DNA of 64,000 nucleotides from Aristaeella hokkaidonensis (GTDB lineage Bacteria > Bacillota > Clostridia > Christensenellales > Aristaeellaceae), in contig NZ_CP068393.1 in NCBI RefSeq assembly GCF_018128945.1, forward strand, positions 62,001 through 126,000, given 5' to 3'. Under the pieces are notes generated by a model. The model searched no databases, was not told where the DNA came from, and worked only from the letters and a program-made list of their open reading frames with translations. The position numbers and the translations under genes are program-made. Shown here piece by piece: positions 1-64,000 of this stretch. Position 1 is the stretch's first letter. The number at the start of each line of letters is the position of its first letter.

Positions 1-981
1 CTCAGCTGTGAACTGATCGACAACAACGGAAAAGAGCTGCTCCGCTGCGTGAACCAGTATATTGACGACTGGAAGCTGAGCGAGGATTTCCGACGCTGGG
101 TGAATGAGGAGAATATCTTCTGTTCCACGCTGGTGGACCGGATCGTTCCCGGGCGGATCCGCGATCCCAAAGAGGTGGAAAGCCTGAACGCAAAGAACGG
201 ATACGAGGATCCGCTGACGGACGTGGGTGAGGTTTTCGGAATCTGGGTGATTGAAGGACCGCAGGAACTCGAGGACCGACTCCCGTTCAGGAAGGCCGGT
301 GTGCCGGTAATCGTGGTACCGGACGTGACTCCCTATAAGAAACGCAAGGTACGAATCCTGAACGGCGCCCATACCGGTTTCGTACCCGGAGCCTATCTGG
401 CCGGGTTTGACATTGTACGAGACTGCATGCATGATGATACCGTGCGTGGATATATGAACCGGATGCTGTATGAGGAAGTGATTCCGACCCTGCCCCTGGA
501 CAAAAAGGACCTGGAAGAGTTTGCACAGGCTGTGCAGGACCGGTTCAACAATCCTTTTGTCAATCATGAGCTGATGAGCATCAGCCTGAATTCCACCAGC
601 AAATGGCGGGCACGGAATATGCCGACATTCCTGGACTATGTAAAGGAAAAGGGAAGCCTGCCGATCTGCCTGACGACCAGTTTCGCAGCATATGCCGCGT
701 TCTACTCCAACGACGTACAGGCGCTGACGGAGCAGGGCCTGATTTGCCGCCGGCCGAAGGGCAACGAGTACACAGTGAGCGACGACCGGTATGTGCTGGA
801 GTTTTTCTACAGCCATCGGAACGATTCTCCGGAGGAACTGATCCATGCGGTCATGACCAACACGGAGATGTGGGGAATGGACCTGACCACGGTGGCAGGC
901 TTCGAAGAAGCCGCGGGCAGGATCCTGAAAACGATCCGGGAAGAAGGCGCACTGAAAGCATTCGGGGAATGCCTGGAATAA
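1..981 (+). CDS. uxaB: Tagaturonate reductase (altronate oxidoreductase), 5' partial
   Basis: NAD-dependent reductase of the mannitol dehydrogenase superfamily that converts D-tagaturonate to D-altronate in galacturonate catabolism. The frame is open from base 1, so the N-terminal part with the Rossmann nucleotide-binding segment lies outside the window. About 326 of roughly 480 usual residues are present. Recognisable parts are the CELIDNNG stretch at the very start, DRIVPGRIRDP, the catalytic-lysine region KVRILNGAHTGFVPGAYLAG and a helical C-terminal domain. The following gene is altronate dehydratase, which favours UxaB over the fructuronate reductase UxuB. A GTG at 49 could be mistaken for a start, but the family sequence continues upstream of it. 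The stop codon runs straight into a heptad repeat. Confidence 0.9.
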   Translation, partial: LSCELIDNNGKELLRCVNQYIDDWKLSEDFRRWVNEENIFCSTLVDRIVPGRIRDPKEVESLNAKNGYEDPLTDVGEVFGIWVIEGPQELEDRLPFRKAGVPVIVVPDVTPYKKRKVRILNGAHTGFVPGAYLAGFDIVRDCMHDDTVRGYMNRMLYEEVIPTLPLDKKDLEEFAQAVQDRFNNPFVNHELMSISLNSTSKWRARNMPTFLDYVKEKGSLPICLTTSFAAYAAFYSNDVQALTEQGLICRRPKGNEYTVSDDRYVLEFFYSHRNDSPEELIHAVMTNTEMWGMDLTTVAGFEEAAGRILKTIREEGALKAFGECLE

Positions 982-1015
982 TGCACAATGTACAATGCAT
1001 AATGCATAATGAAAT
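979..1015 (+). repeat. Heptad-period intergenic repeat (copy 1)
   Basis: Degenerate 7-nt tandem units of the form AATGCAT begin at the stop codon of uxaB and fill most of the uxaB-uxaA gap. The same unit shape (AATNNAN, period 7) recurs in seven other gaps of this window. Confidence 0.6.
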
Positions 1016-1072
1016 TCAGAATTCAGGGCTGTTACTCCCTGATTTATGACGATGCTTTGCATGGAGAAAGAC

Positions 1073-2554
1073 ATGAACGAAATGGTGCGGATTACGCCCC
1101 GGGATATGGTGGCGGTGGCACTGAAACCGCTGAAAGCCGGCGAAACCGTTTCCTGGGGAACCGGTAAGCTCACCCTGAAGGATGACCTGCCGATGGGCCA
1201 TAAAGCGGCCCTGCGGGATATCCGGAAAGGGGAGGCGGTCATCAAGTACGGTTATCCTATCGGAGAAGCCACAGAGGATATTCCGGCAGGTGGGCACGTA
1301 CATGTCCATAACCTGCATACGCTGCTGTCCGGGGAAAAAGAATATGAGTGGCATCCCGTGTATCCCCGGCAAGAAAAAGAAGAGCCGGTTTCCTTCATGG
1401 GGTATCCCCGGAAGAACGGGAAACCGGGCATCCGGAATGAACTGTGGATCCTGCCGACAGTGGGCTGCGTAAATGACGTGGCGAAGGCGCTTGCCCGGGA
1501 GGCGCAGAAACTGGCCGGCGGCGCGGTGGAGGGCGTGTATGCCTTCTCCCATCCATACGGATGCAGCCAGCTGGGAGATGACCAGGACAATACACGGAAA
1601 GTGCTGGCGGCGCTGGCAACACATCCCAATGCCGGCGGCGTGCTGCTGTTGGGACTGGGCTGCGAAAACAGCGGGATTGAACAGATCAAACCTTTCATGA
1701 AGGATTATGATGAAAGCCGGATCCGCTTCCTGGTGAGCCAGGACTGTGAGGATGAGCAGGAAGCGGGCATGAAGCTGCTGGAAGAACTGGCGGAACGGAT
1801 GCGCCGGGATGAGCGGGTTCCCTGTCCGGCAGATCAGCTGACGATCGGCCTCAAGTGCGGCGGATCGGACGGGCTGTCCGGTATCACAGCCAACCCGGCA
1901 ATCGGCGTATTCAGCGACAGGCTGACCGCTATGGGCGGAGCCACGATCCTGACTGAAGTGCCGGAAATGTTTGGCGCTGAGACTATCCTGATGGACCGGT
2001 GCGAGAGCGAGGAACTGTTCCGGAAAACCGTGGGTCTGATCAATGATTTCAAGGCGTACTTTGAGAGCTATCATATGCCGGTATATGAGAATCCTTCTCC
2101 GGGCAACAAGGCTGGCGGTATCACTACCCTGGAGGACAAGGCGCTGGGCTGCACCCAGAAGAGCGGAAGCTCGCCGGTGAAAGGCGTGCTGGCTTACGGA
2201 GAACAGGCGGTAACGGCGGGCCTGAACCTGCTTTCTGCACCGGGAAACGACCTGGTGGCTTCCACCGCCCTGGCGGTTTCAGGGGCACAGATGGTGCTCT
2301 TTTCCACCGGCAGGGGAACGCCTTTCGGCTGCCCTGTGCCGACGCTGAAGATTGCATCCAATACTCCGTTGGCACAGAAGAAACGGAACTGGATCGACTT
2401 TGACGCGGGAAGGCTGCTGACAGGCATGACGCTGGAAGAACTGGGCGGAGAACTGCTGGACACCGTGATGCGGATTGCTTCCGGTGAAAAGACCAGGGGA
2501 GAAATCAACGGGTTCCATGACCTGGCGATCTTCAAACAGGGAATAACGCTTTGA
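1073..2554 (+). CDS. uxaA: Altronate dehydratase
   Basis: Iron-dependent dehydratase converting D-altronate to 2-keto-3-deoxygluconate in the cytoplasm. About 493 residues, matching the usual length near 495. An N-terminal SAF-like domain (residues 1 to about 80, TPRDMVAVALKPLKAGE) precedes the large catalytic domain. Cysteine-bearing motifs such as SHPYGCSQLGDDQDN and KCGGSDGLSGITANP (near residue 260) are typical of the family. I chose ATG 1073 because GGAG at 1063-1066 sits six bases upstream; an in-frame ATG at 1046 lacks such a site. It is the second gene of the uxaB-uxaA-kdgA-kdgK-uxaC operon. Its stop codon lies in the left arm of a perfect 16-bp hairpin. Confidence 0.93.
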   Translation: MNEMVRITPRDMVAVALKPLKAGETVSWGTGKLTLKDDLPMGHKAALRDIRKGEAVIKYGYPIGEATEDIPAGGHVHVHNLHTLLSGEKEYEWHPVYPRQEKEEPVSFMGYPRKNGKPGIRNELWILPTVGCVNDVAKALAREAQKLAGGAVEGVYAFSHPYGCSQLGDDQDNTRKVLAALATHPNAGGVLLLGLGCENSGIEQIKPFMKDYDESRIRFLVSQDCEDEQEAGMKLLEELAERMRRDERVPCPADQLTIGLKCGGSDGLSGITANPAIGVFSDRLTAMGGATILTEVPEMFGAETILMDRCESEELFRKTVGLINDFKAYFESYHMPVYENPSPGNKAGGITTLEDKALGCTQKSGSSPVKGVLAYGEQAVTAGLNLLSAPGNDLVASTALAVSGAQMVLFSTGRGTPFGCPVPTLKIASNTPLAQKKRNWIDFDAGRLLTGMTLEELGGELLDTVMRIASGEKTRGEINGFHDLAIFKQGITL

Positions 2555-2584
2555 TTTGAAAATCCTCAGATTTTCAAATCAAAG
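2549..2584 (+). other. Perfect 16-bp hairpin spanning the uxaA stop codon
   Basis: Arms 2549-2564 and 2569-2584 are perfect reverse complements around the 4-nt loop CTCA. The TGA stop (2552-2554) is inside the left arm. There is no T-run, so it is not a canonical terminator. It may protect or attenuate the mRNA between uxaA and kdgA. A heptad repeat starts at the next base. Confidence 0.75.
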
Positions 2585-2620
2585 CAATGAAGAATGAAAA
2601 ATGAAGAATGAAGAATTGAG
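2585..2620 (+). repeat. Heptad-period intergenic repeat (copy 2)
   Basis: Tandem AATGAAG-like 7-nt units directly abut the hairpin at the end of uxaA and occupy the gap before kdgA. The opening CAATGAAGAATGAA is shared with the copies at 7144 and 59161. Confidence 0.65.
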
Positions 2621-2680
2621 AAAGTAATTCCAGATTAATCATTCATTATACTGACGGATATGTTGAGGGGGAGAAATTCG

Positions 2681-3319
2681 ATGACAGAAATGATGAAGAA
2701 ACTGAAGGGAATCGGTATTGTGCCGGTTGTGGTGCTGGACAGCGCTGAAGATGCGCTGCCGCTGGCGGAACGGCTGATGGCCGGCGGACTGCCCTGCGCG
2801 GAAGTGACCTTCCGGACCGCAGCGGCGGAGGAATCCATCCGGAGAATGGCCAAAGCCTTCCCGGAAATGATTATCGGCGCGGGCACCGTGCTGACCACGG
2901 AACAGGCGGACCGGGCGATTGACGCAGGCGCTACGTTTATTGTCAGCCCCGGATTTAATCCGAAGGTTACGGAGCATGTGCTGAAAAAGGGTGTTCCGAT
3001 GACTCCCGGCGTATGCACTCCTACGGAGATTGAAGCAGCGCTGCAGTTTGACCTGGACGTGCTGAAGTTCTTCCCGGCGGAACCGGCCGGCGGCCTGAAG
3101 ATGATCAAGGCCCTGGCGGCACCGTATGTAGGCCTGAACTTTATGCCCACCGGCGGCATCAACGCGGAGAATGTGCGGGATTACCTGGCTTATGACCGGA
3201 TTGTGGCCTGCGGCGGCAGCTGGATGGTCAGCGGCAAGCTGGTGAAAGCCGGACAGTTCGATGAGATTGAACGGCTGGTTCGTGAAGCGGCCGGCATTGT
3301 GAAAGAAATCAGGGGGTAA
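2681..3319 (+). CDS. kdgA: 2-dehydro-3-deoxyphosphogluconate (KDPG) aldolase
   Basis: Class I aldolase that cleaves KDPG to pyruvate and glyceraldehyde-3-phosphate, the last step of the hexuronate branch. 212 residues, the usual size for Eda. The Schiff-base lysine is in DVLKFFPAE (K129), and the general-base glutamate is in PCAEVTFRT. The phosphate-binding end contains MPTGGINAEN. ATG 2681 is preferred over 2660 because the purine-rich AGGGGGAG ends seven bases before it. It ends one base into the possible ATG of the next gene, so translation of aldolase and kinase is probably coupled. Confidence 0.93.
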   Translation: MTEMMKKLKGIGIVPVVVLDSAEDALPLAERLMAGGLPCAEVTFRTAAAEESIRRMAKAFPEMIIGAGTVLTTEQADRAIDAGATFIVSPGFNPKVTEHVLKKGVPMTPGVCTPTEIEAALQFDLDVLKFFPAEPAGGLKMIKALAAPYVGLNFMPTGGINAENVRDYLAYDRIVACGGSWMVSGKLVKAGQFDEIERLVREAAGIVKEIRG

Positions 3320-3324
3320 TGAAT

Positions 3325-4422
3325 ATGAACCTTAATCTGAAACCTGCTGAAGAGTGCCGCTATGACGCGGTATCCCTGGGTGAAATCATGCTGCGCCTGG
3401 ATCCCGGTGAGGGCCGGATCCGGACTGCCCGGGAGTTTAAAGCCTGGGAAGGCGGCGGTGAATACAATGTGGTCCGTGGCCTGCACAAGTGCTTTGGCCT
3501 GAAGACCGGTGTGATTACTGCATTTGCGGACAATGAAGTCGGCAAACTGCTCAGGGACCTGATTGAACAGGGCGGCGTGGATACAGACCTGATCTGCTGG
3601 AAAAAGACGGACGGTATCGGCCGCGTCTGCCGGAACGGCCTGAACTTCACAGAGCGCGGATTCGGTATCCGGGGCGCGGTGGGGTGTTCTGACCGTGCCA
3701 ACACAGCCATTTCCAAAGCTACTCCCGAAGACTTTGACTTCGACTATATCTTCGGCAAGCTGGGCGTCCGGTGGCTGCATACGGGCGGCATCTACGCGGC
3801 ACTGTCCGAACAGAGCTGTGAGACCGTTATCGCCGCGTGCAAGACTGCGAAGAAATACGGCACCCTGATCTCCTATGACCTGAATTACCGGCCTTCCATG
3901 TGGTCCGCTATCGGTGGCCTGGAAAAAGCCCGGGAGGTTAACCGGGAAGTTGCCAAATATGTGGACGTGATGATCGGCAATGAAGAAGACTTTACCGCCT
4001 GCCTGGGATTCGAAATCGAGGGGAACGACGCAAACCTGAAGGAACTGAACCTGGACGGGTATTACAAGATGATCGCGGAAGCGGCGAAGCAGTACCCCAA
4101 CTTCAAAGCCATCGCCACCACGCTGCGCACTGTCAAAACCGCTACGGTAAACGACTGGAAGGCGATCTGCTGGGCGGATGGAAACGTCTATATGTCAAAG
4201 GCTTTTGACAACCTGGAAATCCTGGATCGCGTGGGCGGCGGTGATTCCTTCGCCTCCGGCCTGATCTACGGCCTGATGACCACCGGTGATCCTGAACTGG
4301 CTGTCAATTACGGCGCGGCTCACGGCGCGCTGGCGATGACCACCCCCGGCGACACCAGCATGGCCAGCAAGGAAGAGGTTGAATCCATTATCAAAAACGG
4401 CAGCGCAAGGGTTAAAAGATAA
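3325..4422 (+). CDS. kdgK: 2-keto-3-deoxygluconate kinase, PfkB family
   Basis: Phosphorylates KDG with ATP to give KDPG for the upstream aldolase. The PfkB ribokinase fold is clear: N-terminal DAVSLGEIMLRLDP, the glycine-rich WEGGGEYNV substrate region and the C-terminal anion-hole motif RVGGGDSFASG with catalytic Asp near residue 307. About 365 residues, longer than E. coli KdgK (about 310) but like clostridial relatives. ATG 3319 overlaps the kdgA stop. ATG 3325 has better spacing (eight bases) from AGGGGG at 3311-3316, so I use it. Function rests on the operon setting, because PfkB kinases are hard to separate by sequence alone. Confidence 0.85.
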   Translation: MNLNLKPAEECRYDAVSLGEIMLRLDPGEGRIRTAREFKAWEGGGEYNVVRGLHKCFGLKTGVITAFADNEVGKLLRDLIEQGGVDTDLICWKKTDGIGRVCRNGLNFTERGFGIRGAVGCSDRANTAISKATPEDFDFDYIFGKLGVRWLHTGGIYAALSEQSCETVIAACKTAKKYGTLISYDLNYRPSMWSAIGGLEKAREVNREVAKYVDVMIGNEEDFTACLGFEIEGNDANLKELNLDGYYKMIAEAAKQYPNFKAIATTLRTVKTATVNDWKAICWADGNVYMSKAFDNLEILDRVGGGDSFASGLIYGLMTTGDPELAVNYGAAHGALAMTTPGDTSMASKEEVESIIKNGSARVKR

Positions 4423-4423
4423 C

Positions 4424-4465
4424 GAACAATTAACAATGAATAATGAACAATGAACAATTATGAAT
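4424..4465 (+). repeat. Heptad-period intergenic repeat (copy 3)
   Basis: Units AATGAAT, AATGAAC and AATGAAC with period 7 fill the kdgK-uxaC gap just after the kdgK stop. The uxaC ribosome site follows. Confidence 0.6.
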
Positions 4466-4496
4466 GGTGTGCGTATGTGCAGGAAAGGAAATGTGA

Positions 4497-5909
4497 ATGA
4501 AAGCGTTTCTGGACAAGGAGTTTTTGCTGAATACGGAAGCGGCGAAGAAGCTGTATCATGAAGCGGCGGAGAAACAGCCGATTATTGACTATCACTGCCA
4601 TCTGAACCCCAGGGAGATCTGGGAGGACGTCCGTTATGAAAACATTACCCAGGTATGGCTGGGCGGAGACCACTACAAGTGGCGCCTGATGCGCTCCGCG
4701 GGTGTGCCGGAGAAGTACGTCACCGGTGACGCCTCTGACCGGGAAAAGTTTGACAAGTACGCGGAAGTACTGGGAAAGTCGATCGGCAATCCCCTGTATC
4801 ACTGGAGCCACCTGGAGCTGCGCCGTTTCTTCGGCTATGAGGGTATCCTGAACAAGGACACTGCGGGGGAAGTCTGGGAACTGGCCAACGCGAAACTGCA
4901 GAGCGAAGGCTATTCCGCCCGGGGCCTGATCATGATGAGCAATGTGGATACAATCTGCACGACGGATGATCCGGCAGATACGCTGGAGTGGCATGAGAAG
5001 CTGGCGGCGGACAAAACCTTCCCGGTGACGGTACTGCCGGCCTGGCGTCCGGACAAGGCCATGAACCTGGAAAAGACAACCTGGCCGGAATACATTGCGC
5101 AGCTGGAAAAGGCAGCCGGTATGAAGATCGCATCCTTTGCCGACCTGAAGAATGCCCTGCACAAACGGCTGGATTTCTTTGCTGCCCACGGGTGCAAACT
5201 GAGCGACCATGGACTGAATTACGTCATGTATGCACCTGCGGACGAGGCGGAGGTTGAAAAGATCTTCCGGGAGCGGGTGGAAGGAAAACTGCCGGACGCT
5301 GAGGCGGAAGCCAAATTCAAGTGCGCCTTTATGATGGCCATGGCGGCTGAATACCGTGAACGGGGATGGGTGATGCAGCTGCACTACGGCTGCCGCCGGG
5401 ATAACAACCCGGTGACCTTCCGCACAATGGGACCGGATACCGGTTTTGACTGTGTGGATAATACCGCCCCCAGTACCCAGACGGCTGCTTTCCTCGGCGC
5501 ACTGGAGGATAAGGGCAAGCTGCCGAAAACGATCCTTTACAGCCTGAACACCAATGACAACGCGGCGATCGATACCATCCTGGGCTGCTTCCAGAACGAT
5601 GAGGCCGTAGGCAAGATCCAGCACGGTTCCGCCTGGTGGTTCAACGATCACTTTGACGGGATGGTCGAACAGCTGAAGAGCCTGGCTTCCCTGGGATACC
5701 TGGCCGGATTTGTGGGTATGCTGACGGACAGCCGGAGCTTCCTGAGTTATCCCCGGCATGAATATTTCCGCCGGATTCTTTGCCGGGTCTTCGGAGAATG
5801 GGTGGAGGCAGGCTTCTATCCGGAAGATTATGACACCCTGAAGGAGATTGTGGCGGATATCAGCTACCGCAACGCAAAGCAGTACTTCGGCTTTGAAAGC
5901 AAGAAATAA
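4497..5909 (+). CDS. uxaC: Glucuronate/galacturonate isomerase
   Basis: Metal-dependent isomerase of the amidohydrolase fold that turns D-galacturonate into tagaturonate and D-glucuronate into fructuronate. 470 residues, matching the family (about 470). The N-terminal metal motif IIDYHCHLNPREIWED is near residues 27-42, and later family blocks include MQLHYGCRRDNNP and LTDSRSFLSYPRHEYFRR. AGGAAAGGAAATG lies just before the ATG. It is the last gene of the hexuronate operon and is closed by an intrinsic terminator. It supplies substrate to uxaB upstream and can also take glucuronate freed by the GH2 beta-glucuronidase of the next locus. Confidence 0.95.
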   Translation: MKAFLDKEFLLNTEAAKKLYHEAAEKQPIIDYHCHLNPREIWEDVRYENITQVWLGGDHYKWRLMRSAGVPEKYVTGDASDREKFDKYAEVLGKSIGNPLYHWSHLELRRFFGYEGILNKDTAGEVWELANAKLQSEGYSARGLIMMSNVDTICTTDDPADTLEWHEKLAADKTFPVTVLPAWRPDKAMNLEKTTWPEYIAQLEKAAGMKIASFADLKNALHKRLDFFAAHGCKLSDHGLNYVMYAPADEAEVEKIFRERVEGKLPDAEAEAKFKCAFMMAMAAEYRERGWVMQLHYGCRRDNNPVTFRTMGPDTGFDCVDNTAPSTQTAAFLGALEDKGKLPKTILYSLNTNDNAAIDTILGCFQNDEAVGKIQHGSAWWFNDHFDGMVEQLKSLASLGYLAGFVGMLTDSRSFLSYPRHEYFRRILCRVFGEWVEAGFYPEDYDTLKEIVADISYRNAKQYFGFESKK

Positions 5910-5934
5910 TCATTCCCTTCGGAAGAGAATGAAG

Positions 5935-5971
5935 CCCCCGGAATTATGGCGATTCCGGGGGTTTCTTCTTT
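5935..5971 (+). terminator. Intrinsic terminator of the hexuronate operon
   Basis: A 10-bp perfect GC-rich stem (5935-5944 with 5952-5961) and 7-nt loop are followed by TTTCTTCTTT. Confidence 0.9.
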
Positions 5972-5990
5972 GCTCCGGGAAGCCCGAAAT

Positions 5991-6020
5991 TTGCTTTTTC
6001 CGCAGACAGTATCATATAAT
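5991..6020 (+). promoter_or_regulatory. Promoter of the SH3-type secreted protein gene
   Basis: TTGCTT (5991-5996), an 18-nt spacer and a perfect TATAAT (6015-6020) lie about 60 bases before the ATG at 6082. Confidence 0.6.
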
Positions 6021-6081
6021 TATGCTGTAAGACAGCTCAATTGCAGGACGTGACAATCTATGAACCGAGGGGGAAACGAAC

Positions 6082-7125
6082 ATGAAACGAATCCTTGCGG
6101 TATTGCTGGCAGCGGTTATGCTGTGCGGGATAACAGCCCTGGCGAGCGAGCCGGACGGCTATGTGGCGACAGGCGGATGGATTATTGACCAGCAGACGTA
6201 TTCCGGTACGTGGCAGCAGGCCTATCTGCAGATCCTGAACAATCATTCCGCGGCAATACATGCTTACCAGAACCGGACGATTGAATACTACCTCAGCGAT
6301 GCTGTGATACAGGTGCCCTGTAAGCCGGTTTCCCTGGCGGATATCACCGGGGACGGCATTCCTGAACTGATTTTCATGGAAAAGGCGAACGAGGAACGGG
6401 GCGATCTGTACATCTATTCCACAAACGGTGCAGTCGTCAGGTGCGTGCTTTACGTGCCGGGTATTACCCGTATCGGATATGACGACGCGGGAATGAACTT
6501 TGATGTCTACCTGTCCTCAGCAAACGGCGGAACACTGGTGCTTGAATATGATGAGTTTGAATGGCCCTGGACCCTGCAGCTGACGCGGAACGCCTTCGGA
6601 CAGTATACACTGCTGAATTACCTGCGGGCGGAATACGATAATTCCAACGAGGATAATGACAGGTTCTGGCAAAACGGCGGACTGATCAGCTACAATGATT
6701 ACGAAAACATGCTTCAGACGCTGCGCAACGGCAGGACAATGACCCTGTCCACCTATACAATGGATGACGTCAGCCGCTATGGTTTTTCCCTGGACTGGGA
6801 GGGAGCAGCTTCCATCCTGAGCGGCAGCACGGTCACGGCAGCGCCGCAGAGCGGCCCCAAAGCAGACGGCGTGATGGGGCTGACCATTGATAAGCTGGCG
6901 ACCCGTAAAGGCCCCGGGACGCAGTATGACGGCGGCGGTACCTACAGCGTGAAGAATCAGTGGATTAAGGTGCTGGCCAAGGCCTGGGACAGCCGGAATA
7001 ATATCTGGTGGGTGAAGTGCGAGATTCCGTATCACGGGGAAATCCGGGTGCTGTGGACCGGGTGGAAGCGGTTTGATCATACGACGATAACGTTAGACGA
7101 TTTGATGGAAGAGGTATGGGAATAA
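6082..7125 (+). CDS. Secreted protein with C-terminal bacterial SH3-like domain
   Basis: Function unknown. The 347-residue product has a Sec signal peptide (KRILAVLLAAVMLCGITALA, cleavage after about residue 21). A middle region of about 210 residues with DITGDGIPELIFME resembles FG-GAP/calcium-loop type repeats. The C-terminal segment from about residue 265 (VMGLTIDKLATRKGPGTQYD) has the TRxGPGTxY signature of SH3b domains that bind peptidoglycan stem peptides. AGGGGGAAACGAAC precedes the ATG. It has its own promoter and terminator, so it is monocistronic. The last 17 coding bases are repeated in inverted form immediately after the stop. Confidence 0.7.
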   Translation: MKRILAVLLAAVMLCGITALASEPDGYVATGGWIIDQQTYSGTWQQAYLQILNNHSAAIHAYQNRTIEYYLSDAVIQVPCKPVSLADITGDGIPELIFMEKANEERGDLYIYSTNGAVVRCVLYVPGITRIGYDDAGMNFDVYLSSANGGTLVLEYDEFEWPWTLQLTRNAFGQYTLLNYLRAEYDNSNEDNDRFWQNGGLISYNDYENMLQTLRNGRTMTLSTYTMDDVSRYGFSLDWEGAASILSGSTVTAAPQSGPKADGVMGLTIDKLATRKGPGTQYDGGGTYSVKNQWIKVLAKAWDSRNNIWWVKCEIPYHGEIRVLWTGWKRFDHTTITLDDLMEEVWE

Positions 7126-7144
7126 GATTTCCAAACCTCTTCCA
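7106..7144 (+). other. Hairpin around the stop codon of the SH3-type gene
   Basis: Arms 7106-7122 and 7128-7144 pair at 15 of 17 positions plus one G-U, with the TAA stop (7123-7125) in the 5-nt loop. The right arm is an inverted copy of the gene's own 3' end. A heptad repeat follows directly. Confidence 0.6.
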
Positions 7145-7180
7145 CAATGAAGAATGAAGAATGAAAAATGTAGAATGTTG
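7144..7180 (+). repeat. Heptad-period intergenic repeat (copy 4)
   Basis: CAATGAAGAATGAAG units with period 7 abut the stop-codon hairpin, as at 2585. Confidence 0.65.
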
Positions 7181-7183
7181 GAG

Positions 7184-7214
7184 AAAACTGCTTCCATAAG
7201 GAAGCAGTTTTTTT
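7184..7214 (+). terminator. Intrinsic terminator after the SH3-type gene
   Basis: A 12-bp stem (7184-7195 with 7200-7211), loop ATAA and a continuing T-run. The A-rich left flank means it may also serve the opposite strand. Confidence 0.85.
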
Positions 7215-7254
7215 GAATGAAGTGAAAAGTGATGAGTGAAGAGTGAAGAGTGTT
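7215..7254 (-). repeat. Heptad-period intergenic repeat (copy 5)
   Basis: GAGTGAA units of period 7 lie between two hairpins. This copy lies downstream of the minus-strand gene ending at 7270, so relative to that gene the motif is reversed compared with copies 2 and 4. Confidence 0.5.
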
Positions 7255-7303
7255 GCGACAGTCCGAAGTTTACAGGTCGTGACCGTAAACTTCGAACTGT
7301 CGC
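7255..7303 (-). other. Long hairpin spanning the stop codon of the minus-strand gene
   Basis: Arms 7255-7272 and 7286-7303 match at 17 of 18 positions, and the 13-nt centre can pair further (GGTC with GACC). The stop codon (7270-7272) is in one arm and the other arm is inside the coding region. Confidence 0.65.
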
Positions 7304-8046
7304 AAAGCAGGAAAAGCAGACGGGTCGTTGCTTTTGATGAGGCGCTCAAGGCGGAGCCAGCGAACGGTGCGTCCGCCCAGGCCGATCCACTGGCGGTCAC
7401 CGGTTTTTTCCAGGGGGAAGGAAATGTCACTTCCATCTGACAGGACGACATGGCCGGCAGTCCAGTATGCGTCATGGGGGAAATCTGCCCGGAGGGTCAG
7501 TGCCATCTTTTCAGCGATGACCGGACGGCCCAGATCCAGCAGGCACCAGGCATCCTCCCGGGCACCGATGCCCCAGCTCTGGAAAGGCCATTCGCCGTGG
7601 AATGTATTCAGGCGAAGACCGTCAATCACATTGCGGGCACAGAAGCAGGCTTCATTTCGGGTCTCCACGTTGGCGGTGCAGTGGGGAAAGAAATCTGTAT
7701 CGCCGCGCAGGTCGGCAGGGTTGCAGGCGACGTTCCGGATCCGGCAGAGCGTGTTGGCAGAGACTGCTGACGCAGTGATGATGTGGCGGGGAGACTCAAA
7801 GAGCCCCGGCGCATAGGCCAGACGGTGCTCTCCGCAGGGAACGGGCCAGGTCATCTTTTCATCCGGCAGATAAACCTCCCCGGAGGGCAGCGCCTGATCC
7901 ATCTGAATCCTGAGATGCCGGCCGCCGGATATGCGGATGACATCCCCGGGCTGGTAGACCCGATCCACGGAAAGGAAAGCTTCCTCCGGATGCTCCGAGG
8001 AAGCAAGGACTGTGCCGTCAGCGGCCTGAACAAGAATCGTAATCAT
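7270..8046 (-). CDS. Uncharacterised protein with F5/8C-like sugar-binding signature
   Basis: 258 residues, no signal peptide, hence cytoplasmic as annotated. The second half has features of a discoidin or galactose-binding beta-sandwich: ARNVIDGLRLNTFHGEWPFQSWG, then LLDLGRPVIAEKMALTLR and WLRLERL, the usual strand pattern of such domains. NVACNPADLRGDT is distinctive. It follows the LacI gene on the same strand with only about 20 bases between them, so the two are probably co-transcribed. This suggests a role with the glycan locus, such as sensing or binding a glycoside, but no catalytic motif is visible. The domain assignment is by pattern only. Confidence 0.5.
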   Translation of the reverse strand: MITILVQAADGTVLASSEHPEEAFLSVDRVYQPGDVIRISGGRHLRIQMDQALPSGEVYLPDEKMTWPVPCGEHRLAYAPGLFESPRHIITASAVSANTLCRIRNVACNPADLRGDTDFFPHCTANVETRNEACFCARNVIDGLRLNTFHGEWPFQSWGIGAREDAWCLLDLGRPVIAEKMALTLRADFPHDAYWTAGHVVLSDGSDISFPLEKTGDRQWIGLGGRTVRWLRLERLIKSNDPSAFPALRQFEVYGHDL

Positions 8047-8066
8047 TACTGTTTATTCCTCCGGGA

Positions 8067-9116
8067 TTACAGTTTGCGGAAACCCAGCTGCGCGCCGCAG
8101 CTTTCGCGGACGACGAGGGTGGCTTCCCGGACCATGGCAAAGGAACGGGAAGAGGATTCCCGGGCCAGCAGCAGCTCCCGTATGGCACTGCGGGCCATTT
8201 CCTCCGGGTGAAGATCCACCGAGGTCAGGGAAGGATCTGTATAGGCACAGAAGAACTGATTGTCGCAGCCGATGATTGCCATGTCATCGGGGAGCTTCAG
8301 CCCCATTTTCTTCAGCTGTTTCATAACACCGAGGGCTACCAGATCATTGAAGGTCACGATGGCGCTGGGCCAGCGGCTGCGATCCAGGCCGGAAAGCATC
8401 CGGAGAACGGCACGTTCACCACTTTCCATATCATAACCGGCGTCCACGTGGTAGGCGGGATCATCCGGCAGATCCATCAGCCGAAGCTGCTCCAGGAAGC
8501 CGACGCCCCGGCGGGAGGTATCCCGGCTGTGCATGGAGCCGCCGAGGAAGGCGATGCGCCGGTGCCCCAGGGTGTGGAGATGACGGATGGGAAGCCGGGA
8601 ACAATTGACCAGGTCGCTCTGGATGCAGATGCATTCCAGCGAAACGTCATCCGGGCAGATGGTGGCAACCGGCATATACTTGCCGAGCCGCTCCAGCGCG
8701 ACGTTCAGGTCATCCCGGTCAGCCGACCAGATGCTTCCCGCGAACAGCACGCCGTCCATACGGCAGCGGATCAGTTCGTTAACAATCTCGGGTGAGATGG
8801 CCTGGTTTTCCATGGTCTGGAAGAGACGGACGCTGCATCCGTTCTTTTCCGCTTCCCAATAGGCGGCATCGAAAATCCGGTTGAAATACAGGTTGGACAC
8901 GACGGGGAGGACCAGGGCCAGGGTGCGGGTGCGCCCGCCTTCCAGGTTCTGTGCGGAAAGGCTGGGGGTATAGTCATGAGCGTCAATGATCTGCTGGACC
9001 TTTACCCGGGTGGCCTCGCTGACGTGAGGGTCATGCCGGAAGACACGCGTGACCGTGGCGGTGGAGACTCCGGCCTCCCGGGCAATATCGTAAATGGTCA
9101 CTTTTTTGCTCATCAT
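8067..9116 (-). CDS. LacI-family transcriptional regulator of the uronate/rhamnose glycan locus
   Basis: About 349 residues. The N-terminal LacI helix-turn-helix reads VTIYDIAREAGVSTATVTRVF (residues 5-25), followed by the hinge SLSAQNLEGG and a periplasmic-binding-protein-like effector domain (TLALVLPVV onward, IIGCDNQFFCAYTDPSLTSV). It is divergent from the ABC transporter at 9378, with two LacI-type operators between them, so it most likely represses that operon and itself until a sugar inducer binds. ATG 9116 and 9113 are adjacent candidate starts after AGGTGAG. A GTG at 9122 is also in frame but overlaps the ribosome site. Confidence 0.85.
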   Translation of the reverse strand: MMSKKVTIYDIAREAGVSTATVTRVFRHDPHVSEATRVKVQQIIDAHDYTPSLSAQNLEGGRTRTLALVLPVVSNLYFNRIFDAAYWEAEKNGCSVRLFQTMENQAISPEIVNELIRCRMDGVLFAGSIWSADRDDLNVALERLGKYMPVATICPDDVSLECICIQSDLVNCSRLPIRHLHTLGHRRIAFLGGSMHSRDTSRRGVGFLEQLRLMDLPDDPAYHVDAGYDMESGERAVLRMLSGLDRSRWPSAIVTFNDLVALGVMKQLKKMGLKLPDDMAIIGCDNQFFCAYTDPSLTSVDLHPEEMARSAIRELLLARESSSRSFAMVREATLVVRESCGAQLGFRKL

Positions 9117-9143
9117 TCTCACCTGTTTCTGATCTTTGTCAGC

Positions 9144-9172
9144 ATGATACCATGACGGAATCTGAAAAGCAA
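9144..9172 (-). promoter_or_regulatory. Promoter of the LacI regulator gene
   Basis: On the minus strand TTGCTT (9167-9172), 17 nt and TATCAT (9144-9149). The operator at 9178-9193 lies just upstream of the -35. Confidence 0.6.
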
Positions 9173-9177
9173 GAAAA

Positions 9178-9193
9178 ATGTTACCGATAACAT
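9178..9193. promoter_or_regulatory. LacI-type operator O1
   Basis: ATGTTACCGATAACAT is a 16-bp palindrome with one mismatched pair, of the TGTTACCGGTAACA class bound by LacI-family repressors. It sits between the divergent promoters. Confidence 0.7.
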
Positions 9194-9236
9194 ATATTTT
9201 GTATCAGAAAAAACGATCAATTATGGGAAATAACAC

Positions 9237-9265
9237 TTGACAATAAGGGATAAAAACCATAATAT
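9237..9265 (+). promoter_or_regulatory. Promoter of the glycan ABC transporter operon
   Basis: Perfect TTGACA (9237-9242), 17-nt spacer and TAATAT (9260-9265), leaving a leader of about 105 bases. Confidence 0.8.
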
Positions 9266-9331
9266 TTAGACAAAGACAGGGAAACGGAAAGGTAAACGGC
9301 ATAGAGAACAGGATTTCATATGCTCCAGGTC

Positions 9332-9347
9332 GTGAAACCGATAACAT
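9332..9347. promoter_or_regulatory. LacI-type operator O2 in the leader
   Basis: GTGAAACCGATAACAT shares the CCGATAACAT half with O1 (154 bp away) and lies downstream of the promoter, which suits roadblock or looping repression. Confidence 0.5.
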
Positions 9348-9377
9348 TCCCTAACAATGATTGAGGAGGAACCTATC

Positions 9378-10613
9378 ATGAAGAAAATGCTGTCAGTACT
9401 GCTTGCCGTGATGCTGATGATGTCGCTGCTGGCCGTACCCGCCCTGGCCGAGGACCAGGTGCTGACCGTGGTGACATGGGATGCCACCACAACCCCTTAC
9501 CTGATTGCCCAGAAGGATGCTTTTGAAGCCTCCCATCCCGGCGTCACCATCGAGTATGTGGACGTCGCTTCCCAGGATTACGCTGTGAAGGCGACCACCA
9601 TGCTCGAAGGCGGAGACACGAGCGACATTTTCATGATCAAGGAAATTGACAACCTGATCAACTGGCAGGCTCAGGGCTTCGCAGCTCCGCTGGATACGAA
9701 CGGATATGATATGTCCGGATTCGTAGGTACTGAAGTAAACTATGCCGTGGACGGTGTGCAGTATGCCATTCCGTTCCGCAGCGACTTCTGGGTGCTGTTC
9801 TACAACAAGGATCTGTTCGACGCTGCCGGTGTGGAACTGCCCACCAATGACATGACCTGGGATCAGTACGCTGAGCTGGCCAAGAAGATGACCGACAAGG
9901 ATAAGGGCATCTACGGAACCCATTATCACACCTGGCTGTCCGCCGTGGTGAACTGGGCTGTGTGCGACGGCGTGAATACACTGGCTGACAAAAACTATGA
10001 CGACCTGCTTTACTTCTACAAGCTGTATCAGGATCTGGAAGATTCCGGCGCCTGCATGAGCTATGCGGATCTGAAGGCCGCCGGCCTGCACTACTCCGCT
10101 GCTTTTGCCAACGGCAACATCGCCATGCTGCCCATGGGCTACTGGTACGTGTCCACGCTGATTGGCTACAACAAGGACGGCACCTGCAACTTCAACTGGG
10201 GCATCACCGCTGTTCCGCACGCTGAGGGCGTGGCCGCAGGTTCTTCCTTCGGCAACCTGACCGGTGCGATGATCAACGCCAAGTCCGAGAAGAAGGATCT
10301 GGCCTGGGAGTACATCTCCTGGCTGGGCGGCGTGGAAGGCGCCAAGGCTACGGCTTCCGTCGGTGCCCGTCCCGCGTGGGTTTCCGAAGAAGTGGCCGCC
10401 AGCATGTCTTCTGTGGAAGGCTTCCCGGCTGACGAGACCAGCAAGGGCGCCCTGCTGCCCGCCGCTGTGGCAATGGAATGGCCGGTGGCTGAAAAGGTCG
10501 CTGACATCAAGACGATCGTGAATGAAGAACACAGCATGATCATGGCTCGTGAAATCACCCCCGAAGAGGGTATCGAAGAGATGAACGAGCGGGTGGCTGA
10601 ACTGTTCGAATAA
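9378..10613 (+). CDS. Sugar ABC transporter substrate-binding protein
   Basis: Extracellular family-1 solute-binding protein, 411 residues, that captures an oligosaccharide for the two permeases downstream. Signal peptide at residues 1-23 (MLSVLLAVMLMMSLLAVPALAE). No lipobox cysteine is visible, unusual for a Gram-positive binding protein, so anchoring is uncertain. Mature features are LTVVTWDATT, YAIPFRSDFWVLFYNKDLFDAAG and ETSKGALLPAAVAME, typical of this family. ATG 9378 follows GAGGAGGAACC; an upstream in-frame ATG at 9357 lies before the ribosome site. No ATPase gene is in the operon, so a shared MsmK/UgpC-type ATPase elsewhere is likely. The 3' hairpin probably makes its transcript more abundant than those of the permeases. 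Confidence 0.88.
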   Translation: MKKMLSVLLAVMLMMSLLAVPALAEDQVLTVVTWDATTTPYLIAQKDAFEASHPGVTIEYVDVASQDYAVKATTMLEGGDTSDIFMIKEIDNLINWQAQGFAAPLDTNGYDMSGFVGTEVNYAVDGVQYAIPFRSDFWVLFYNKDLFDAAGVELPTNDMTWDQYAELAKKMTDKDKGIYGTHYHTWLSAVVNWAVCDGVNTLADKNYDDLLYFYKLYQDLEDSGACMSYADLKAAGLHYSAAFANGNIAMLPMGYWYVSTLIGYNKDGTCNFNWGITAVPHAEGVAAGSSFGNLTGAMINAKSEKKDLAWEYISWLGGVEGAKATASVGARPAWVSEEVAASMSSVEGFPADETSKGALLPAAVAMEWPVAEKVADIKTIVNEEHSMIMAREITPEEGIEEMNERVAELFE

Positions 10614-10638
10614 TCCCTGATCAGGATATAACCCCCAG

Positions 10639-10671
10639 GCAGGGAAGGCTGCTTGCCTTCCCTGCTTTTTT
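10639..10671 (+). terminator. Intercistronic terminator after the binding protein gene
   Basis: A perfect 11-bp stem (10639-10649 with 10655-10665), 5-nt loop and six Ts. Partial termination here would raise the ratio of binding protein to permeases. Confidence 0.85.
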
Positions 10672-10699
10672 CAGAACACGGGAAAGGAAACGATGACAC

Positions 10700-11656
10700 A
10701 TGAGCCAGTCGGAAGTAAGAAAAGTCCGGTACAGGATGGGCAAGCTGGAAAGAAAGAATACGCTGGTGGCATATTCTTTCCTGGCGCCTAACTTTATCGG
10801 GTTTGCGGTCTTTACACTGGTGCCGGTGATCTGCGCCATTGCCCTGTCACTGTTTGAGTGGAACGGCGGAGACATCTCCAAGCTGAAGTTTGTCGGACTG
10901 GACAACTACGCGACGATCTTTGCCACGAAAAAGGTGGCGGAGAAAGGCCTTGCTTACTTTTTTAACCGGGCGGACCTGGGCATCGCATTGAAAAACACGG
11001 TGTATTATACGGTGGTTACCGTACCGCTGACGATTATATGCGCACTGGCGCTGGCGCTGCTGCTGAACAAAATCAGGGGCGCGGTGTTCTTCCGGACCGT
11101 TTTCTTCTTTCCCTATGTTTCCTCGATGGTGGCGATCTGCGTCTGCTGGTCCTTCATGCTGATGAAGGACGGCCCGGTGAACCAGATCATCATGGCACTG
11201 GGAATCAACTTCAACAAAGGCTGGACGGCGGACAGCACGATGGCCATCTGGTCCATCATCCTGGTAAGCGTATGGCGGAACATGGGATACTACATGGTTC
11301 TTTACCTGGCCGCCTTGCAGGGGATTCCCCGTGAACTGATGGAAGCGGCTACAGTGGATGGCGCAAATAAGTGGCAGCAGTTCTGGCATGTGACACTGCC
11401 GCAGCTGAAACCCACCACCTTCTTTGTTTCCGTGATGATGGTGATTTCCTGCTTCAAAATCTACGACGTGGTGGCTATCATGACGGACGGAGGTCCCGGC
11501 CGGGCAACCAAGATGCTGGTGACCTACATCTATGACGAGGCCTTCATCAAGGTACGGTACGGCCAGGCCAGCGCCATTTCCATGGTGCTGCTTGTGATCG
11601 TGCTGCTTGTGACGATTATCCAGTTCGGCTCCGAGAAGAAGTTCTCGAATGACTGA
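10700..11656 (+). CDS. Sugar ABC transporter permease, MalF type
   Basis: Inner-membrane subunit of about 318 residues with six predicted membrane segments (first: APNFIGFAVFTLVPVICAIALSLF). The EAA loop that contacts the ATPase is at EAATVDGANKWQQFWHVTLP near residues 215-235. It pairs with the MalG-type permease that follows after 18 bases and with the upstream binding protein. AAAGGAAACG precedes the ATG. Substrate cannot be read from permease sequence; the neighbours point to an unsaturated-uronate or glucuronide oligosaccharide. Confidence 0.9.
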   Translation: MSQSEVRKVRYRMGKLERKNTLVAYSFLAPNFIGFAVFTLVPVICAIALSLFEWNGGDISKLKFVGLDNYATIFATKKVAEKGLAYFFNRADLGIALKNTVYYTVVTVPLTIICALALALLLNKIRGAVFFRTVFFFPYVSSMVAICVCWSFMLMKDGPVNQIIMALGINFNKGWTADSTMAIWSIILVSVWRNMGYYMVLYLAALQGIPRELMEAATVDGANKWQQFWHVTLPQLKPTTFFVSVMMVISCFKIYDVVAIMTDGGPGRATKMLVTYIYDEAFIKVRYGQASAISMVLLVIVLLVTIIQFGSEKKFSND

Positions 11657-11674
11657 GAAAGGAGGAGATGAATC

Positions 11675-12541
11675 ATGGAAACGGCTGTTCACAGCAGGGA
11701 AATCCGGAAGGATAACCCGACACTGCATAAGATTCTGAGAAGCATCATCTGGATTCTGCTGATCCTGCTGACTGCCTTCACGCTGATTCCCTTTGTGTGG
11801 ATGATCTCCTCCTCGCTGAAGCTGGACAGGGAAGTATTTGCTTTCCCGATGCGCTGGATTCCGGAGACCTTTCACTGGGAGAACTACTCCCTGATCTGGC
11901 AGAAGGTGCCGCTGGTAACTTATTTTAAAAATACCGCGTTTATCGCGATTGTGGTCACGCTGCTCCAGACGCTGACCTCCTCCTTCGCGGCTTATGCATT
12001 CGCGAAACTGAATTTCCGCGGGAGAGACGTGCTTTTCCTTTGCTATATCGGCACGATCGCGGTGCCTTGGCAGGCCTACATGCTGCCCCAGTTCATCATG
12101 ATGCGGTCCATCGGATTGTATGATACGCTGTGGGCCATGGTTGTGCTGCAGGCGTTCTCGGCGTTCGGCGTGTTCCTGATGCGGCAGTTCTACCGTTCAA
12201 TTCCCACTGAGCTTTGCGAGGCGGCGAGGCTGGACGGACTGAGCGAATACGGTATCTGGGCGCGCATTATGCTGCCGCTTTCCAAGGCGGCCATCGCGAC
12301 ACTGGTGATCTTCACGTTTGTAAACACCTGGAACGATTATATGGGCCCGATGATTTACCTGACCCGGGATATCAACAAGACGGTGCAGGTGGGCCTGCGG
12401 CGCTTTATCCAGGAAAACTCCAGCGATTATCACCTGATCATGGCGGCGTCACTCTGTTCGCTGCTGCCGGTATCGGTGGTATTCCTGTGCCTGCAGCGGT
12501 ATTTCATTGAAGGGATCGCCACCTCAGGACTGAAGGGCTGA
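11675..12541 (+). CDS. Sugar ABC transporter permease, MalG type
   Basis: Second membrane subunit, 288 residues, six predicted membrane spans beginning at about residue 21 (IIWILLILLTAFTLIPFVWM). The EAA motif is CEAARLDGLSEYGIWARIML near residues 182-201. The gene starts after GGAGGAGATGAATC and is followed closely by the lyase-like gene, so import and depolymerisation genes share one transcript. Confidence 0.9.
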   Translation: METAVHSREIRKDNPTLHKILRSIIWILLILLTAFTLIPFVWMISSSLKLDREVFAFPMRWIPETFHWENYSLIWQKVPLVTYFKNTAFIAIVVTLLQTLTSSFAAYAFAKLNFRGRDVLFLCYIGTIAVPWQAYMLPQFIMMRSIGLYDTLWAMVVLQAFSAFGVFLMRQFYRSIPTELCEAARLDGLSEYGIWARIMLPLSKAAIATLVIFTFVNTWNDYMGPMIYLTRDINKTVQVGLRRFIQENSSDYHLIMAASLCSLLPVSVVFLCLQRYFIEGIATSGLKG

Positions 12542-12555
12542 TCCGGGAGGCTAAA

Positions 12556-14385
12556 ATGCTGACAGCTTTCTTACGGGAGCATCCGATGCGCGAACTGCTG
12601 AAGGGCGGAACGCGCAGGCTGTATCCGCCGGCTGAAGACCGTAAGGCCTGGGACGGAATCCCGGCGGGATACAGGAGGGAAATCCGGAAAATGGCGGAGG
12701 ATTACGCGAAGACGGATTATCCGCTCCGCACTGTGTCAGGGTTCCTGGCTTTTGTCCGGATCGGTGACCGGCAGGCGGATGAAAAGCCGTATTTTACCCG
12801 CCGTCGGAAACTCTGTGCCGCCGTGATGAACTGCTGCGCCTTTCCGGATGCGGAAATGGATGACGTTCTGAACGGAATCTGGCTTCTGTGCGAGGAAAGC
12901 AGCTGGGTGATCAGCGCGCATAACGTTAACCCGATTCCGGGAGCACCAAAGGCAGCGGAATATCCGCTGCCGGACGTCCGGAAACCCTATATTGATCTGT
13001 TCAGCGCCCAGACCGGTATGATCCTGGCACTGACAACGTCGCTGCTGGGAAAACGGCTGGACGCTGTTTCACCGATGATTCGGAAACGGATCACAGAGGA
13101 GATCCGGAGGCGGATCCTGCGTCCGTTTATGAAGACGGATGATTTCTGGTGGATGGGAGTCCGGCGGAAGGATCTGAACAACTGGACGCCGTGGATTCTG
13201 TCCAACATTATGGTGTGCGCTGTGCTGGATCCTATGCCAGCAGGAAACCTGTCGACATTACTGACCCGTGCGTGCGGGATGCTGGACCGCTATATCGCGA
13301 TCCTGCCGGAGGACGGCGGATGCGATGAGGGAGCAGGTTACTGGAACATGGCCGGCGGCGCGTTGCTGGACTGCCTGACGCTGCTGGAAACTGTTACGGG
13401 AGGCCGGATGACCTTCCGGGAGAATGAAAAGATCCGGAATATCCTGCGGTTCCCGTTGACGATGGAGATGGGGAACGGCTGGTTTGCCAATTTTGCGGAC
13501 TGCGACGCCCGTCCCTTTATCAGCGGGGAACGGATGGAAACAGCAGGACGGATGCTGAAGGATCCGGCGCTCACCGTACTGGGAACGCGGATGCGGGGGA
13601 CCATTGCGGATCAGCTGAACGACGTACCGCACCTGACCCGGGCACTTGACCTGATTTTCCATGTACCAGCCGATAAAACAGACCTGAGTGCCGATAAACC
13701 GGAGGATGCGTATCTGCCGGATCTGCAGGTGCGACTGGTCCGCCGGGACAGATGGACGCTTGCCTGCAAGGGCGGACACAACGGAGAAAGCCACAACCAT
13801 AATGATATCGGCTCCTTTATCCTTTTCCTGGACGGAGAACCGGAGGTAGTGGACGCAGGCAATATGGTCTATACCGCAAAGACGTTCTCGGAAGAACGCT
13901 ATACGCTGTGGAACGTCCGGGCGGAATGGCATAACCTGCCGGTGATCGGCGGGCATGAACAGCGGGAGGGCGCAGAGCATACGGCCCGGAATGTGAGCAT
14001 GACGCCGGACGGCATGGAAATGAACCTGGAAGCCGCTTATGACGAAAAAGCAGGTATCCGGGAACTGAAACGCAGCTTCACGCTGACAAAGGGCGGCCTG
14101 AAGCTGACAGATGCAGGAAGCCTTCGAAAGGGACAGGAGATTACCTGGATCTTCCTGCTGCGCAGGAAGCCGGTATGGGAAAACGGACAGGTCAGGGCGG
14201 GAAACCTGATCATCCGCTGCCCGGAGGGACTGGAATATACAGCAGAAGAAAAACCGGTGACAGATCCGCGGATGGCCCGCAGCTGGCCGGGAAGCCTCTG
14301 GCGGATCAGACTGAAGAGCGAAAAGCTGGAACGATTCCGGATGACATTTGAGTTTGCAGCAGCGGACCGGGAGGCGTCGAAATGA
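12556..14385 (+). CDS. Heparinase II/III-family polysaccharide lyase-like protein
   Basis: 609 residues without a signal peptide, so it should act in the cytoplasm on imported oligosaccharides. An alpha-helical toroid (residues 1 to about 380) precedes a beta-sandwich domain. Motifs are NLNNWTPWI-like KDLNNWTPWILSN, GCDEGAGYWN (near 256) and the heparinase II/III signature GGHNGESHNHNDIGSF (near 410), where His and Asn residues surround the catalytic site. Such enzymes cleave uronate-containing glycans by beta-elimination and leave an unsaturated uronate, matching the GH88, KduI and KduD genes downstream. Exact substrate is unknown. The stop overlaps the next start as ATGA. Confidence 0.75.
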   Translation: MLTAFLREHPMRELLKGGTRRLYPPAEDRKAWDGIPAGYRREIRKMAEDYAKTDYPLRTVSGFLAFVRIGDRQADEKPYFTRRRKLCAAVMNCCAFPDAEMDDVLNGIWLLCEESSWVISAHNVNPIPGAPKAAEYPLPDVRKPYIDLFSAQTGMILALTTSLLGKRLDAVSPMIRKRITEEIRRRILRPFMKTDDFWWMGVRRKDLNNWTPWILSNIMVCAVLDPMPAGNLSTLLTRACGMLDRYIAILPEDGGCDEGAGYWNMAGGALLDCLTLLETVTGGRMTFRENEKIRNILRFPLTMEMGNGWFANFADCDARPFISGERMETAGRMLKDPALTVLGTRMRGTIADQLNDVPHLTRALDLIFHVPADKTDLSADKPEDAYLPDLQVRLVRRDRWTLACKGGHNGESHNHNDIGSFILFLDGEPEVVDAGNMVYTAKTFSEERYTLWNVRAEWHNLPVIGGHEQREGAEHTARNVSMTPDGMEMNLEAAYDEKAGIRELKRSFTLTKGGLKLTDAGSLRKGQEITWIFLLRRKPVWENGQVRAGNLIIRCPEGLEYTAEEKPVTDPRMARSWPGSLWRIRLKSEKLERFRMTFEFAAADREASK

Positions 14386-16184
14386 ACGGAACAAACGATT
14401 CCCTACGTACACGGCGGGACCTGGTGCAGGCGGCAACGGCAATCCTGCAGCCCCTGACATCCTGCATGACGCCGGGAAAGGCCCGGATTTACGTCGGCAA
14501 CGGATCCGCCCATTATGCCGAAGACGTGGCCGGAATGGAATGTTGGAGCAGGGCACTGTGGGCACTGGTTCCGATGCTGATGGGGAAGTGCCCTGAAGCG
14601 GAGGCCCTCTGGCCGCTGTGGCAGGAAGGCATGATCCACGGAACGGATCCGGGACATGAGGAGTACTGGGGGACTATCCGTGACTATGACCAGCGGATGG
14701 TGGAAATGGCTGTCATCGGATGCGGCTTATGCTTTGTGCCTGAATATTTCTGGAATCCGCTGAATGAAAGCCAGCGGCAGCATCTGTATGACTGGCTGAA
14801 TCAGATCAACCTGTATGACATGCCGAAAAACAACTGGCGGTTCTTCCGGATCCTGGTGAACATCGGCTTCCTGAAAAACGGAATGCCGGTGGATGAAGAC
14901 CGGATGCGGGAAGATATGGATCTCATGGAAAGTCACTATACCGCCGACGGCTGGTATTTTGACTATCCGACCAAACGGGATTATTACACGCTGTGGGGTT
15001 TTCATTTCTACAGCCTGCTGTATGCAGCGGTGATGGACAGGGAAGACCCGGAAAGATGTGTCCGGATCCGGGAAAGGGCGGCGCTGATTGCACCGAGATT
15101 CGCCTGCTGGTTTGACCGGGAGGGAAGGGGCCTGCCTTACGGAAGAAGCCTGACCTACCGCTTCTGCCAGAGCTCCTTCTGGGCAGCGGCGGCTTTTGCC
15201 GGGGTGGAATGCCGTACGCCGGACATCGGACAGATGAAGCATCTGCTGCTGAACAACCTGCGGTTCTGGCTGAACCGGCCGATCTTTGACCGGGGCGGCG
15301 CCCTGACTGTGGGATACGGTTACCCCAACCTGTGTGCGGCGGAAGGATACAACGCGCAGGGATCTCCCTACTGGGCGCTGAAAACCTTCTGGATCCTGGC
15401 ACTGCCGGAGGAACATGCCTTCTGGCAGGCAGAAGAGAAAGAGTACCTGCCGCCGGAGCGCTTCCTGGATGAACAGGTACGGCTGCTGCTGACACGCGAT
15501 CCGGAAAACCGGCAGGTGGTGGCGTATACAGTGGGCAATCATGCCTGGGAGCATATGCACGAGGACGAGAAATACGAAAAGTTTGCGTATTCGTCCCAGT
15601 TCGCTTTCTCCGTGGCAAAAGAGGAATCCGCGCTGAACCGGGGCGCCTATGACAGCATGCTGGCGGTGCGCGCCGAAGGCCGGGACTTATGGCATGTGCG
15701 CAGCGGCTGCGAAAAATACCGGCTGGCGGAAGACCGGATTTCATTCACCTGGAGCCCGATGAACGGGGTGACGATTGACACGGTGATTGTCCCGGCCGGC
15801 ATGTGGCATGTGAGGAGACATGTCATCCGTACAGACGTTACCCTGGAAGCGGCGGAAGGAGCATTTTCCGTGCCCCGGGACTGGGCGGGGGCAAGGCCCT
15901 GTGACCGGATCAGAACAACTACAAATGCAGGCGAAGGATATGCCTCGGCTGCGGGTGAACGGGGAACAAGCGTGATCTATGGCCTGGAAGGCTATGCGAA
16001 GGGGGAAGTCATCGTGACCGAACCCAATACAAACCTGATGGAACCGCGGTGTGTGCTGCCGACGCTGCACAGCCGGCTGGAACCGGGTGAACATAAACTT
16101 CTGTGCGCGGTGTACGCTGATGCCGGGAACAATCTGCCGGACGGAATACCCGAGGAGGTAAAAAAACTTGCTGGAACGCTATGA
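14382..16184 (+). CDS. DUF2264-family protein
   Basis: 600-residue cytoplasmic protein of the DUF2264 type, found in glycan-utilisation loci. Motifs include AHYAEDVAGMECWSRALWA near residue 45, DYDQRMVEMAVIG, NNWRFFRILVNIGFLKNG and DGWYFDYPTKRDYYTLWGFHFY, which suggest an (alpha/alpha) toroid N-terminal half, then a beta-rich C-terminal half. It overlaps the upstream lyase gene by four bases (ATGA), so the two are translationally coupled. I infer a glycan-degrading role, possibly lyase-like, from context. No biochemical function can be assigned from sequence alone. Confidence 0.7.
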   Translation: MNGTNDSLRTRRDLVQAATAILQPLTSCMTPGKARIYVGNGSAHYAEDVAGMECWSRALWALVPMLMGKCPEAEALWPLWQEGMIHGTDPGHEEYWGTIRDYDQRMVEMAVIGCGLCFVPEYFWNPLNESQRQHLYDWLNQINLYDMPKNNWRFFRILVNIGFLKNGMPVDEDRMREDMDLMESHYTADGWYFDYPTKRDYYTLWGFHFYSLLYAAVMDREDPERCVRIRERAALIAPRFACWFDREGRGLPYGRSLTYRFCQSSFWAAAAFAGVECRTPDIGQMKHLLLNNLRFWLNRPIFDRGGALTVGYGYPNLCAAEGYNAQGSPYWALKTFWILALPEEHAFWQAEEKEYLPPERFLDEQVRLLLTRDPENRQVVAYTVGNHAWEHMHEDEKYEKFAYSSQFAFSVAKEESALNRGAYDSMLAVRAEGRDLWHVRSGCEKYRLAEDRISFTWSPMNGVTIDTVIVPAGMWHVRRHVIRTDVTLEAAEGAFSVPRDWAGARPCDRIRTTTNAGEGYASAAGERGTSVIYGLEGYAKGEVIVTEPNTNLMEPRCVLPTLHSRLEPGEHKLLCAVYADAGNNLPDGIPEEVKKLAGTL

Positions 16185-17277
16185 AGAAGCACTGAGCCGG
16201 ATCGCCGGAAAATACAGGAAAACCGCGGAAGCGGCAGCAGAGGCCGGGATTATTCCTTACCAGAGCGCGGGCGGGAAATGGATCACCAGTCCCTATGACG
16301 GGAACAGCTGGTGGACCGGAGGATTCTGGCCGGGCCTGATGTGGCAGCTGTGGGTGCTGACAGGAGACAGTTTCTTCCGGCAAGAGGCACGCCGGGCTGA
16401 AAAACTGCTGACGGAGGAGTTCCGTTCCTTCCGGCTGCTGAACCATGACGTTGGTTTTATGTACCTGCTGTCCTGCGGAGCGGACGCCAAGCTGACAGGG
16501 GACGCACAGGCGGAGACAGATACACTGCATGCAGCCTCCTTGCTGATGGGACGGTTTAATCCTGCGGGATTCATCCGGGCATGGAACGAGCCGGAACGGA
16601 CGGGATATGCCATTATTGACTGTATGATGAACCTGAACCTGCTGTATCGTGCCAGCCGGGATACGGATGATCCGCGGTTCAGGCTGACGGCAAAAATCCA
16701 CGCCGACACAACCCTGCGGGAATTCCTGCGGGAGGACGGATCGGTAAGCCATATTATTGAGTTTGATCCGGAAAGCGGAAAGCGGATCCGGGAACACGCG
16801 GGGCAGGGCTGCGCACTGGGAAGCCAGTGGAGCCGGGGACAGGCCTGGGGCCTGTACGGATTTGCGCTGGCCGGGCGGCATCTGAAGGATGTGAAGTACA
16901 CAGAGGCGGCGAGGAAAATCGCCGGAAACTTCACAGCACATATCCGGGAGGACGGCCTGACAGACTGCGACTTCTGCCAGCCGGCGGAGGAGGAACGGAT
17001 TGACAATATTGCCGGGGCGATCGCGGCCTGCGGCCTGCAGGAACTGGCGTCGCTGACCGGTGAAGACACCTGGAACCAGCATGCGGAACGGCTGATTGAC
17101 GGAATGCTGGAACACTGTGCGGACTGGGGAAATGAACACTGCGGCATTCTCACCCGCTGCACGGCAAGCTACCATGACGACGGAGCCGGACGGCATACCA
17201 ATATAACCTACGGAGATTATTTCCTGGTGGAAGCACTGATGAAGTTCTGCGGCAAGGATCCGGAACTGTGGAGCTGA
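16168..17277 (+). CDS. GH88 unsaturated glucuronyl hydrolase
   Basis: Cytoplasmic hydrolase, 369 residues, that hydrates the 4,5 double bond of an unsaturated uronate at the non-reducing end left by lyases and releases 5-keto-4-deoxyuronate. The two conserved aspartates are visible as LNHDVGFMYLL (D94) and AIIDCMMNLNLLYR (D151). SQWSRGQAWGLYGF and GNSWWTGGFWPGLMW line the toroid pocket. It starts at TTG 16168, eight bases after GAGGAGGT, inside the end of the DUF2264 gene (17-bp overlap). Product flow is to KduI and KduD three and four genes downstream. Confidence 0.9.
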   Translation: MLERYEEALSRIAGKYRKTAEAAAEAGIIPYQSAGGKWITSPYDGNSWWTGGFWPGLMWQLWVLTGDSFFRQEARRAEKLLTEEFRSFRLLNHDVGFMYLLSCGADAKLTGDAQAETDTLHAASLLMGRFNPAGFIRAWNEPERTGYAIIDCMMNLNLLYRASRDTDDPRFRLTAKIHADTTLREFLREDGSVSHIIEFDPESGKRIREHAGQGCALGSQWSRGQAWGLYGFALAGRHLKDVKYTEAARKIAGNFTAHIREDGLTDCDFCQPAEEERIDNIAGAIAACGLQELASLTGEDTWNQHAERLIDGMLEHCADWGNEHCGILTRCTASYHDDGAGRHTNITYGDYFLVEALMKFCGKDPELWS

Positions 17278-17299
17278 GACAGGAAGGACGGAGAAAAAG

Positions 17300-19039
17300 A
17301 TGAGTACACTATATCCGCAGAATAACGCGTCCAGAATGACGATAGACCTGGGCGGCGTATGGGATTTCCGCTTTCAGGGCGATGAAAGCTGGCAGCCGAT
17401 CGCGGTGCCTGCTTCCTACAATGACCAGAGCACGGATCCCCGGTTCCGGAACCGGGCGGGGATCACGGAATACCGCCGGAAGATTACCCTGCCGGCGGCC
17501 TGGAAGGGAATGCGGGTCTGCCTGCGTTTTGACGCGGCGGCACATAATGCCCGGATTTTGCTGAACGGGAAGGAAATCGGTTTTCACAGGGGCGGATTCC
17601 TGCCCTTTGAGGTGGAACTGAACGGCCTGATGAGACCCGGTGAAACGGCAGAACTGACGGTGGAGACGGACAACCGGATCAATCATGATACCCTGCCGAT
17701 CGGTACGGAGGGAGAAACCGCCTTCTTTGGTTCAGACAACCCCGGAATACCGGCGGTGGAAGCCGGCAAGAGGATGCAGCAGGAACGCGGGATCAACCGT
17801 CCGGCTTTTGACTTCTTCAACTATACGGGTATCCAGCGGCCGGTACGGCTTGTTGCGACACCCCGGAAGTATATCCGGGATATTACCCTGGTGCCCTCCC
17901 TGAACGGGGCGGTGCGTTTCAGCGTGGAAACGGCGGGCACAGATGCGCCTGCCCATGTGGAAATCCTGGACGCGGAAGGCATATCCGTTGCAAGGTGCGA
18001 CGGATGGGAGGGAATCCTGCAGATTCCGGAACCCCGCCTGTGGGAACCCTGGCCGGGCACACCCTACCTGTATACCGCCAGGGTTACCTATGGGGACGAC
18101 CTGTATGAGCAGCCCTTCGGCATCCGGGAGGTCAAGGTGGAAGGCACGCGCTTCCTGATCAACGGGAAACCTTTCCGCTTCCACGGACCGTGCAAGCATG
18201 AGGACAGCCCTTTCCACGGCCGGGGAACGGATCCATGCCTGAACGTGACGGATATCAACCTTTACCACTGGCTGAATGCCAACTGCTTCCGTACCAGCCA
18301 CTATCCCTACGCGGAGGAAATGTACCAGCTGTGCGACCGGGAAGGTATTGTCATCGTGGATGAAACGCCAGCGGTAGGCATGTGGGCCAGTGAACAGTAT
18401 GGATGGAACCTGGCGGACTACCATCTGCAGGTACTGAAGGACATGATCGCGCGGGACAAGAACCATCCCTGCGTGGTGATGTGGAGCCTGGGCAATGAAC
18501 CGGACACGGACAGCCAGCCTGAAAAAGCATATGAATACTGGCATCCCCTGTATGAAGCTGCCCACCGGCTGGACCCGCAGGACAGACCGGTTACGGTGGT
18601 TGGATGCCAGAACCGGTATGACCGGGATAAAGTCATTTGTTCCATGGACGTTGTGTTGATCAACCGGTATTACGGGTGGTATAATTTGTCCGGTGATCTT
18701 GAGGCAGCAAAATACGCGTTCCGGACGGAGCTGGAATGGTGGGAAACACAGCATAAACCGGTCATTCTCTCCGAGTACGGAGCGGATACAATCGCCGGCC
18801 TGCACGGCGCGGTGGCGGAGATGTTCACGGAAGAGTACCAGGTGGCGTTCTATGAGGCAATGAGCGAGTGCCTGGATGAACGGGATTTCGTGATCGGCGA
18901 GATGCCCTGGAACTTCGCGGACTTTGCCACCTGCCAGGGCCCCATGCGCGTGGGCGGAAACCGGAAGGGGCTGTTTACCCGGGACCGCAGGCCCAAGATG
19001 GCGGCTCACTGGTTCAGGGAAAGATGGAAAAATCTCTGA
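17300..19039 (+). CDS. uidA: Beta-glucuronidase, GH2
   Basis: 579-residue cytoplasmic GH2 enzyme that removes terminal beta-D-glucuronate. Domain order is sugar-binding jelly roll (to about 185), immunoglobulin-like domain (to about 275) and TIM barrel. The acid/base glutamate is in MWSLGNEPD (E400) and the nucleophile in VILSEYGADT (E492), close to the E. coli positions 413 and 504. The NRKG motif near the C-terminus (VGGNRKGLFTRDRRPK) is the N-x-K feature that recognises the carboxylate of glucuronate, which supports glucuronidase over galactosidase. No signal peptide, so it acts on imported oligosaccharides. Released glucuronate can enter through uxaC. Confidence 0.85.
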   Translation: MSTLYPQNNASRMTIDLGGVWDFRFQGDESWQPIAVPASYNDQSTDPRFRNRAGITEYRRKITLPAAWKGMRVCLRFDAAAHNARILLNGKEIGFHRGGFLPFEVELNGLMRPGETAELTVETDNRINHDTLPIGTEGETAFFGSDNPGIPAVEAGKRMQQERGINRPAFDFFNYTGIQRPVRLVATPRKYIRDITLVPSLNGAVRFSVETAGTDAPAHVEILDAEGISVARCDGWEGILQIPEPRLWEPWPGTPYLYTARVTYGDDLYEQPFGIREVKVEGTRFLINGKPFRFHGPCKHEDSPFHGRGTDPCLNVTDINLYHWLNANCFRTSHYPYAEEMYQLCDREGIVIVDETPAVGMWASEQYGWNLADYHLQVLKDMIARDKNHPCVVMWSLGNEPDTDSQPEKAYEYWHPLYEAAHRLDPQDRPVTVVGCQNRYDRDKVICSMDVVLINRYYGWYNLSGDLEAAKYAFRTELEWWETQHKPVILSEYGADTIAGLHGAVAEMFTEEYQVAFYEAMSECLDERDFVIGEMPWNFADFATCQGPMRVGGNRKGLFTRDRRPKMAAHWFRERWKNL

Positions 19040-19104
19040 CAGGCCGACGGGATCAGAATCAAACAGAATGATTATTCCACAGGAATAGTATGGAGGAAAA
19101 GAAA

Positions 19105-19947
19105 ATGGATATTCGGTACAGCTGCAACCAGAAAGACTTTAAGCGTTATACCACAGAGGAAGTCCGGAAGGAGTTCCTGATCGAGAAGCTGTTTGAAGCG
19201 GATCAGGTTACGGCGGTTTACAGCCACGTGGACCGGATGGTGACGCTGGGCGTGATGCCGGTGAATGAGAAGGTTTCCATCGACAAGGGCATTGATATCT
19301 GGCACAACTTCGGCACGGAATACTTCCTGGAACGCCGGGAGTGCGGCATGTTCAACGTGGGCGGCGCCGGACGGGTGATCGCGGACGGAAAACTGTACGT
19401 GCTGGGTTACAAGGACTGCCTGTACCTGACCCGGGGAGCGAAGGAAGTGTACTTTGAGAGCGCGGATCCGGCGCAGCCCGCCAAGTTCTATATCGTTTCC
19501 GCTCCGGCTCACTGCAGTTATGAAAACAAGCTGATCAAGATCGCTGACGCCGCAAAGAAACCCTGCGGCGACGCGGCGACCAGCAACAAACGGGTGATTA
19601 ATCAGTTCATCCATCCCTCCGTGCTGAAAACCTGCCAGCTGAGCATGGGCATGACCGTGCTGGAAACCGGCAGCGTCTGGAACACAATGCCGGCCCATAC
19701 CCATGAACGCCGGATGGAAGTGTATTTCTACTTTGAAGTGCCGAAGGACAACGTGGTCTTCCACATGATGGGCGAAGGACAGGAAACCCGGCATATCGTG
19801 ATGCAGAATGAACAGGCGGTCATTTCTCCCTCCTGGTCCATTCACGCGGGCGCGGGAACCAGCAACTATACGTTTATCTGGGCTATGGGCGGTGAGAACC
19901 AGGCCTTTGACGACATGGACAATATTCCGACCACGGAACTGAAATAA
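19105..19947 (+). CDS. kduI: 5-dehydro-4-deoxy-D-glucuronate isomerase
   Basis: Zinc-dependent cupin isomerase that converts 5-keto-4-deoxyuronate into 3-deoxy-D-glycero-2,5-hexodiulosonate. 280 residues with start ATG 19105, which follows GGAGGAAAAGAAA and gives the family length (about 278); an upstream ATG at 19090 overlaps the ribosome site. Metal ligands are visible at H198, H200 and E205 (MPAHTHERRMEVYF) and H247 (SWSIHAGAG), matching the E. coli ligands. It is followed after 16 bases by kduD, which uses its product. Confidence 0.95.
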   Translation: MDIRYSCNQKDFKRYTTEEVRKEFLIEKLFEADQVTAVYSHVDRMVTLGVMPVNEKVSIDKGIDIWHNFGTEYFLERRECGMFNVGGAGRVIADGKLYVLGYKDCLYLTRGAKEVYFESADPAQPAKFYIVSAPAHCSYENKLIKIADAAKKPCGDAATSNKRVINQFIHPSVLKTCQLSMGMTVLETGSVWNTMPAHTHERRMEVYFYFEVPKDNVVFHMMGEGQETRHIVMQNEQAVISPSWSIHAGAGTSNYTFIWAMGGENQAFDDMDNIPTTELK

Positions 19948-19963
19948 AGAGGAGAACAGTCAG

Positions 19964-20761
19964 ATGGATACGAACAGTTTCAGCCTGAAAGGCAAAATTG
20001 CCTGGATTACGGGCGCCAGCTACGGCATCGGATTTGCCATCGCGGAGGCTTATGCCGCGGCGGGGGCAACCATTGTGTTCAATGATATCAACCAGGAACT
20101 GGTGGACAAGGGCCTGAAGTCCTATGCCGAGAAGGGCATTGACGCCAAGGGCTACGTCTGCGACGTGACCAATGAGGAAGCGGTCCGGGCCCTGGTGAAG
20201 CAGATTGAGACGGAAATCGGCGTGATCGATATCCTGGTGAACAACGCCGGCATCATCCGCCGGATCCCCATGATTGAGATGAGCGCGGAAGAATTCCGGA
20301 AAGTCATCGACGTGGACCTGAACGCTCCGTTCATCTGCGCCAAGGCGGTGATTCCGTCCATGATCTCCAAGGGACACGGTAAAATCATCAACATCTGCAG
20401 CATGATGAGCGAACTGGGACGGGAAACCGTTTCCGCCTACGCTGCAGCCAAGGGCGGCCTGAAGATGCTGACCCGGAATATCTGCTCTGAATACGGCGAG
20501 CATAACATCCAGTGCAACGGCATCGGACCTGGCTATATCGCCACGCCCCAGACAGCTCCGCTGCGGGAAAAGCAGCCGGACGGCAGCCGCCATCCCTTTG
20601 ATCAGTTTATCATCGCCAAGACGCCGGCGGCCCGCTGGGGAACGCCCGAGGACCTGCAGGGTCCCGCGGTATTCCTGGCTTCCGACGCGAGCAATTTCGT
20701 GAACGGCCATATCCTGTATGTGGATGGCGGAATCCTGGCGTACATCGGAAAACAGCCCTGA
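19964..20761 (+). CDS. kduD: 2-dehydro-3-deoxy-D-gluconate 5-dehydrogenase
   Basis: Short-chain dehydrogenase, 265 residues, reducing the KduI product to 2-keto-3-deoxygluconate with NAD(P)H. The Rossmann motif is TGASYGIGFAIAEAYAAAGA (residues 16-35), NNAG is near residue 94, and the catalytic Tyr-Lys pair is YAAAKGG (Y159, K163). The C-terminal VNGHILYVDGG is standard. AGAGGAGAAC lies upstream. The KDG made here is the substrate of kdgK at 3325, which links this locus to the hexuronate operon. It ends the first transcript of the glycan locus, at the terminator that follows. Confidence 0.9.
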   Translation: MDTNSFSLKGKIAWITGASYGIGFAIAEAYAAAGATIVFNDINQELVDKGLKSYAEKGIDAKGYVCDVTNEEAVRALVKQIETEIGVIDILVNNAGIIRRIPMIEMSAEEFRKVIDVDLNAPFICAKAVIPSMISKGHGKIINICSMMSELGRETVSAYAAAKGGLKMLTRNICSEYGEHNIQCNGIGPGYIATPQTAPLREKQPDGSRHPFDQFIIAKTPAARWGTPEDLQGPAVFLASDASNFVNGHILYVDGGILAYIGKQP

Positions 20762-20778
20762 GAAGACAATCTGAAAAC

Positions 20779-20803
20779 CGCCCGGAGGCCTTCCGGGCGT
20801 TTT
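20779..20803 (+). terminator. Intrinsic terminator after kduD
   Basis: An 8-bp GC stem (20779-20786 with 20792-20799) with a 5-nt loop and TTTTC. Confidence 0.8.
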
Positions 20804-20875
20804 CACTATGGGTGAACCGCGGGCGGGAAATGACAGCCTGCGGAACAGACAGACAGACGGAAGGAACACAGCCCT

Positions 20876-22159
20876 ATGAAAAAATATCTGGCCATCGACA
20901 TCGGCGCGTCTTCCGGACGGCATATTGTCGGCTGGAAGGAAGACGGAGAGCTGAAAACCGAGGAGGTTTACCGCTTTCCGAACGGTGTCGTGGAACAGGA
21001 CGGACATCTGACCTGGGATATTGACGCCCTGGAGAAACACGTCCGGACCGGCATCGACGAAGCGATGAAGATTTATCCGGAAATCGGGAGCCTTTCAGTT
21101 GATACCTGGGGTGTGGATTATGTGCTGATGAAGGGCGGCGAACCTGTTTTGCCCTGTTACGCCTACCGGGACAGCCGGACGGAAACGGCTATTCCCAAAG
21201 TCCATGAGCAGATGAGCTTTTCGGACCTTTACCGGCGTACGGGGATCCAGTTCCAGCCTTTCAATACCATTTACCAGCTTTACGCAGACAAGCTGGCAGG
21301 ACGGCTGGATGAAGCCGACAGCTTCCTGATGATTCCGGAGTACCTGATGTACAGGCTCAGCGGCGCGGAGAGCCATGAGTATACCAATGCGACCACCGGC
21401 GGCATGGTCAGCGCGGAAACCGGTGAATACGATCCGGAGATTATCCGGACCCTGGGCCTGCCCGGGCGGTTTTTCAGGCCCCTGCAGCGGCCGGGCAGCG
21501 TGATCGGTGAATACAGGGGAATCAAGGTGATGCTGTGTGCCACCCATGATACAGGCAGCGCGGTGGAGGGAATCCCCATGGAGGGGAATGAACTCTATAT
21601 TTCTTCCGGCACCTGGTCCCTGCTGGGAGTCAAAACGCCGAAGCCGCTGACGGACGCAGGAAGCGAAGCTGCCAACTACTCCAATGAAGGCGGCGTAGGC
21701 TATAACCGGTACCAGAAAAACATCATGGGTATGTGGCTGGCGAACAGGCTGCGCAGCGAACTGTGCCCGGAAAAACCGTGGGATGAAATCACGGCGGAAG
21801 CAGAAGAGAAACACTTCGATCACCTGGTGGATGTGAACGATCCGGTTTTCCTTGCCCCGGAGAGCATGAAAGCAGCGTTTGATTCCAAACTGCCCCATCC
21901 CCCGAAATGTACGGCAGGATATTTCCGGTGCGCATACCGGTCCCTGGCGGACGGATACCGCAGGGCGATCGAGGAAATAGAACAGAATACAGGCAACCGG
22001 TACCGGAGGCTGTACATTGTGGGCGGCGGGGCCAGGAACAAATACCTGAACCGGCTGACGGAAGAAGCCACCGGCAAGCAAGTGACCGCACTGCCTATCG
22101 AGGCGACGGCGCTGGGGAACATCATGATCCAGATCAAAAACGGAGGAGAAAAAGCATGA
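20876..22159 (+). CDS. rhaB: Rhamnulokinase
   Basis: FGGY-family kinase, 427 residues, phosphorylating L-rhamnulose at O-1. The N-terminal phosphate motif LAIDIGASSGRHIVG and the middle ATHDTGSAVEGIP and SSGTWSLLGVKTP blocks are characteristic of RhaB, as is IVGGGARNKYLNRLT near the C-terminus. It overlaps rhaA by ATGA. Somewhat shorter than E. coli RhaB (489), as in many Clostridia. It has no clear promoter of its own in the 110-base gap after the kduD terminator; GGAAGGAAC precedes the ATG. Confidence 0.92.
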   Translation: MKKYLAIDIGASSGRHIVGWKEDGELKTEEVYRFPNGVVEQDGHLTWDIDALEKHVRTGIDEAMKIYPEIGSLSVDTWGVDYVLMKGGEPVLPCYAYRDSRTETAIPKVHEQMSFSDLYRRTGIQFQPFNTIYQLYADKLAGRLDEADSFLMIPEYLMYRLSGAESHEYTNATTGGMVSAETGEYDPEIIRTLGLPGRFFRPLQRPGSVIGEYRGIKVMLCATHDTGSAVEGIPMEGNELYISSGTWSLLGVKTPKPLTDAGSEAANYSNEGGVGYNRYQKNIMGMWLANRLRSELCPEKPWDEITAEAEEKHFDHLVDVNDPVFLAPESMKAAFDSKLPHPPKCTAGYFRCAYRSLADGYRRAIEEIEQNTGNRYRRLYIVGGGARNKYLNRLTEEATGKQVTALPIEATALGNIMIQIKNGGEKA

Positions 22160-23412
22160 GCTACGAAGAAGCAAAAAAGCGCTATGCGGCTATCGGCGTT
22201 GATGCCGGCGCAGCCATTGAAAAACTGAAAAAAGTGCCCGTGTCGCTGCATTGCTGGCAGGGAGACGACGTACGGGGCTTTGATACTGATCCGAGCAAGC
22301 CGCTGACGGGCGGCATCCAGACCACAGGGAACTATCCGGGACGGGCCGGTACACCGGAGGAGCTGATGGCGGACCTGGACAAGGTGCTGAGCCTGATTCC
22401 CGGCACGCCGAAGATGAACCTGCATGCCAGCTACGCGATCTTTGAAAACGGCGAATGGGCGGACCGGGATAAGCTGGAGCCGAAACATTTCAGAAAATGG
22501 GTGGAGTTCTGCAAGGAACGCGGCCTGGGCTGTGACTTTAATCCCACCTTCTTCTCCCATCCGATGTGTGATCCACTGACACTGTCCAGCCCGAATGAAG
22601 AAACCAGGAAGTTCTGGATTGAGCACGGCAAAGCCTGCATCCGTATCAGCAGTTACCTGGCGGAAGAACTGGGCAAGCCTTGCGTGATGAATATCTGGAC
22701 CGGCGACGGGTTCAAGGATATTCCCGCCGACCGGATGGGACCGCGGGTACGCTACCGTGAATCCATTGATGAAATCCTGAAGGAGCCCTATGACTTCAAA
22801 AAAGTAAAGCCCTGCATTGAAAGCAAGGTTTTCGGCATCGGCGTGGAAGCTTATACGGCAGGCAGCGCGGAATTCGCCCTTTCCTACGCGGCAATGAATA
22901 TGGACAAGTGCATTCCGCTGATGGACAACGGTCACTATCACCCCACGGAAGTGGTCAGCGACAAGATTCCTGCCCTGCTGGCCTTCTTCCCGGAAATTGC
23001 GCTGCATGTAACCCGGCCGATCCGCTGGGACAGCGACCATGTGGTGCTGTTTGACGATGAAACAAAGGAAATCGCCCGGGAGATCGTCCGCTGCGGCGGG
23101 CTGGACGGCCGGGTGAATATTGCCCTCGACTACTTTGACGCAAGCATCAACCGGATTTCCGCCTGGGTGACGGGATACCGGAACCTGCAGAAGGCGCTCC
23201 TGTATGCCCTGCTGCAGCCCAATGATGAAATGAAGTCCCTGCAGGATGCGGGAGAGTTCAGCAAGCTGATGGTGATGCAGGAAGAACTGAAAACCATGCC
23301 CTTCGGCGAGATCTGGGACGAGTACTGCCGGAGCTGCGGCAGGCCGGCTGACGGTGAATGGTTCCCGCAGATTGAGGAATATGAGAAGAAAGTACTGGTG
23401 AGGCGGAAATGA
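22156..23412 (+). CDS. rhaA: L-rhamnose isomerase
   Basis: Manganese-dependent TIM-barrel isomerase turning L-rhamnose into L-rhamnulose. 418 residues, the normal length. Starts at ATG 22156, overlapping the rhaB stop (ATGA) after GGAGGAGAAAAAGC; the frame is open further upstream inside rhaB but that part is not family-like. Recognisable segments: VSLHCWQGDDVRGFD, NLHASYAIF, DFNPTFFSHPMC, PLMDNGHYHPTE (metal ligands) and ITRPI-like LHVTRPIRWDSDHVV, then ALDYFDASINRI. Confidence 0.96.
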   Translation: MSYEEAKKRYAAIGVDAGAAIEKLKKVPVSLHCWQGDDVRGFDTDPSKPLTGGIQTTGNYPGRAGTPEELMADLDKVLSLIPGTPKMNLHASYAIFENGEWADRDKLEPKHFRKWVEFCKERGLGCDFNPTFFSHPMCDPLTLSSPNEETRKFWIEHGKACIRISSYLAEELGKPCVMNIWTGDGFKDIPADRMGPRVRYRESIDEILKEPYDFKKVKPCIESKVFGIGVEAYTAGSAEFALSYAAMNMDKCIPLMDNGHYHPTEVVSDKIPALLAFFPEIALHVTRPIRWDSDHVVLFDDETKEIAREIVRCGGLDGRVNIALDYFDASINRISAWVTGYRNLQKALLYALLQPNDEMKSLQDAGEFSKLMVMQEELKTMPFGEIWDEYCRSCGRPADGEWFPQIEEYEKKVLVRRK

Positions 23413-24221
23413 AAAATATCCTGGAAGCGCCCTTTATGGTGGAAATGATCCGCACGACGACCAACATGTATAACCAGGGCTGGGACGAACGCAACGGCGG
23501 GAATATCAGCCTGATGCTGGATGCGGCGGAAATCGCCGGATACCTGGATACGGGAAAGGCGCTGCGCACAATCCCGACTGGCTTCACCGCTCCGGAACTG
23601 GACGGGAAGTGTTTCCTGGTGACGGGAACCGGCAAGTACTTCAAGAATGTGCAGTATGCCCCGGAAGTCAATCTCGGCATTGTCCGGCTGAAGGAGCAGG
23701 GACAGCAGGCTGACCTGCTGTGGGGCTATGCGGACGGCGGGCAGTTTACCAGCGAGTTTCCGGCCCATATGATGAGCCATGTGGCACGGCTGAAGGTTAA
23801 CCCGGAAAACCGGGTGGTGATGCACTGCCATCCGGCGAACCTGCTGGCGATGACCTATGTCCATGACCTGGACGAGAAGCAGTTTACCCGGACCCTGTGG
23901 CAGATGTGCACCGAGTGCGTGGTGGTTTTCCCGGACGGTGTGAACGTGCTGCCCTGGATGCTTTGCGGCACGAATGAAATCGGCGAAGCAACGGCAGAAA
24001 AAATGAAGACCGCAAGGCTGGTGGTCTGGAGCCAGCACGGTATTTACGGCGCGGGCAAAGACCTGGATGAGACCTTCGGCCTGATCGAAACCGCGGAAAA
24101 AGCCGCGGAAATCTATATGAAGATCGCCCATCTTCCGAGAATCAACACGATTACGGATGAGCAGATGCATTTGCTGGAGAAGCGTTTCAACATCAAAGCA
24201 AGGGAAGGCTACCTGGACTAA
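23409..24221 (+). CDS. rhaD: Rhamnulose-1-phosphate aldolase
   Basis: Class II zinc aldolase, 270 residues, cleaving rhamnulose-1-phosphate to dihydroxyacetone phosphate and L-lactaldehyde. Metal and catalytic residues are visible in VVMHCHPANLLA (paired histidines), FTSEFPAHM (glutamate) and VVWSQHGIYGAG (third histidine). It overlaps rhaA by four bases, completing a tightly coupled rhaBAD unit. It converges on the TPR fragment with only ten bases between stop codons and no separate terminator. Confidence 0.95.
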   Translation: MKNILEAPFMVEMIRTTTNMYNQGWDERNGGNISLMLDAAEIAGYLDTGKALRTIPTGFTAPELDGKCFLVTGTGKYFKNVQYAPEVNLGIVRLKEQGQQADLLWGYADGGQFTSEFPAHMMSHVARLKVNPENRVVMHCHPANLLAMTYVHDLDEKQFTRTLWQMCTECVVVFPDGVNVLPWMLCGTNEIGEATAEKMKTARLVVWSQHGIYGAGKDLDETFGLIETAEKAAEIYMKIAHLPRINTITDEQMHLLEKRFNIKAREGYLD

Positions 24222-24231
24222 ACGGGGAGGA

Positions 24232-25311
24232 TCAGAGTCCTGTTTCCTGCAGGCCTTTGAGGCCCAGGGCTATCATACGGCGGCAGTAATCGTCGCTGCG
24301 CTTCTGGATATCATCCTGGAAAACTTCCAGCTCCGGCATGGAGACAGCAAAGAAATCATAACCCGTCTTATCAAACATATGGCGTTCGCCGAAAATGATC
24401 AGCTGGTGGAAAGACCGTTTGGCGCTTTCCACCTTTCCTAATGCGTGGAAAGCCAGCCCCTGATAATAGATATAGTCAGAGGGCTGATCATTGTAATAGC
24501 GGACGGGCTCGGGAATCTGGGAACCCGCGGAAGCTTCCGTAAAGCATTGCGCTGCCCTGGATTCATTGCCCAGCAGCCTGTAAGCGCAGCCCATGAGGTA
24601 ATAGGCCTGGTTGTCCGGGACGTTTTCCAGCTTGCCTTCTCCGAGATTGGCAGGATAGGAGAGGGTCCGGGACGCATATTCAATGGCGGCTTCCGCCCGG
24701 CCTTCCGCCAGGGCTTTGCCGGCCAGGGCGAAGAGGGCGGCTTTATATTCATCTGCCACCTTGCCTTCTCCGCCTTCCCATACATGGAAGGTATAGTTCA
24801 TCAGCAGGTCCAGGGCTTTTTCATGCTGCCCGTCCGCATTCAGCATGCTGACATAGGCGAGCATCAGGGCATACCGGTCCGGAAGCAGATCCCGGTTTGC
24901 CTCCAGGATGGCCAGCCGCTCTTTGACGGGGCAGTCCAGGCGCTTCAGCAGCTGATCCTGCTCCAGCAGGAAACGGCTGTTTCCGGGCTCAAGGCGGACG
25001 GCTTCCACGATTTCCCCGGCGGCCAGGGAACGGCCGCCGGGGTTGTAATACGCAATGGACAGGTTCCGGTGGGCCGGAGCCAGATCAGGCTGTTCCTTCG
25101 CCGCGGCCTGCCAGTGGGAAACAGCTGCGTCATACTGCTTCCTGTCATAGAAGAACTCACCCAGGTAATAGTGGGCCTTCGGGGCGGAGGGCAGGATGGA
25201 AACGGCGTATTCCAGAACCGGAAGTTCCTCCGGCTTGTTGGGGAAACAGAAATCCGTCGGCAGGCTTTCCGCCTTCAGGGCCTGCGCGGCAGCGGTTTCT
25301 GTGTGGTTCAT
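24232..25311 (-). pseudogene. C-terminal TPR remnant of a DUF5107-type protein
   Basis: 359 residues of tetratricopeptide-like helices (APKAHYYLGEFFYDRKQYDAAV, then NPGGRSLAAGEIVEAVRLEPG) ending in GERHMFDKTGYDFFAVSMPELEVFQDDIQKR, the typical C-terminal third of DUF5107 proteins of about 1,000 residues. The N-terminal catalytic-looking DUF5107 domain is absent. The frame stays open for about 15 codons upstream of the ATG (PLKYYALAYAEGR precedes it) and then runs, out of frame, into a truncated GH2 gene, as expected of a deletion junction. It may still be translated from an internal ATG, but no good ribosome site is visible. Confidence 0.65.
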
Positions 25312-25343
25312 ACGGCCTTCCGCATATGCGAGGGCATAATACT

Positions 25344-25643
25344 TCAGCGGGCTCGTTCACATTCCAGAAAGACGCGGCAGTCAGCAGAGCAGCCCCAGGA
25401 GACTTTCCGGCTGAACTTTGCCTGGCCTTCGAAGGAATACCTGCGGGTCAGGCGCGTGACAATAGGATCGCCTTCCTGCCAGAAGCCAAGCTTTTTGACT
25501 TCCTCTGCCTGCCATTGTTTATGGGGATCATCCGGCAGGCCGAAGCCGCCCTCATCCAGTGTTCCGGGCAGACGGATTTCTCCGGACTGCCCCGGGATGG
25601 AGCATTCCCAGATACCCGACAGATCAACGGTTCTCATGGTCAT
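25344..25643 (-). pseudogene. N-terminal fragment of a GH2-family glycosidase
   Basis: 99 codons matching only the start of a GH2 sugar-binding domain: VDLSGIWECSIPG, the PGTLDEGGFG stretch, TRLTRRYSFEGQAKFSRKV, then a stop just after RVFLECERAR, where intact enzymes continue into the jelly-roll core. GAGGTAAATGACC precedes the ATG, so the 5' end of the gene is intact. The rest (more than 80 percent) is missing and the next downstream sequence is the DUF5107 TPR remnant. No catalytic domain remains, so no glycosidase activity is expected. Confidence 0.65.
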
Positions 25644-25845
25644 TTACCTCGAATTTTTACTACTCTTATCATACCCCCCCGGACCGGTTGCTTCAGCAAG
25701 GATATTTATCCAATATTGACGCTTTTTGAATGTCATATTTTGCCGGTAATTCCATATACCGCTGTTTTCAGGCAATCAGCTTCGGTATACTTCAACATGA
25801 TTTGTCAGTATTTTTTTGAAAAACAGATACAAATTTGCAAATTTC

Positions 25846-25854
25846 TGGTATAAT
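25846..25854 (+). promoter_or_regulatory. Extended -10 promoter of the deacetylase gene
   Basis: TGGTATAAT is a full extended -10 element with a TG motif, lying 56 bases before the start. No convincing -35 is seen at 17 nt. The rest of the 25644-25845 gap is AT-rich with no other feature that I can support. Confidence 0.55.
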
Positions 25855-25910
25855 CCATGTCAAAAGGCAGTGCGCTCCGTTTTATACGCTTGTTGAGGAA
25901 GTATCGTGAT

Positions 25911-27272
25911 ATGCAAATGAAAAAGATCAGATGGCTTGTGCTGTGTATTCTGGCTTTATGTTTATTCATTCCTGCGGGAATAGCAGAACGTGCTATTCCG
26001 GAGGTGCTGAAGGTGACACAGGAAGTCAAATGCTACAGGGCAAAAGGCTATCGGATTATTACCTATTCAGAACTGCATTCCACCAGGGAAGACGTAAATG
26101 ACTTGATCAATGGCAGGGTGGCAGCCCTGAAAGAAGAAGCGGAAGCAGTGGTGCCGGAAGGAAGGGATTATAACAAAAGATGTGCCCATGCAGATATTTA
26201 TACACAAATTACCCGAACGGGTGACCGCTGGCTGAGCTTTCATGTGTGTGCACAGACATCTGCAAAGAGCAGCCAGAATTGGGTGAAATGTGAAGATTAT
26301 ACTTACGACATGGAATCCGGCCGGCTGATCCGGCTGGGGGATATTATCTGTGAAGAGGGCTGGGAAAAGCTGCTGCATGAAATCCGGATACAGGTCGAGG
26401 AAAGCTTTCCTGAAGACAAACCGGATGAGCAGGCACTGGATGCGATCTGCAGCCGTGAAAGCCTGACGGAAGCCGGGTTTATCATGACGCCCGGACACCT
26501 GGCACTGTTTTTTCCCGCGGCAGACGTGTATCCCGCCCATGCTGAAGCACTTTTGCGGGTGGAAATATATGTGCCGGAATTATGGGAGATCCTGACGGAA
26601 GAGGGCCGGAAGGAAACGGACTGCACCGGCTACAAGCTGGTTGCACTGACCTATGACGACGGTCCCGGAAAGGGAACAACCAGGGGTGTGCTGAGTTCCT
26701 CCGTCCGTCATCCGGGACAGGTGACCTTCTTTGCGACCGGACACCGCCTGGAAGAAAATGCTGAGATGCTTCATTTGGAGTTCGACGCCGGCCACAGCGT
26801 GCAAAGCCATACCTGGGCGCATGCTACCAAGGGCGTGACAACAGAGAAAGTAACCGACTGGGAAACGCAGTATAACAAGGCCATGGGCAGCATCATCGGC
26901 AAGCTCCCGATCATGATGCGTCCTCCGGGAGGAAACTGGAGGGGATACGTCAATTCAGGCACTGAGCTGGCTCAGATCCTGTGGGATACCAATTCCACGG
27001 ATTCGTCCGCCGGTGAAGGAAAGCAGGATATGCTGGGCTGCTGCGGCCGTGCCAGCATCGCCTGTGACGGGAGTATCGTGCTTTTCCACGACGTCAAAAT
27101 CTATGCCGGAGATCTGGCAGAACGGTCCATGAGGCTCTTTGAGCAGGAGAACATGCTGATTGTGACCGTAAACGATTTGTGTGCGCTGCGCGGAATTTCG
27201 CTGAAAGCAGGCACCGTATTGCAAAACTGTCCGCCGGAGGAAGCGGAAGTAAGCATGCAGGCTCACCGGTAA
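25911..27272 (+). CDS. Secreted polysaccharide (peptidoglycan-type) deacetylase
   Basis: About 453 residues. A signal peptide (MKKIRWLVLCILALCLFIPAGIAE) is followed by a domain of about 210 residues resembling DUF3298/PdaC-type N-terminal regions (DYTYDMESGRLIRLGDII). The C-terminal NodB homology domain starts near residue 243: TYDDGPG holds the catalytic and metal aspartates, HSVQSHTWAH gives the two metal histidines, MMRPPGGNWRG is motif 3 and SIVLFHDVK is motif 5. All key residues of an active CE4 deacetylase are present, likely acting on cell-wall sugars. Starts at ATG 25911 or 25917 after GAGGAAG. The stop overlaps the convergent gene by ten bases. Confidence 0.82.
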   Translation: MQMKKIRWLVLCILALCLFIPAGIAERAIPEVLKVTQEVKCYRAKGYRIITYSELHSTREDVNDLINGRVAALKEEAEAVVPEGRDYNKRCAHADIYTQITRTGDRWLSFHVCAQTSAKSSQNWVKCEDYTYDMESGRLIRLGDIICEEGWEKLLHEIRIQVEESFPEDKPDEQALDAICSRESLTEAGFIMTPGHLALFFPAADVYPAHAEALLRVEIYVPELWEILTEEGRKETDCTGYKLVALTYDDGPGKGTTRGVLSSSVRHPGQVTFFATGHRLEENAEMLHLEFDAGHSVQSHTWAHATKGVTTEKVTDWETQYNKAMGSIIGKLPIMMRPPGGNWRGYVNSGTELAQILWDTNSTDSSAGEGKQDMLGCCGRASIACDGSIVLFHDVKIYAGDLAERSMRLFEQENMLIVTVNDLCALRGISLKAGTVLQNCPPEEAEVSMQAHR

Positions 27273-28228
27273 GCGTACATACCGTCGCTTCCGACAATCA
27301 GGCCGCGGTACATCTCAATGGACAGGAGATGTTTCCCGCCGGGTGTTTCAAAAGAATATATCCAGGTACCGCCGGTGACAGAAGTGTCATCGGCTTTTTC
27401 CATGACCCTGCTGTTCATGACGATACAACGGACCCACTCTGCTTCTTCAGGGGAGACCTCTGCCGGCTCAGCACCTGTCTCGCAGTCTGTGAAATACGCT
27501 GTGATGACAGCGGTATCGAGACCGTCGCGCAGACCGTGGCAGAACTTCCAGACCGGAGGCTGTTCTTCAGCATCATCCGGACCATTGGGATAGGAGGCGT
27601 GGGTAACGGAGATCAGTTGTCCATCCTCAAAAATACCGGAAGTGTTATAAGCATTGAAAGGGTTTTCATCCGCCTGCAGCGAATTAAGGAATTCTTCAGC
27701 GCTTAATGGCATCTCTTCTTCACCGGAAACGATGGGGGTGTACCTGAAACTATCCGACAGGGGGAGCAGGACCTTGTTAAACCCCACAGACGTGACAGGA
27801 ACCCAGTCGTTGACAACAACGGTAAAGGTGTCGTCTTTTCCGGATTCAAAAACCATATAACCGTCGAATGCTTCCTCCGGACAGATTTCCCAGGCAGTGA
27901 CGGTACCCTGGGATTCAGGATCTGTATGCGGAATGATTTCCTTTACGGTCCAGAAATGGTCGTTGACCAGGATCGTGTCTCCCGGGGTGAGGGAAAGGAT
28001 CTCATCCGCCCTGTAATGATCCTGCAGATACAGGACAGCGATGAAGTATCCACCGCTGCCGATCCGGCCTGTGTTCCGGAAGGAGAGCCGGAATTCGCCA
28101 TTGCCCTGGTCGAGACTGTCATGATCAACCGGGATGGGACGGATTTCCGCGGCACAGGCGAAGACGGTGCAGCAGAGGGTGAGCAGCAGGACCAGCAGAA
28201 CGGCGGTCAGGATCTGATTGCGTTTCAT
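27263..28228 (-). CDS. Secreted protein of unknown function
   Basis: 321 residues with a strong signal sequence (ILTAVLLVLLLTLCCTVFACAAE). Cysteines at the end of the hydrophobic core do not form a clean lipobox. The mature part is acidic (EEEMPLSAEEF, GPDDAEEQPP) and beta-rich, with no family that I recognise. GAGGAATATCC precedes the ATG. It converges on the deacetylase gene with a ten-base overlap of the coding ends, and no terminator is visible between them. Confidence 0.6.
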   Translation of the reverse strand: MKRNQILTAVLLVLLLTLCCTVFACAAEIRPIPVDHDSLDQGNGEFRLSFRNTGRIGSGGYFIAVLYLQDHYRADEILSLTPGDTILVNDHFWTVKEIIPHTDPESQGTVTAWEICPEEAFDGYMVFESGKDDTFTVVVNDWVPVTSVGFNKVLLPLSDSFRYTPIVSGEEEMPLSAEEFLNSLQADENPFNAYNTSGIFEDGQLISVTHASYPNGPDDAEEQPPVWKFCHGLRDGLDTAVITAYFTDCETGAEPAEVSPEEAEWVRCIVMNSRVMEKADDTSVTGGTWIYSFETPGGKHLLSIEMYRGLIVGSDGMYAYR

Positions 28229-28362
28229 GGATATTCCTCCTTGCGGTCGGTTGGGACGGTTCTATGTACTTTCACTCTGTATGACGCACGGGAGCGGGAA
28301 AAGTTCCACAAAAAGCATCTGAAGATCGTGTATATTTTTATGGGTAAAAAGGAGGATTCAGT

Positions 28363-28896
28363 TTGATACCGGAAAACGCTTTTTTCCACGGTACGGTAAT
28401 TGGCGGACTGGACACGATCCTCGCCAACGCGAAATCCCATGTTGACGGGAGCAAAGTCGCGTACTTTACGACGGACAGGGTCTACGCGCTTGTCTGCTGC
28501 AGAAGCAGGCAGGAGAACTTTGTCACCATGGGACTGAGGGATGGAATCCAGACATATTTTGAGCGGTTTCCCGATCAGCTGAAGGTTCTGTATGACGGAA
28601 AAGAAGGCTTTATTTACAGGCCTGTGTCTGCAGAGACATTGAAAAACACCAGAGGTCATAGCTGGGAGAGCTCCGTGGACGTTCCGGTCGTCCTTCTGGA
28701 ACATATCCCCAACGTCTATACAGAGATCCTGAAGGAGGAAGAGGCCGGGAATGTGATTATCCGCCGCTATGCCGATATTGATCCTGATGAACAGAAGGAA
28801 GTTGCAAACCATATGCGTGATGGGCTGAACGATCCTCTTTGTTTTCCTGCATATCGTGACTTCGTATATGAACACTTTTCACCGTTATGGGATTGA
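28363..28896 (+). CDS. Uncharacterised cytoplasmic protein with N-terminal FHGT motif
   Basis: 177 residues starting at TTG 28363, seven bases after GGAGG. No signal peptide or membrane segment. The opening FFHGTVIGGLDTILANAKSH followed by VAYFTTDRVYALVCC loosely resembles the start of ADP-ribosyltransferase-fold proteins (a Y/F-H-G-S/T strand then a helix), but the later catalytic glutamate cannot be placed with confidence. It is monocistronic and ends at a bidirectional terminator shared with the MgtC-like gene. Function unknown. Confidence 0.55.
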   Translation: MIPENAFFHGTVIGGLDTILANAKSHVDGSKVAYFTTDRVYALVCCRSRQENFVTMGLRDGIQTYFERFPDQLKVLYDGKEGFIYRPVSAETLKNTRGHSWESSVDVPVVLLEHIPNVYTEILKEEEAGNVIIRRYADIDPDEQKEVANHMRDGLNDPLCFPAYRDFVYEHFSPLWD

Positions 28897-28909
28897 CCAG
28901 CATATTATA

Positions 28910-28950
28910 AAAAAGTCCGGTTCCCATTGAAAAGGGAATCGGGCCTTTTT
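28910..28950. terminator. Bidirectional terminator between convergent genes
   Basis: AAAAAGTCCGG and TTCCC pair with GGGAA and a CGGGCCTTTTT arm, giving A- and T-runs on both sides of the stem. Confidence 0.8.
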
Positions 28951-28978
28951 GGACACTGCTGTATGAACTTGATTCTGT

Positions 28979-29689
28979 TTACACGTTTCGGGTTCTGACG
29001 GTTCTGATGTTCGGATGCTCGGACAGGATCGTAATCAAATCCTGGTATTCCGTTTTGCCGGGCATGGACAGCGTATATACGTTTGTATAAATATTCTGTC
29101 CATCCTGTGTATTTTCCGCGTGAAAATCCTGATCAAGGATTTTGACTTCCATCTTGTCAAACGTGTCCCGGATGTATTTCAGCGTTTCATTCCGATGAAT
29201 AAACTGGATTTCAAGCCGCTTGTAGGTATTCACATGTACGATCTGCTGCATCATCTTCAGCACGGCCATGACCACCAGACAGGCTACCAGCGCCATGGTG
29301 GTGAATCCGGCACCGACAGCCAGGCCCAGGCAGGCGGCGCACCACAGGGAGGCCGCGGTGGTGAGGCCGGAGATCCGACGGTCGGCAATGATGATTGTTC
29401 CGGCACCCAGGAAACCGACGCCTGATACAATCTGTGCTGTCAGACGCCCTACGCTGACATTGATTTGAGATGCACCAAGCGCTACCACATGGGCAATGGT
29501 CTGCTGTTCCACCAGACCGATCAGCGCGGCACCCAGGCAGACCAGCACATGCGTCCGCATGCCTGCCGGCCTGTTTTTCATTTCCCGTTCGACACCGATA
29601 ATGGCTCCGAAGATGACCGCGGCCACGATTCTGAGAACCATCTGCCAGAAAGAAAGCGGTTCTCCAAAAGTTACCCAGTCAAAAACCAT
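28979..29689 (-). CDS. MgtC/SapB-family membrane protein
   Basis: 236 residues with four or five membrane segments in the first 150 (MVLRIVAAVIFGAIIGVERE, then THVLVCLGAALIGLVEQQ and VSGVGFLGAGTIIIADRRISG), the standard MgtC core including the conserved GVERE and GFLGAGTI blocks. A soluble C-terminal ACT-like domain of about 80 residues follows (RLEIQFIHRNETLKYIRD). Family members relate to magnesium homeostasis or modulate the F-type ATPase; the role here is unproven. GGAGGTATAGT precedes the ATG. Confidence 0.85.
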   Translation of the reverse strand: MVFDWVTFGEPLSFWQMVLRIVAAVIFGAIIGVEREMKNRPAGMRTHVLVCLGAALIGLVEQQTIAHVVALGASQINVSVGRLTAQIVSGVGFLGAGTIIIADRRISGLTTAASLWCAACLGLAVGAGFTTMALVACLVVMAVLKMMQQIVHVNTYKRLEIQFIHRNETLKYIRDTFDKMEVKILDQDFHAENTQDGQNIYTNVYTLSMPGKTEYQDLITILSEHPNIRTVRTRNV

Positions 29690-29791
29690 ACTATACCTCC
29701 GGTTGCTTCTGTGTAAGATTAACAGACGGATTTAATTGTCTGCTCTTGATACAACATATTACCACACCGGGCTGATTTCAGGCAATAAAAA

Positions 29792-29826
29792 CCCGGCTGT
29801 TTTTTGCAGCCGGGCTTCCTTTTTTT
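29792..29826. terminator. Terminator hairpin next to guaA-end repeat copy 1
   Basis: CCCGGCTG (29792-29799) pairs with CAGCCGGG (29807-29814). T-rich tails occur on both strands (CTTCCTTTTTTT on plus, GGGTTTTTATT on minus). On the minus strand it follows the guaA-end repeat as in the other two copies. Confidence 0.75.
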
Positions 29827-29838
29827 GCCAAAATGTGA

Positions 29839-29865
29839 TTATTCGAACCCGATGGTTGCGACGGG
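29839..29865 (-). repeat. guaA 3'-end direct repeat, copy 1 (candidate attachment site)
   Basis: 27 bp with two mismatches to the last 27 bases of guaA (42094-42120), in the same orientation. On the minus strand it would read KPPVATIGFE then stop, but an in-frame stop lies just before the K, so it is a fragment. A terminator hairpin follows, as at guaA itself. Confidence 0.75.
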
Positions 29866-29908
29866 CGGTTTTTATCCAAACTGTTTTACCGTATGTCCGC
29901 CGGCCCAC

Positions 29909-29937
29909 TTGCTCTCAAGAGGGAAATGGTTTATAGT
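29909..29937 (+). promoter_or_regulatory. Promoter of the phosphoribosyltransferase gene
   Basis: TTGCTC (29909-29914), 17 nt and TATAGT (29932-29937), about 50 bases before ATG 29991. Confidence 0.6.
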
Positions 29938-29990
29938 AGATTCACAGAAATACCGTTTTACAGAATTTCATACAGGAGGAGGAACGAATC

Positions 29991-30632
29991 ATGTCTATCC
30001 AGATTGTTGAGATTCCGAATCACCAGAACAAGGTACGTCTGCGCGTCGCCCATGGGCATTTCGCCACAAGCCACAGCCATATCAATTACTACATTGACCT
30101 GACTATGACCAAGCACCGGCTGTCAGAAGCCCGGATTGCCGCAGAAGAATTGTGCGGCATGTACAAGAATTCCACGATCGTGGACTCCATCCTCTGCCTG
30201 GACGGAACGGAGGTGCTGGGCGCCTGCATGGCTTCAGCACTGTCCGAGGCCGGGTTCCGGAGCATGAATGCACACCAGACGATTTACGTGGTGACTCCGG
30301 AACATACCTCCGGAAGCCAGCTGATCTTCCGGGACAATATCGCTCCGATGATTGTGGGCAAGCATGTACTGGTGCTGGCAGCCTCCCTGACCACCGGCTT
30401 TACCGCCCGCTCCGCCATCGAAGCTATCCGGTATTACAGCGGTGTGCCCGCAGGTGTCTCAGCCATCTTCTCCGCGATTGATGAATGTGAAGGCTTCCCG
30501 GTCAAGAGCGTTTTCACCGTAAAGGAGAACCTCCCCGATTATGTCAGCTGCTCCTCCCACAACTGCCCGATGTGCAAGGCAGGGGAAAAGCTGACAGGAC
30601 TGGTCAACAGCCACGGCGTTTCCTCCTTCTGA
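29991..30632 (+). CDS. Type I phosphoribosyltransferase-like protein (orotate PRTase-like)
   Basis: 213 residues. The Rossmann-like PRTase core is suggested by ILCLDGTEVLGACMASALSE and the segment VLVLAASLTTGFTARSAIEAI, which aligns with the PRPP loop of type I enzymes (hydrophobic strand, two acidic residues, then TTG). Here the usual acidic pair is replaced by Ala-Ser, so catalysis is doubtful. A C-terminal SSHNCPMCKAGEKL carries two cysteines that could bind metal. AGGAGGAGGAACG precedes the ATG. It is alone between two guaA-end repeats with its own promoter. Confidence 0.6.
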   Translation: MSIQIVEIPNHQNKVRLRVAHGHFATSHSHINYYIDLTMTKHRLSEARIAAEELCGMYKNSTIVDSILCLDGTEVLGACMASALSEAGFRSMNAHQTIYVVTPEHTSGSQLIFRDNIAPMIVGKHVLVLAASLTTGFTARSAIEAIRYYSGVPAGVSAIFSAIDECEGFPVKSVFTVKENLPDYVSCSSHNCPMCKAGEKLTGLVNSHGVSSF

Positions 30633-30654
30633 GGGCGCGCTTTTTTAACAACGG

Positions 30655-30677
30655 AAGCCGGGCATCATGCCCGGCTT
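30655..30677 (+). other. Hairpin after the phosphoribosyltransferase gene
   Basis: A perfect 10-bp stem (30655-30664 with 30668-30677) with loop TCA but no T-run after it, so termination is uncertain. A six-T run lies just upstream of it instead. Confidence 0.5.
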
Positions 30678-30720
30678 ACGCTGTATTTCAATACCATTCG
30701 TCTTACTGACCTGCCGCAAG

Positions 30721-30766
30721 ATAAAAAATATCCCGGGGACCTTTGTAAATAAGGTCCCCGGGATAT
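30721..30766 (-). terminator. Terminator downstream of the fructan LacI gene
   Basis: A perfect 16-bp stem (30728-30743 with 30751-30766) and 7-nt loop. On the minus strand it is followed by TTTTTTAT. Confidence 0.9.
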
Positions 30767-30771
30767 TGATA

Positions 30772-30798
30772 TTATTCGAACTCGATGGTCGCCACGGG
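30772..30798 (-). repeat. guaA 3'-end direct repeat, copy 2 (candidate attachment site)
   Basis: 27 bp with one mismatch to the guaA end at 42094-42120, same orientation. Similarity continues weakly for 15 more bases: the reading GIPEKPVATIEFE-stop matches GuaA DISEKPVATIEFE-stop at 11 of 13 residues, then ends. It lies between the LacI stop codon and its terminator. Confidence 0.8.
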
Positions 30799-30849
30799 TT
30801 TCTCCGGGATGCCCGGAACTTCCCGCTGAAGAAAACGATACGCAAAGCG

Positions 30850-31881
30850 TCAGGTTTTACGGATGCTTTCCCGCCAGATCGGGGTTGATTTTACATGGGT
30901 CCAGCTGTACGGGAAGGAGGGAATACGGATCCGGTTGAGCAGCAATTCAGCCGCAAGATGTCCGATTTCCGTACCGCAGATCTTGACCGTGGTCAACGGG
31001 GGATCGGTGAAGGCAGACTGCATTGTTCCGTCAAAACCGGTAATCATGATATCCTCCGGGATTGACAGGTCCTTTTTTTTCAGAGCCTGTATCAGTGAAA
31101 TCGCCAGGTAATCGTTGGCACAGACAAAAGCGTCCGGCAGAGCAGGCATCTGATTGATCCTGGACAGCAGCCAGGCGGAATCATCATAGGGTGAGGAGTC
31201 GGGTTCACAGATACAGAATCGCTTATCGTACTGAAGTCCGTTTACCATCAGCCCCTGCTGATAGCCGTACCACCGTTCCCGGAAAGAGCCGCAGTGGTTA
31301 TAATCCCCGACGAATCCGATCTGCCGGGCACCTGCCCTCACAAGACGCCGGATGACTGCCATAATTCCGGCAATGTTTTCCATAGTCACATAGTCGCACT
31401 CAATCAGCGAGGTGATTGTTTCAGCCGAACTGTCCGTCAGAACCATCGGAATGTCCAGATGACAGAGCATGCTTACATAATCCGGATCAAAAAGCTCAAT
31501 TCCGACGATCCCGGCAATCTGTTCCGGAACAAAATGAGGGGGAAGTTGCCTTTTTTCCAGCTCCTCCTGTGAAATTTCATAAATTTTCAGCGCATAGCCT
31601 TCCCGGCTGATCATATCTGTAAAAGAAGAAAGGAACAGGGTGCCAAAATGGAGCTGGCTGGGGAGGTGGCAGGTCAGCAGGGCGATATTCCCGACAGACG
31701 GGGGAGAAGCGAAGACTTTTTCCGCGGGGGACCCGTATCCCAGTTCCTTTGCTTTTTGTAAAACAAGATTCCGGGTGCTCTGGGGAACAGAACCGCGGCC
31801 ATTGTAAACTTTGGAAACTGTATTTCGGGAAAGACCGCAGGCATCCGCGATGTCCTGCATAGTGATTCTTTTGGAAGGCAT
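30850..31881 (-). CDS. LacI-family regulator of the fructan locus
   Basis: 343 residues. The helix-turn-helix ITMQDIADACGLSRNTVSKVY (residues 6-26) is canonical, followed by an effector-binding domain (VGNIALLTCHLP onward, ITGFDGTMQSAFTDPPLTTV). It is divergent from the fructan ABC operon with a pair of near-perfect GTTTACATAATGTAAAC-type operators between them, one overlapping its own -35. It therefore most likely represses both itself and the transporter operon. The inducer is inferred to be a fructose-containing sugar. Confidence 0.85.
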   Translation of the reverse strand: MPSKRITMQDIADACGLSRNTVSKVYNGRGSVPQSTRNLVLQKAKELGYGSPAEKVFASPPSVGNIALLTCHLPSQLHFGTLFLSSFTDMISREGYALKIYEISQEELEKRQLPPHFVPEQIAGIVGIELFDPDYVSMLCHLDIPMVLTDSSAETITSLIECDYVTMENIAGIMAVIRRLVRAGARQIGFVGDYNHCGSFRERWYGYQQGLMVNGLQYDKRFCICEPDSSPYDDSAWLLSRINQMPALPDAFVCANDYLAISLIQALKKKDLSIPEDIMITGFDGTMQSAFTDPPLTTVKICGTEIGHLAAELLLNRIRIPSFPYSWTHVKSTPIWRESIRKT

Positions 31882-31910
31882 CGTTTCCGACCTTTCTGTT
31901 TTTTTGTGAC

Positions 31911-31939
31911 ATTATGCCTGTTTTGTTTACATATTGTAA
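31911..31939 (-). promoter_or_regulatory. Promoter of the fructan LacI gene
   Basis: Minus strand TTACAA (31934-31939), 17 nt and CATAAT (31911-31916). The -35 is inside operator O1, which implies autorepression. Confidence 0.6.
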
Positions 31940-31941
31940 CA
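31925..31941. promoter_or_regulatory. Fructan operator O1
   Basis: GTTTACATATTGTAACA differs from the palindromic O2 at three positions. Its start is 37 bp from that of O2, and it overlaps the regulator promoter. Confidence 0.65.
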
Positions 31942-31961
31942 CAACGGAATGATCAAAACAA

Positions 31962-31978
31962 GTTTACATAATGTAAAC
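31962..31978. promoter_or_regulatory. Fructan operator O2
   Basis: GTTTACATAATGTAAAC is a perfect 17-bp palindrome around its central base, typical of a LacI-family operator. A further half-site (ATATGTAAATC) lies in the spacer of the transporter promoter. Confidence 0.75.
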
Positions 31979-32067
31979 ACATCACGTCCTGACATCGAAA
32001 TAGATTGTTAATAATGGCAATAAAACGAACATAATAAAATAAATATATACAAACTGCACAAAATCAA

Positions 32068-32096
32068 TTGACAATATGTAAATCAATGTGTAAAAT
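32068..32096 (+). promoter_or_regulatory. Promoter of the fructan transporter operon
   Basis: Perfect TTGACA (32068-32073), 17 nt and TAAAAT (32091-32096), about 85 bases before ATG 32180. The region between the operators and this promoter is AT-rich and otherwise featureless. Confidence 0.8.
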
Positions 32097-32179
32097 ACAA
32101 TTGAAATCCGGGAAGCCGGATAACGGATGTTACAACTGCATAAACGACGCGACATTGCAAACTGGCGAGGAGGGGAAAA

Positions 32180-33145
32180 ATGCAAGGCGTGAAGCAACTG
32201 CCTGCCGCTTCAAAGCGGCAGAAAAACGTGACCCCCGGATACCGGCTGCGGAATTTCAGGGAGAACTTTCCGTATCTCACGATGATTCTGCCGGCCGTTC
32301 TGGTGGTATTCCTGTTTAACTATCTTCCGATCTATGGCGTCCTGATTGCGTTCCAGGATTTTATGCCGGGAGATAAAATTCTCTCTGACACCACGATCTG
32401 GGTCGGCTTTGAAAACTTTGCGAGATTCTTCAACGATGTACAGTTCTGGCCGCTGATGAAGAACACATTCATCCTGTGTATTGTCGGATTTGTCATCGGT
32501 TTCCCGCTTCCGATCATCGTATCCCTCGCACTCAACGCGCTGAAACGGAAGAAGACGGGGAAGGTTTTCCAGACGATCTATACCGCTCCCCATTTTATCT
32601 CGCTGGTTGTTCTGGTCGGTATGCTGCAGCTGTTCTTCGGGCGTTACGGCCTGGTGAACAACATTGCCGCAAGCCTGGGCGCGGAGCGGGTATCCTATTT
32701 CCTGGAAAGCTCCGCCTTCCGCCCGCTGTATATCCTGTCCAGCAACTGGCAGGACTTCGGCTGGAGCGCGGTTATCTACATCGCCGCCCTGAGCAACGTG
32801 GATCCTGTACAGCATGAAGCGGCCATGATCGACGGCGCAAGCCGGTTCCAGCGGGTGCTCCATGTGGACATTCCCGCAATCATGCCGATGATCAGCGTGA
32901 TGCTGATCATGTCCATCGGCGGCCTGATGGGCGTGGGTTATGAAAAGGCCCTGCTGATGCAGACCGACGGAAACCTGGCTGTCAGTGAACTGATCGCCAC
33001 ATACGTGTACAAACGCGGTCTGACAGGCGTTCCGGATCAGGCTTACGCAACGGCCATCGGTCTGTTCAACTCCGTGATCAACGTTGTGCTGCTGATCATT
33101 GCCAACACGACATCCAAACGGTTCTCCGAGAACTCGCTGTGGTAA
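32180..33145 (+). CDS. ABC transporter permease, LplB type
   Basis: 321 residues, six predicted membrane segments starting near residue 33 (YLTMILPAVLVVFLFNYLPIYG). The LplB-type hallmarks are FNYLPIYGVLIAFQDF at the first span and the EAA loop HEAAMIDGASRFQRVLHVDI near residues 214-233. GAGGAGGGGAAAA precedes the ATG. It works with the following permease and the 587-residue binding lipoprotein; such systems typically import plant oligosaccharides, here probably fructo-oligosaccharides given the GH32 genes. No ATPase gene is present in the operon. Confidence 0.9.
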   Translation: MQGVKQLPAASKRQKNVTPGYRLRNFRENFPYLTMILPAVLVVFLFNYLPIYGVLIAFQDFMPGDKILSDTTIWVGFENFARFFNDVQFWPLMKNTFILCIVGFVIGFPLPIIVSLALNALKRKKTGKVFQTIYTAPHFISLVVLVGMLQLFFGRYGLVNNIAASLGAERVSYFLESSAFRPLYILSSNWQDFGWSAVIYIAALSNVDPVQHEAAMIDGASRFQRVLHVDIPAIMPMISVMLIMSIGGLMGVGYEKALLMQTDGNLAVSELIATYVYKRGLTGVPDQAYATAIGLFNSVINVVLLIIANTTSKRFSENSLW

Positions 33146-33159
33146 GGAGGGGAACGAAG

Positions 33160-34077
33160 ATGACTCAGAAAGCACCCGCAATCAATATCAGGAACAACGC
33201 ACTGAAGGATACAAAGGGCGACAAGATATTCTTTGTGATCAACGCCTGTATCCTCGGCCTGCTTGCACTGATCATTCTGTATCCCCTTTACTTTATCGTG
33301 ATTGCCTCCATCTCCGACCCGGACGCGGTGCTGGGCGGACAGGTGGTGCTGGCTCCCGTGAATATCACCTTTGAAGGCTATGAGAAAGTATTCCAGCGGG
33401 GTGATATCTGGAGGGGATACCTCAACACCATTATCTATACCGTGGTGACGGTAGTTCTTTCGCTGGTGGTGACGATTCCCGCCGGCTGGGGACTGAGCCG
33501 TAAAACAACCCCCGGTAAAAAATTCTGGATGATTTACTTCATTATCCCGATGTTCTTCGGCGGCGGCCTGATCCCGTTCTATAACGTGATGAGCAGCCTG
33601 AAGCTGATCAACTCCGCCTGGTCGGTGATCCTTCCGGCAATCCTGAGCGTCTGGAACCTGTTCATGAGCAAGACGTTCTTTGAATCGTCCATTCCGGAGG
33701 GCATGCTGGAAGCAGCACGGATTGACGGCGCCGGAAAATTCCGGACCTTCTTCTCCATTGTGCTGCCGCTGTCCAAGGCAATCATTGCCGTTATGGCACT
33801 GTATTACGCAGTCGGACAGTGGAACAGCTACTTCAACGCCATGATTTTCCTGCAGGATGAAAACAAGTATCCGCTGCAGCTGGTGCTGAAGGAAATCCTG
33901 ATTGCAAGTGAGAGCACCGTGGGCGGAAGCGGCGAAACGATTCTGCAGCAGTACCGCCTGGCAAACCAGCTGAAGTATGTATCCGTGATCGTCTCCAGCC
34001 TGCCGGTGCTGTGCCTGTATCCGTTTGTCCAGAAATACTTTGCACAAGGTGTCATGATTGGCTCCCTGAAGGGATAA
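33160..34077 (+). CDS. ABC transporter permease, LplC/YtcP type
   Basis: 305 residues with start ATG 33160 after AAGGAGGGGAACGAAG; an upstream GTG at 33139 overlaps the end of the previous gene and precedes the ribosome site. Six predicted membrane segments from about residue 22 (KIFFVINACILGLLALIILY). YtcP-type features are SDPDAVLGGQVVLAPVNITFEGYEKVF after the first span and the EAA loop LEAARIDGAGKFRTFFSIVL. It overlaps no neighbour and is followed after 17 bases by the binding protein gene. Confidence 0.9.
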   Translation: MTQKAPAINIRNNALKDTKGDKIFFVINACILGLLALIILYPLYFIVIASISDPDAVLGGQVVLAPVNITFEGYEKVFQRGDIWRGYLNTIIYTVVTVVLSLVVTIPAGWGLSRKTTPGKKFWMIYFIIPMFFGGGLIPFYNVMSSLKLINSAWSVILPAILSVWNLFMSKTFFESSIPEGMLEAARIDGAGKFRTFFSIVLPLSKAIIAVMALYYAVGQWNSYFNAMIFLQDENKYPLQLVLKEILIASESTVGGSGETILQQYRLANQLKYVSVIVSSLPVLCLYPFVQKYFAQGVMIGSLKG

Positions 34078-34094
34078 AGAAGGAGGAAAACAAC

Positions 34095-35858
34095 ATGAAA
34101 AACCTGAAAAAATGGCTGCTTGTCCTGATGATGATCGTTCTGGCGGTTACACTGACTGCCTGCAGCGGCGGAGACAAGAAGGACGCCGCAGCACCGGCAG
34201 AAAAGAAGGAAGAAACCGCAGCAGCGCCGGCTGAAGAGAAGAAGGATGATACCGCTGCGGCACCCGCGACCGGCAACGCACTGACCGATACCTACGGATT
34301 CCAGTGGAAGGATCCTTCCGCCCCGATCCTGAATGAGCAGGGCGCAAAGGAGATTTCCTTCAAGGTGTATTCCTCCAAAAATGCCAGCGCGAAGGATTAC
34401 AACGACATGAAGATCATGACTGACCTGTTCGCCCAGACGAACGTGCAGGTCAACTGGGAAAATGTATCCGAATCTGTATATTCCCAGCAGAAAAACCTGA
34501 TCTTCGGCAACAAGGACAACCGTCCGGATGCGATTTACCACGCTGGTATGGGCGCCGGAGAAATCATCAAATACGCCAAGCGCAAGGTGCTGGTGCCGAT
34601 CAGCGATTACCTGGAGTATATGCCGAATTTCTCCAAGCTGCTGGAAGAACGGCCTGACATCAGGAACCAGCTGCTGAACGTGGAAAACGGAAAGATTTAT
34701 TCTCTCCCCCGCATTGAAGAAATGGGCCTGCTGCAGAGCCCGAACCTGCTGTTCCTGAATATTGCCTGGACGAAGGAAGCCATCGAAGCCGGCGCAGTCA
34801 GCGACCTGACGGCAGACCAGCTGAAGGACGGCCTGGCGCTGAAGAGCAGCCAGATGGAAGAAATCCTGACCTATTTCCGGGATCATGACATGAACGGAAA
34901 CGGCAAGACTGACGATGAGCGGCCCCTGAGCTTCGTTTACAACAACTGGCAGGGCAACCAGTGCGATCTGTACGGCATGTTCGGCCTGAACGACAACCTG
35001 GAGCACCGGGTGATTGTGGACGGCAAAGCCACTTACACGATTCAGGACGACCGCTTCAAGGAAGCGACGAACTTCATTGCCAAGTGGGTGGACGCGGGCC
35101 TGATCGACAAGGTCAGCTTTGAACAGAGCCAGGACAACTTCCTGGCCAACGGCAAGGGCCTGGAGACCTACGGCGCCTTCTACTGGTGGGAAAGCGAAAC
35201 GGTGGTTTCCAATCCCGAAAACTATATTGTGTGCAGTCCGCTGATCGGACCGAACGGGGATCAGACCATCTGCGTTTCCAACAATCCGGAGGTCAGCACC
35301 GGCGAAGTGATCCTGTTCTCCGACTGCAAGTATCCTGAGATCCTGCTTGCCTATTTTGACCGGTATTACGATCCCGTGATTTCCGCCCAGATCAACTACG
35401 GCCCCATCGGCATCGTCTATGAGGAAGAGCGGGATGAGAAGGGCATGCTGATGCAGAAGCCGCTGCCGGAAGGCGTGACCACGGACGAGCTGCGGCTGCA
35501 GAATGCACCGCTGGGTATCATTTATCTGGGCGAATACGCCTGGAACAATGTGGTTCATATGGAACCCCGCGCCCAGCTGCGCCTGGAACGCCTGCAGCAG
35601 TGCGCCAAGCCCTTCGTACCGGAAAATGTGATTCCGTTCCCGAACCTCCAGTTTACCCTGGAAGAACTGAACACGCTGAGCAACTATGAGACGAACCTGA
35701 ATGACTATATCCGGACCAACCTGATCAGCTGGCTGATGAAGGGCGGCGTGAGCGACGATGCCTGGACAGCATTCCAGAACGACCTGAACGGTAAGGTCAA
35801 CCTGGCCGGCATCCAGAAAGTATACCAGGACGCCTATGACCGCTTTGCCGCGAAATAA
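34095..35858 (+). CDS. Extracellular solute-binding lipoprotein of the fructan transporter
   Basis: 587 residues. Lipoprotein signal KWLLVLMMIVLAVTLTACSGG with the lipobox cysteine near residue 22. A low-complexity linker of about 40 residues built on repeats such as EKKEETAAAPAE and EKKDDTAAAPAT spaces the receptor from the membrane. The mature domain is a large family-1 binding fold of the LplA class (KIMTDLFAQTNVQVNWENV near 105). AGGAGGAAAACAAC precedes the ATG. The stop codon touches the next frame (TAATG). Length above 550 is normal for binding proteins paired with LplB/YtcP permeases. Confidence 0.9.
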   Translation: MKNLKKWLLVLMMIVLAVTLTACSGGDKKDAAAPAEKKEETAAAPAEEKKDDTAAAPATGNALTDTYGFQWKDPSAPILNEQGAKEISFKVYSSKNASAKDYNDMKIMTDLFAQTNVQVNWENVSESVYSQQKNLIFGNKDNRPDAIYHAGMGAGEIIKYAKRKVLVPISDYLEYMPNFSKLLEERPDIRNQLLNVENGKIYSLPRIEEMGLLQSPNLLFLNIAWTKEAIEAGAVSDLTADQLKDGLALKSSQMEEILTYFRDHDMNGNGKTDDERPLSFVYNNWQGNQCDLYGMFGLNDNLEHRVIVDGKATYTIQDDRFKEATNFIAKWVDAGLIDKVSFEQSQDNFLANGKGLETYGAFYWWESETVVSNPENYIVCSPLIGPNGDQTICVSNNPEVSTGEVILFSDCKYPEILLAYFDRYYDPVISAQINYGPIGIVYEEERDEKGMLMQKPLPEGVTTDELRLQNAPLGIIYLGEYAWNNVVHMEPRAQLRLERLQQCAKPFVPENVIPFPNLQFTLEELNTLSNYETNLNDYIRTNLISWLMKGGVSDDAWTAFQNDLNGKVNLAGIQKVYQDAYDRFAAK

Positions 35859-35872
35859 TGAAGGAGGATATT

Positions 35873-37705
35873 ATGATGAGGAACAGGCTGCATATCATTC
35901 TTTCCCTGCTGCTGGCTGTGTGCATGCTGGCCGCGGCCGGACCTGCTTTCGCGGACGGCGCGCCGACGCTGGACGGGGTGCATGACCAGAGCGTGATGGC
36001 CGGAACTGAGTTTGATGCCCTGGCAGGCGTTACCGCAACCGACGGCGCGGGCGGCGATCTGACGGATATGATCGAGATAGACGCCATGCCGGCTCTGGAT
36101 TTCAGAAACGGAAAAGCAACCCCTGAAAATCCGGGTGACTATGAACTGACTTATACCGTAACAGACGCGAACGGCGAGACAGCTGAGGATTACGCGACCC
36201 TGACGGTTACCAAGAAAACCAGCGAAGAGACGGTTTACAAAACCTTTGATTTCAGCACTGCCGCTGTGACGGACAACCGCGGCTGGGAAGCAAAGATCAA
36301 TACCGAGGTTGCCGAAGCCACAGCAGAGCTGAAAGAAGGCGCTTACGTTATTGAAATCAAGAATCCGGGTGACGGAGACGGCGCCGTGCAGCTGGCCAAG
36401 GCGGGATATCCGCTTAAGGCAGCGGACTACAGGATTAAGATCTGGGCGAAATCCACCAAGAAGACCTATGCGCATATCCTTGCCCGGAACGAACAGGCGG
36501 AGGGCTGGGAAACCTTCGGCGGCGCGTTCAATGTGGAGATCGGTCCGGAGATCGCTCCGCTGGAGCTGAACTTCACTTCTCCCGGCGAAGGCAGCGCAGA
36601 ACTGCTGTTCAACCTGGGCAAGATTACCCCGAATCCGGACAACGCGGAAGATACCACACCGGAAGATTTCAAAGTGACGATTGATAAGATCGAACTGTAT
36701 GAGATTTCCGGTGAAGAGACCCAGGTTCCGGTCTACACATCCGAATTCGCTGCCGGCGAAGGCGTGGCAGTTACAACCAGTGAAGAAGCAACGGGAAGCG
36801 TCGGCTTCGCGGACGGCAAAGCGACGGTGACCATCGACACCTATCCCAACGCGGACGGCGGCGTATGGAGCGTCAAGGCAGACATCCTGCTGGGCGACAC
36901 GAAGGTCGAGAAGGGCAAGAAGTACTTCTACAGCTTCAAGATGACGGCGGCCAACGGCCAGGGCGGTGAAGCACTGGTGGAAAGCGCGGAAAAAGGATGG
37001 GAAAACCGGGCAAACTTCAACGGCATCAGTGCCGGTGCCGGGGAAGAAACTGTCGTCTCCAGCGTCTTCACCGCGGAAGCGGATGTGGATGATCCCGTGA
37101 TCCGCCTGCAGATTGGCAATCCTCCGGAAGGCGTGACGTCCAACAGCATTGTGATCAGCGACGTCGTCTTCGGCAATGTGGAAGGAGACAAGGAAACCCA
37201 CAAGACGATTGACGCGTTCATGCCCTTCGGATCGAATACGGCCAATGCGGAAAACACAGCCTGCCCGTGGGCAACCTTCAACGGAACGGATGAAGACAAC
37301 GAGCGCGGCGTCGGCACCATCTGGGCGCAGGACGGCAGCTTCTTCTACCGGATTGACAACGGCGGCACCGTCGACTGGCACAACAAGCTGATCTGCGGTA
37401 TCGGCGGCAATCCCCTGACGCTGGCTTCCGACAGCTACTATACCGTGGAAATCACCGCGAGAGCGACGCAGCCGGTATCCTGCGGCGTGTTCCTGAACCC
37501 GATGGGAGGCTGGGATCCCCGCTTCTCTGAAGGCATGGACCTGACGACGGAATTCCAGACCTTCCGTTTCTCCACAAAGGATACGTTTGTGGTGGACATG
37601 GATTTCGAACTGCTGTTCCAGTTCGGCTCGGAAGCCCTGTCCAAGATGGGTGAGGTCACGATAGAGTTCCAGAATATGACAATTTACCAGATGACCGTCC
37701 AGTAA
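35873..37705 (+). CDS. Secreted multidomain protein, Ig-like plus carbohydrate-binding-like modules
   Basis: 610 residues with start ATG 35873 after AAGGAGGATATT; a preceding ATG at 35858 overlaps the previous stop and precedes the ribosome site. Signal peptide to about residue 28 (LHIILSLLLAVCMLAAAGPAFA). The first domain resembles bacterial Ig-like/DUF5011 repeats (VMAGTEFDALAGVTATDGAG, NPGDYELTYTVTDANGETAE). Three beta-sandwich segments of about 150 residues follow, each with the shape of CBM4/9-type modules, for example YRIKIWAKSTKKTYAHILAR and YTVEITARATQPVSCGVFLN. No catalytic motif is visible. Placed between the transporter and GH32 genes, it probably binds fructan at the surface. Confidence 0.65.
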   Translation: MMRNRLHIILSLLLAVCMLAAAGPAFADGAPTLDGVHDQSVMAGTEFDALAGVTATDGAGGDLTDMIEIDAMPALDFRNGKATPENPGDYELTYTVTDANGETAEDYATLTVTKKTSEETVYKTFDFSTAAVTDNRGWEAKINTEVAEATAELKEGAYVIEIKNPGDGDGAVQLAKAGYPLKAADYRIKIWAKSTKKTYAHILARNEQAEGWETFGGAFNVEIGPEIAPLELNFTSPGEGSAELLFNLGKITPNPDNAEDTTPEDFKVTIDKIELYEISGEETQVPVYTSEFAAGEGVAVTTSEEATGSVGFADGKATVTIDTYPNADGGVWSVKADILLGDTKVEKGKKYFYSFKMTAANGQGGEALVESAEKGWENRANFNGISAGAGEETVVSSVFTAEADVDDPVIRLQIGNPPEGVTSNSIVISDVVFGNVEGDKETHKTIDAFMPFGSNTANAENTACPWATFNGTDEDNERGVGTIWAQDGSFFYRIDNGGTVDWHNKLICGIGGNPLTLASDSYYTVEITARATQPVSCGVFLNPMGGWDPRFSEGMDLTTEFQTFRFSTKDTFVVDMDFELLFQFGSEALSKMGEVTIEFQNMTIYQMTVQ

Positions 37706-37720
37706 ACAGCAGACGAACCG

Positions 37721-37750
37721 CAGGGAGGATGGATCAGTTCATCCTCCCTG
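37721..37750 (+). other. Intercistronic hairpin before the GH32-like lipoprotein gene
   Basis: A perfect 11-bp stem (37721-37731 with 37740-37750) and 8-nt loop. The weak tail TCCTTCTGT suggests attenuation or processing rather than full termination. Confidence 0.6.
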
Positions 37751-37769
37751 TCCTTCTGTCAGGAGGTTA

Positions 37770-39353
37770 ATGATGAACAAGAAAAGACTGGCCCTTCTCC
37801 TGGCCCTTCTCCTGGCCTGCGCGATGCTGCTGGCCGGATGCCAGAACAACGGGAACACACAGAACACTGTGACAGAGGCTCCTGCAGCAGCTGCCCCGAT
37901 AGCTCCGGAAAGCGGGGAACCGTTTGCCGCTGTTGAGAATGACAAGGATTTTTCCGCACTGCGGACACCGGGAAGCCAGGAGGAAGCCTATGAGTACAGA
38001 ACCTTTTTCAGGCCGGCCATTGACGGCATCAACCAGCCCTATGTGGGCGACACGATGCCTTATTATGAGGACGGCACCTGGTATATCTATTACCTGAAAG
38101 AGGGCGGCGATTCCTACAACCACTCTATTTACCTGGCGACAACAAAGGACTTCGTAACCTATACCGAATACGACAATCCCATCCTGGAGAGCAGCCGCAG
38201 CGGCGGACAGGACGGATGGGCAGGCACGGGTTCTGTTGTAAAAGTAAAGGATACCTATTATTTCTTCTACACCGGCCATGCTTCTTCCGATATCTATGAG
38301 TATATGGAAAAAATCATGGTAGCGAAGGGAACTGCTCCGGATCAGTTTGAGAAGGTGGAAGGCTGGGAAATCACACCGCCGGCCGAACTGGGACAGAAAC
38401 GGGATTTCCGGGATCCGCAGGCGTATTACGACGCGGAAAACGACGTGATCCATATGACTGTGACCGCTGCACAGGACGGTAAGGCCAGGATCCTCAAATA
38501 TACCCTGAGCGGAGACCTGCAGAAGGCTGATTACGACGGGATCATTTTTACAAACACAGCGAAGGAAAACTTCTGGAACCTGGAGTGCAGCGACACTTTC
38601 CGGATCGGGGACAGGTATTACCTGACGTATTCCGCCCAGGACGATACCCTCTGGTACGCAATGTCAGATACTCCGTATGGCCCCTACGGGGAAGCAAAAC
38701 GGCTGGACGGCAAGCTTTTCTACGCCGCAAAGCATGTGGAAAACCAGGACGGTTCCTATATGGTCGGCTGGGCGCGCCGGAGCGAATCCCCCTCCTCCAC
38801 CTCGGAGGTTTCCGGCTGGGCCGGCAATCTGGCAGTACAGCAGCTGGCGCAGAAAGAAAACGGCGAGCTGGCGCTGATTCCGGTAAAAGCGGTTGAGGCC
38901 CAGTTTGACAAACGGCGGGAGCTGCTGATTGAACAGGATCAGATTGAAATCCGCGCAGGATCCCGTTACAGTTACACGGATGCTTTTACCGCCTATGAGA
39001 GTTTCATGCTGAAGGGAAAAGTGACGTATACGGGGAAAGGAAGCTTCGGGCTGGCTTTTGACTATAACGGACAGGATGAAAAAACAAAGATTATCTGCCT
39101 GAATCCGAAAGAACAGAAGCTGCAGCTGACATTCAATGAGGGCGGTACCCTGATTACTGAAACAGCCGCGGCGTTGGAAGCCGGAAAGGAATACAGCTTT
39201 ACCTATATCCAGGAAGGTTCCGCCGGAATCTTCTGGCTGGGAGACGAGGCATCCCTGACCGTGCGGCTGTACGGCGTCAGCGGGAAGCCTATCCGCCTGT
39301 TCACGGAGAGCAATACGGTTACATGGACTGACCTGAGAGAGTATACGAGGTAA
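37770..39353 (+). CDS. GH32-like exo-fructanase lipoprotein
   Basis: 527 residues. Lipoprotein signal LALLLALLLACAMLLAGCQ with the lipobox cysteine near residue 24, so the enzyme is outside the cell on the membrane. The five-bladed propeller has RDFRDPQAYYD (transition-state Asp) and WNLECSDTF (acid/base Glu) as in GH32. The usual nucleophile motif NDPNG is replaced by VGDTMPYYEDGTWYIYYL, where the Asp appears kept. A C-terminal beta-sandwich (SFGLAFDYNGQDEKT, then SLTVRLYGVSGKPIRLF) matches GH32 architecture. Probably cuts fructan or fructo-oligosaccharides before import. AGGAGGTTAATG gives the start; a neighbouring ATG is possible. Confidence 0.7.
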   Translation: MMNKKRLALLLALLLACAMLLAGCQNNGNTQNTVTEAPAAAAPIAPESGEPFAAVENDKDFSALRTPGSQEEAYEYRTFFRPAIDGINQPYVGDTMPYYEDGTWYIYYLKEGGDSYNHSIYLATTKDFVTYTEYDNPILESSRSGGQDGWAGTGSVVKVKDTYYFFYTGHASSDIYEYMEKIMVAKGTAPDQFEKVEGWEITPPAELGQKRDFRDPQAYYDAENDVIHMTVTAAQDGKARILKYTLSGDLQKADYDGIIFTNTAKENFWNLECSDTFRIGDRYYLTYSAQDDTLWYAMSDTPYGPYGEAKRLDGKLFYAAKHVENQDGSYMVGWARRSESPSSTSEVSGWAGNLAVQQLAQKENGELALIPVKAVEAQFDKRRELLIEQDQIEIRAGSRYSYTDAFTAYESFMLKGKVTYTGKGSFGLAFDYNGQDEKTKIICLNPKEQKLQLTFNEGGTLITETAAALEAGKEYSFTYIQEGSAGIFWLGDEASLTVRLYGVSGKPIRLFTESNTVTWTDLREYTR

Positions 39354-39357
39354 AACG

Positions 39358-40851
39358 ATGAAGAAAACGGTAAACCACAGCCTGCTGTTTGCCAGGGCGT
39401 ATGAGCAGGCTGAAGGCGGAAAAATCCCGCGGGAAAGCCGTCCGGTTTTCCACCTGACGCCTTTGACCGGATGGATGAACGATCCCAACGGTTTCTGCTA
39501 TTACCACGGCCAGTATCACCTGTTCTACCAGTACAATCCGTATGATACGGAATGGGATGCCATGCACTGGGGACATGCAGTCAGCCATGACCTGCTTCAC
39601 TGGACTTATCTGCCTGCCGCATTGGCTCCGGACGCTCCGTATGATTCCTTCGGATGCTTTTCAGGCAGCGCGGCGGAACTGCCGGACGGCAGGCACCTGC
39701 TGATGTATACCGGCGTGAGGCAGGAGGGCGGGGATAAGTCCAGGGAGTTCCAGACCCAGTGCATTGCAGTCGGCGACGGGACAGATTACCAAAAGTATGA
39801 AAAGAACCCGGTTCTCGACAGCAATGCACTTCCGGAAGGCCTGAGTCCCTACGATTTCAGGGATCCGAAGATCTGGCGGACAGAGAACGGAGCATACCGC
39901 TGTGTGGTGGGAGCCCGCCGGGAGGACAAACGGGGTGTTCTGCTCCAGTATGAAAGCCGGGACGGATTTGAATGGCGGTATGTCGGAGTACTGGCAGAGA
40001 ATGACGGACGGTTCGGCCTCATGTGGGAATGCCCTGATTTCTTCCCGCTGGACGGAAAACATGTACTGTTTGTCAGTCCGCAGGATATGCTTCCTGAAGA
40101 CTTTGAATACCATAACGGTAACGGTACCGTCTGCCTCACAGGGCGAATGGACGGAGACCGGTTCGTCGAGGAGAATAACCAGGCGATCGATTACGGGATT
40201 GACTTTTACGCTCCGCAGACCATTCTGACTCCTGACGGAAGGCGTGTGATGATCGGCTGGATGCAAAACTGGGACACCTGCAAAACAACCGGTTATGAAG
40301 AACGGCCCTGGTTTGGCCAGATGAGCCTGCCGCGGGAACTGTTCTTCAGGAATGGCCGTCTTTACCAGCAGCCGGTCCGGGAATTGGCGCAGTACAGAAG
40401 CGGGAAAGTGGAGTATCGGGATGTCCTTTTGGACGGAGAAAAGAGCCTGGAAGGAATCGAAGGGCGGGTTGTTGAACTGGATATCCATCTGCGATGCGCT
40501 GATCCGGATACCCCCTACCAGAAGTTCATCATGAAGTTTGCCCAGAATGAGAAATACCATTCAGTTCTCAGCTACCGGCCTTATGAGTCATGGCTGCAGA
40601 TTGACCGCAAATTCTCAGGATCCAGGCGAGCATATATCCATCAGCGCCGATGCCTGGTATCCGATCAGCGGGGTGAAATCCGGCTGCATGTGATTCTGGA
40701 CCGCTTCAGTATGGAGGTTTTTATCAATGACGGGGAACAGGTGATGACCGCCACAATCCTCACAGGGTCCGATGCACGGAAGATCTCGTTTGAAGCCGAT
40801 GGCCAAGTGATGATGGATGTCACAAAATACTCGCTGATTGAAAAGGAATGA
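39358..40851 (+). CDS. GH32 beta-fructosidase (sucrose-6-phosphate hydrolase type), cytoplasmic
   Basis: 497 residues, no signal peptide. All GH32 motifs are present: GWMNDPNGFCYY (nucleophile Asp near residue 41), YDFRDPKIW (transition-state Asp) and MWECPDFFPL (acid/base Glu). A C-terminal beta-sandwich follows (RFSMEVFINDGEQ). It hydrolyses imported fructo-oligosaccharides or sucrose to release fructose for the kinase downstream. ATG 39358 lies five bases after the previous stop. Because ABC import does not phosphorylate, the true substrate is probably unphosphorylated. Confidence 0.92.
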   Translation: MKKTVNHSLLFARAYEQAEGGKIPRESRPVFHLTPLTGWMNDPNGFCYYHGQYHLFYQYNPYDTEWDAMHWGHAVSHDLLHWTYLPAALAPDAPYDSFGCFSGSAAELPDGRHLLMYTGVRQEGGDKSREFQTQCIAVGDGTDYQKYEKNPVLDSNALPEGLSPYDFRDPKIWRTENGAYRCVVGARREDKRGVLLQYESRDGFEWRYVGVLAENDGRFGLMWECPDFFPLDGKHVLFVSPQDMLPEDFEYHNGNGTVCLTGRMDGDRFVEENNQAIDYGIDFYAPQTILTPDGRRVMIGWMQNWDTCKTTGYEERPWFGQMSLPRELFFRNGRLYQQPVRELAQYRSGKVEYRDVLLDGEKSLEGIEGRVVELDIHLRCADPDTPYQKFIMKFAQNEKYHSVLSYRPYESWLQIDRKFSGSRRAYIHQRRCLVSDQRGEIRLHVILDRFSMEVFINDGEQVMTATILTGSDARKISFEADGQVMMDVTKYSLIEKE

Positions 40852-40856
40852 CACGG

Positions 40857-41819
40857 ATGAAACATTATGACGTGGTTGCGCTCGGTGAACTGCTGATCGA
40901 TTTTGCCCCACATTCCGTCAATGAGGCAGGCTACCCGGTCCTGTCCGCCAACCCGGGCGGAGCGCCGGGCAATTTCCTGGCAGCGCTGACAAAGTACGGC
41001 TGCAGGACTGCCATGATCGGAAAAGTCGGCGATGACGCCTTCGGGAAAGCGCTGGTGAAAACACTGGAGGATGCCGGGATAGATGCCCGGGGGATCCGGA
41101 TTGACCCGAACGTTTTTACAACGCTGGCCTTTGTTTCCCTGGACGCGTCCGGGAACCGGGATTTCAGCTTCGCTCGTAAACCGGGCGCCGATACCTGTCT
41201 GACCCCGGAAGAAGTGGATGAAGAGCTCATCGCGGACGCGAAAGTTTTCCACTTCGGCACGCTCTCTCTGACGGATGAGCCTGCCGCCGGGGCTACCCGA
41301 CATGCCATTGAACTGGCAAAGCGCCACGGTGCGCTGATCAGCCTGGATCCCAATCTGCGCAAGCCACTGTGGAAGCGGGAGGAGGATGCCAGGGAAGCGA
41401 TTGAGTGGAGCCTGCATCAGGCGGATATTGTCAAGATCAGTGATGAGGAGATTGACTGGCTGTGGGGCTTTTCCCCGGAAGAAGGCGCTGAAAAGCTGCT
41501 GCGGGAATACGGCGCCTCACTGGTGTATGCCACGCTGGGACCCAAGGGCTGCTATGCTGCAAATGGCACGAACCGCGTGACAGTGCAAAGTCCGTCCGGT
41601 ATTCATGTTGTCGACACAACCGGCGCCGGCGATATATTCGGCGGCAGCGCAACGAGTCAGTTTATCAGGTGCAAAAAAACGCCGGCAGATCTGACAGAAA
41701 CAGAACTCCGCCGGATTGTCAGTTTTGCCTGTACCGCTGCAAGCCTTTCAACGCAGACGCACGGTGGAATCGCAAGCGTTCCGGAGTATTCGGATGTTAC
41801 CCGGAAAATGGAAGAGTGA
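40857..41819 (+). CDS. Fructokinase, PfkB family
   Basis: 320 residues. The N-terminal DVVALGELLIDFAP, the substrate loop NPGGAPGNFLAALTKYG and the C-terminal DTTGAGDIFGG with the catalytic Asp define a PfkB fructokinase of the ScrK class. It phosphorylates fructose freed by the upstream GH32. ATG 40857 suits the AAAAGGA site (nine bases); an ATG at 40848 would overlap the GH32 stop but abuts the ribosome site. Last gene of the fructan operon, closed by a terminator. Confidence 0.9.
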   Translation: MKHYDVVALGELLIDFAPHSVNEAGYPVLSANPGGAPGNFLAALTKYGCRTAMIGKVGDDAFGKALVKTLEDAGIDARGIRIDPNVFTTLAFVSLDASGNRDFSFARKPGADTCLTPEEVDEELIADAKVFHFGTLSLTDEPAAGATRHAIELAKRHGALISLDPNLRKPLWKREEDAREAIEWSLHQADIVKISDEEIDWLWGFSPEEGAEKLLREYGASLVYATLGPKGCYAANGTNRVTVQSPSGIHVVDTTGAGDIFGGSATSQFIRCKKTPADLTETELRRIVSFACTAASLSTQTHGGIASVPEYSDVTRKMEE

Positions 41820-41895
41820 CCGCTTCTGAGGTGCGGGATGACAATGGATGTCTCTCACAGTAAGGAAAAAGTACTGAAATGAATGATATATGCTT

Positions 41896-41922
41896 TCCCG
41901 GGAATTCATCCCGGGATTTTTT
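41896..41922 (+). terminator. Intrinsic terminator of the fructan operon
   Basis: An 8-bp TCCCGGGA stem (41896-41903 with 41909-41916), 5-nt loop and six Ts. The 41923-42040 stretch after it holds no further feature that I can support. Confidence 0.85.
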
Positions 41923-42040
41923 AATTCGAGAAGGGCGGTTGCCTTTCCGTATAGAGTGCCGATAAAAGAAGGACGGTTCATTGTTTCCGGAATGAGCACT
42001 TTGCCCGGGAAAAAGGACGCAGCAAAGTTGTCCGGAATAC

Positions 42041-42081
42041 AAAAAAATACCCGGGCACCTTGAAGAACAAGGATACCCGGG
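42041..42081 (-). terminator. Intrinsic terminator of guaA
   Basis: Arms near 42050-42062 and 42069-42081 (CCCGGG plus CCTT/AAGG, with a small bulge). On the minus strand it ends in TATTTTTTT. Confidence 0.8.
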
Positions 42082-42093
42082 AAGATTATGCGC

Positions 42094-42120
42094 TTATTCG
42101 AACTCGATGGTCGCGACGGG
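42094..42120 (-). repeat. guaA 3'-end repeat, native copy (copy 3)
   Basis: The final 27 bases of guaA, including the stop codon. Repeated with one mismatch at 30772-30798 and two at 29839-29865, always in the same orientation and always followed on the minus strand by a terminator hairpin. Confidence 0.8.
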
Positions 42121-43080
42121 CTTTTCGGAGATATCCCACAGGACGCGGTTGACACCGTCAACAGTGGAAATAATGCGATCCCGCATGGTGCAGAGCACGC
42201 TGAAGGGGATTTCCGGCACGGTGGCGGTGACGGCATCCACAGTATTGACAGCACGGATGATCACTGCCCAGCCCATGTAGCGCTGGCCCTTGCCGTCCAC
42301 ATACTTGATACCGGTGGACTGGAAATCGGGAATGGTGCAGAAGTACTGCCACGGAACCTCGGGCAGCTTGCCGATCTCCTCACGGACGATGGCATCGGCT
42401 TCACGGAGCGCTTCCAGGCGGTCACGGGTGATGGCACCGACGCAGCGCACACCCAGGCCGGGGCCGGGGAAGGGCTGACGGTAAACCATGCCGTCCGGCA
42501 GTCCCAGTTCTTTACCGACAACGCGGACTTCGTCCTTGTAGAGCAGTTTGACGGGCTCGACCAGTTCAAACTGGAGGTCGTCCGGCAGGCCGCCGACATT
42601 GTGGTGAGCCTTGACGCCGACGCTCTCTGTAATATCAGGATAGATGGTACCCTGTGCCAGGAAAGCGATGCCATCCTGTTTGCGGGCTTCTTCCTCAAAG
42701 ACACGGATAAACTCGGCACCGATGATCTTGCGCTTCTGTTCGGGATCGCTGACACCAGCCAGCTTGTCCAGGAAGCGGTCGACTGCATCCACGTACACCA
42801 GGTTGGCTTTCATCTGGTTGCGGAAAACTTCGATAACCTGTTCGGGTTCACCTTTGCGGAGCAGGCCATGATTGACATGCACGCATACCAGCTGCTGGCC
42901 GATGGCCTTGATCAGCAGGGCAGCGACAACGGAGCTGTCCACACCGCCGGAAAGAGCCAGCAGAACCTTTTTGTCACCAACCTGTTTGCGGACTGCTTCC
43001 ACCTGCTCGGCAATGAATGCCTGTGCGAGGGCGGGAGTTGTAATCCGTTCCATGCTTTCGGGCCGTTTGTTGCTATCCAT
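42094..43080 (-). CDS. guaA: GMP synthase ATP-pyrophosphatase subunit without glutaminase domain
   Basis: Amidates XMP to GMP using ATP. 328 residues, against about 520 for the usual bacterial enzyme, because the N-terminal class I glutamine amidotransferase domain is absent. The P-loop LLALSGGVDSSVVAALL is near residues 40-56, and the C-terminal dimerisation and XMP-binding domain is complete (QPFPGPGLGVRCVGAI, IPFSVLCTMRDRI, ending KPVATIEFE). GGAGGATAAGAA precedes the ATG and no amidotransferase frame precedes it. It must use free ammonia or a separate glutaminase encoded elsewhere, as in archaeal two-subunit enzymes. Its 3' end is the repeated sequence. Confidence 0.9.
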   Translation of the reverse strand: MDSNKRPESMERITTPALAQAFIAEQVEAVRKQVGDKKVLLALSGGVDSSVVAALLIKAIGQQLVCVHVNHGLLRKGEPEQVIEVFRNQMKANLVYVDAVDRFLDKLAGVSDPEQKRKIIGAEFIRVFEEEARKQDGIAFLAQGTIYPDITESVGVKAHHNVGGLPDDLQFELVEPVKLLYKDEVRVVGKELGLPDGMVYRQPFPGPGLGVRCVGAITRDRLEALREADAIVREEIGKLPEVPWQYFCTIPDFQSTGIKYVDGKGQRYMGWAVIIRAVNTVDAVTATVPEIPFSVLCTMRDRIISTVDGVNRVLWDISEKPVATIEFE

Positions 43081-43129
43081 TTCTTATCCTCCAATCGATC
43101 CGTTTATTCCATAGGGGAATACATGCACA

Positions 43130-43158
43130 AGCATAGGAAAAGAGAGGAGAAGTGTCAA
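43130..43158 (-). promoter_or_regulatory. Promoter of guaA
   Basis: Minus strand TTGACA (43153-43158), 17 nt and TATGCT (43130-43135), about 50 bases before the start. The 43159-43282 stretch beyond is AT-rich without other visible features. Confidence 0.7.
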
Positions 43159-43282
43159 TCGGAAAACATGACAAAAGCATGAAGCAATTCTTATAAAAGA
43201 ATGATTTTTTTCGGGGAATGCCATTGACAGAAGGCAAAAAGGTCCTGAAGACATGCTTTTTTTGACTGAAAGACGAACTTTT

Positions 43283-43311
43283 TTGACGGGGAAACAGAAG
43301 ACGTACATTAT
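43283..43311 (+). promoter_or_regulatory. Promoter of the T-box leader
   Basis: TTGACG (43283-43288), 17 nt and CATTAT (43306-43311), just upstream of the leader RNA. Confidence 0.5.
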
Positions 43312-43317
43312 TTTTTG

Positions 43318-43611
43318 TTGACAAGACAGGGGGAAGAGCGTAAACTTCCGATAAAGGCCTTGAAGGAGAGGGCAACGGGTATCGGCTTTCAGAGACACGG
43401 CGGTTGGTGCAAGCCGTGGGAAGAGCCCGCGAGCTGTAGCTCCAGAGCCGGAAGGAAGAAAGCGAAGGCGCAAGTAGAACCTTCCCGTGACTGCCGCGTA
43501 AGGGCATAGAACCTGTTGGGGTTCAAGAGTGGCGGTGATGAGCCGCAATTTGAGTGGTACCGCGGGCTATTCAAGCTCGTCTCAAAGTCTAAACTTTGGG
43601 ACGGGCTTTTT
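43318..43611 (+). ncRNA. T-box riboswitch leader
   Basis: tRNA-sensing transcription-antitermination leader. The apical Stem I signature CAGAGACACGGCGGTTGGTG (43390-43409) with its closing GCAAGCCGTG is visible, as is the post-Stem I AAGTAGAACC (43471-43480). The T-box sequence AGTGGTACCGCG is at 43553-43564, and the terminator is at 43575-43611. Uncharged tRNA pairing with the TGGT part of the T-box would favour the antiterminator and switch on the gene at 43654. The specifier codon should lie in about 43419-43445; I could not fix its register and leave the amino acid unassigned. Confidence 0.92.
43575..43611 (+). terminator. Regulated terminator of the T-box leader
   Basis: A 14-bp stem with G-U pairs (43575-43588 with 43593-43606), loop CTAA and five Ts. 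It overlaps the region needed by the antiterminator. Confidence 0.9.
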
Positions 43612-43653
43612 CATTATCTTCACTTCGTTCAGGATGACACGGGAGGTAAGATC

Positions 43654-45951
43654 ATGGCACAGATGACGGGACTGAATTACAAGATTCAGGAGATGGCTCA
43701 CCGGATCCGGGAGCTGCGGGAAATTGAAAACTTCACGATTGCTGAAATGGCAATGAAGACCGGCGTGACCGAGCAGGAGTATATCGACTGCGAACTGGGC
43801 CGCTCCGACCTGAACTTTGCGTTTCTGTATCGCTGCGCGCTTGCCTTCGGCGTCGACGTCGGAGACATTATCGAAGGTTCCAGCCCGAACCTGAACTCCT
43901 TTACCGTGACCCGGCGGGGCGAAGGCCAGCGGATTGAGGAAGCCCATGACATGATTTACTACAACATGGCGGCTTCCTTCCGGAACAGGATTGCTGAGCC
44001 GCTGTACGTGCAGGCCGCCTACAGCGCGGAAGCCGAAAAGGAAGACATCAAGCTGACCACCCATGAAGGCCAGGAGTGCGATATCGTCATCGAAGGCCAG
44101 CTGAAGGTGCAGGTGGGCGAGCATATCAGCGTGCTGAATCCCGGCGATTCCATCTACTACGATTCCGGTACGCCTCACGGTATGATTGCCGTGGGCGGCC
44201 AGGACTGCCTGTTCTATGCCATCGTCCTGAATCCCACCGGCGCCCCGATCCCGGAACTGACCCCGGAAAAGGCCGTGCCCGGCACTGCCCTGCAGGAGTT
44301 CCCGGCAGAGAACGGCCGTACCCGTGTCTGGCACCGCTATGCGGACGTGGAAAAGGACGAAAACGGTACGCCCGTGAAGATTGCCTTCAAGAACACCGAG
44401 AAGTTCAACTTTGCCTTTGACGTGATCGACGCCATCGCGGATGAAGTGCCGAACAAGCTGGCGATGCTCCACCTGGACAAGGATAAGAATGAGCACCGCT
44501 TCACCTTCAACGATCTGAAACGCGCATCCAACCGCTGCGCGAACTATTTCAAATCCCTGGGCATCAAAAAGGGGGACCGGGTGCTGCTGGTGCTGAAGCG
44601 GCACTACCAGTTCTGGTTCTCGATTCTGGCCCTGGAAAAGATCGGTGCCATCGGCATTCCGGCGGTGGCTCAGCTGCAGGAGCACGACTTTGAATACCGG
44701 TTCAACGCAGCCGGAATCAAGGCTATTATCTGCACCGCGGACGGAGATACCGCCCACCAGGCAGACCTGGCCGCCAAGAACGCGCCGAGCCTGGAGCTGA
44801 AGCTGATCGTGAACGGAACACGGGAAGGCTGGCATACCTTTGATGAGGAATACCAGATGTATTCCACCCATTTCCACCGTACGGATGATACCCCCTGCGG
44901 CGACGACCTGATGCTGATGTATTTCACCTCCGGCACCACCGGATATCCGAAGATTGCCGCCCACAGCTACAAGCATCCCCTGGGACACCTGCATACCGCC
45001 AAGTACTGGCACTGCGTGAACCCGAACGGCCTGCACCTGACGATCTCCGATACAGGCTGGGCAAAGGCCGGCTGGGGCAAGATCTACGGCCAATGGCTGT
45101 GTGAGGCTGCCATCTTTGTATATGACTTCGACCGCTTTGATGCGGCGGACATCCTGCCGCTGTTCGCGAAGTACCATATCACCACCTTCTGTGCACCGCC
45201 CACCATGTGGCGGATGCTGATCAAGCAGGACCTGAGCAAGTACGATCTGTCTTCTGTGACACATGCGTCCAGCGCCGGCGAAGCGCTGAACCCGGAAGTG
45301 TTCCGGCAGATCGAGAAGCAGACCGGCCTGCAGGTTATGGAAGGCTTCGGCCAGACAGAAAGCACAATGATCATCGGCAACCTGGCAGGCGCGGATCACA
45401 AGCTGGGTTCCATGGGCAAGGTGGCGCCGATCTACAAGGTGGCGCTGCTGGATCCGGAAGGAAAAGAGGTTCCCGTCGGTACCTCCGGCGAGATCTGTGT
45501 GGATATCTCCAACGGTATCCCGATCGGTCTGTTCCGGGAGTATTACCGGGACGAGGAAAAGACCAAGGAAGTTATGCACGACGGCTGGTATCATACCGGT
45601 GACGTGGCCTGGTGCGATGAAGACGGCTTCTACTGGTATGTGGGCCGCGCGGACGACGTGATCAAGTCCAGCGGCTACCGGATCGGACCGTTCGAAATCG
45701 AGAGCGTAATCATGGAACTGCCCTACGTGCTGGAATGCGGCGTCAGCGCTGCGCCTGACGAAGTCCGCGGCCAGGTAGTCAAGGCCAGCATCGTGCTGAC
45801 CAAGGGTACTGAGCCCACGGAAGAACTGAAAAAGGAAATCCAGAACTACGTCAAGCAGCATACCGCTCCCTACAAGTATCCCCGTATCGTTGTGTTCCGG
45901 GATGAACTGCCCAAGACGGTTTCCGGAAAGATCCAGAGGGCACTGCTGTGA
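43654..45951 (+). CDS. XRE-cupin-acyl-CoA synthetase fusion under T-box control
   Basis: 765 residues with three parts. An XRE helix-turn-helix covers about residues 10-72 (IRELREIENFTIAEMAMKTG). A cupin domain follows at about 110-190 (HEGQECDIVIEGQLKVQVG, then PGDSIYYDSGTPHGM). A full ANL adenylate-forming ligase of the acetyl/medium-chain acyl-CoA synthetase type starts at about 220: MYFTSGTTGYPKIAAHSY (AMP loop), GWYHTGDVAWCDEDG (hinge Asp) and PKTVSGKIQRALL with the catalytic lysine at the C-terminus. It activates a carboxylic acid as acyl-CoA; the acid is unknown. GGGAGGTAAGATC precedes the ATG. Control by a tRNA-sensing leader points to an amino-acid-related acid. Confidence 0.85.
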   Translation: MAQMTGLNYKIQEMAHRIRELREIENFTIAEMAMKTGVTEQEYIDCELGRSDLNFAFLYRCALAFGVDVGDIIEGSSPNLNSFTVTRRGEGQRIEEAHDMIYYNMAASFRNRIAEPLYVQAAYSAEAEKEDIKLTTHEGQECDIVIEGQLKVQVGEHISVLNPGDSIYYDSGTPHGMIAVGGQDCLFYAIVLNPTGAPIPELTPEKAVPGTALQEFPAENGRTRVWHRYADVEKDENGTPVKIAFKNTEKFNFAFDVIDAIADEVPNKLAMLHLDKDKNEHRFTFNDLKRASNRCANYFKSLGIKKGDRVLLVLKRHYQFWFSILALEKIGAIGIPAVAQLQEHDFEYRFNAAGIKAIICTADGDTAHQADLAAKNAPSLELKLIVNGTREGWHTFDEEYQMYSTHFHRTDDTPCGDDLMLMYFTSGTTGYPKIAAHSYKHPLGHLHTAKYWHCVNPNGLHLTISDTGWAKAGWGKIYGQWLCEAAIFVYDFDRFDAADILPLFAKYHITTFCAPPTMWRMLIKQDLSKYDLSSVTHASSAGEALNPEVFRQIEKQTGLQVMEGFGQTESTMIIGNLAGADHKLGSMGKVAPIYKVALLDPEGKEVPVGTSGEICVDISNGIPIGLFREYYRDEEKTKEVMHDGWYHTGDVAWCDEDGFYWYVGRADDVIKSSGYRIGPFEIESVIMELPYVLECGVSAAPDEVRGQVVKASIVLTKGTEPTEELKKEIQNYVKQHTAPYKYPRIVVFRDELPKTVSGKIQRALL

Positions 45952-46421
45952 TTGATTCCACACTGTGCTATCTTTACCGCGGGGATGAGGTGCTGATGAT
46001 GCACCGGACGCGGAAAAAGAATGATATGAACCACGACAAGTGGGTTGCCATCGGCGGCCGCTTTGAGGACAAGGAAAGCCCGGAGGACTGCGCGCTCCGC
46101 GAGGTGTGGGAGGAAACCGGGCTGACCATGACCTCCTGGCGTTACCGGGGGATCGTGACTTTCGTCAGCGACCAGTATGAAACGGAACGGATGCATCTGT
46201 TTACTTCCGATGCGTACACGGGCGAACTGACGGACTGTGACGAGGGCGAGCTGGTATGGATGAAAAAGAAAGATCTGGATGCGCTGCCCCAATGGGAAGG
46301 AGACCGGGTTTTCCACCGGCTGCTGGATGAAGAGATCCCGTTTTTCTCCCTGAAACTTGTATACAGCGGAGAAAAACTGGTGTCCGCTGTGCTGAACGGG
46401 AAACAAAATCTGTACAAATGA
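45948..46421 (+). CDS. NUDIX hydrolase, MutT/8-oxo-dGTPase-like
   Basis: 157 residues starting at GTG 45948, which overlaps the ligase stop (GTGA), so the pair is translationally coupled and falls under the T-box as well. The Nudix box is GRFEDKESPEDCALREVWEE followed by TGL (near residues 37-59), with the metal-binding REVWEE glutamates intact. The N-terminal LCYLYRGDEVLMMHRTRKKND resembles 8-oxo-dGTP diphosphatases of Firmicutes. Coupling to an acyl-CoA ligase also leaves room for a CoA or nucleotide by-product substrate, but this is inference. Confidence 0.85.
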   Translation: MIDSTLCYLYRGDEVLMMHRTRKKNDMNHDKWVAIGGRFEDKESPEDCALREVWEETGLTMTSWRYRGIVTFVSDQYETERMHLFTSDAYTGELTDCDEGELVWMKKKDLDALPQWEGDRVFHRLLDEEIPFFSLKLVYSGEKLVSAVLNGKQNLYK

Positions 46422-46457
46422 CATAGGCCTATCTAAGCTGATAAAAGATTGCAAGGC

Positions 46458-46487
46458 TTGACAAATAACGGATTATGATGTTAAATT
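46458..46487 (+). promoter_or_regulatory. Promoter of the GT2 glycosyltransferase gene
   Basis: Perfect TTGACA (46458-46463), 18 nt and TAAATT (46482-46487). Confidence 0.65.
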
Positions 46488-46553
46488 AGCCCGTTACGTG
46501 TTTTTGTGTGTGACAGGGCCGGTGCCCTGTGGGTTTGTAGGAGGAGAAGGAAA

Positions 46554-47864
46554 GTGGAGTTCATCAGGATACTCCTTGAAACACTGGCGGGGGTATGCAG
46601 CTTCTTTCTGACATTCATCATGGTCTACCAGATCGTGATTGGTTTTTTCGGTTTCAAAAAAGCAAAGAAAGATTACGCTGATCATGATCCGGAATCCCGG
46701 TTTTTGGTGCTGGTTCCCGCTCATAATGAGGAGAAAGTCATCGGGGATATCATCCAGAACCTGAACGATATGGATTATCCCAAAGAACTGTACGATTTTT
46801 ATATCATTGCCGATAACTGCACGGATAATACAGCCGAAGTGGCCCGGAATCTCGGCGCGAACGTGATCGAGACCTGCAAGGAATCCCCGGACGCTCCGAC
46901 CGGCAAGCCTATTGCCCTGAAGAAGGCGCTGCAGGCTATCGGTGATTATCAGGACCGCTATGATCTGATGATGATCTTTGACGCGGATAACCTGATGGAT
47001 ACCAATATGTTCCGCGAAGTGAACAGCCAGTATCTGGACAAGGGGAAACCGGATTTCATCCAGTGCTACCTGGGCGCCAAGAACAAGAAGGGCGTTGTGG
47101 CCTGGTTCTACTACACCGGATATACGCTGACGAACCGTTTCTTCGACCTGGCTAAATACAGGCTGGGCCTGAACTGCGCTATCGGCGGTACGGGATTTGC
47201 GATGACCACATCCTACCTGTACAAGCGGGGTGGCTGGACTACCATGTCCCTGACCGAAGACTTCGAAATCCAGGTGGAAGCGACGCTGGAAGGCCGCCGG
47301 ATCCTGTGGAACCATTATACCCGGGTGTATGACGAAAAGCCCACCTCTCTGCTGGCTTCCATCCGGCAGAAGATCCGCTGGGGACAGGGCCACTGGTACG
47401 TGGCATTGCATAACACCGGAAAGACGTTCCGTGCGCTTTCAGACGGAAGAATCAGCTTCTGGGAGTTCCTGAGCCTGCTGACCTATATGTACAGCATCGC
47501 GGCTTATGTGGTGGCTGCTGTACAGCTGGTGGTGACTACCGCACTTTGCCTGGTGGTGCCTGGCAGACAATTCTTCGATGTTTCCCTGAGCGGTCTGCTC
47601 ATCGGCGGTCTCCTGTTTGGCTACACTTACCTGTTCCTGTTCTATGTGGCTGACTGGATGGACAACCGGATCCGTTTCAGCTTCCGGACCATTCCGGTAA
47701 TGATCGGCGGTTTCTTTGCCAATCTGATCGTAGGTATCTTCAATGAGATTGTCGGTCTGATCCGCTGCGGTGATCAGCAGCACTGGGTGAAGACCGAGCA
47801 CGCCATCGAGGCGAAAACAGTGCAGGAGCGTCAGCAGGTACAGCTGCGCGGCAAGGCTGCATAA
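46554..47864 (+). CDS. Membrane glycosyltransferase family 2 (processive synthase type)
   Basis: 436 residues starting at GTG 46554 after AGGAGGAGAAGG. An N-terminal membrane segment (LETLAGVCSFFLTFIMVYQI) precedes a cytoplasmic GT-A domain with FLVLVPAHNEEKVIGDII, the metal-binding IFDADNLMD (near residue 143), the acceptor-site LTEDFEI and the QxxRW motif IRQKIRWGQGHW. At least three C-terminal membrane segments follow. This layout is shared by hyaluronan, cellulose and poly-GlcNAc synthases, so a polysaccharide or glycolipid product is likely, but the sugar cannot be told. It has its own promoter and terminator. Confidence 0.85.
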   Translation: MEFIRILLETLAGVCSFFLTFIMVYQIVIGFFGFKKAKKDYADHDPESRFLVLVPAHNEEKVIGDIIQNLNDMDYPKELYDFYIIADNCTDNTAEVARNLGANVIETCKESPDAPTGKPIALKKALQAIGDYQDRYDLMMIFDADNLMDTNMFREVNSQYLDKGKPDFIQCYLGAKNKKGVVAWFYYTGYTLTNRFFDLAKYRLGLNCAIGGTGFAMTTSYLYKRGGWTTMSLTEDFEIQVEATLEGRRILWNHYTRVYDEKPTSLLASIRQKIRWGQGHWYVALHNTGKTFRALSDGRISFWEFLSLLTYMYSIAAYVVAAVQLVVTTALCLVVPGRQFFDVSLSGLLIGGLLFGYTYLFLFYVADWMDNRIRFSFRTIPVMIGGFFANLIVGIFNEIVGLIRCGDQQHWVKTEHAIEAKTVQERQQVQLRGKAA

Positions 47865-47876
47865 GAAAGACATAAT

Positions 47877-47907
47877 AAAACCGGGATGCGATTGCATCCC
47901 GGTTTTT
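47877..47907. terminator. Bidirectional terminator between GT2 and pyrH
   Basis: A perfect 13-bp stem AAAACCGGGATGC (47877-47889) with its complement (47894-47906), loop GATT, T-run after and A-run before. Confidence 0.9.
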
Positions 47908-47921
47908 CGTATGCGGTTGAA

Positions 47922-48632
47922 TCAGGGATGAACGAAGGTACCGATATCGCTGCCTTCCAGTACCCTGAGCAGGTTTTCCGGATCATCCAGGCCGAAGACG
48001 CGGACCATGGGAACTTTGTTCTCCGCGCAGAGGGCGAAGGCGGAAGCATCCATGACCTTGAGCCCCCTGGCCAGGGCGTCGGTATAAGTGATGTCCTTGA
48101 TCAGGGTGGCGGTGGGATCTTTCATCGGATCGGCGGTATAGACGCCGTCGATGTTCTTGGCCATCAGGACCGCGTCCACTTCCATCTCAATGGCACGGAG
48201 CGCCACGCCGGAGTCGGTGGAGAAGAAGGGGTTGCCGGTGCCGCAGGCGAAGAGCACAACCCGGCCCTCGGACAGGTGACGGCGGGCGGCCATGGCGTTG
48301 AATGGCTCAGCAAAGCGGTTCATATCCACGGCGGACTGCACGATGGCATCCAGGCCGGCCTTGCGCAGGGCATCCGCTACGCACAGGCAGTTGATGACCG
48401 TGCCCAGCATACCCATCTGATCGGCGGTTACCGCGTCCATATTTGCCGCGGGGCCCTGACGGCCGCGCCAGATGTTGCCGGCGCCGATGACGATGCCGAC
48501 TTCCACACCCATATCATGCATCCTGCGAACGATGGATGCGACTTCGTTAACTTTTTCAAAATCAAAGAGATCGGAGCCGGATTTGAGCGCTTCACCGCTG
48601 AGCTTCAGCAGGATCCGGTGATATACAGCCAT
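47922..48632 (-). CDS. pyrH: UMP kinase
   Basis: Amino-acid-kinase-fold enzyme making UDP from UMP. 236 residues, the usual length, with start ATG 48632 after GGGAGGCATTAT. Motifs: RILLKLSGEALKSG (residues 6-19), IGAGNIWRGRQG, DAVTADQMGMLGTVIN, FACGTGNPFFSTDSGVALRA and VMDASAFALCAENKVPMVRV. PyrH is usually next to tsf and frr, but here it stands alone facing a GT2 gene. Confidence 0.96.
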   Translation of the reverse strand: MAVYHRILLKLSGEALKSGSDLFDFEKVNEVASIVRRMHDMGVEVGIVIGAGNIWRGRQGPAANMDAVTADQMGMLGTVINCLCVADALRKAGLDAIVQSAVDMNRFAEPFNAMAARRHLSEGRVVLFACGTGNPFFSTDSGVALRAIEMEVDAVLMAKNIDGVYTADPMKDPTATLIKDITYTDALARGLKVMDASAFALCAENKVPMVRVFGLDDPENLLRVLEGSDIGTFVHP

Positions 48633-48717
48633 ATAATGCCTCCCAAATGTATTTTTAACAGTATAACATGATTTCGGCCCCGGGAAAAGAGGCGAATGCC
48701 ACGGATCATCCAGGGGG

Positions 48718-49218
48718 TCAGACCCATTCTTCCGTATTGCTTGCTTCTGTGATGCCATACCGGCGGTATATCACTTCTTTTGCCTTCATGACCTGGCTGT
48801 ATCCCACATCGCCCCAGTTCAGGAGGGCTGCGGCTTTTTCCGGGGCAACCAGCAGGCGGTCGTAGGTTTTGCCGTTATCAGGATCCGGCTGCTTTTTGCC
48901 GATCTTCCGGATCAATGCCGCCATCCTGACCTGGGCATATGCGGGTGTGCCGTTTCCTTCGTTCACCAGCTGGTAACCGATATATACGGGCGTTTCGATC
49001 TCTGTATTCACTTCTTCCAGAAGCTCGCGGCGGCAGGTGCCTTCTATTCCGTTATCATAGACCTCGGGACGGCCGCCGGCCAGCGAGTATTTGATTCTGT
49101 CCGGTTTCTTTTCAACACGCAGCATGACGCGGCCTTCCCGGTCCAGCATGATGCAGTATACCTGCCGGACTGCCATTTCCGCCGGTACAGCTTCCGCGAC
49201 CCAGTCGATTTTTGTCAT
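48718..49218 (-). CDS. NUDIX hydrolase
   Basis: 166 residues. Start ATG 49218 is preceded by GGGAGAAG, while the open frame upstream lies inside the macrodomain gene and has no family features. The Nudix box reads GRPEVYDNGIEGTCRRELLE then EV (near residues 47-69). VRQVYCIMLDREGRVMLRVEKKP is the usual first strand. It starts 17 bases after the macrodomain gene, same strand, so the pair probably forms an operon. ADP-ribose is a reasonable substrate guess from that context; the sequence alone does not settle it. Confidence 0.75.
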   Translation of the reverse strand: MTKIDWVAEAVPAEMAVRQVYCIMLDREGRVMLRVEKKPDRIKYSLAGGRPEVYDNGIEGTCRRELLEEVNTEIETPVYIGYQLVNEGNGTPAYAQVRMAALIRKIGKKQPDPDNGKTYDRLLVAPEKAAALLNWGDVGYSQVMKAKEVIYRRYGITEASNTEEWV

Positions 49219-49234
49219 GCGTACTTCTTCTCCC

Positions 49235-50005
49235 TTACGCGAGGAGATCCTGCCATACAGCCAGGCTGCTGCCTTTCGGCACAGTAAAGATGACCCGCCG
49301 GATACAGGTTTCCTTCTGCAGGAATGCAGCCGCCGTCCGGAAGGTAATTTCAGCTGCGCGATCCTGCGGAAAACGGGAACCGTCGGAGAGACTGCAGAAG
49401 GCAATGGAGTGCAGATCATTGTTTTCAGCAAGCTCCAGGCAGGAGCGACAGCAGGAGGCCAGCAAGGCTTCTGCTTCTGCAGTAATATCGCCCTCAATAA
49501 CCGGTGCAACTGTATGCAGCACATATCTGGCGGGAAGATTGAAGCCGGGAGTGATTTCTGCCCGTCCTGCAGGCTCTTCCCGGTCCTGCATCAGCTCATG
49601 ACAGGCCAGGCGCAGCTGCACACCGCTCATGGTATGGATGATATTGTCAATGCAGTCGTGGCAGGGCTGAAAGCATCCCAGAAGCCGGCTGCTGGCCGCA
49701 TTGACGATGGCGTCACATCTGAGAGCTGTGATATCTCCCTGCCAGAGGACAAGCCGGCTGTCTTTCGCACAGGGCGGCAGGCTTTCCGCCTCCACAATCC
49801 CTTTTTCTTCCGCCATCTCCCGCAGAAAGGCGTCCTGAACCTGCAGAAACTTCTCTGTGACCGGCATGGGTGGGCGGACGTTCATCAGGCTGCGTAAAAG
49901 CCGCCACTGGCGATCCGGCGTATAAGGAAACACAGGGTACTGATACTGCGGCATTTCCTCCAGCAGCGCACGGATCAGCCAGACCCGTCTTTGCTTCTGA
50001 TTCAT
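49235..50005 (-). CDS. Zinc-type macrodomain protein-ADP-ribose hydrolase
   Basis: 256 residues. A helical N-terminal extension of about 80 residues precedes the macrodomain (LVLWQGDITALRCDAIVNAA near residue 85, the ADP-ribose-binding GDIT and NAA motifs). The insert CFQPCHDCIDNIIHTMSGVQ followed by LRLAC matches the cysteine/histidine zinc loop of macrodomains associated with class M sirtuins, which remove ADP-ribose from proteins. No sirtuin or lipoate ligase gene is adjacent; instead a NUDIX gene follows at once. The start ATG at 50005 has only a weak upstream purine stretch. Confidence 0.82.
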   Translation of the reverse strand: MNQKQRRVWLIRALLEEMPQYQYPVFPYTPDRQWRLLRSLMNVRPPMPVTEKFLQVQDAFLREMAEEKGIVEAESLPPCAKDSRLVLWQGDITALRCDAIVNAASSRLLGCFQPCHDCIDNIIHTMSGVQLRLACHELMQDREEPAGRAEITPGFNLPARYVLHTVAPVIEGDITAEAEALLASCCRSCLELAENNDLHSIAFCSLSDGSRFPQDRAAEITFRTAAAFLQKETCIRRVIFTVPKGSSLAVWQDLLA

Positions 50006-50231
50006 TCGCTTTCACGCACCCTTTGCAGATGTTTTGATGAACACTCCATTCATATTAGCATGTTACCCGGGACAGGACAAGAATCCGGCAGAAGATTGGC
50101 GGATCACATACTGTATATATCAGTCGTATCCGGCTTTTTTCATACTTTCGGTAGGTTCCTGTTCTCCTGAGTTTATGATATGATGAAATATAACTGATTC
50201 AGCGCATGAAAGTGAACAGGGGAGACATGAT

Positions 50232-50546
50232 ATGGCGTCGAGCAGGGAATACCTGGATTTTATCCTGGAGCAGCTTTCGGGTTTGGAGAATGTGACCTGG
50301 AAGGCAATGATGGGGGAGTACATCATTTACTGGCGCGGAAAGATCGTCGGGGGGATCTATGATGACCGGTTCCTGATCAAACCCACAAAATCCGCCGTTG
50401 CGATGATGCCGGACGCTGAACGGGAGCTTCCCTATGAGGGGGCAAAGGAAATGCTGCTGGCAGACGTGGACAACCGGGTGTTCCTGGAAGAACTGCTGGA
50501 AGCGATGTACGATGAGCTTCCGGCACCGAAGCAAAAGAAGAAGTGA
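50232..50546 (+). CDS. TfoX/Sxy N-terminal-domain protein
   Basis: 104 residues consisting only of the TfoX N-terminal domain (YLDFILEQLSGLENVTWKAM, MGEYIIYWRGKIVGGIYDDR, FLIKPTKSA). In proteobacteria full-length TfoX controls competence; stand-alone Firmicutes versions have no proven role. AGGGGAGACATGAT precedes the ATG. A lysine-rich tail (KQKKK) ends the protein. Confidence 0.8.
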   Translation: MASSREYLDFILEQLSGLENVTWKAMMGEYIIYWRGKIVGGIYDDRFLIKPTKSAVAMMPDAERELPYEGAKEMLLADVDNRVFLEELLEAMYDELPAPKQKKK

Positions 50547-50586
50547 ACCCAGGGGAGGAGAGCAAAAAGAAACCGCATAAATCGAC

Positions 50587-50634
50587 TCTACGGATCGTGG
50601 ATTCCGCCTTTCCACCATATTCTACGGTTCGTGG
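50587..50634. repeat. Direct repeat pair upstream of the XRE gene
   Basis: TCTACGGATCGTGG (50587-50600) and TCTACGGTTCGTGG (50621-50634) match at 13 of 14 bases and start 34 bp apart, 50 to 100 bases before the XRE gene. Possible regulator-binding sites. Confidence 0.45.
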
Positions 50635-50686
50635 GTGTGAATGAAAAACAGACAGCAGGATAATCAATCCCGGAAGGAGGAACACG

Positions 50687-51301
50687 ATGGACCAGGTCAT
50701 AATCGGGCGCTTCATTGCCGAAGAACGGAAGAAGAAAGGCTATACCCAGAAGCAGCTGGCAGAGAAACTGAATATCAGCGACAAGACAATCTCCAAATGG
50801 GAGTGCGGCAACGGATTCCCGGAAGTATCCCTGCTGCTTCCGCTGTGCGGGGAGCTGGGTATTACCGTCAATGATCTGCTGTCCGGAGAACTTGTTTCGG
50901 GAGAAGATTATCAGAAAAAGGCGGAGGACAATATGGTGGAAATGATCAAAGAAAGAGAAGCAAACAAAAAGCAGTTTGTGTTAACGCTTATCCTGGGCGG
51001 CGTATCGCTGGTTTCCTTCCTTACGCTGCTGATTGTGGTGTGTGTGTATACAAATGTGATCCCGCAGAACGTGAAAATCGTCCTGATTACCATTGCATGC
51101 GTGATTTTTGCAGTCGGCTGCATTGCTGTTATGGCAGGGCAGCAGAAGATCGGGTATTATCAGTGCGCAAAGTGCGGGCAGACCTTCGTGCCGAAGTTCT
51201 GGGCACATACGTTCGGATTCAATCTGATTTCAAAAAGACACCTGAAGTGCCCGCACTGCGGGGAAAAATCCTGGTGCCGTAAAGTGATGGGAAGAGAGTA
51301 G
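50687..51301 (+). CDS. Membrane-anchored XRE regulator with C-terminal zinc ribbon
   Basis: 204 residues. The N-terminal XRE domain (IIGRFIAEERKKKGYTQKQL, then NISDKTISKWECGNGFPEVS) is followed by a short linker and two membrane segments (FVLTLILGGVSLVSFLTLLIVVC-like, and VLITIACVIFAVGCIAVMAG). A final zinc ribbon has YQCAKCGQTF and LKCPHCGEKSWC cysteine pairs. Such proteins sit at the membrane with the DNA-binding domain inside. Targets are unknown; the direct repeats upstream make autoregulation plausible. AAGGAGG precedes the ATG and the GNAT gene follows after two bases. Confidence 0.8.
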   Translation: MDQVIIGRFIAEERKKKGYTQKQLAEKLNISDKTISKWECGNGFPEVSLLLPLCGELGITVNDLLSGELVSGEDYQKKAEDNMVEMIKEREANKKQFVLTLILGGVSLVSFLTLLIVVCVYTNVIPQNVKIVLITIACVIFAVGCIAVMAGQQKIGYYQCAKCGQTFVPKFWAHTFGFNLISKRHLKCPHCGEKSWCRKVMGRE

Positions 51302-51303
51302 AG

Positions 51304-52023
51304 ATGGCAACTGAACCGAAGACAGAGATCTGGAACAAAACCGGCAGCGGCGTGCTGACGGAAACACCGCTTCTGCTGACAGCCTGCAGGGAAGGAAAAT
51401 TCGGCACTGCCTTTTCCTATTCGGGCGGATGCGTGTATCAAGCCCTGTTTACCTACCTGACCGGGAAACCGGACGAAGGTTTTTTCTCAGTACATCCGGA
51501 GCTGTTTTATGGAAGCTGGCTGGTGTGCTTGAGCGCTGAATGGGAAAACTATCTCCGGAAGCTGCCGATGCAGGCCGTATTCCGGCGGGAAGTGATGGAG
51601 CCGCTTTGCGCGGAATCTGTAAAGCCTTTGAAGCCGCTGCCGGAAGGATACATCTTAACTCCGTTTACCCCGGCCATTTTTGAAGCGCATCCCTTTGGCC
51701 AGGGGGGAAACTATGCCGGTTTTGAAGACTTTTCGGAACGGGGCGCAGGAGCAGCCGTGCTGTACAACGGACAGGTCGTCGCAGCCGCGTCAAGTTTTCT
51801 GACGTTTGAAGACCAGGCGGAGCTGGATATCTGTACTGATCCCGAACACCGGAAGCGGGGGCTTGCGGATCATTGCACGACGGAAATAATGAGCCAGTGC
51901 AGCAGGAAGGGACTGACCATCCACTGGGACGCACAGAACAGGATATCGGCAGAGCTGGCAAAAGGCCATGGCTTCCGGTCCCTGACTGAATATGCTGTTT
52001 ATTGTTTGCGGGATAATGGCTGA
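51304..52023 (+). CDS. GNAT-family acetyltransferase (two-domain)
   Basis: 239 residues. The C-terminal half holds a GNAT fold with AAVLYNGQVVAAASSFLTFE, ELDICTDPEHRKRGLADHCT (acetyl-CoA loop, R/Q-x-x-G-x-A form as RKRGLA) and GHGFRSLTEYAVYCL. The N-terminal 110 residues are a diverged partner domain (LYGSW-like LFYGSWLVCLSAEWENYLRK). Substrate unknown. It starts two bases after the XRE gene, so the two are co-transcribed. Confidence 0.75.
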   Translation: MATEPKTEIWNKTGSGVLTETPLLLTACREGKFGTAFSYSGGCVYQALFTYLTGKPDEGFFSVHPELFYGSWLVCLSAEWENYLRKLPMQAVFRREVMEPLCAESVKPLKPLPEGYILTPFTPAIFEAHPFGQGGNYAGFEDFSERGAGAAVLYNGQVVAAASSFLTFEDQAELDICTDPEHRKRGLADHCTTEIMSQCSRKGLTIHWDAQNRISAELAKGHGFRSLTEYAVYCLRDNG

Positions 52024-52068
52024 GCGAGCCAACGAACGGAATGATCAATATGAATCAAGGAGAAAAGT

Positions 52069-52599
52069 ATGATTTATTATAAAGATGACGAACTGGTTAT
52101 CCGCAATATGGAAGAGGCAGACGGACAGGCTTTTGTAGAAGAATTTACTGCCCAGGGCTGGCATCCGGATATTGCCGTATACCAGAAGAGGATACAGGAT
52201 CAGGCAGAAGGTAAATGCGTTGCGCTGACAGCTGAGTATCAGGGACAACCTGCCGGCTCAGTGTATGTTTACCTTATCCCGCATAACGGTCCTTTCAAAG
52301 AAAAAGGCTGGCCGGAAATCCATGATTTCAGCGTGCTGCAGAAATACCAGAGAAAAGGAATCGGCGGCAAACTGATGGACGCGGCGGAACAGATCGCGGG
52401 ATTGTATGCAGACACCGTATGTCTGGCTGTGGGACTGCATGACGGATATGGCGCTGCCCAGCGGATGTATATCAAGCGCGGATATATTCCGGACGGAACC
52501 GGCGTATGGTATCAGGGTAAACAATGTGAACAGTATGAAACGGTCTGCACCGTTGACGACGATCTCGTCCTGTTCCTGTCCAAGAAGCTGCGTGGCTGA
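52069..52599 (+). CDS. GNAT-family N-acetyltransferase
   Basis: 176 residues. Typical GNAT motifs are DDELVIRNMEEADGQAFVEE at the start, IHDFSVLQKYQRKGIGGKLM (residues about 84-103, the acetyl-CoA-binding Q-x-x-G-x-G as RKGIGG) and GAAQRMYIKRGYIPDGTGVW. Closest in style to antibiotic or small-amine acetyltransferases, but the acceptor is unknown. AAGGAGAAAAGT precedes the ATG. It lies between another GNAT gene and a nucleotidyltransferase-GNAT fusion. Confidence 0.82.
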   Translation: MIYYKDDELVIRNMEEADGQAFVEEFTAQGWHPDIAVYQKRIQDQAEGKCVALTAEYQGQPAGSVYVYLIPHNGPFKEKGWPEIHDFSVLQKYQRKGIGGKLMDAAEQIAGLYADTVCLAVGLHDGYGAAQRMYIKRGYIPDGTGVWYQGKQCEQYETVCTVDDDLVLFLSKKLRG

Positions 52600-52641
52600 T
52601 CATTTCAGCCGCCGGTTTCTGAACTGAAAGGAAGTTATAAA

Positions 52642-54189
52642 ATGAAAGACCTGGAAATCAGAAACCAGAAGATTATTGACGCTGTCATTGAAAAAGAAAA
52701 AACATTGTGTCCCGGCTCGGTGGCATTGATCGGGATTTACGGATCCTTTCAGTCGGGTGATATCCATCCGCTGTCGGATCTGGACCTGCTGATCCTGATC
52801 AATGATGACCGGGGCTGGCAGCTTGGAAAAGCCTTTATCCAGGATGACCTGGGCGTAGGGCATGACATTTACTGCACGAATTGGGAGGGACTGCGGCAGG
52901 ACGCCCGCTATGAGCATCCCCATATCGGCAAGCTGATGGATTCCCGGATTGTGTACTGTACTGATGAGAAGTACCGGGCGGAACTGGAGAAACTGCGGGA
53001 CGAAGTGCGGAAGACGTTGGCGGAGCCCTTTGGAGAGACAGACTGCGAAAAGGCTGAAAAGGAACTGAAAGAGGCGCAGTGCTGCTATGCGGAAGCCATG
53101 ACAGAGGAAGGCCTGGCCGAGGTTCGCAGGCGGGCAGGCGGCGCGATCTACTACGCGGAAAACGCAGTTGCCCTGCTGAACAAAACATATTTCCGGCTGG
53201 GCGTCAAACGGCGCTATGAAGAACTGAATGCCATGAAAAAAAAGCCGGAAAACCTGTGTGGCATGATCGAGGCTATCCTGGAAGCGGAAACCGCGGGCAG
53301 TGTGAAAGAACGGCTGACATGGCTGATGAAAGAGCTGACAGCCTGTTTCCGGACGGCGAGGCAGTCTCTTCAGCCGGAGAAAAAACCCGCCTGCGCGGAT
53401 ACACTGTCCGGAACCTATGAGGAGATGTTCTCCAACTGGCACGGAAAGATGGTGCAGGCTGCCGAGAACGGTGACCGCCATCTGGCTTTTATGAGCCTTG
53501 AAAGCCTGAACGAAATGCTGGCCGATATCGGCAATGCGGTTGAGATCGGAACGTATGACGTGCTTCGGGCATACGATCCGAACGACCTGAAGAAGACGGC
53601 AGAAGGTTTTGACAATGTACTGGAACGGTATCTGAGCGAATATGAAAAAGCCGGGATGAAAGCAGAACGCTATGCCGATATTGACGCTTTTGCGACTTCA
53701 TACCTGAACAAGGGGAAAGCAAAAACAGAGAAGGCGGTTTGCCGGATCAGGACAGCTGTTCCGGAAGATGCGGACAGGATTGACGCGCTGTTTCGGGAAA
53801 TGCTGCAGACCATCTATCATACAGATGATGTGAAGGGATATGAAGCCGGTTATCTGGATTCATTCTGGAACGGCGGTGAAAACAGGATCTATGTCGCGGA
53901 AGATGATGAAGTCAGGGCATTCCTGTCCGTTCAGGCGTATCGTGAACCACAGGCATATCTTTATCTTGATGATTTCTCGGTGACGGCGGCTTACAGAGGC
54001 AGTGGAATCGGGACAAAGCTGATGCAGTCCGCCGAGGCTTATGCAAGAGAGATCGGTATTCCGGCCATTGTCCTGCACGTTGAAAAGAACAATGAATCCG
54101 CGTTCCGTTTCTATGAAGGGCTGGGCTATACAATCTTCAGGGATGACGGGGACCGTTACCTGCTGAGTAAAGAGATTGACCAGAACTGA
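52642..54189 (+). CDS. Nucleotidyltransferase-GNAT fusion protein
   Basis: 515 residues with two recognisable ends. The N-terminal nucleotidyltransferase domain has the G-S-x-x-D-x-D core GIYGSFQSGDIHPLSDLDLL (residues about 32-51), as in aminoglycoside and small-substrate nucleotidyltransferases. A helical middle region spans about 120-360 (HEPN-like helices are possible, for example KAEKELKEAQCCYAEAM). The C-terminal GNAT domain begins near 370 (CRIRTAVPEDADRIDALFRE) and ends with YRGSGIGTKLMQSAEAYARE and NNESAFRFYEGLGY. Both catalytic cores look intact. The combination suggests double modification of one small molecule, perhaps an aminoglycoside-like compound; this is inference. Confidence 0.78.
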   Translation: MKDLEIRNQKIIDAVIEKEKTLCPGSVALIGIYGSFQSGDIHPLSDLDLLILINDDRGWQLGKAFIQDDLGVGHDIYCTNWEGLRQDARYEHPHIGKLMDSRIVYCTDEKYRAELEKLRDEVRKTLAEPFGETDCEKAEKELKEAQCCYAEAMTEEGLAEVRRRAGGAIYYAENAVALLNKTYFRLGVKRRYEELNAMKKKPENLCGMIEAILEAETAGSVKERLTWLMKELTACFRTARQSLQPEKKPACADTLSGTYEEMFSNWHGKMVQAAENGDRHLAFMSLESLNEMLADIGNAVEIGTYDVLRAYDPNDLKKTAEGFDNVLERYLSEYEKAGMKAERYADIDAFATSYLNKGKAKTEKAVCRIRTAVPEDADRIDALFREMLQTIYHTDDVKGYEAGYLDSFWNGGENRIYVAEDDEVRAFLSVQAYREPQAYLYLDDFSVTAAYRGSGIGTKLMQSAEAYAREIGIPAIVLHVEKNNESAFRFYEGLGYTIFRDDGDRYLLSKEIDQN

Positions 54190-54256
54190 ACAGGGAAGAA
54201 AGAAGGACAGATGATCGTTCTATCAGTATCACAGGGAAGGAGTATGCAACCCGTAT

Positions 54257-54844
54257 ATGAAGAAGCTTGCTGCGTTAGTCCTGGCTATACTGATGTTCTG
54301 TTCGGTATATGGTGTGATGGCATCAGAGGATCCATATTTCCATACGATCAGAGAGGCACTGGATATCTCTGAAGGATATGCCGCGATCAATGAAACAGAC
54401 GATTATGTAATCCTCATCCTGGAGAAGGACGGCAAAACTCTGCGTGTGGTTACGATGATGGACGAGTCCGCGAAGGAACTGTATCAGACTGCAATGGCTG
54501 AAGAGGATTCTTCTGCTTTTGAAATGGTCGACGCATATGCCTGGAACCTGCCGGTGAGCTATACCGAGGAAATCACCGCGATGCCGCTGGAACAGGCGGA
54601 ACTGGATGCTCTTGCAGGAAGAGCGATTCGGGACATCATGCGGGAATGGCAATGCAGGGGATTTGTTACCTCGAGCTCCGGAAATGACAAGACGGTTATT
54701 TCACTGGACTATGGCATGTATAAATACAGCTTTGAAGTCGAAGACCAGGGAGATATGGAACTGGCAAAAGTGATCAAGGGAGAGGTGTCCGGCTTTTCCC
54801 GCGCGGCGTTTGATCTTTCCTGTCATGCGGACGGTACGTTCTGA
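54257..54844 (+). CDS. Small secreted protein, paralogue of the one at 62900
   Basis: 195 residues with signal peptide LAALVLAILMFCSVYGVMAS. The segment LPVSYTEEITAMPLEQAELD is closely mirrored in the protein at 62900-63571 (LPVKYDGEFTDQPLEQAELD), and both are followed by an A/V-G-R/K-x-I helix and a strand region, so they are paralogues. No catalytic motif is visible. AAGGAG lies 14 bases before the ATG, further than usual, so the start is not certain. Function unknown. Confidence 0.65.
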   Translation: MKKLAALVLAILMFCSVYGVMASEDPYFHTIREALDISEGYAAINETDDYVILILEKDGKTLRVVTMMDESAKELYQTAMAEEDSSAFEMVDAYAWNLPVSYTEEITAMPLEQAELDALAGRAIRDIMREWQCRGFVTSSSGNDKTVISLDYGMYKYSFEVEDQGDMELAKVIKGEVSGFSRAAFDLSCHADGTF

Positions 54845-55012
54845 TATGACAGAAAGAATGAATCAGAACGAGGAAAATACAGACAATCTGCCCGTCAAGG
54901 GTACGCAGCGGCGTGCCTTTTTTTGCGTTGAAACAGCCGGTTCCGGTCAGTTGCCAGCAGTGAAGACCTGTGGTAACATAATTGATTGTACGATTGAAAG
55001 GGGGAGCAGTAC

Positions 55013-57337
55013 GTGAATATACGGACAATACTGGGGACACTGACAGTGAGACCCGTTCAGCTGCTTCTTGAGGTACTTTGCTCCCTTTTTACCCGGATGT
55101 CCCTGAGCCCGGGCATGGCAATCATCTGCCTGAGCCTGGTGTTCTGCCTGATTGCCTCCCCGCTGAAACCAAAGCATAAGCCGGACTTCCGGAAGGAAGC
55201 CGGAAGAATGATCGTGCTCTGGGGAGCTCAGCTTCTGTGTCTGTATGCCACATTTTGCTGGTTTACCGGGCTGGGAGCTTTTCGCGGCACTTCTTTTGGC
55301 CCCATCAGGGATCTGGGACAGTACGGCGGATTGCTCCTGTTCTGGATCGGATATGCTGTATTCGCGCTGCTGCGTCAGCTGACAAAGCTGGGTTATCAGC
55401 CCATGGAACTGAACAAACGGCAGCAGAAAACGGACAGGAACAACAAGATCCTGCTGATTTTATGCTGCCTGTATATGGCGATCCTGACGGGCGTGTTTAT
55501 TCCTTCCGCCCTGATCGGGGCGTCCCCGGCAGAATTTGTGGACGCCCATTACTACCAGAATCCGGCGCAGTATCTGGTTTCCTCCGGCCTGCTGGCTGCG
55601 GGAACATTTGTGTTCTGGGGAATCCTGTACGGCATGCTGCTTGCACCGAAAGCACGCAAGCGGTTTGTGCTGTTCATGGCGATCTGTGCAGTTTCCGCGG
55701 CGGTGAACTATATGTTCTTCGGCAAGGATTACGGGTTTATCTCATCTGCCCTGCAATATGAGACGAATATTTCCAACCAGCTCTGGAAGGTACTGCTGAA
55801 TACAGGCTGTGTGTTTGCTGCGATAGCGGTTGTGTGCCTGCTGCGGAAAAAGCATTCCGTGATCCTGCGGATCATGTGTCTGTACGGCTGTATCGCTCTG
55901 GCGGTGATGGCAGTAATCAATATCAACGGCATGGAGAAAAAAGCCGGAGAAGTTCATGATATCACAAACCGGATCAAAGCAGAAAAGGCTTCCTTCCGGC
56001 TGGACAGGGAAGGCCGTAATGTGGTTGTGATTATGATTGACCGGGCTATCAGCGGATTTGTTCCCTATCTTATGAACGAAAAGCCTGAACTGAAGCAACA
56101 GTTTGACGGTTTTACCTATTATCCGAATACGCTTTCCTACGGTTATCATACCAATATCGCCTCTCCGGCACTTTACGGGGGTTATGAGTATACCCCGGAC
56201 GGCCTGGAGGAACGGGATGAGCTTTCTCTGAAGGACAAGCAGAATGAAGCACTGAAGATCATGCCGGTCAACTTCATGAACGCGGGTTATGAAGTGACGG
56301 TATGTGACGCACCCTATGCCAATTACCAGTGGATTTCAGATATGAGCATCTATGATGAGTATCCGGATATCCACACCTATAACACCATCGGCATGTTTGA
56401 CGAATACAAGGTGCAGATGCTGGACAACCTGGACCGGAACCGCAACAGGAACATCTTCTTCTACAGCCTGTTTCGCTCTGCCCCGCTGCTGTTCCAGGAA
56501 ACCATGTATGACCAGGGCCGGTACCTGGAGATGGACGTGAAGGCGGATGAAGGAGAAGGATCCGAACTGATCGGTGTTTCCCCTGACTTCCTGAACAACT
56601 ATATGGTGATGAAGAACCTCAATACCATGACCCGGGTGACAGATGAGGGAATCAACACCTTCCTGATGCTGACCAACGAGATGACCCACGACGTTATTGA
56701 ACTGCAGGAGCCGGATTATATACCGACCAATAATGTTGATAATACGGCCTATGAGGCAGAGCACGGCATCCGCCGTACAGAGGACGGAAAAGAACTGGAC
56801 CTGACCCAGGCGGATGAGAGCGTGCGGATCCACTATCAGTCAGACATGGCTGCGTTTATCCAGCTTGGAAAATGGTTTGATGAGCTGCGGGAACAGGGTG
56901 TGTATGACAATACCCGGATCATTGTGGTATCCGATCACGGCTGCTATCTGGGACTGACCGGCGTGGATCTGCGGGAACGCCTGACGAACGAAGGAACAGC
57001 AGGACGGTATCTGGTGGACGAATGGGCAGATACTACCTGCTATAACCCGCTGCTGATGGTAAAGGACTTCGGCGCACAGGGTTTCACCACGGATACGACC
57101 TTTATGACGAACGCGGAAACTCCTGCCCTGGCCTTTGAAAACACTGTTACAGACCCTGTGAATCCCTTTACCGGCAAGGCGGTGAAGAGTGAAGTCCAGA
57201 CGATTCCGGAACATCATATTGTGGAATCTGACTGGCATATTGTGACCAACTGCGGTAACACGTTCTCAGATCCGCTGAAGATTACCTTCCGTAACCAGGA
57301 TATCTTCAACGCGGAAAACTGGAGCGTTGAAGAGTAA
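55013..57337 (+). CDS. Membrane sulfatase-fold enzyme (LTA-synthase-like phosphotransferase)
   Basis: 774 residues starting at GTG 55013 after AAAGGGGGAGCAG. The N-terminal 310 residues hold about seven membrane segments. The extracellular domain is of the alkaline phosphatase/sulfatase superfamily: VVVIMIDRAISGFVPYL (first metal Asp near residue 345), TNIASPALYGGYEYTPD (region of the nucleophile Thr/Ser) and TRIIVVSDHGCYLGL (metal Asp-His near 645). Enzymes with this build transfer phosphoglycerol or phosphoethanolamine to glycans or lipids. The first span region (LEVLCSLFTRMSLSPGMAII) resembles the first segment of YidC-type insertases. Exact substrate unknown. Confidence 0.72.
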   Translation: MNIRTILGTLTVRPVQLLLEVLCSLFTRMSLSPGMAIICLSLVFCLIASPLKPKHKPDFRKEAGRMIVLWGAQLLCLYATFCWFTGLGAFRGTSFGPIRDLGQYGGLLLFWIGYAVFALLRQLTKLGYQPMELNKRQQKTDRNNKILLILCCLYMAILTGVFIPSALIGASPAEFVDAHYYQNPAQYLVSSGLLAAGTFVFWGILYGMLLAPKARKRFVLFMAICAVSAAVNYMFFGKDYGFISSALQYETNISNQLWKVLLNTGCVFAAIAVVCLLRKKHSVILRIMCLYGCIALAVMAVININGMEKKAGEVHDITNRIKAEKASFRLDREGRNVVVIMIDRAISGFVPYLMNEKPELKQQFDGFTYYPNTLSYGYHTNIASPALYGGYEYTPDGLEERDELSLKDKQNEALKIMPVNFMNAGYEVTVCDAPYANYQWISDMSIYDEYPDIHTYNTIGMFDEYKVQMLDNLDRNRNRNIFFYSLFRSAPLLFQETMYDQGRYLEMDVKADEGEGSELIGVSPDFLNNYMVMKNLNTMTRVTDEGINTFLMLTNEMTHDVIELQEPDYIPTNNVDNTAYEAEHGIRRTEDGKELDLTQADESVRIHYQSDMAAFIQLGKWFDELREQGVYDNTRIIVVSDHGCYLGLTGVDLRERLTNEGTAGRYLVDEWADTTCYNPLLMVKDFGAQGFTTDTTFMTNAETPALAFENTVTDPVNPFTGKAVKSEVQTIPEHHIVESDWHIVTNCGNTFSDPLKITFRNQDIFNAENWSVEE

Positions 57338-57339
57338 GT

Positions 57340-57372
57340 CAATTCATAATTCACAATTCATAATTCATAATT
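57340..57372 (+). repeat. Heptad-period intergenic repeat (copy 6)
   Basis: AATTCAT, AATTCAC, AATTCAT and AATTCAT units of period 7 start three bases after the stop of the sulfatase-fold gene. Confidence 0.65.
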
Positions 57373-57434
57373 ATATATGGTTTTTCACTGGACAGCTTCG
57401 TTTGGCAGGGATTGTCCTGTGCAAGCTATAACCC

Positions 57435-57464
57435 TTGACAATTCAAGTCTACAAGGTATAAAAT
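57435..57464 (+). promoter_or_regulatory. Promoter of prfC
   Basis: Perfect TTGACA (57435-57440) with TATAAA (57457-57462, 16 nt) or TAAAAT (57459-57464, 18 nt). A GGAA-loop hairpin (57483-57498) and a T-run lie in the leader before the ribosome site and could attenuate transcription. Confidence 0.7.
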
Positions 57465-57539
57465 ACAGTGTTTTGTGCCACGCGGGCCGGAAGGCCCGTG
57501 CCGGTTACCTTTTTTCAGTCTGTTCAGGGGGAGGAAGTT

Positions 57540-59156
57540 ATGCTGCCAGAGAGAGATTCCCGGGAGTTCCGGACGCTTCTGCATGAAGAGGTGGAGAAGC
57601 GGCGTACCTTTGCCATTATTTCCCATCCTGACGCGGGTAAAACCACGCTGACTGAGAAACTGCTGCTTTACGGTGGAGCAATCCGCAGTGCGGGCAGCGT
57701 GAAAGCCCGGAAGACGGACAAGCATGCCACCTCGGACTGGATGGAGATCGAGAAGCAGCGCGGCATTTCCGTGACAAGCTCCGCCATGCAGTTCGTGTAT
57801 GACGGATACAGGATCAACATCCTGGATACCCCCGGCCACCAGGACTTCTCGGAAGATACCTACCGGGTGCTGGTTGCCGCGGACGCGGCAGTCATGCTGC
57901 TGGACGCCGCGAAGGGCGTCGAAGCCCAGACCATCAAGCTGTTCAAGGTCTGCCGGATGCGGAACATCCCGATTTTCACCTTTGTGAACAAGATGGACCG
58001 GGCTGCGAAGGATCCCTTCTCCCTGATGGAGGAGCTGGAGCAGGTGCTGGGCATCCGTTCCTGTCCGATCAACTGGCCCATCGGTGTGGACGGAGACTTC
58101 CAGGGCGTTTATCACCGGGATACCCGGATGGTGGAACTGTACACCGGCGGTGATCACGGTAAAAAGATGGTTGAGAAGACGGACATCAGTATTGATGATA
58201 CGGAACTGGAAAAGGTGCTGGAGAAGCATTACCGTGACCGGCTGGCGGAGGAAGTTGAACTGCTGGATGAAGCAGGAGATTCCTTCGACCTGGAAAAAGT
58301 GCGGGCGGGCGAGCTGACGCCCATGTTCTTCGGTTCCGCTGTTACGAACTTTGGTGTGGAGCCGTTCCTGGACAGATTCCTGTCCTTCACGCCCCCGCCG
58401 CTGCCCCGGGAAAGCGATACCGGGATTATCGGTCCGGAGGAACCGTATTTCTCCGGTTTCATCTTCAAGATCCAGGCGAATATGAACCCGGCTCACCGGG
58501 ATCGGCTCGCCTTTATGCGGATTGTCTCCGGCGCCTTTGAAAAGGGCATGGAAGTATGGCACTCCGGAACCAACAAGATCGTGGCGCTCAAGCAGCCGCA
58601 GCAGTTCATGGCGGATGAGCGTGAAGCGGTGGAGGAAGCATGGGCAGGCGACATTATCGGTCTGTTCGACCCCGGGATATACCGGCTGGGCGACACGCTT
58701 TCCACCGGACCGAAAATGCACTATGCCAACATTCCGGTGTTCGCGCCTGAGTTCTTCAACCGGGTGCGCCCGATGGACAGCATGAAGCGCAAACAGTTCC
58801 AGAAAGGCATCAGCCAGCTGGCCGAGGAAGGCGCCATCCAGACCTTCATCCGGACGGAAACGGGCCTGGAAGAGTTTATGGTCGGCGTAGTCGGCGTGCT
58901 GCAGTTTGAAGTACTGGAGCACCGCCTGCGGACCGAATACCAGACGGAGATTGTGATGGAAGGCATGCCCTTCCGCCACGTCCGGTGGGTTATCAAGACC
59001 CCGAAGCCTGTGGAGGATCTGAAGCTGACCTCCACCTCCGGCCGGGCCAAGGACAGCCATGGACGGGATGTGCTGCTGTTTGAAAACGAGTGGAGCATCC
59101 GCCTGGCCGTGGAAAACAATGAAGGCCTGGAACTGAAGGAGACAGCAGAGCGCTGA
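57540..59156 (+). CDS. prfC: Peptide chain release factor 3
   Basis: Translational GTPase that recycles RF1/RF2 from the ribosome. 538 residues with start ATG 57540 after GGGGGAGGAAGTT, close to the usual 526-530. GTPase motifs: ISHPDAGKTTLTEKLL (P-loop), RGISVTSS (switch I), LDTPGHQDFSEDT (G3), VNKMDR (G4). Domain II and III blocks follow (FSGFIFKIQANMNPAHRDR, GVVGVLQFEVLEHRL). It precedes a second translational GTPase, typA, with its own short repeat-filled gap. Confidence 0.96.
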   Translation: MLPERDSREFRTLLHEEVEKRRTFAIISHPDAGKTTLTEKLLLYGGAIRSAGSVKARKTDKHATSDWMEIEKQRGISVTSSAMQFVYDGYRINILDTPGHQDFSEDTYRVLVAADAAVMLLDAAKGVEAQTIKLFKVCRMRNIPIFTFVNKMDRAAKDPFSLMEELEQVLGIRSCPINWPIGVDGDFQGVYHRDTRMVELYTGGDHGKKMVEKTDISIDDTELEKVLEKHYRDRLAEEVELLDEAGDSFDLEKVRAGELTPMFFGSAVTNFGVEPFLDRFLSFTPPPLPRESDTGIIGPEEPYFSGFIFKIQANMNPAHRDRLAFMRIVSGAFEKGMEVWHSGTNKIVALKQPQQFMADEREAVEEAWAGDIIGLFDPGIYRLGDTLSTGPKMHYANIPVFAPEFFNRVRPMDSMKRKQFQKGISQLAEEGAIQTFIRTETGLEEFMVGVVGVLQFEVLEHRLRTEYQTEIVMEGMPFRHVRWVIKTPKPVEDLKLTSTSGRAKDSHGRDVLLFENEWSIRLAVENNEGLELKETAER

Positions 59157-59160
59157 CGCG

Positions 59161-59182
59161 CAATGAAGAATGAAGAATGATA
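59161..59182 (+). repeat. Heptad-period intergenic repeat (copy 7)
   Basis: CAATGAAGAATGAAGAATGA begins just after the prfC stop. The stop TGA lies in the loop of a short GCGC/GCGC hairpin (about 59150-59161) that abuts the repeat. Confidence 0.6.
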
Positions 59183-59260
59183 AAGTGCTTCATTCGGTTG
59201 GTATGTGAAGGGTTTGGGCAGGGCCCAAACGGTGCTTGGAAAAAGAGGTAAAGGAATAAT

Positions 59261-61087
59261 ATGATTCGGGAAGATATCAGAAATATAGCAATTATCGCGC
59301 ACGTTGACCACGGCAAGACAACCCTGGTTGACCAGATGCTCAAGCAGGGCGGCGTATATCGCGAGAACCAGCAGACCGTGGACCGCGTTATGGACTCCAA
59401 CGATCTGGAACGTGAACGCGGCATTACCATCCTGAGCAAGAACACTGCGGTGCACTACCGCGGGCATAAGATCAATATCGTCGACACTCCCGGTCACGCT
59501 GACTTCGGCGGTGAAGTGGAGCGCGTGCTGAAGATGGTGGACGGCGTGCTGCTGCTGATCGACAGTTTTGAAGGCCCGATGCCCCAGACCCGTTTTGTGC
59601 TGAAGAAGGCGCTGGAACTGAAGCTGAAGGTCCTGATCGTGATCAACAAGATTGACCGTCCGGACGCGAGATGCGACGAAGTGGTCAACGAGATCCTGGA
59701 TCTGCTGATTGACCTGGAAGCGGATGAAAGCACCATTGAGAATCCGATCCTGTATGTTTCCGCCCGTAAGGGTACGGCGACACTGGACCTGGAACAGCCC
59801 GGCACCGATCTGCAGCCCCTGTTTGACGCGATCCTGAAGTATATTCCCGCTCCGGAAGGCGATGCGGAAGGCCCCGCGCAGGTGCTGATCTCTACCGTTG
59901 ACTACAGCGAGTATGTGGGTCGTATCGGTGTAGGCCGCATTGTCCGCGGTACGTTTACCGAAGGTATGAACGTTGTGCATACGAACCTGGAAACCGGCGT
60001 GACCAGCCCTATGTGGCGCCTGGGCGGCCTGTTCCTGTATGACGGCCTGAAGCGGGTGAACGCTGCTGAAGCCAGCATGGGTGACATTGTCGCCCTGTAT
60101 GGCGCGGAGGACATCTCTATCGGTGACACGGTCTGTGATCCCTCCTGTGTGGAAGGCCTGCCCTTCGTGAAGATTTCCGAGCCTACCGTGACCATGACCT
60201 TCTCTGTCAACGACAGCCCCTTTGCCGGCAGGGAAGGCCAGTACGTGACCAGCCGCCACCTGCGTGCCCGCCTGATGAAGGAACTGCAGACAGATGTTTC
60301 CCTGCGGGTGAACGATACGGAGACCACTGACTCCTTTGAGGTGTGCGGCCGCGGTGAACTTCACTTGTCCATCCTGATTGAGAATATGCGCCGCCAGGGC
60401 TATGAATTCGCCGTGAGCAAGCCCAAAGTTATCTACAAGGAGATTGACGGAGTCAAGTGCGAGCCCATTGAGCGCCTGATCGTGGATACGCCCCAAGCGT
60501 CCGCCGGTGCGGTTATTGAAAAGATCGGCCGCCGCCGCGGTACCCTGGAGCATATGAGCGGCCTGGACCGGGTACGCCTGGAGTTCCTGGTACCCTCCCG
60601 CGGCCTGTTCGGCTACCGCAGCGAGTTCATGACCGACACCCGCGGCGAAGGCATCATGTCCTCTGTATTTGAACGCTACGAGCCCGTGAAGGGTGATATT
60701 CCGCACCGTAACGCAGGTGCCCTGATCTGCTTCGAAACGGGCGTTTCCACCAGCTACGGCCTGTTCTACACGCAGGAACGCGGCACGCTGTTCATCGGCG
60801 CCGGAGAGAACGTCTATGCGGGTATGATCTGCGGCCAGAATGCCCGTCCGGGCGACCTGGTGTGCAATGTCTGCAAGGCAAAGCACGTGACCAACATGCG
60901 TAATGCTTCCGCTTCCGAAGACGCCATGCGCCTGATCTCCGTGCATCCGCTGACCCTGGAAGAGTGCCTGGAGTTCATTGACGATGATGAACTGCTGGAG
61001 ATCACTCCCAAGAGCCTGCGTATGCGGAAACGCCAGCTGGATCACGCCCTGCGGGCCAAAGCACGCAGCCGGGGCGAAGGAAACTGA
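59261..61087 (+). CDS. typA: Ribosome-associated GTPase TypA/BipA
   Basis: Translational GTPase involved in ribosome assembly and stress adaptation. 608 residues, the normal length. Motifs: IAHVDHGKTTLVDQML (P-loop, residues about 11-26), ERERGITILSKNTA (switch I), DTPGHADFGGEVERVL (G3), INKIDRPDAR (G4). The BipA-specific C-terminal domain is present (GLFGYRSEFMTDTRGEGIMS, EDAMRLISVHPLTLEECLEF). AGAGGTAAAGG precedes the ATG. It ends at a 16-bp bidirectional terminator. Confidence 0.97.
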   Translation: MIREDIRNIAIIAHVDHGKTTLVDQMLKQGGVYRENQQTVDRVMDSNDLERERGITILSKNTAVHYRGHKINIVDTPGHADFGGEVERVLKMVDGVLLLIDSFEGPMPQTRFVLKKALELKLKVLIVINKIDRPDARCDEVVNEILDLLIDLEADESTIENPILYVSARKGTATLDLEQPGTDLQPLFDAILKYIPAPEGDAEGPAQVLISTVDYSEYVGRIGVGRIVRGTFTEGMNVVHTNLETGVTSPMWRLGGLFLYDGLKRVNAAEASMGDIVALYGAEDISIGDTVCDPSCVEGLPFVKISEPTVTMTFSVNDSPFAGREGQYVTSRHLRARLMKELQTDVSLRVNDTETTDSFEVCGRGELHLSILIENMRRQGYEFAVSKPKVIYKEIDGVKCEPIERLIVDTPQASAGAVIEKIGRRRGTLEHMSGLDRVRLEFLVPSRGLFGYRSEFMTDTRGEGIMSSVFERYEPVKGDIPHRNAGALICFETGVSTSYGLFYTQERGTLFIGAGENVYAGMICGQNARPGDLVCNVCKAKHVTNMRNASASEDAMRLISVHPLTLEECLEFIDDDELLEITPKSLRMRKRQLDHALRAKARSRGEGN

Positions 61088-61093
61088 TTCAGT

Positions 61094-61109
61094 GCATAAT
61101 GCATAATTG
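61094..61109 (+). repeat. Heptad-period intergenic repeat (copy 8, short)
   Basis: GCATAATGCATAATTG, two units of period 7, directly after the palindrome ACTGATTCAGT (61083-61093) that contains the typA stop codon. Confidence 0.45.
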
Positions 61110-61122
61110 ATTGTTATCATAA

Positions 61123-61160
61123 AAAGAAGAGCTGTGAGATTGAACTCACAGCTCTTCTTT
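61123..61160. terminator. Bidirectional terminator between typA and the foldase gene
   Basis: A perfect 16-bp stem (61123-61138 with 61145-61160) with 6-nt loop and A/T tails on both sides. Confidence 0.9.
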
Positions 61161-61174
61161 GATATGCAGTGTGA

Positions 61175-62623
61175 TTATTCGGCCGGGGTTTCGGCAGCTT
61201 CCTCGGCGGGTGCTTCAGCAGCTTCTTCAGCATCGCCTTCTTCATCCTCGGGCACCTTCCAGGGCTCACCGGCTTCAGTGTAGACAATTTCAGCTTCCTC
61301 TATCCACTGATCCACAGCACTGTGCATGGTTTCCGTAATCATCTCCTGCAGGATGGTTTCACGGAATTCATTTTTCATTTCATCGGTCAGCTCCACAGCA
61401 CCGCTGGGAACATCACGGAGGTACTGCAGGATATGCACACCATACTGGCCGACCACGGGGTCGCTGATATCGCCAACCTTTTCAAGCGCCATAGCGGCAT
61501 CCCTGAAAGCAGGATCGTACAGGATGCTGTCATTATGTACGGGATAACCTTCCGCGAGAGTAGCAGCGTCTTCCATACCCGGATCCGTGCCGTATTCCTT
61601 GATCAGGTCTTCGAAGGTGGCACCGCCGTCCAGCTTGGCCTTGATTTCGTCGACTGTGGCCTTAACACTTTCAAGAATTGCATCCTTGGCGGCGTTCACC
61701 ATTTCTTCGGTGACAGGCTCCTCGGTGGGTTCGGGTTCGGCGGTGGGTTCCGCATCCGCAGCGGGAGTAGTTTCAGCAGCTTCTTCAGCCGCTGACTTCT
61801 GTTCTTCCAGGCGCGCACTCAGATCCTTCCAGGTATTCAGCAGCTCATCATCCACCTTCAGCAGGATGTGAGTGATACCCCGGTAGCCCGCGGGCATGTA
61901 GTAGGAAGGCTGACCGTAATAGCGGGTATAGAACTCGTAGGAACCGGCGTCGTTTTCATAGATCTCCTGATCATCTTTCACGAGATCATCGAAGTAGGTC
62001 TGGATATCCTCATCGGTCACCTTCAGATCTGTGGAAAGATGATCGGTCACACGCTGATAGATTGTGTTGTTGACGGCCTGATCGCCGTATTCCTTGATGT
62101 AACGGGCTTCGTCGTAGCCATAGTCGGACTGCAGCTGAGCTTCCGCATCGGCACGGGCAGCGGCCTTGTCCTCATCTGAAGAGTCCTCGGTGATCGCTTC
62201 ATTGGCGGAAACAAAGCTGTTGACGATTTCTTCCCACTGCGCCTTTGCGGTAACAGCAAAAGCATCTTTTTCTTCGTCTGTGAACTGATCCAGTCCCAGT
62301 TCCTTGCCCTTCTGCAGGACCAGGAAATAACCGATGGTGTCATACAGGGACTGCTGGTTGACAGCGGTAATCAGGGAAGCATCGCTGGTGTCGTAGCCGT
62401 TGGAATTGGCCCAGTTCAGATAATTGGACTGCATATAGAGCAGATAATCATTGTCAGACTGGATTTCCTGGCCGTTAACGGTGACCAGCAGAACCGGTTC
62501 ATCGGAAATAACTTCCGCGGTCTCGGCTTCTGCGGCGGCATCAGCAGTATCTTCTGCCAGCGCGAAAGATACGCTCATCAGCATAACCAGCGACAGCAGG
62601 ATACAGAAAAGACGTTTCATCAT
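61175..62623 (-). CDS. Secreted parvulin-type peptidyl-prolyl isomerase (PrsA/SurA-like foldase)
   Basis: 482 residues with start ATG 62623 after GGAGGAATAAC. Signal peptide LFCILLSLVMLMSVSFALAE without a lipobox, whereas PrsA is normally a lipoprotein. A SurA-like N-terminal chaperone region (VNGQEIQSDNDYLLYMQ, helices to about 215) precedes a parvulin domain: YRGITHILLKV, then after an acidic insert of about 55 residues rich in A, E, P and T, ATFEDLIKEYGTDPG and DPVVGQYGVHILQYLRD. The C-terminal tail repeats EEAAEAPAEEAAETPAE-like units. It should help secreted proteins fold outside the membrane. Confidence 0.85.
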   Translation of the reverse strand: MMKRLFCILLSLVMLMSVSFALAEDTADAAAEAETAEVISDEPVLLVTVNGQEIQSDNDYLLYMQSNYLNWANSNGYDTSDASLITAVNQQSLYDTIGYFLVLQKGKELGLDQFTDEEKDAFAVTAKAQWEEIVNSFVSANEAITEDSSDEDKAAARADAEAQLQSDYGYDEARYIKEYGDQAVNNTIYQRVTDHLSTDLKVTDEDIQTYFDDLVKDDQEIYENDAGSYEFYTRYYGQPSYYMPAGYRGITHILLKVDDELLNTWKDLSARLEEQKSAAEEAAETTPAADAEPTAEPEPTEEPVTEEMVNAAKDAILESVKATVDEIKAKLDGGATFEDLIKEYGTDPGMEDAATLAEGYPVHNDSILYDPAFRDAAMALEKVGDISDPVVGQYGVHILQYLRDVPSGAVELTDEMKNEFRETILQEMITETMHSAVDQWIEEAEIVYTEAGEPWKVPEDEEGDAEEAAEAPAEEAAETPAE

Positions 62624-62673
62624 GATTGTTATTCCTCCGTGATAAAGAGTGAAGGGCATAACCCGACTATGAT

Positions 62674-62702
62674 ATTATACACAAAAGAAAAAAGAGGATC
62701 AA
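62674..62702 (-). promoter_or_regulatory. Promoter of the parvulin gene
   Basis: Minus strand TTGATC (62697-62702), 17 nt and a perfect TATAAT (62674-62679). Confidence 0.75.
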
Positions 62703-62843
62703 TGCGGTTATGTGAACATGATGTAAACAATGAAGCTGATGGGTACACCGCAAAAAACACTCTCGTTGATGAGAACGGAAACTGAATCGGGAGCAGGCTT
62801 TCCTTGTGGAAAAAGGCAGGCACTGATCAAAAGAATGAGGAAA

Positions 62844-62872
62844 CCCGCTGCCAACCGGCAGCGGGCTTTTTT
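62844..62872 (+). terminator. Terminator hairpin with T-run on the plus strand
   Basis: A perfect 9-bp stem CCCGCTGCC (62844-62852) with 62857-62865, loop AACC, then CTTTTTT. Both flanking genes are on the minus strand, so it either ends the 62900 gene in reverse or terminates an unannotated plus-strand RNA. Confidence 0.7.
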
Positions 62873-62899
62873 GTCAATCATAAGGTTTCAATCTGAGAA

Positions 62900-63571
62900 T
62901 CAGATTCCCCATGCTTTGGGAGAAAACATCATCTCGGACAGGAAGATGCCCTTAATGGTCAGGTTGTCATAGCTGTTTTTCTGCCTGCATTCCTGATACT
63001 CGTCATAGGATTCACTGATGATAATCTGGTAATCATAATATCCATTGGTCAGGGCACAGGTTATTTCTGCAGGCGCCTCGTCGTATCTGGTGGGAACAAA
63101 CTGGTATCCGGCTTTTTTCGCCTCTGCGATGGTTTTTCCAACCAGCTGATCCAGCTCTGCCTGTTCAAGCGGCTGATCAGTAAATTCGCCGTCATACTTC
63201 ACGGGCAGTTTGCAGACGTAATCAATGAAGTCCTGGTCCGGCCAGATCTGATCTGCAGATTCTTCTTCCTGGCCTTCCTTCCAAAGCTTCTTTGCCTTAT
63301 TGTCATACTTTGCTACAAAGCGGTAGTATACGCCGGAGGATTCCACCAGCGTGACACAGGATTTATCATCGTATATTGCTTCATCCGTGGGTTCTGCCCT
63401 CAGGGCTTCCCCAAAGTTGTCAAAAGCAGGCCTTTGTACAGTATCCTGTTCAGACGCTCTCGGAGTGGTCCGCGCTGCGCCTATATCAGTCGGGGTCGCG
63501 GGACTTTGAGCCAGCGCCACCGAGGTCAGCAGAATCATTACGATTGACAAAATAGCGGTCATTCTTTTCAT
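62900..63571 (-). CDS. Small secreted protein, paralogue of the one at 54257
   Basis: 223 residues with signal peptide MTAILSIVMILLTSVALAQS. A Ser/Thr/Pro-rich stretch of about 30 residues follows, then the domain shared with the 54257 gene: LPVKYDGEFTDQPLEQAELD, VGKTIAEAKKAGYQF and a C-terminal strand region YDYQIIISESYDEYQE. AGGAGGGATAACC precedes the ATG. Function unknown; the family appears specific to this kind of organism, as I do not recognise it elsewhere. Confidence 0.65.
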   Translation of the reverse strand: MKRMTAILSIVMILLTSVALAQSPATPTDIGAARTTPRASEQDTVQRPAFDNFGEALRAEPTDEAIYDDKSCVTLVESSGVYYRFVAKYDNKAKKLWKEGQEEESADQIWPDQDFIDYVCKLPVKYDGEFTDQPLEQAELDQLVGKTIAEAKKAGYQFVPTRYDEAPAEITCALTNGYYDYQIIISESYDEYQECRQKNSYDNLTIKGIFLSEMMFSPKAWGI

Positions 63572-63590
63572 TGGTTATCCCTCCTTTACG

Positions 63591-63611
63591 CAGGATCTTC
63601 AGGAGATCCTG
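63591..63611 (-). other. Leader hairpin before the small secreted protein gene
   Basis: CAGGATCT and AGATCCTG form an 8-bp stem around TCAGG, 20 to 40 bases upstream of the start. The 63612-63790 stretch beyond is AT-rich and I see no gene in it. Confidence 0.4.
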
Positions 63612-63793
63612 TACATATAGAACGATGCACATGTACGTTTTGTTCCAATATATAAACCAGAAAAAACATTAGAGCCCAAAGCAGCCTCTATGCTTATTGC
63701 TTTAAACTCAATAATCAATCCTGTTGCTGACCAGATGTACAAGTACATAGATTCAATCTCTGTATAAAAATCCTTGTATTTAAAACAAGAGAA

Positions 63794-63817
63794 AGGAGCC
63801 GTCCCAGAACGGCTCCT
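63794..63817 (-). terminator. Terminator of the cell-wall-binding repeat gene
   Basis: AGGAGCCGT (63794-63802) pairs with ACGGCTCCT (63809-63817). On the minus strand TTTCTC follows. Confidence 0.65.
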
Positions 63818-63841
63818 GTTTAATTACATTATATAAAGATG

Positions 63842-64000
63842 TTAGTTTCCATTCCAAGTATAAAGCCATACACCATTTGTATCAAACATTTCCCATTGAC
63901 CGTTGATTTCTTTCCAACCGGTTACCATCGCACCATTGTCATCAAACCAATACCAGGCAGATGTGTTTCCCTTTTTCTCTTCATACCAGCCTGTAACCAT
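63842..64000 (-). CDS. C-terminus of a cell-wall/choline-binding repeat protein, partial
   Basis: 53 codons up to the window edge, 5' part outside. The sequence is repeats of the choline- or glucan-binding type: MVTGWYEEKKGNTSAWYWFD, then DNGAMVTGWKEINGQWEMFD and TNGVWLYTWNGN before the stop. The aromatic and glycine spacing (TGW, WYWFD, NG) is the CW_binding_1 signature used for attachment to cell-wall polymers. The methionine at the edge is internal to a repeat, so it is not the true start. This gene is more AT-rich than the rest of the window. Confidence 0.7.
   Translation of the reverse strand: MVTGWYEEKKGNTSAWYWFDDNGAMVTGWKEINGQWEMFDTNGVWLYTWNGN

Follow-up and report, generated by a model that had tools for sequence, protein, structure and literature searches.

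Recombinase-free cassettes probably accreted in tandem at the 3' end of a short guaA gene in Aristaeella hokkaidonensis

Serial insertion at one gene 3' end is known from the staphylococcal SCC composite islands and ccr-less pseudo-SCC, which are bounded by copies of that end and some of which lack a recombinase. SCC elements have another target gene and serine recombinases, whereas the cargo at the locus described here is for carbohydrate use. The guaA 3' end was reportedly recognized as an insertion site by Song et al. in 2012. According to excerpts of the papers concerned, the repeats of ICERspD18B, ACAATNGAGTGGGAATNNTT, contain GAGTGGGA (PMC7775301), streptococcal guaA repeats contain just the exact 3' end of the gene (PMC4701971), and ATE-1 and Gisul2 are named as guaA-site elements (PMC5704250). 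Excerpts of two papers (PMC7563491, PMC5704250) describe streptococcal CIMEs as att-flanked, 1.2-13 kb long, devoid of recombination and transfer genes, and arranged in tandem at a gene 3' end; some of those in S. salivarius have carbohydrate enzymes.

We analyzed a window of 64,000 nucleotides of the A. hokkaidonensis genome (contig NZ_CP068393.1, positions 62,001 to 126,000; G000 below). It contains a locus with the same target gene end as the guaA islands, ICEs and IMEs (ICERspD18B, ICE_SmiB6_guaA, ATE-1, Gisul2), and GAGTGGGA, present in the excerpted ICERspD18B repeats, likewise occurs in the W-tailed sites of this genus. Unlike in those elements, the target here is a GATase-less paralogue, the core is frequently of the F type, GAGTTCGA, and integrase and transfer genes are absent from the window's units. 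As in a guaA-site island, both ends are marked by directly repeated copies of the guaA 3' end, but the units do not have their own site-specific integrase. The integrase and relaxase families of an IME were not found in them either. The likeness to the CIMEs, as excerpted, is closer: att-flanked, recombinase-less units with carbohydrate cargo stand in tandem at a gene 3' end. Tail copies bound both units as attL and attR would, and none of nine scanned genes (the lipoprotein and phosphoribosyltransferase genes had no Pfam match) matches a recombination, mobilization or conjugation family. In contrast to the CIMEs, the window shows no active element in tandem with its units, no integrase was found with the F-tailed class in this genus, and we infer derivation from a given IME by comparison. 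Islands at guaA and CIMEs, also with carbohydrate cargo, are thus already known; the serial tail replacement and the stacked sugar cassettes would be a novel variation on them, and neither a four-tail series nor stacked sugar cassettes at a GATase-less guaA were found in the open-licence literature.

Repeats, hairpins and cargo behind the short guaA

The features of the locus are as follows.

28979..29689, minus strand: MgtC-family gene, outer flank of the stack (PF02308)
29780..29838, minus strand: hairpin behind copy 3 (fold)
29839..29865, minus strand: copy 3, outermost displaced tail, PVATIGFE and stop
29991..30632, plus strand: orotate-phosphoribosyltransferase-like (PRTase) protein, only gene of the 0.9-kb cassette (NF002620 29 bits, under cut-off; PDB 2p1z E 5e-4)
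30722..30771, minus strand: hairpin behind copy 2 (fold)
30772..30798, minus strand: copy 2, displaced guaA tail, GIPEKPVATIEFE and stop
30799..42093: fructan cassette, 11.3 kb, between copies 1 and 2
30850..31881, minus strand: LacI-family regulator (PF00356, PF13377)
32180..33145, plus strand: ABC permease (PF00528)
33139..34077, plus strand: ABC permease (PF00528)
34011..35858, plus strand: lipoprotein, probable sugar-binding protein of the ABC transporter (ORF listing; function suggested by the operon)
35858..37705, plus strand: Ig-like / CBM_4_9 carbohydrate-binding surface protein (PF16403, PF02018)
37770..39353, plus strand: GH32 protein, probably secreted as judged by eye (PF00251 77 bits)
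39358..40851, plus strand: GH32 fructosidase / sucrose-6-phosphate hydrolase family (PF00251, PF08244; TIGR01322 over cut-off)
40848..41819, plus strand: fructokinase-like PfkB kinase (PF00294 180 bits; top NCBIfam match fructokinase, under cut-off)
42040..42093, minus strand: hairpin/terminator behind copy 1 (fold -22.5 kcal/mol, z -5.5)
42094..42120, minus strand: copy 1, present guaA tail, PVATIEFE and stop, core ATCGAGTTCGAATAA
42094..43080, minus strand: short GuaA, GMP synthase ATPase and C-terminal domain, GATase-less (Pfam GMP_synt_C, NCBIfam guaA_Cterm 409 bits)

The last 27 bases of guaA recur in the window as three sequences that all read in one direction: copy 1 is exact, copy 2, which can be read in the guaA frame, has one mismatch, and copy 3 has two. 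At up to three mismatches, these were the only matches for the guaA end in the whole single-contig genome (3,390,518 bases); the opposite strand and a reversed-pattern control gave none, and about 3e-5 are expected by chance under uniform base composition. Read in the guaA sense, a stable hairpin comes after each copy (-22.5, -31.2 and -25.9 kcal/mol, z -5.5, -7.7 and -4.7 behind copies 1, 2 and 3). The three repeats and their terminator hairpins, as described in an earlier sequence-only reading of this DNA, were thereby reproduced. That reading had also taken guaA as the target. The 3' end is indeed very probably the insertion site of the cassettes, but the gene is a paralogue of 328 aa with ATPase and C-terminal domains, in which Pfam and NCBIfam profile searches found no glutaminase (GATase) domain; the full-length guaA lies elsewhere (C1:3322912-3323853).

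The stack probably has an order. Copy 3 would be the oldest tail, copy 2 an F tail brought by the PRTase cassette, and copy 1 the tail that came with the newest insertion, the fructan cassette. The PRTase protein had no Pfam match. For the 615-aa lipoprotein the listed ORF start was used (the true start is probably later); it had no Pfam match and a weak lipoprotein-family match under the cut-off. No recombinase was found in the fructan cassette. Elsewhere in the genome, the nearest PF00589 match is more than 900 kb from the site and the only PF00239 match is a weak one, in keeping with the earlier statement that no recombinase is visible. A difference in codon use between 30.8-41.8 kb and the flanks, for which a comparison had been proposed, did not appear: eight fructan-locus genes resembled eight hand-picked flanking genes (permutation fraction 0.33; GC3 0.68 vs. 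0.69). Their composition is ordinary, and a foreign origin is not supported by codon use.

The same site in related genomes

Relatives, most of them draft genomes, differ in what lies behind guaA. Among the named relatives, many titles are those of ruminant-gut MAGs. G023 and G001 have the gene order of the window, MgtC-PRTase-fructan-guaA, which weighs against insertion. In G002, probably A. lactis, the order guaA-fructan-PRTase is kept, with 21.7 kb extra between PRTase and MgtC and a degraded copy 3. The fructan segment is common to the guaA site of these three genomes and therefore not recent. It is not present at the guaA site in G009, G008 and G005, where the site is unoccupied or otherwise occupied. 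The PRTase unit directly follows guaA in G009, with a displaced tail about 1.1 kb away. In G008, guaA and the PRTase gene are 14.6 kb apart, and genes of the GH3, ABC permease and histidine kinase types lie in between; copy 2 is missing there together with its hairpin, so this junction is not clean. G005 has 2.5 kb with an HTH gene behind guaA. In G016, the guaA tails are 52 and 74 codons long; the stretches that they bound, 29 and 22 kb, have genes for hexuronate use and ABC transporters, and contig C9 of G005 has a guaA tail of at least 54 codons. The other cargo in G008, G005 and G016 speaks against one gene order common to all relatives, which would have counted against insertion.

The presence of a fructan cluster is not tied to guaA. 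G009 has a cluster on another contig (72-82% DNA identity) and therefore lacks fructan genes at the guaA site only. In G064 the cluster lies about 480 kb from guaA on the same contig, and in G012 outside the 40 kb behind guaA; G010 was excluded as an example, its guaA being at a contig end. In G021 and G034, on contigs without guaA, the fructan locus adjoins a PRTase end and a non-guaA arm resembling that of G068.

Mobility is best supported for the 0.9-kb PRTase segment. Third-position identity of the PRTase gene to that of the window was 92.0-95.3% in all seven genomes compared, while that of guaA in the same genomes varied from 58.8 to 98.2% (in G005 the gene is incomplete; in G030 PRTase and guaA are on separate contigs). 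Judged by these identities, the PRTase gene has spread horizontally, and its unit lacks a recombinase. The similarity block between G009 and G000, 29859-30804, runs from inside copy 3 to just beyond copy 2. Relatives of the PRTase gene at 54-56% were found in six more genomes of the genus. As to carriage by phages, neither the PRTase protein nor the 18-base F core gave usable matches in viral_contigs.

Integrases at guaA ends

Tyrosine integrases at the guaA site, which the earlier reading had suggested looking for, were found in the genus. In G006 an integrase with arm-binding, SAM-like and catalytic domains lies just behind guaA, preceded by an opposite-strand HTH repressor and by a probable excisionase, a small HTH protein; this set recurs in G018. 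The core-bounded elements are 14.9 kb in G006 and 36.2 kb in G018, where a relaxase is also present. The sequence directly behind guaA in G064 resembles that behind the far core in G018 (84% over 98 bp) and G006 (77% over 71 bp), which marks G064, on this similarity, as an empty site of the integrase-bearing kind. On one draft contig, G006:C22, an insertion lies inside another gene; it was not counted as support.

The guaA-site integrase was found in 12 of 45 genus genomes (E 1e-30 or better), and at this threshold the genome of the window has no homologue. In 10 of the 12 it stands at a guaA 3' end, half of them at a short guaA (G006, G018, G007, G033, G029) and half at a full-length guaA (G016, G066, G063, G010, G004); in G008 and G002 it lies away from it. 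The same integrase is found on contig C2 of G002 and on plasmid NZ_CP069422.1 (44,127 bases, at about 4500-5562) of Aristaeella lactis WTE2008 from bovine rumen. Among the best 80 named short-guaA loci, at least 12 of which are contigs of genomes also in the genus set, this integrase starts within 3 kb downstream in six, all W-tailed. In 9 of 11 genomes the HTH gene lies downstream of a guaA gene (G062 being outside the count); in G068 it follows a core copy, together with a broken PF00589 fragment, and the contig is not the one that has guaA. G033 has a truncated integrase copy, and G003 and G005 have the HTH gene and no integrase match. These four genomes may form a decay series; a direct ancestor of the window's units was not found among the relatives examined.

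F-tailed sites differ from the others. Among located genus genomes with at least 2 kb downstream of the short guaA, the guaA-site integrase was found at 0 of 15 F-tailed sites vs. 5 of 17 other sites (p 0.046) and the HTH gene at 0 of 15 vs. 6 of 17 (p 0.019), both with relatedness ignored. With less than 2 kb, G010, G019, G020, G026, G032, G036 and G067 were left out of this contrast; G031 and G014 have contig-cut guaA genes, and G063 and G066 entered the sample via the F-core search. G024, G025, G035, G061, G062 and G065 gave no short guaA. PF00589 and PF00239 had no match near the site in the 13 F-tailed genomes searched (of 15), and serine recombinases none near the site in 16 genomes searched. 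An F-class integrase was not found within the genus, and with neither this integrase nor the HTH gene at the 15 F-tailed sites, any recombinase proposed for the window's cassettes is guesswork. The exact F core occurs in 6 of 297 genomes of the order, four of the genus plus G093 and G254; the G254 match is not at a guaA end. G093, of another family, has an F-tailed full-length guaA behind which lie the HTH gene and an integrase cut off by the end of the contig (60% over 113 aa). It is the nearest candidate for a source of an F-class recombinase, and it weakens the idea that F tails exclude this integrase family altogether.

Tail replacement and the origin of the stack

The penultimate residue of GuaA was W, F, M or Y across 33 genes. 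On a tree of the guaA bodies, built with the last 15 codons omitted, this letter changed at least seven times, or five times counting W and F alone (the G010 gene, cut at its tail, was taken as W). A change from W to F, TGG to TTC or TTT, takes two substitutions, so recurrent exchange through insertion is the more economical explanation. In G009, guaA ends in IEFE and is directly followed by a hairpin nearly identical to that of copy 2, the PRTase type; the displaced tail reads IEWE and has a terminator resembling that of the W-tailed G022. G005 guaA ends in IEME, and an F core with the near-identical PRTase-type hairpin lies displaced 2.5 kb away; a later element here changed the tail from F to M. 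About 130 bp right behind guaA are common to four F-tailed sites (G008, G013, G016, G031), as expected for one element end. With a degenerate core and at most one mismatch, 746 kb around the sites gave 46 matches in the guaA sense (25 guaA ends and 21 further ones) and none in the opposite sense.

We favor, with a probability of about 0.8, the reading that the window holds at least two recombinase-free, CIME-like cassettes, tandemly accreted at a short-guaA attachment site and derived from, or carried by, integrase elements. Both a stripped and a trans-mobilised island, as well as tandem accretion, had been considered in the sequence-only reading, and all fit these data. Elements would enter within the last codons of the short guaA, at a core of about ATCGAGTTCGAATAA or ATCGAGTGGGAATRA; each would give the gene new last codons and a terminator and push the previous tail and terminator to its own far end. 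First to insert would have been the PRTase unit (0.9 kb, copies 3 to 2), then the fructan unit (11.3 kb, copies 2 to 1). The units may derive, in the manner of CIMEs, from the HTH / excisionase-like / tyrosine-integrase elements at the guaA ends of the genus, or have travelled with these as passengers. An integrase of that type, acting in cis or trans, would have moved them, and homologous recombination of the flanks would have contributed to their later spread. The insertion order, the descent of both cassettes from integrase-bearing elements, the recombinase used and present mobility are what we infer from these comparisons.

Homologous, Campbell-type insertion of circles or fragments with a guaA 3' segment and cargo would need no site-specific recombinase, and tail length would equal the shared segment. 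The tails of 52, 74 (G016) and at least 54 codons (G005:C9), far beyond the core length, fit homologous recombination better and suggest that it is also at work here; identity around the site is moreover uneven among G000, G001 and G023. As a general explanation it is nevertheless improbable: by eye, the displaced tails in G001, G008, G009 and G068 turn guaA-like at nearly one point, about 33-36 bp before the stop, those in G005, G018, G006, G021 and G034 are a core of 12-15 bp alone, short for ordinary homologous recombination, and an integrase family is located at the core.

Decay of a tandem guaA duplication, with the cargo as old neighbours, would account for the readable guaA-like frame of copy 2, and a full-length paralogue exists. 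We consider this still far less probable, for in the loci examined the extra copies are 3' pieces only, their terminators differ, and the cargo varies among species. That the repeats reflect chance or a common terminator-associated motif, which a hairpin behind every window copy might suggest, is ruled out for practical purposes by the repeat counts: three matches in the 3.39-Mb genome vs. about 3e-5 expected, and no reverse-strand match of the degenerate core in 746 kb.

Within the preferred reading of accreted cassettes, a further idea is possible, though doubtful: the penultimate GuaA residue (W, F, M or Y) may be a barcode of the last integrated element, and its rewriting may alter the core from GAGTGGGA to GAGTTCGA, so that F-class cassettes would shut out the common W-class integrases and admit their own F-class recombinase. 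If so, a one-gene cassette of 1 kb would be a site switch spreading between species. Islands of this kind escape searches for integrase genes. The order of insertion would be readable from displaced gene tails, and the natural before and after states in G009, G005 and G064 make tail replacement testable. These data suggest that, in a rumen genus, complete loci for carbohydrate use are acquired and exchanged via one attachment site.

The short GuaA and recombinases in relatives

The segment at 42094-43080 encodes a GuaA without the GATase part, and a full-length paralogue is also present in the genus. In the sample of relatives' genomes that was searched for guaA, the short form alone was seen in three genomes of other families (G044, G045 and G047).

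The guaA element of the relative G018 contains a cluster of tyrosine recombinase genes (extracted locus L083, 9865-13059). An A. lactis plasmid encodes a protein homologous to the guaA-site integrase (L221:6001-7092), and HTH genes lie upstream of this integrase gene. At the matching locus on contig C2 of A. lactis (G002), no guaA-type core was found within 1.5 kb.

Rearrangements around the stack

The counterpart of window 7282-20761, which lies left of the MgtC gene, is located in A. lactis between the MgtC and PRTase genes, and sugar-use genes are present in this A. lactis insert. Homology to the relative G023 starts at 25347-25351. The relative G001 has about 23 kb extra at the corresponding point, and 25347-25351 is a further rearrangement point.

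G001 also has a 300-bp segment resembling the start of mgtC (L058:6627-6923; 85% to window 29474-29772). It is placed between copy 2 of the guaA-end repeat and the LacI gene, and its presence there is a rearrangement.

A guaA-type tail on another gene

On contig C22 of the relative G006 (L102:4680-4763), a gene with homology to window 7795-8046 continues into a guaA-type tail (...YAPG|TIEFE*), followed by a terminator. This tail and terminator stand immediately ahead of the fructan cluster, and the tail possibly represents a secondary-site insertion.
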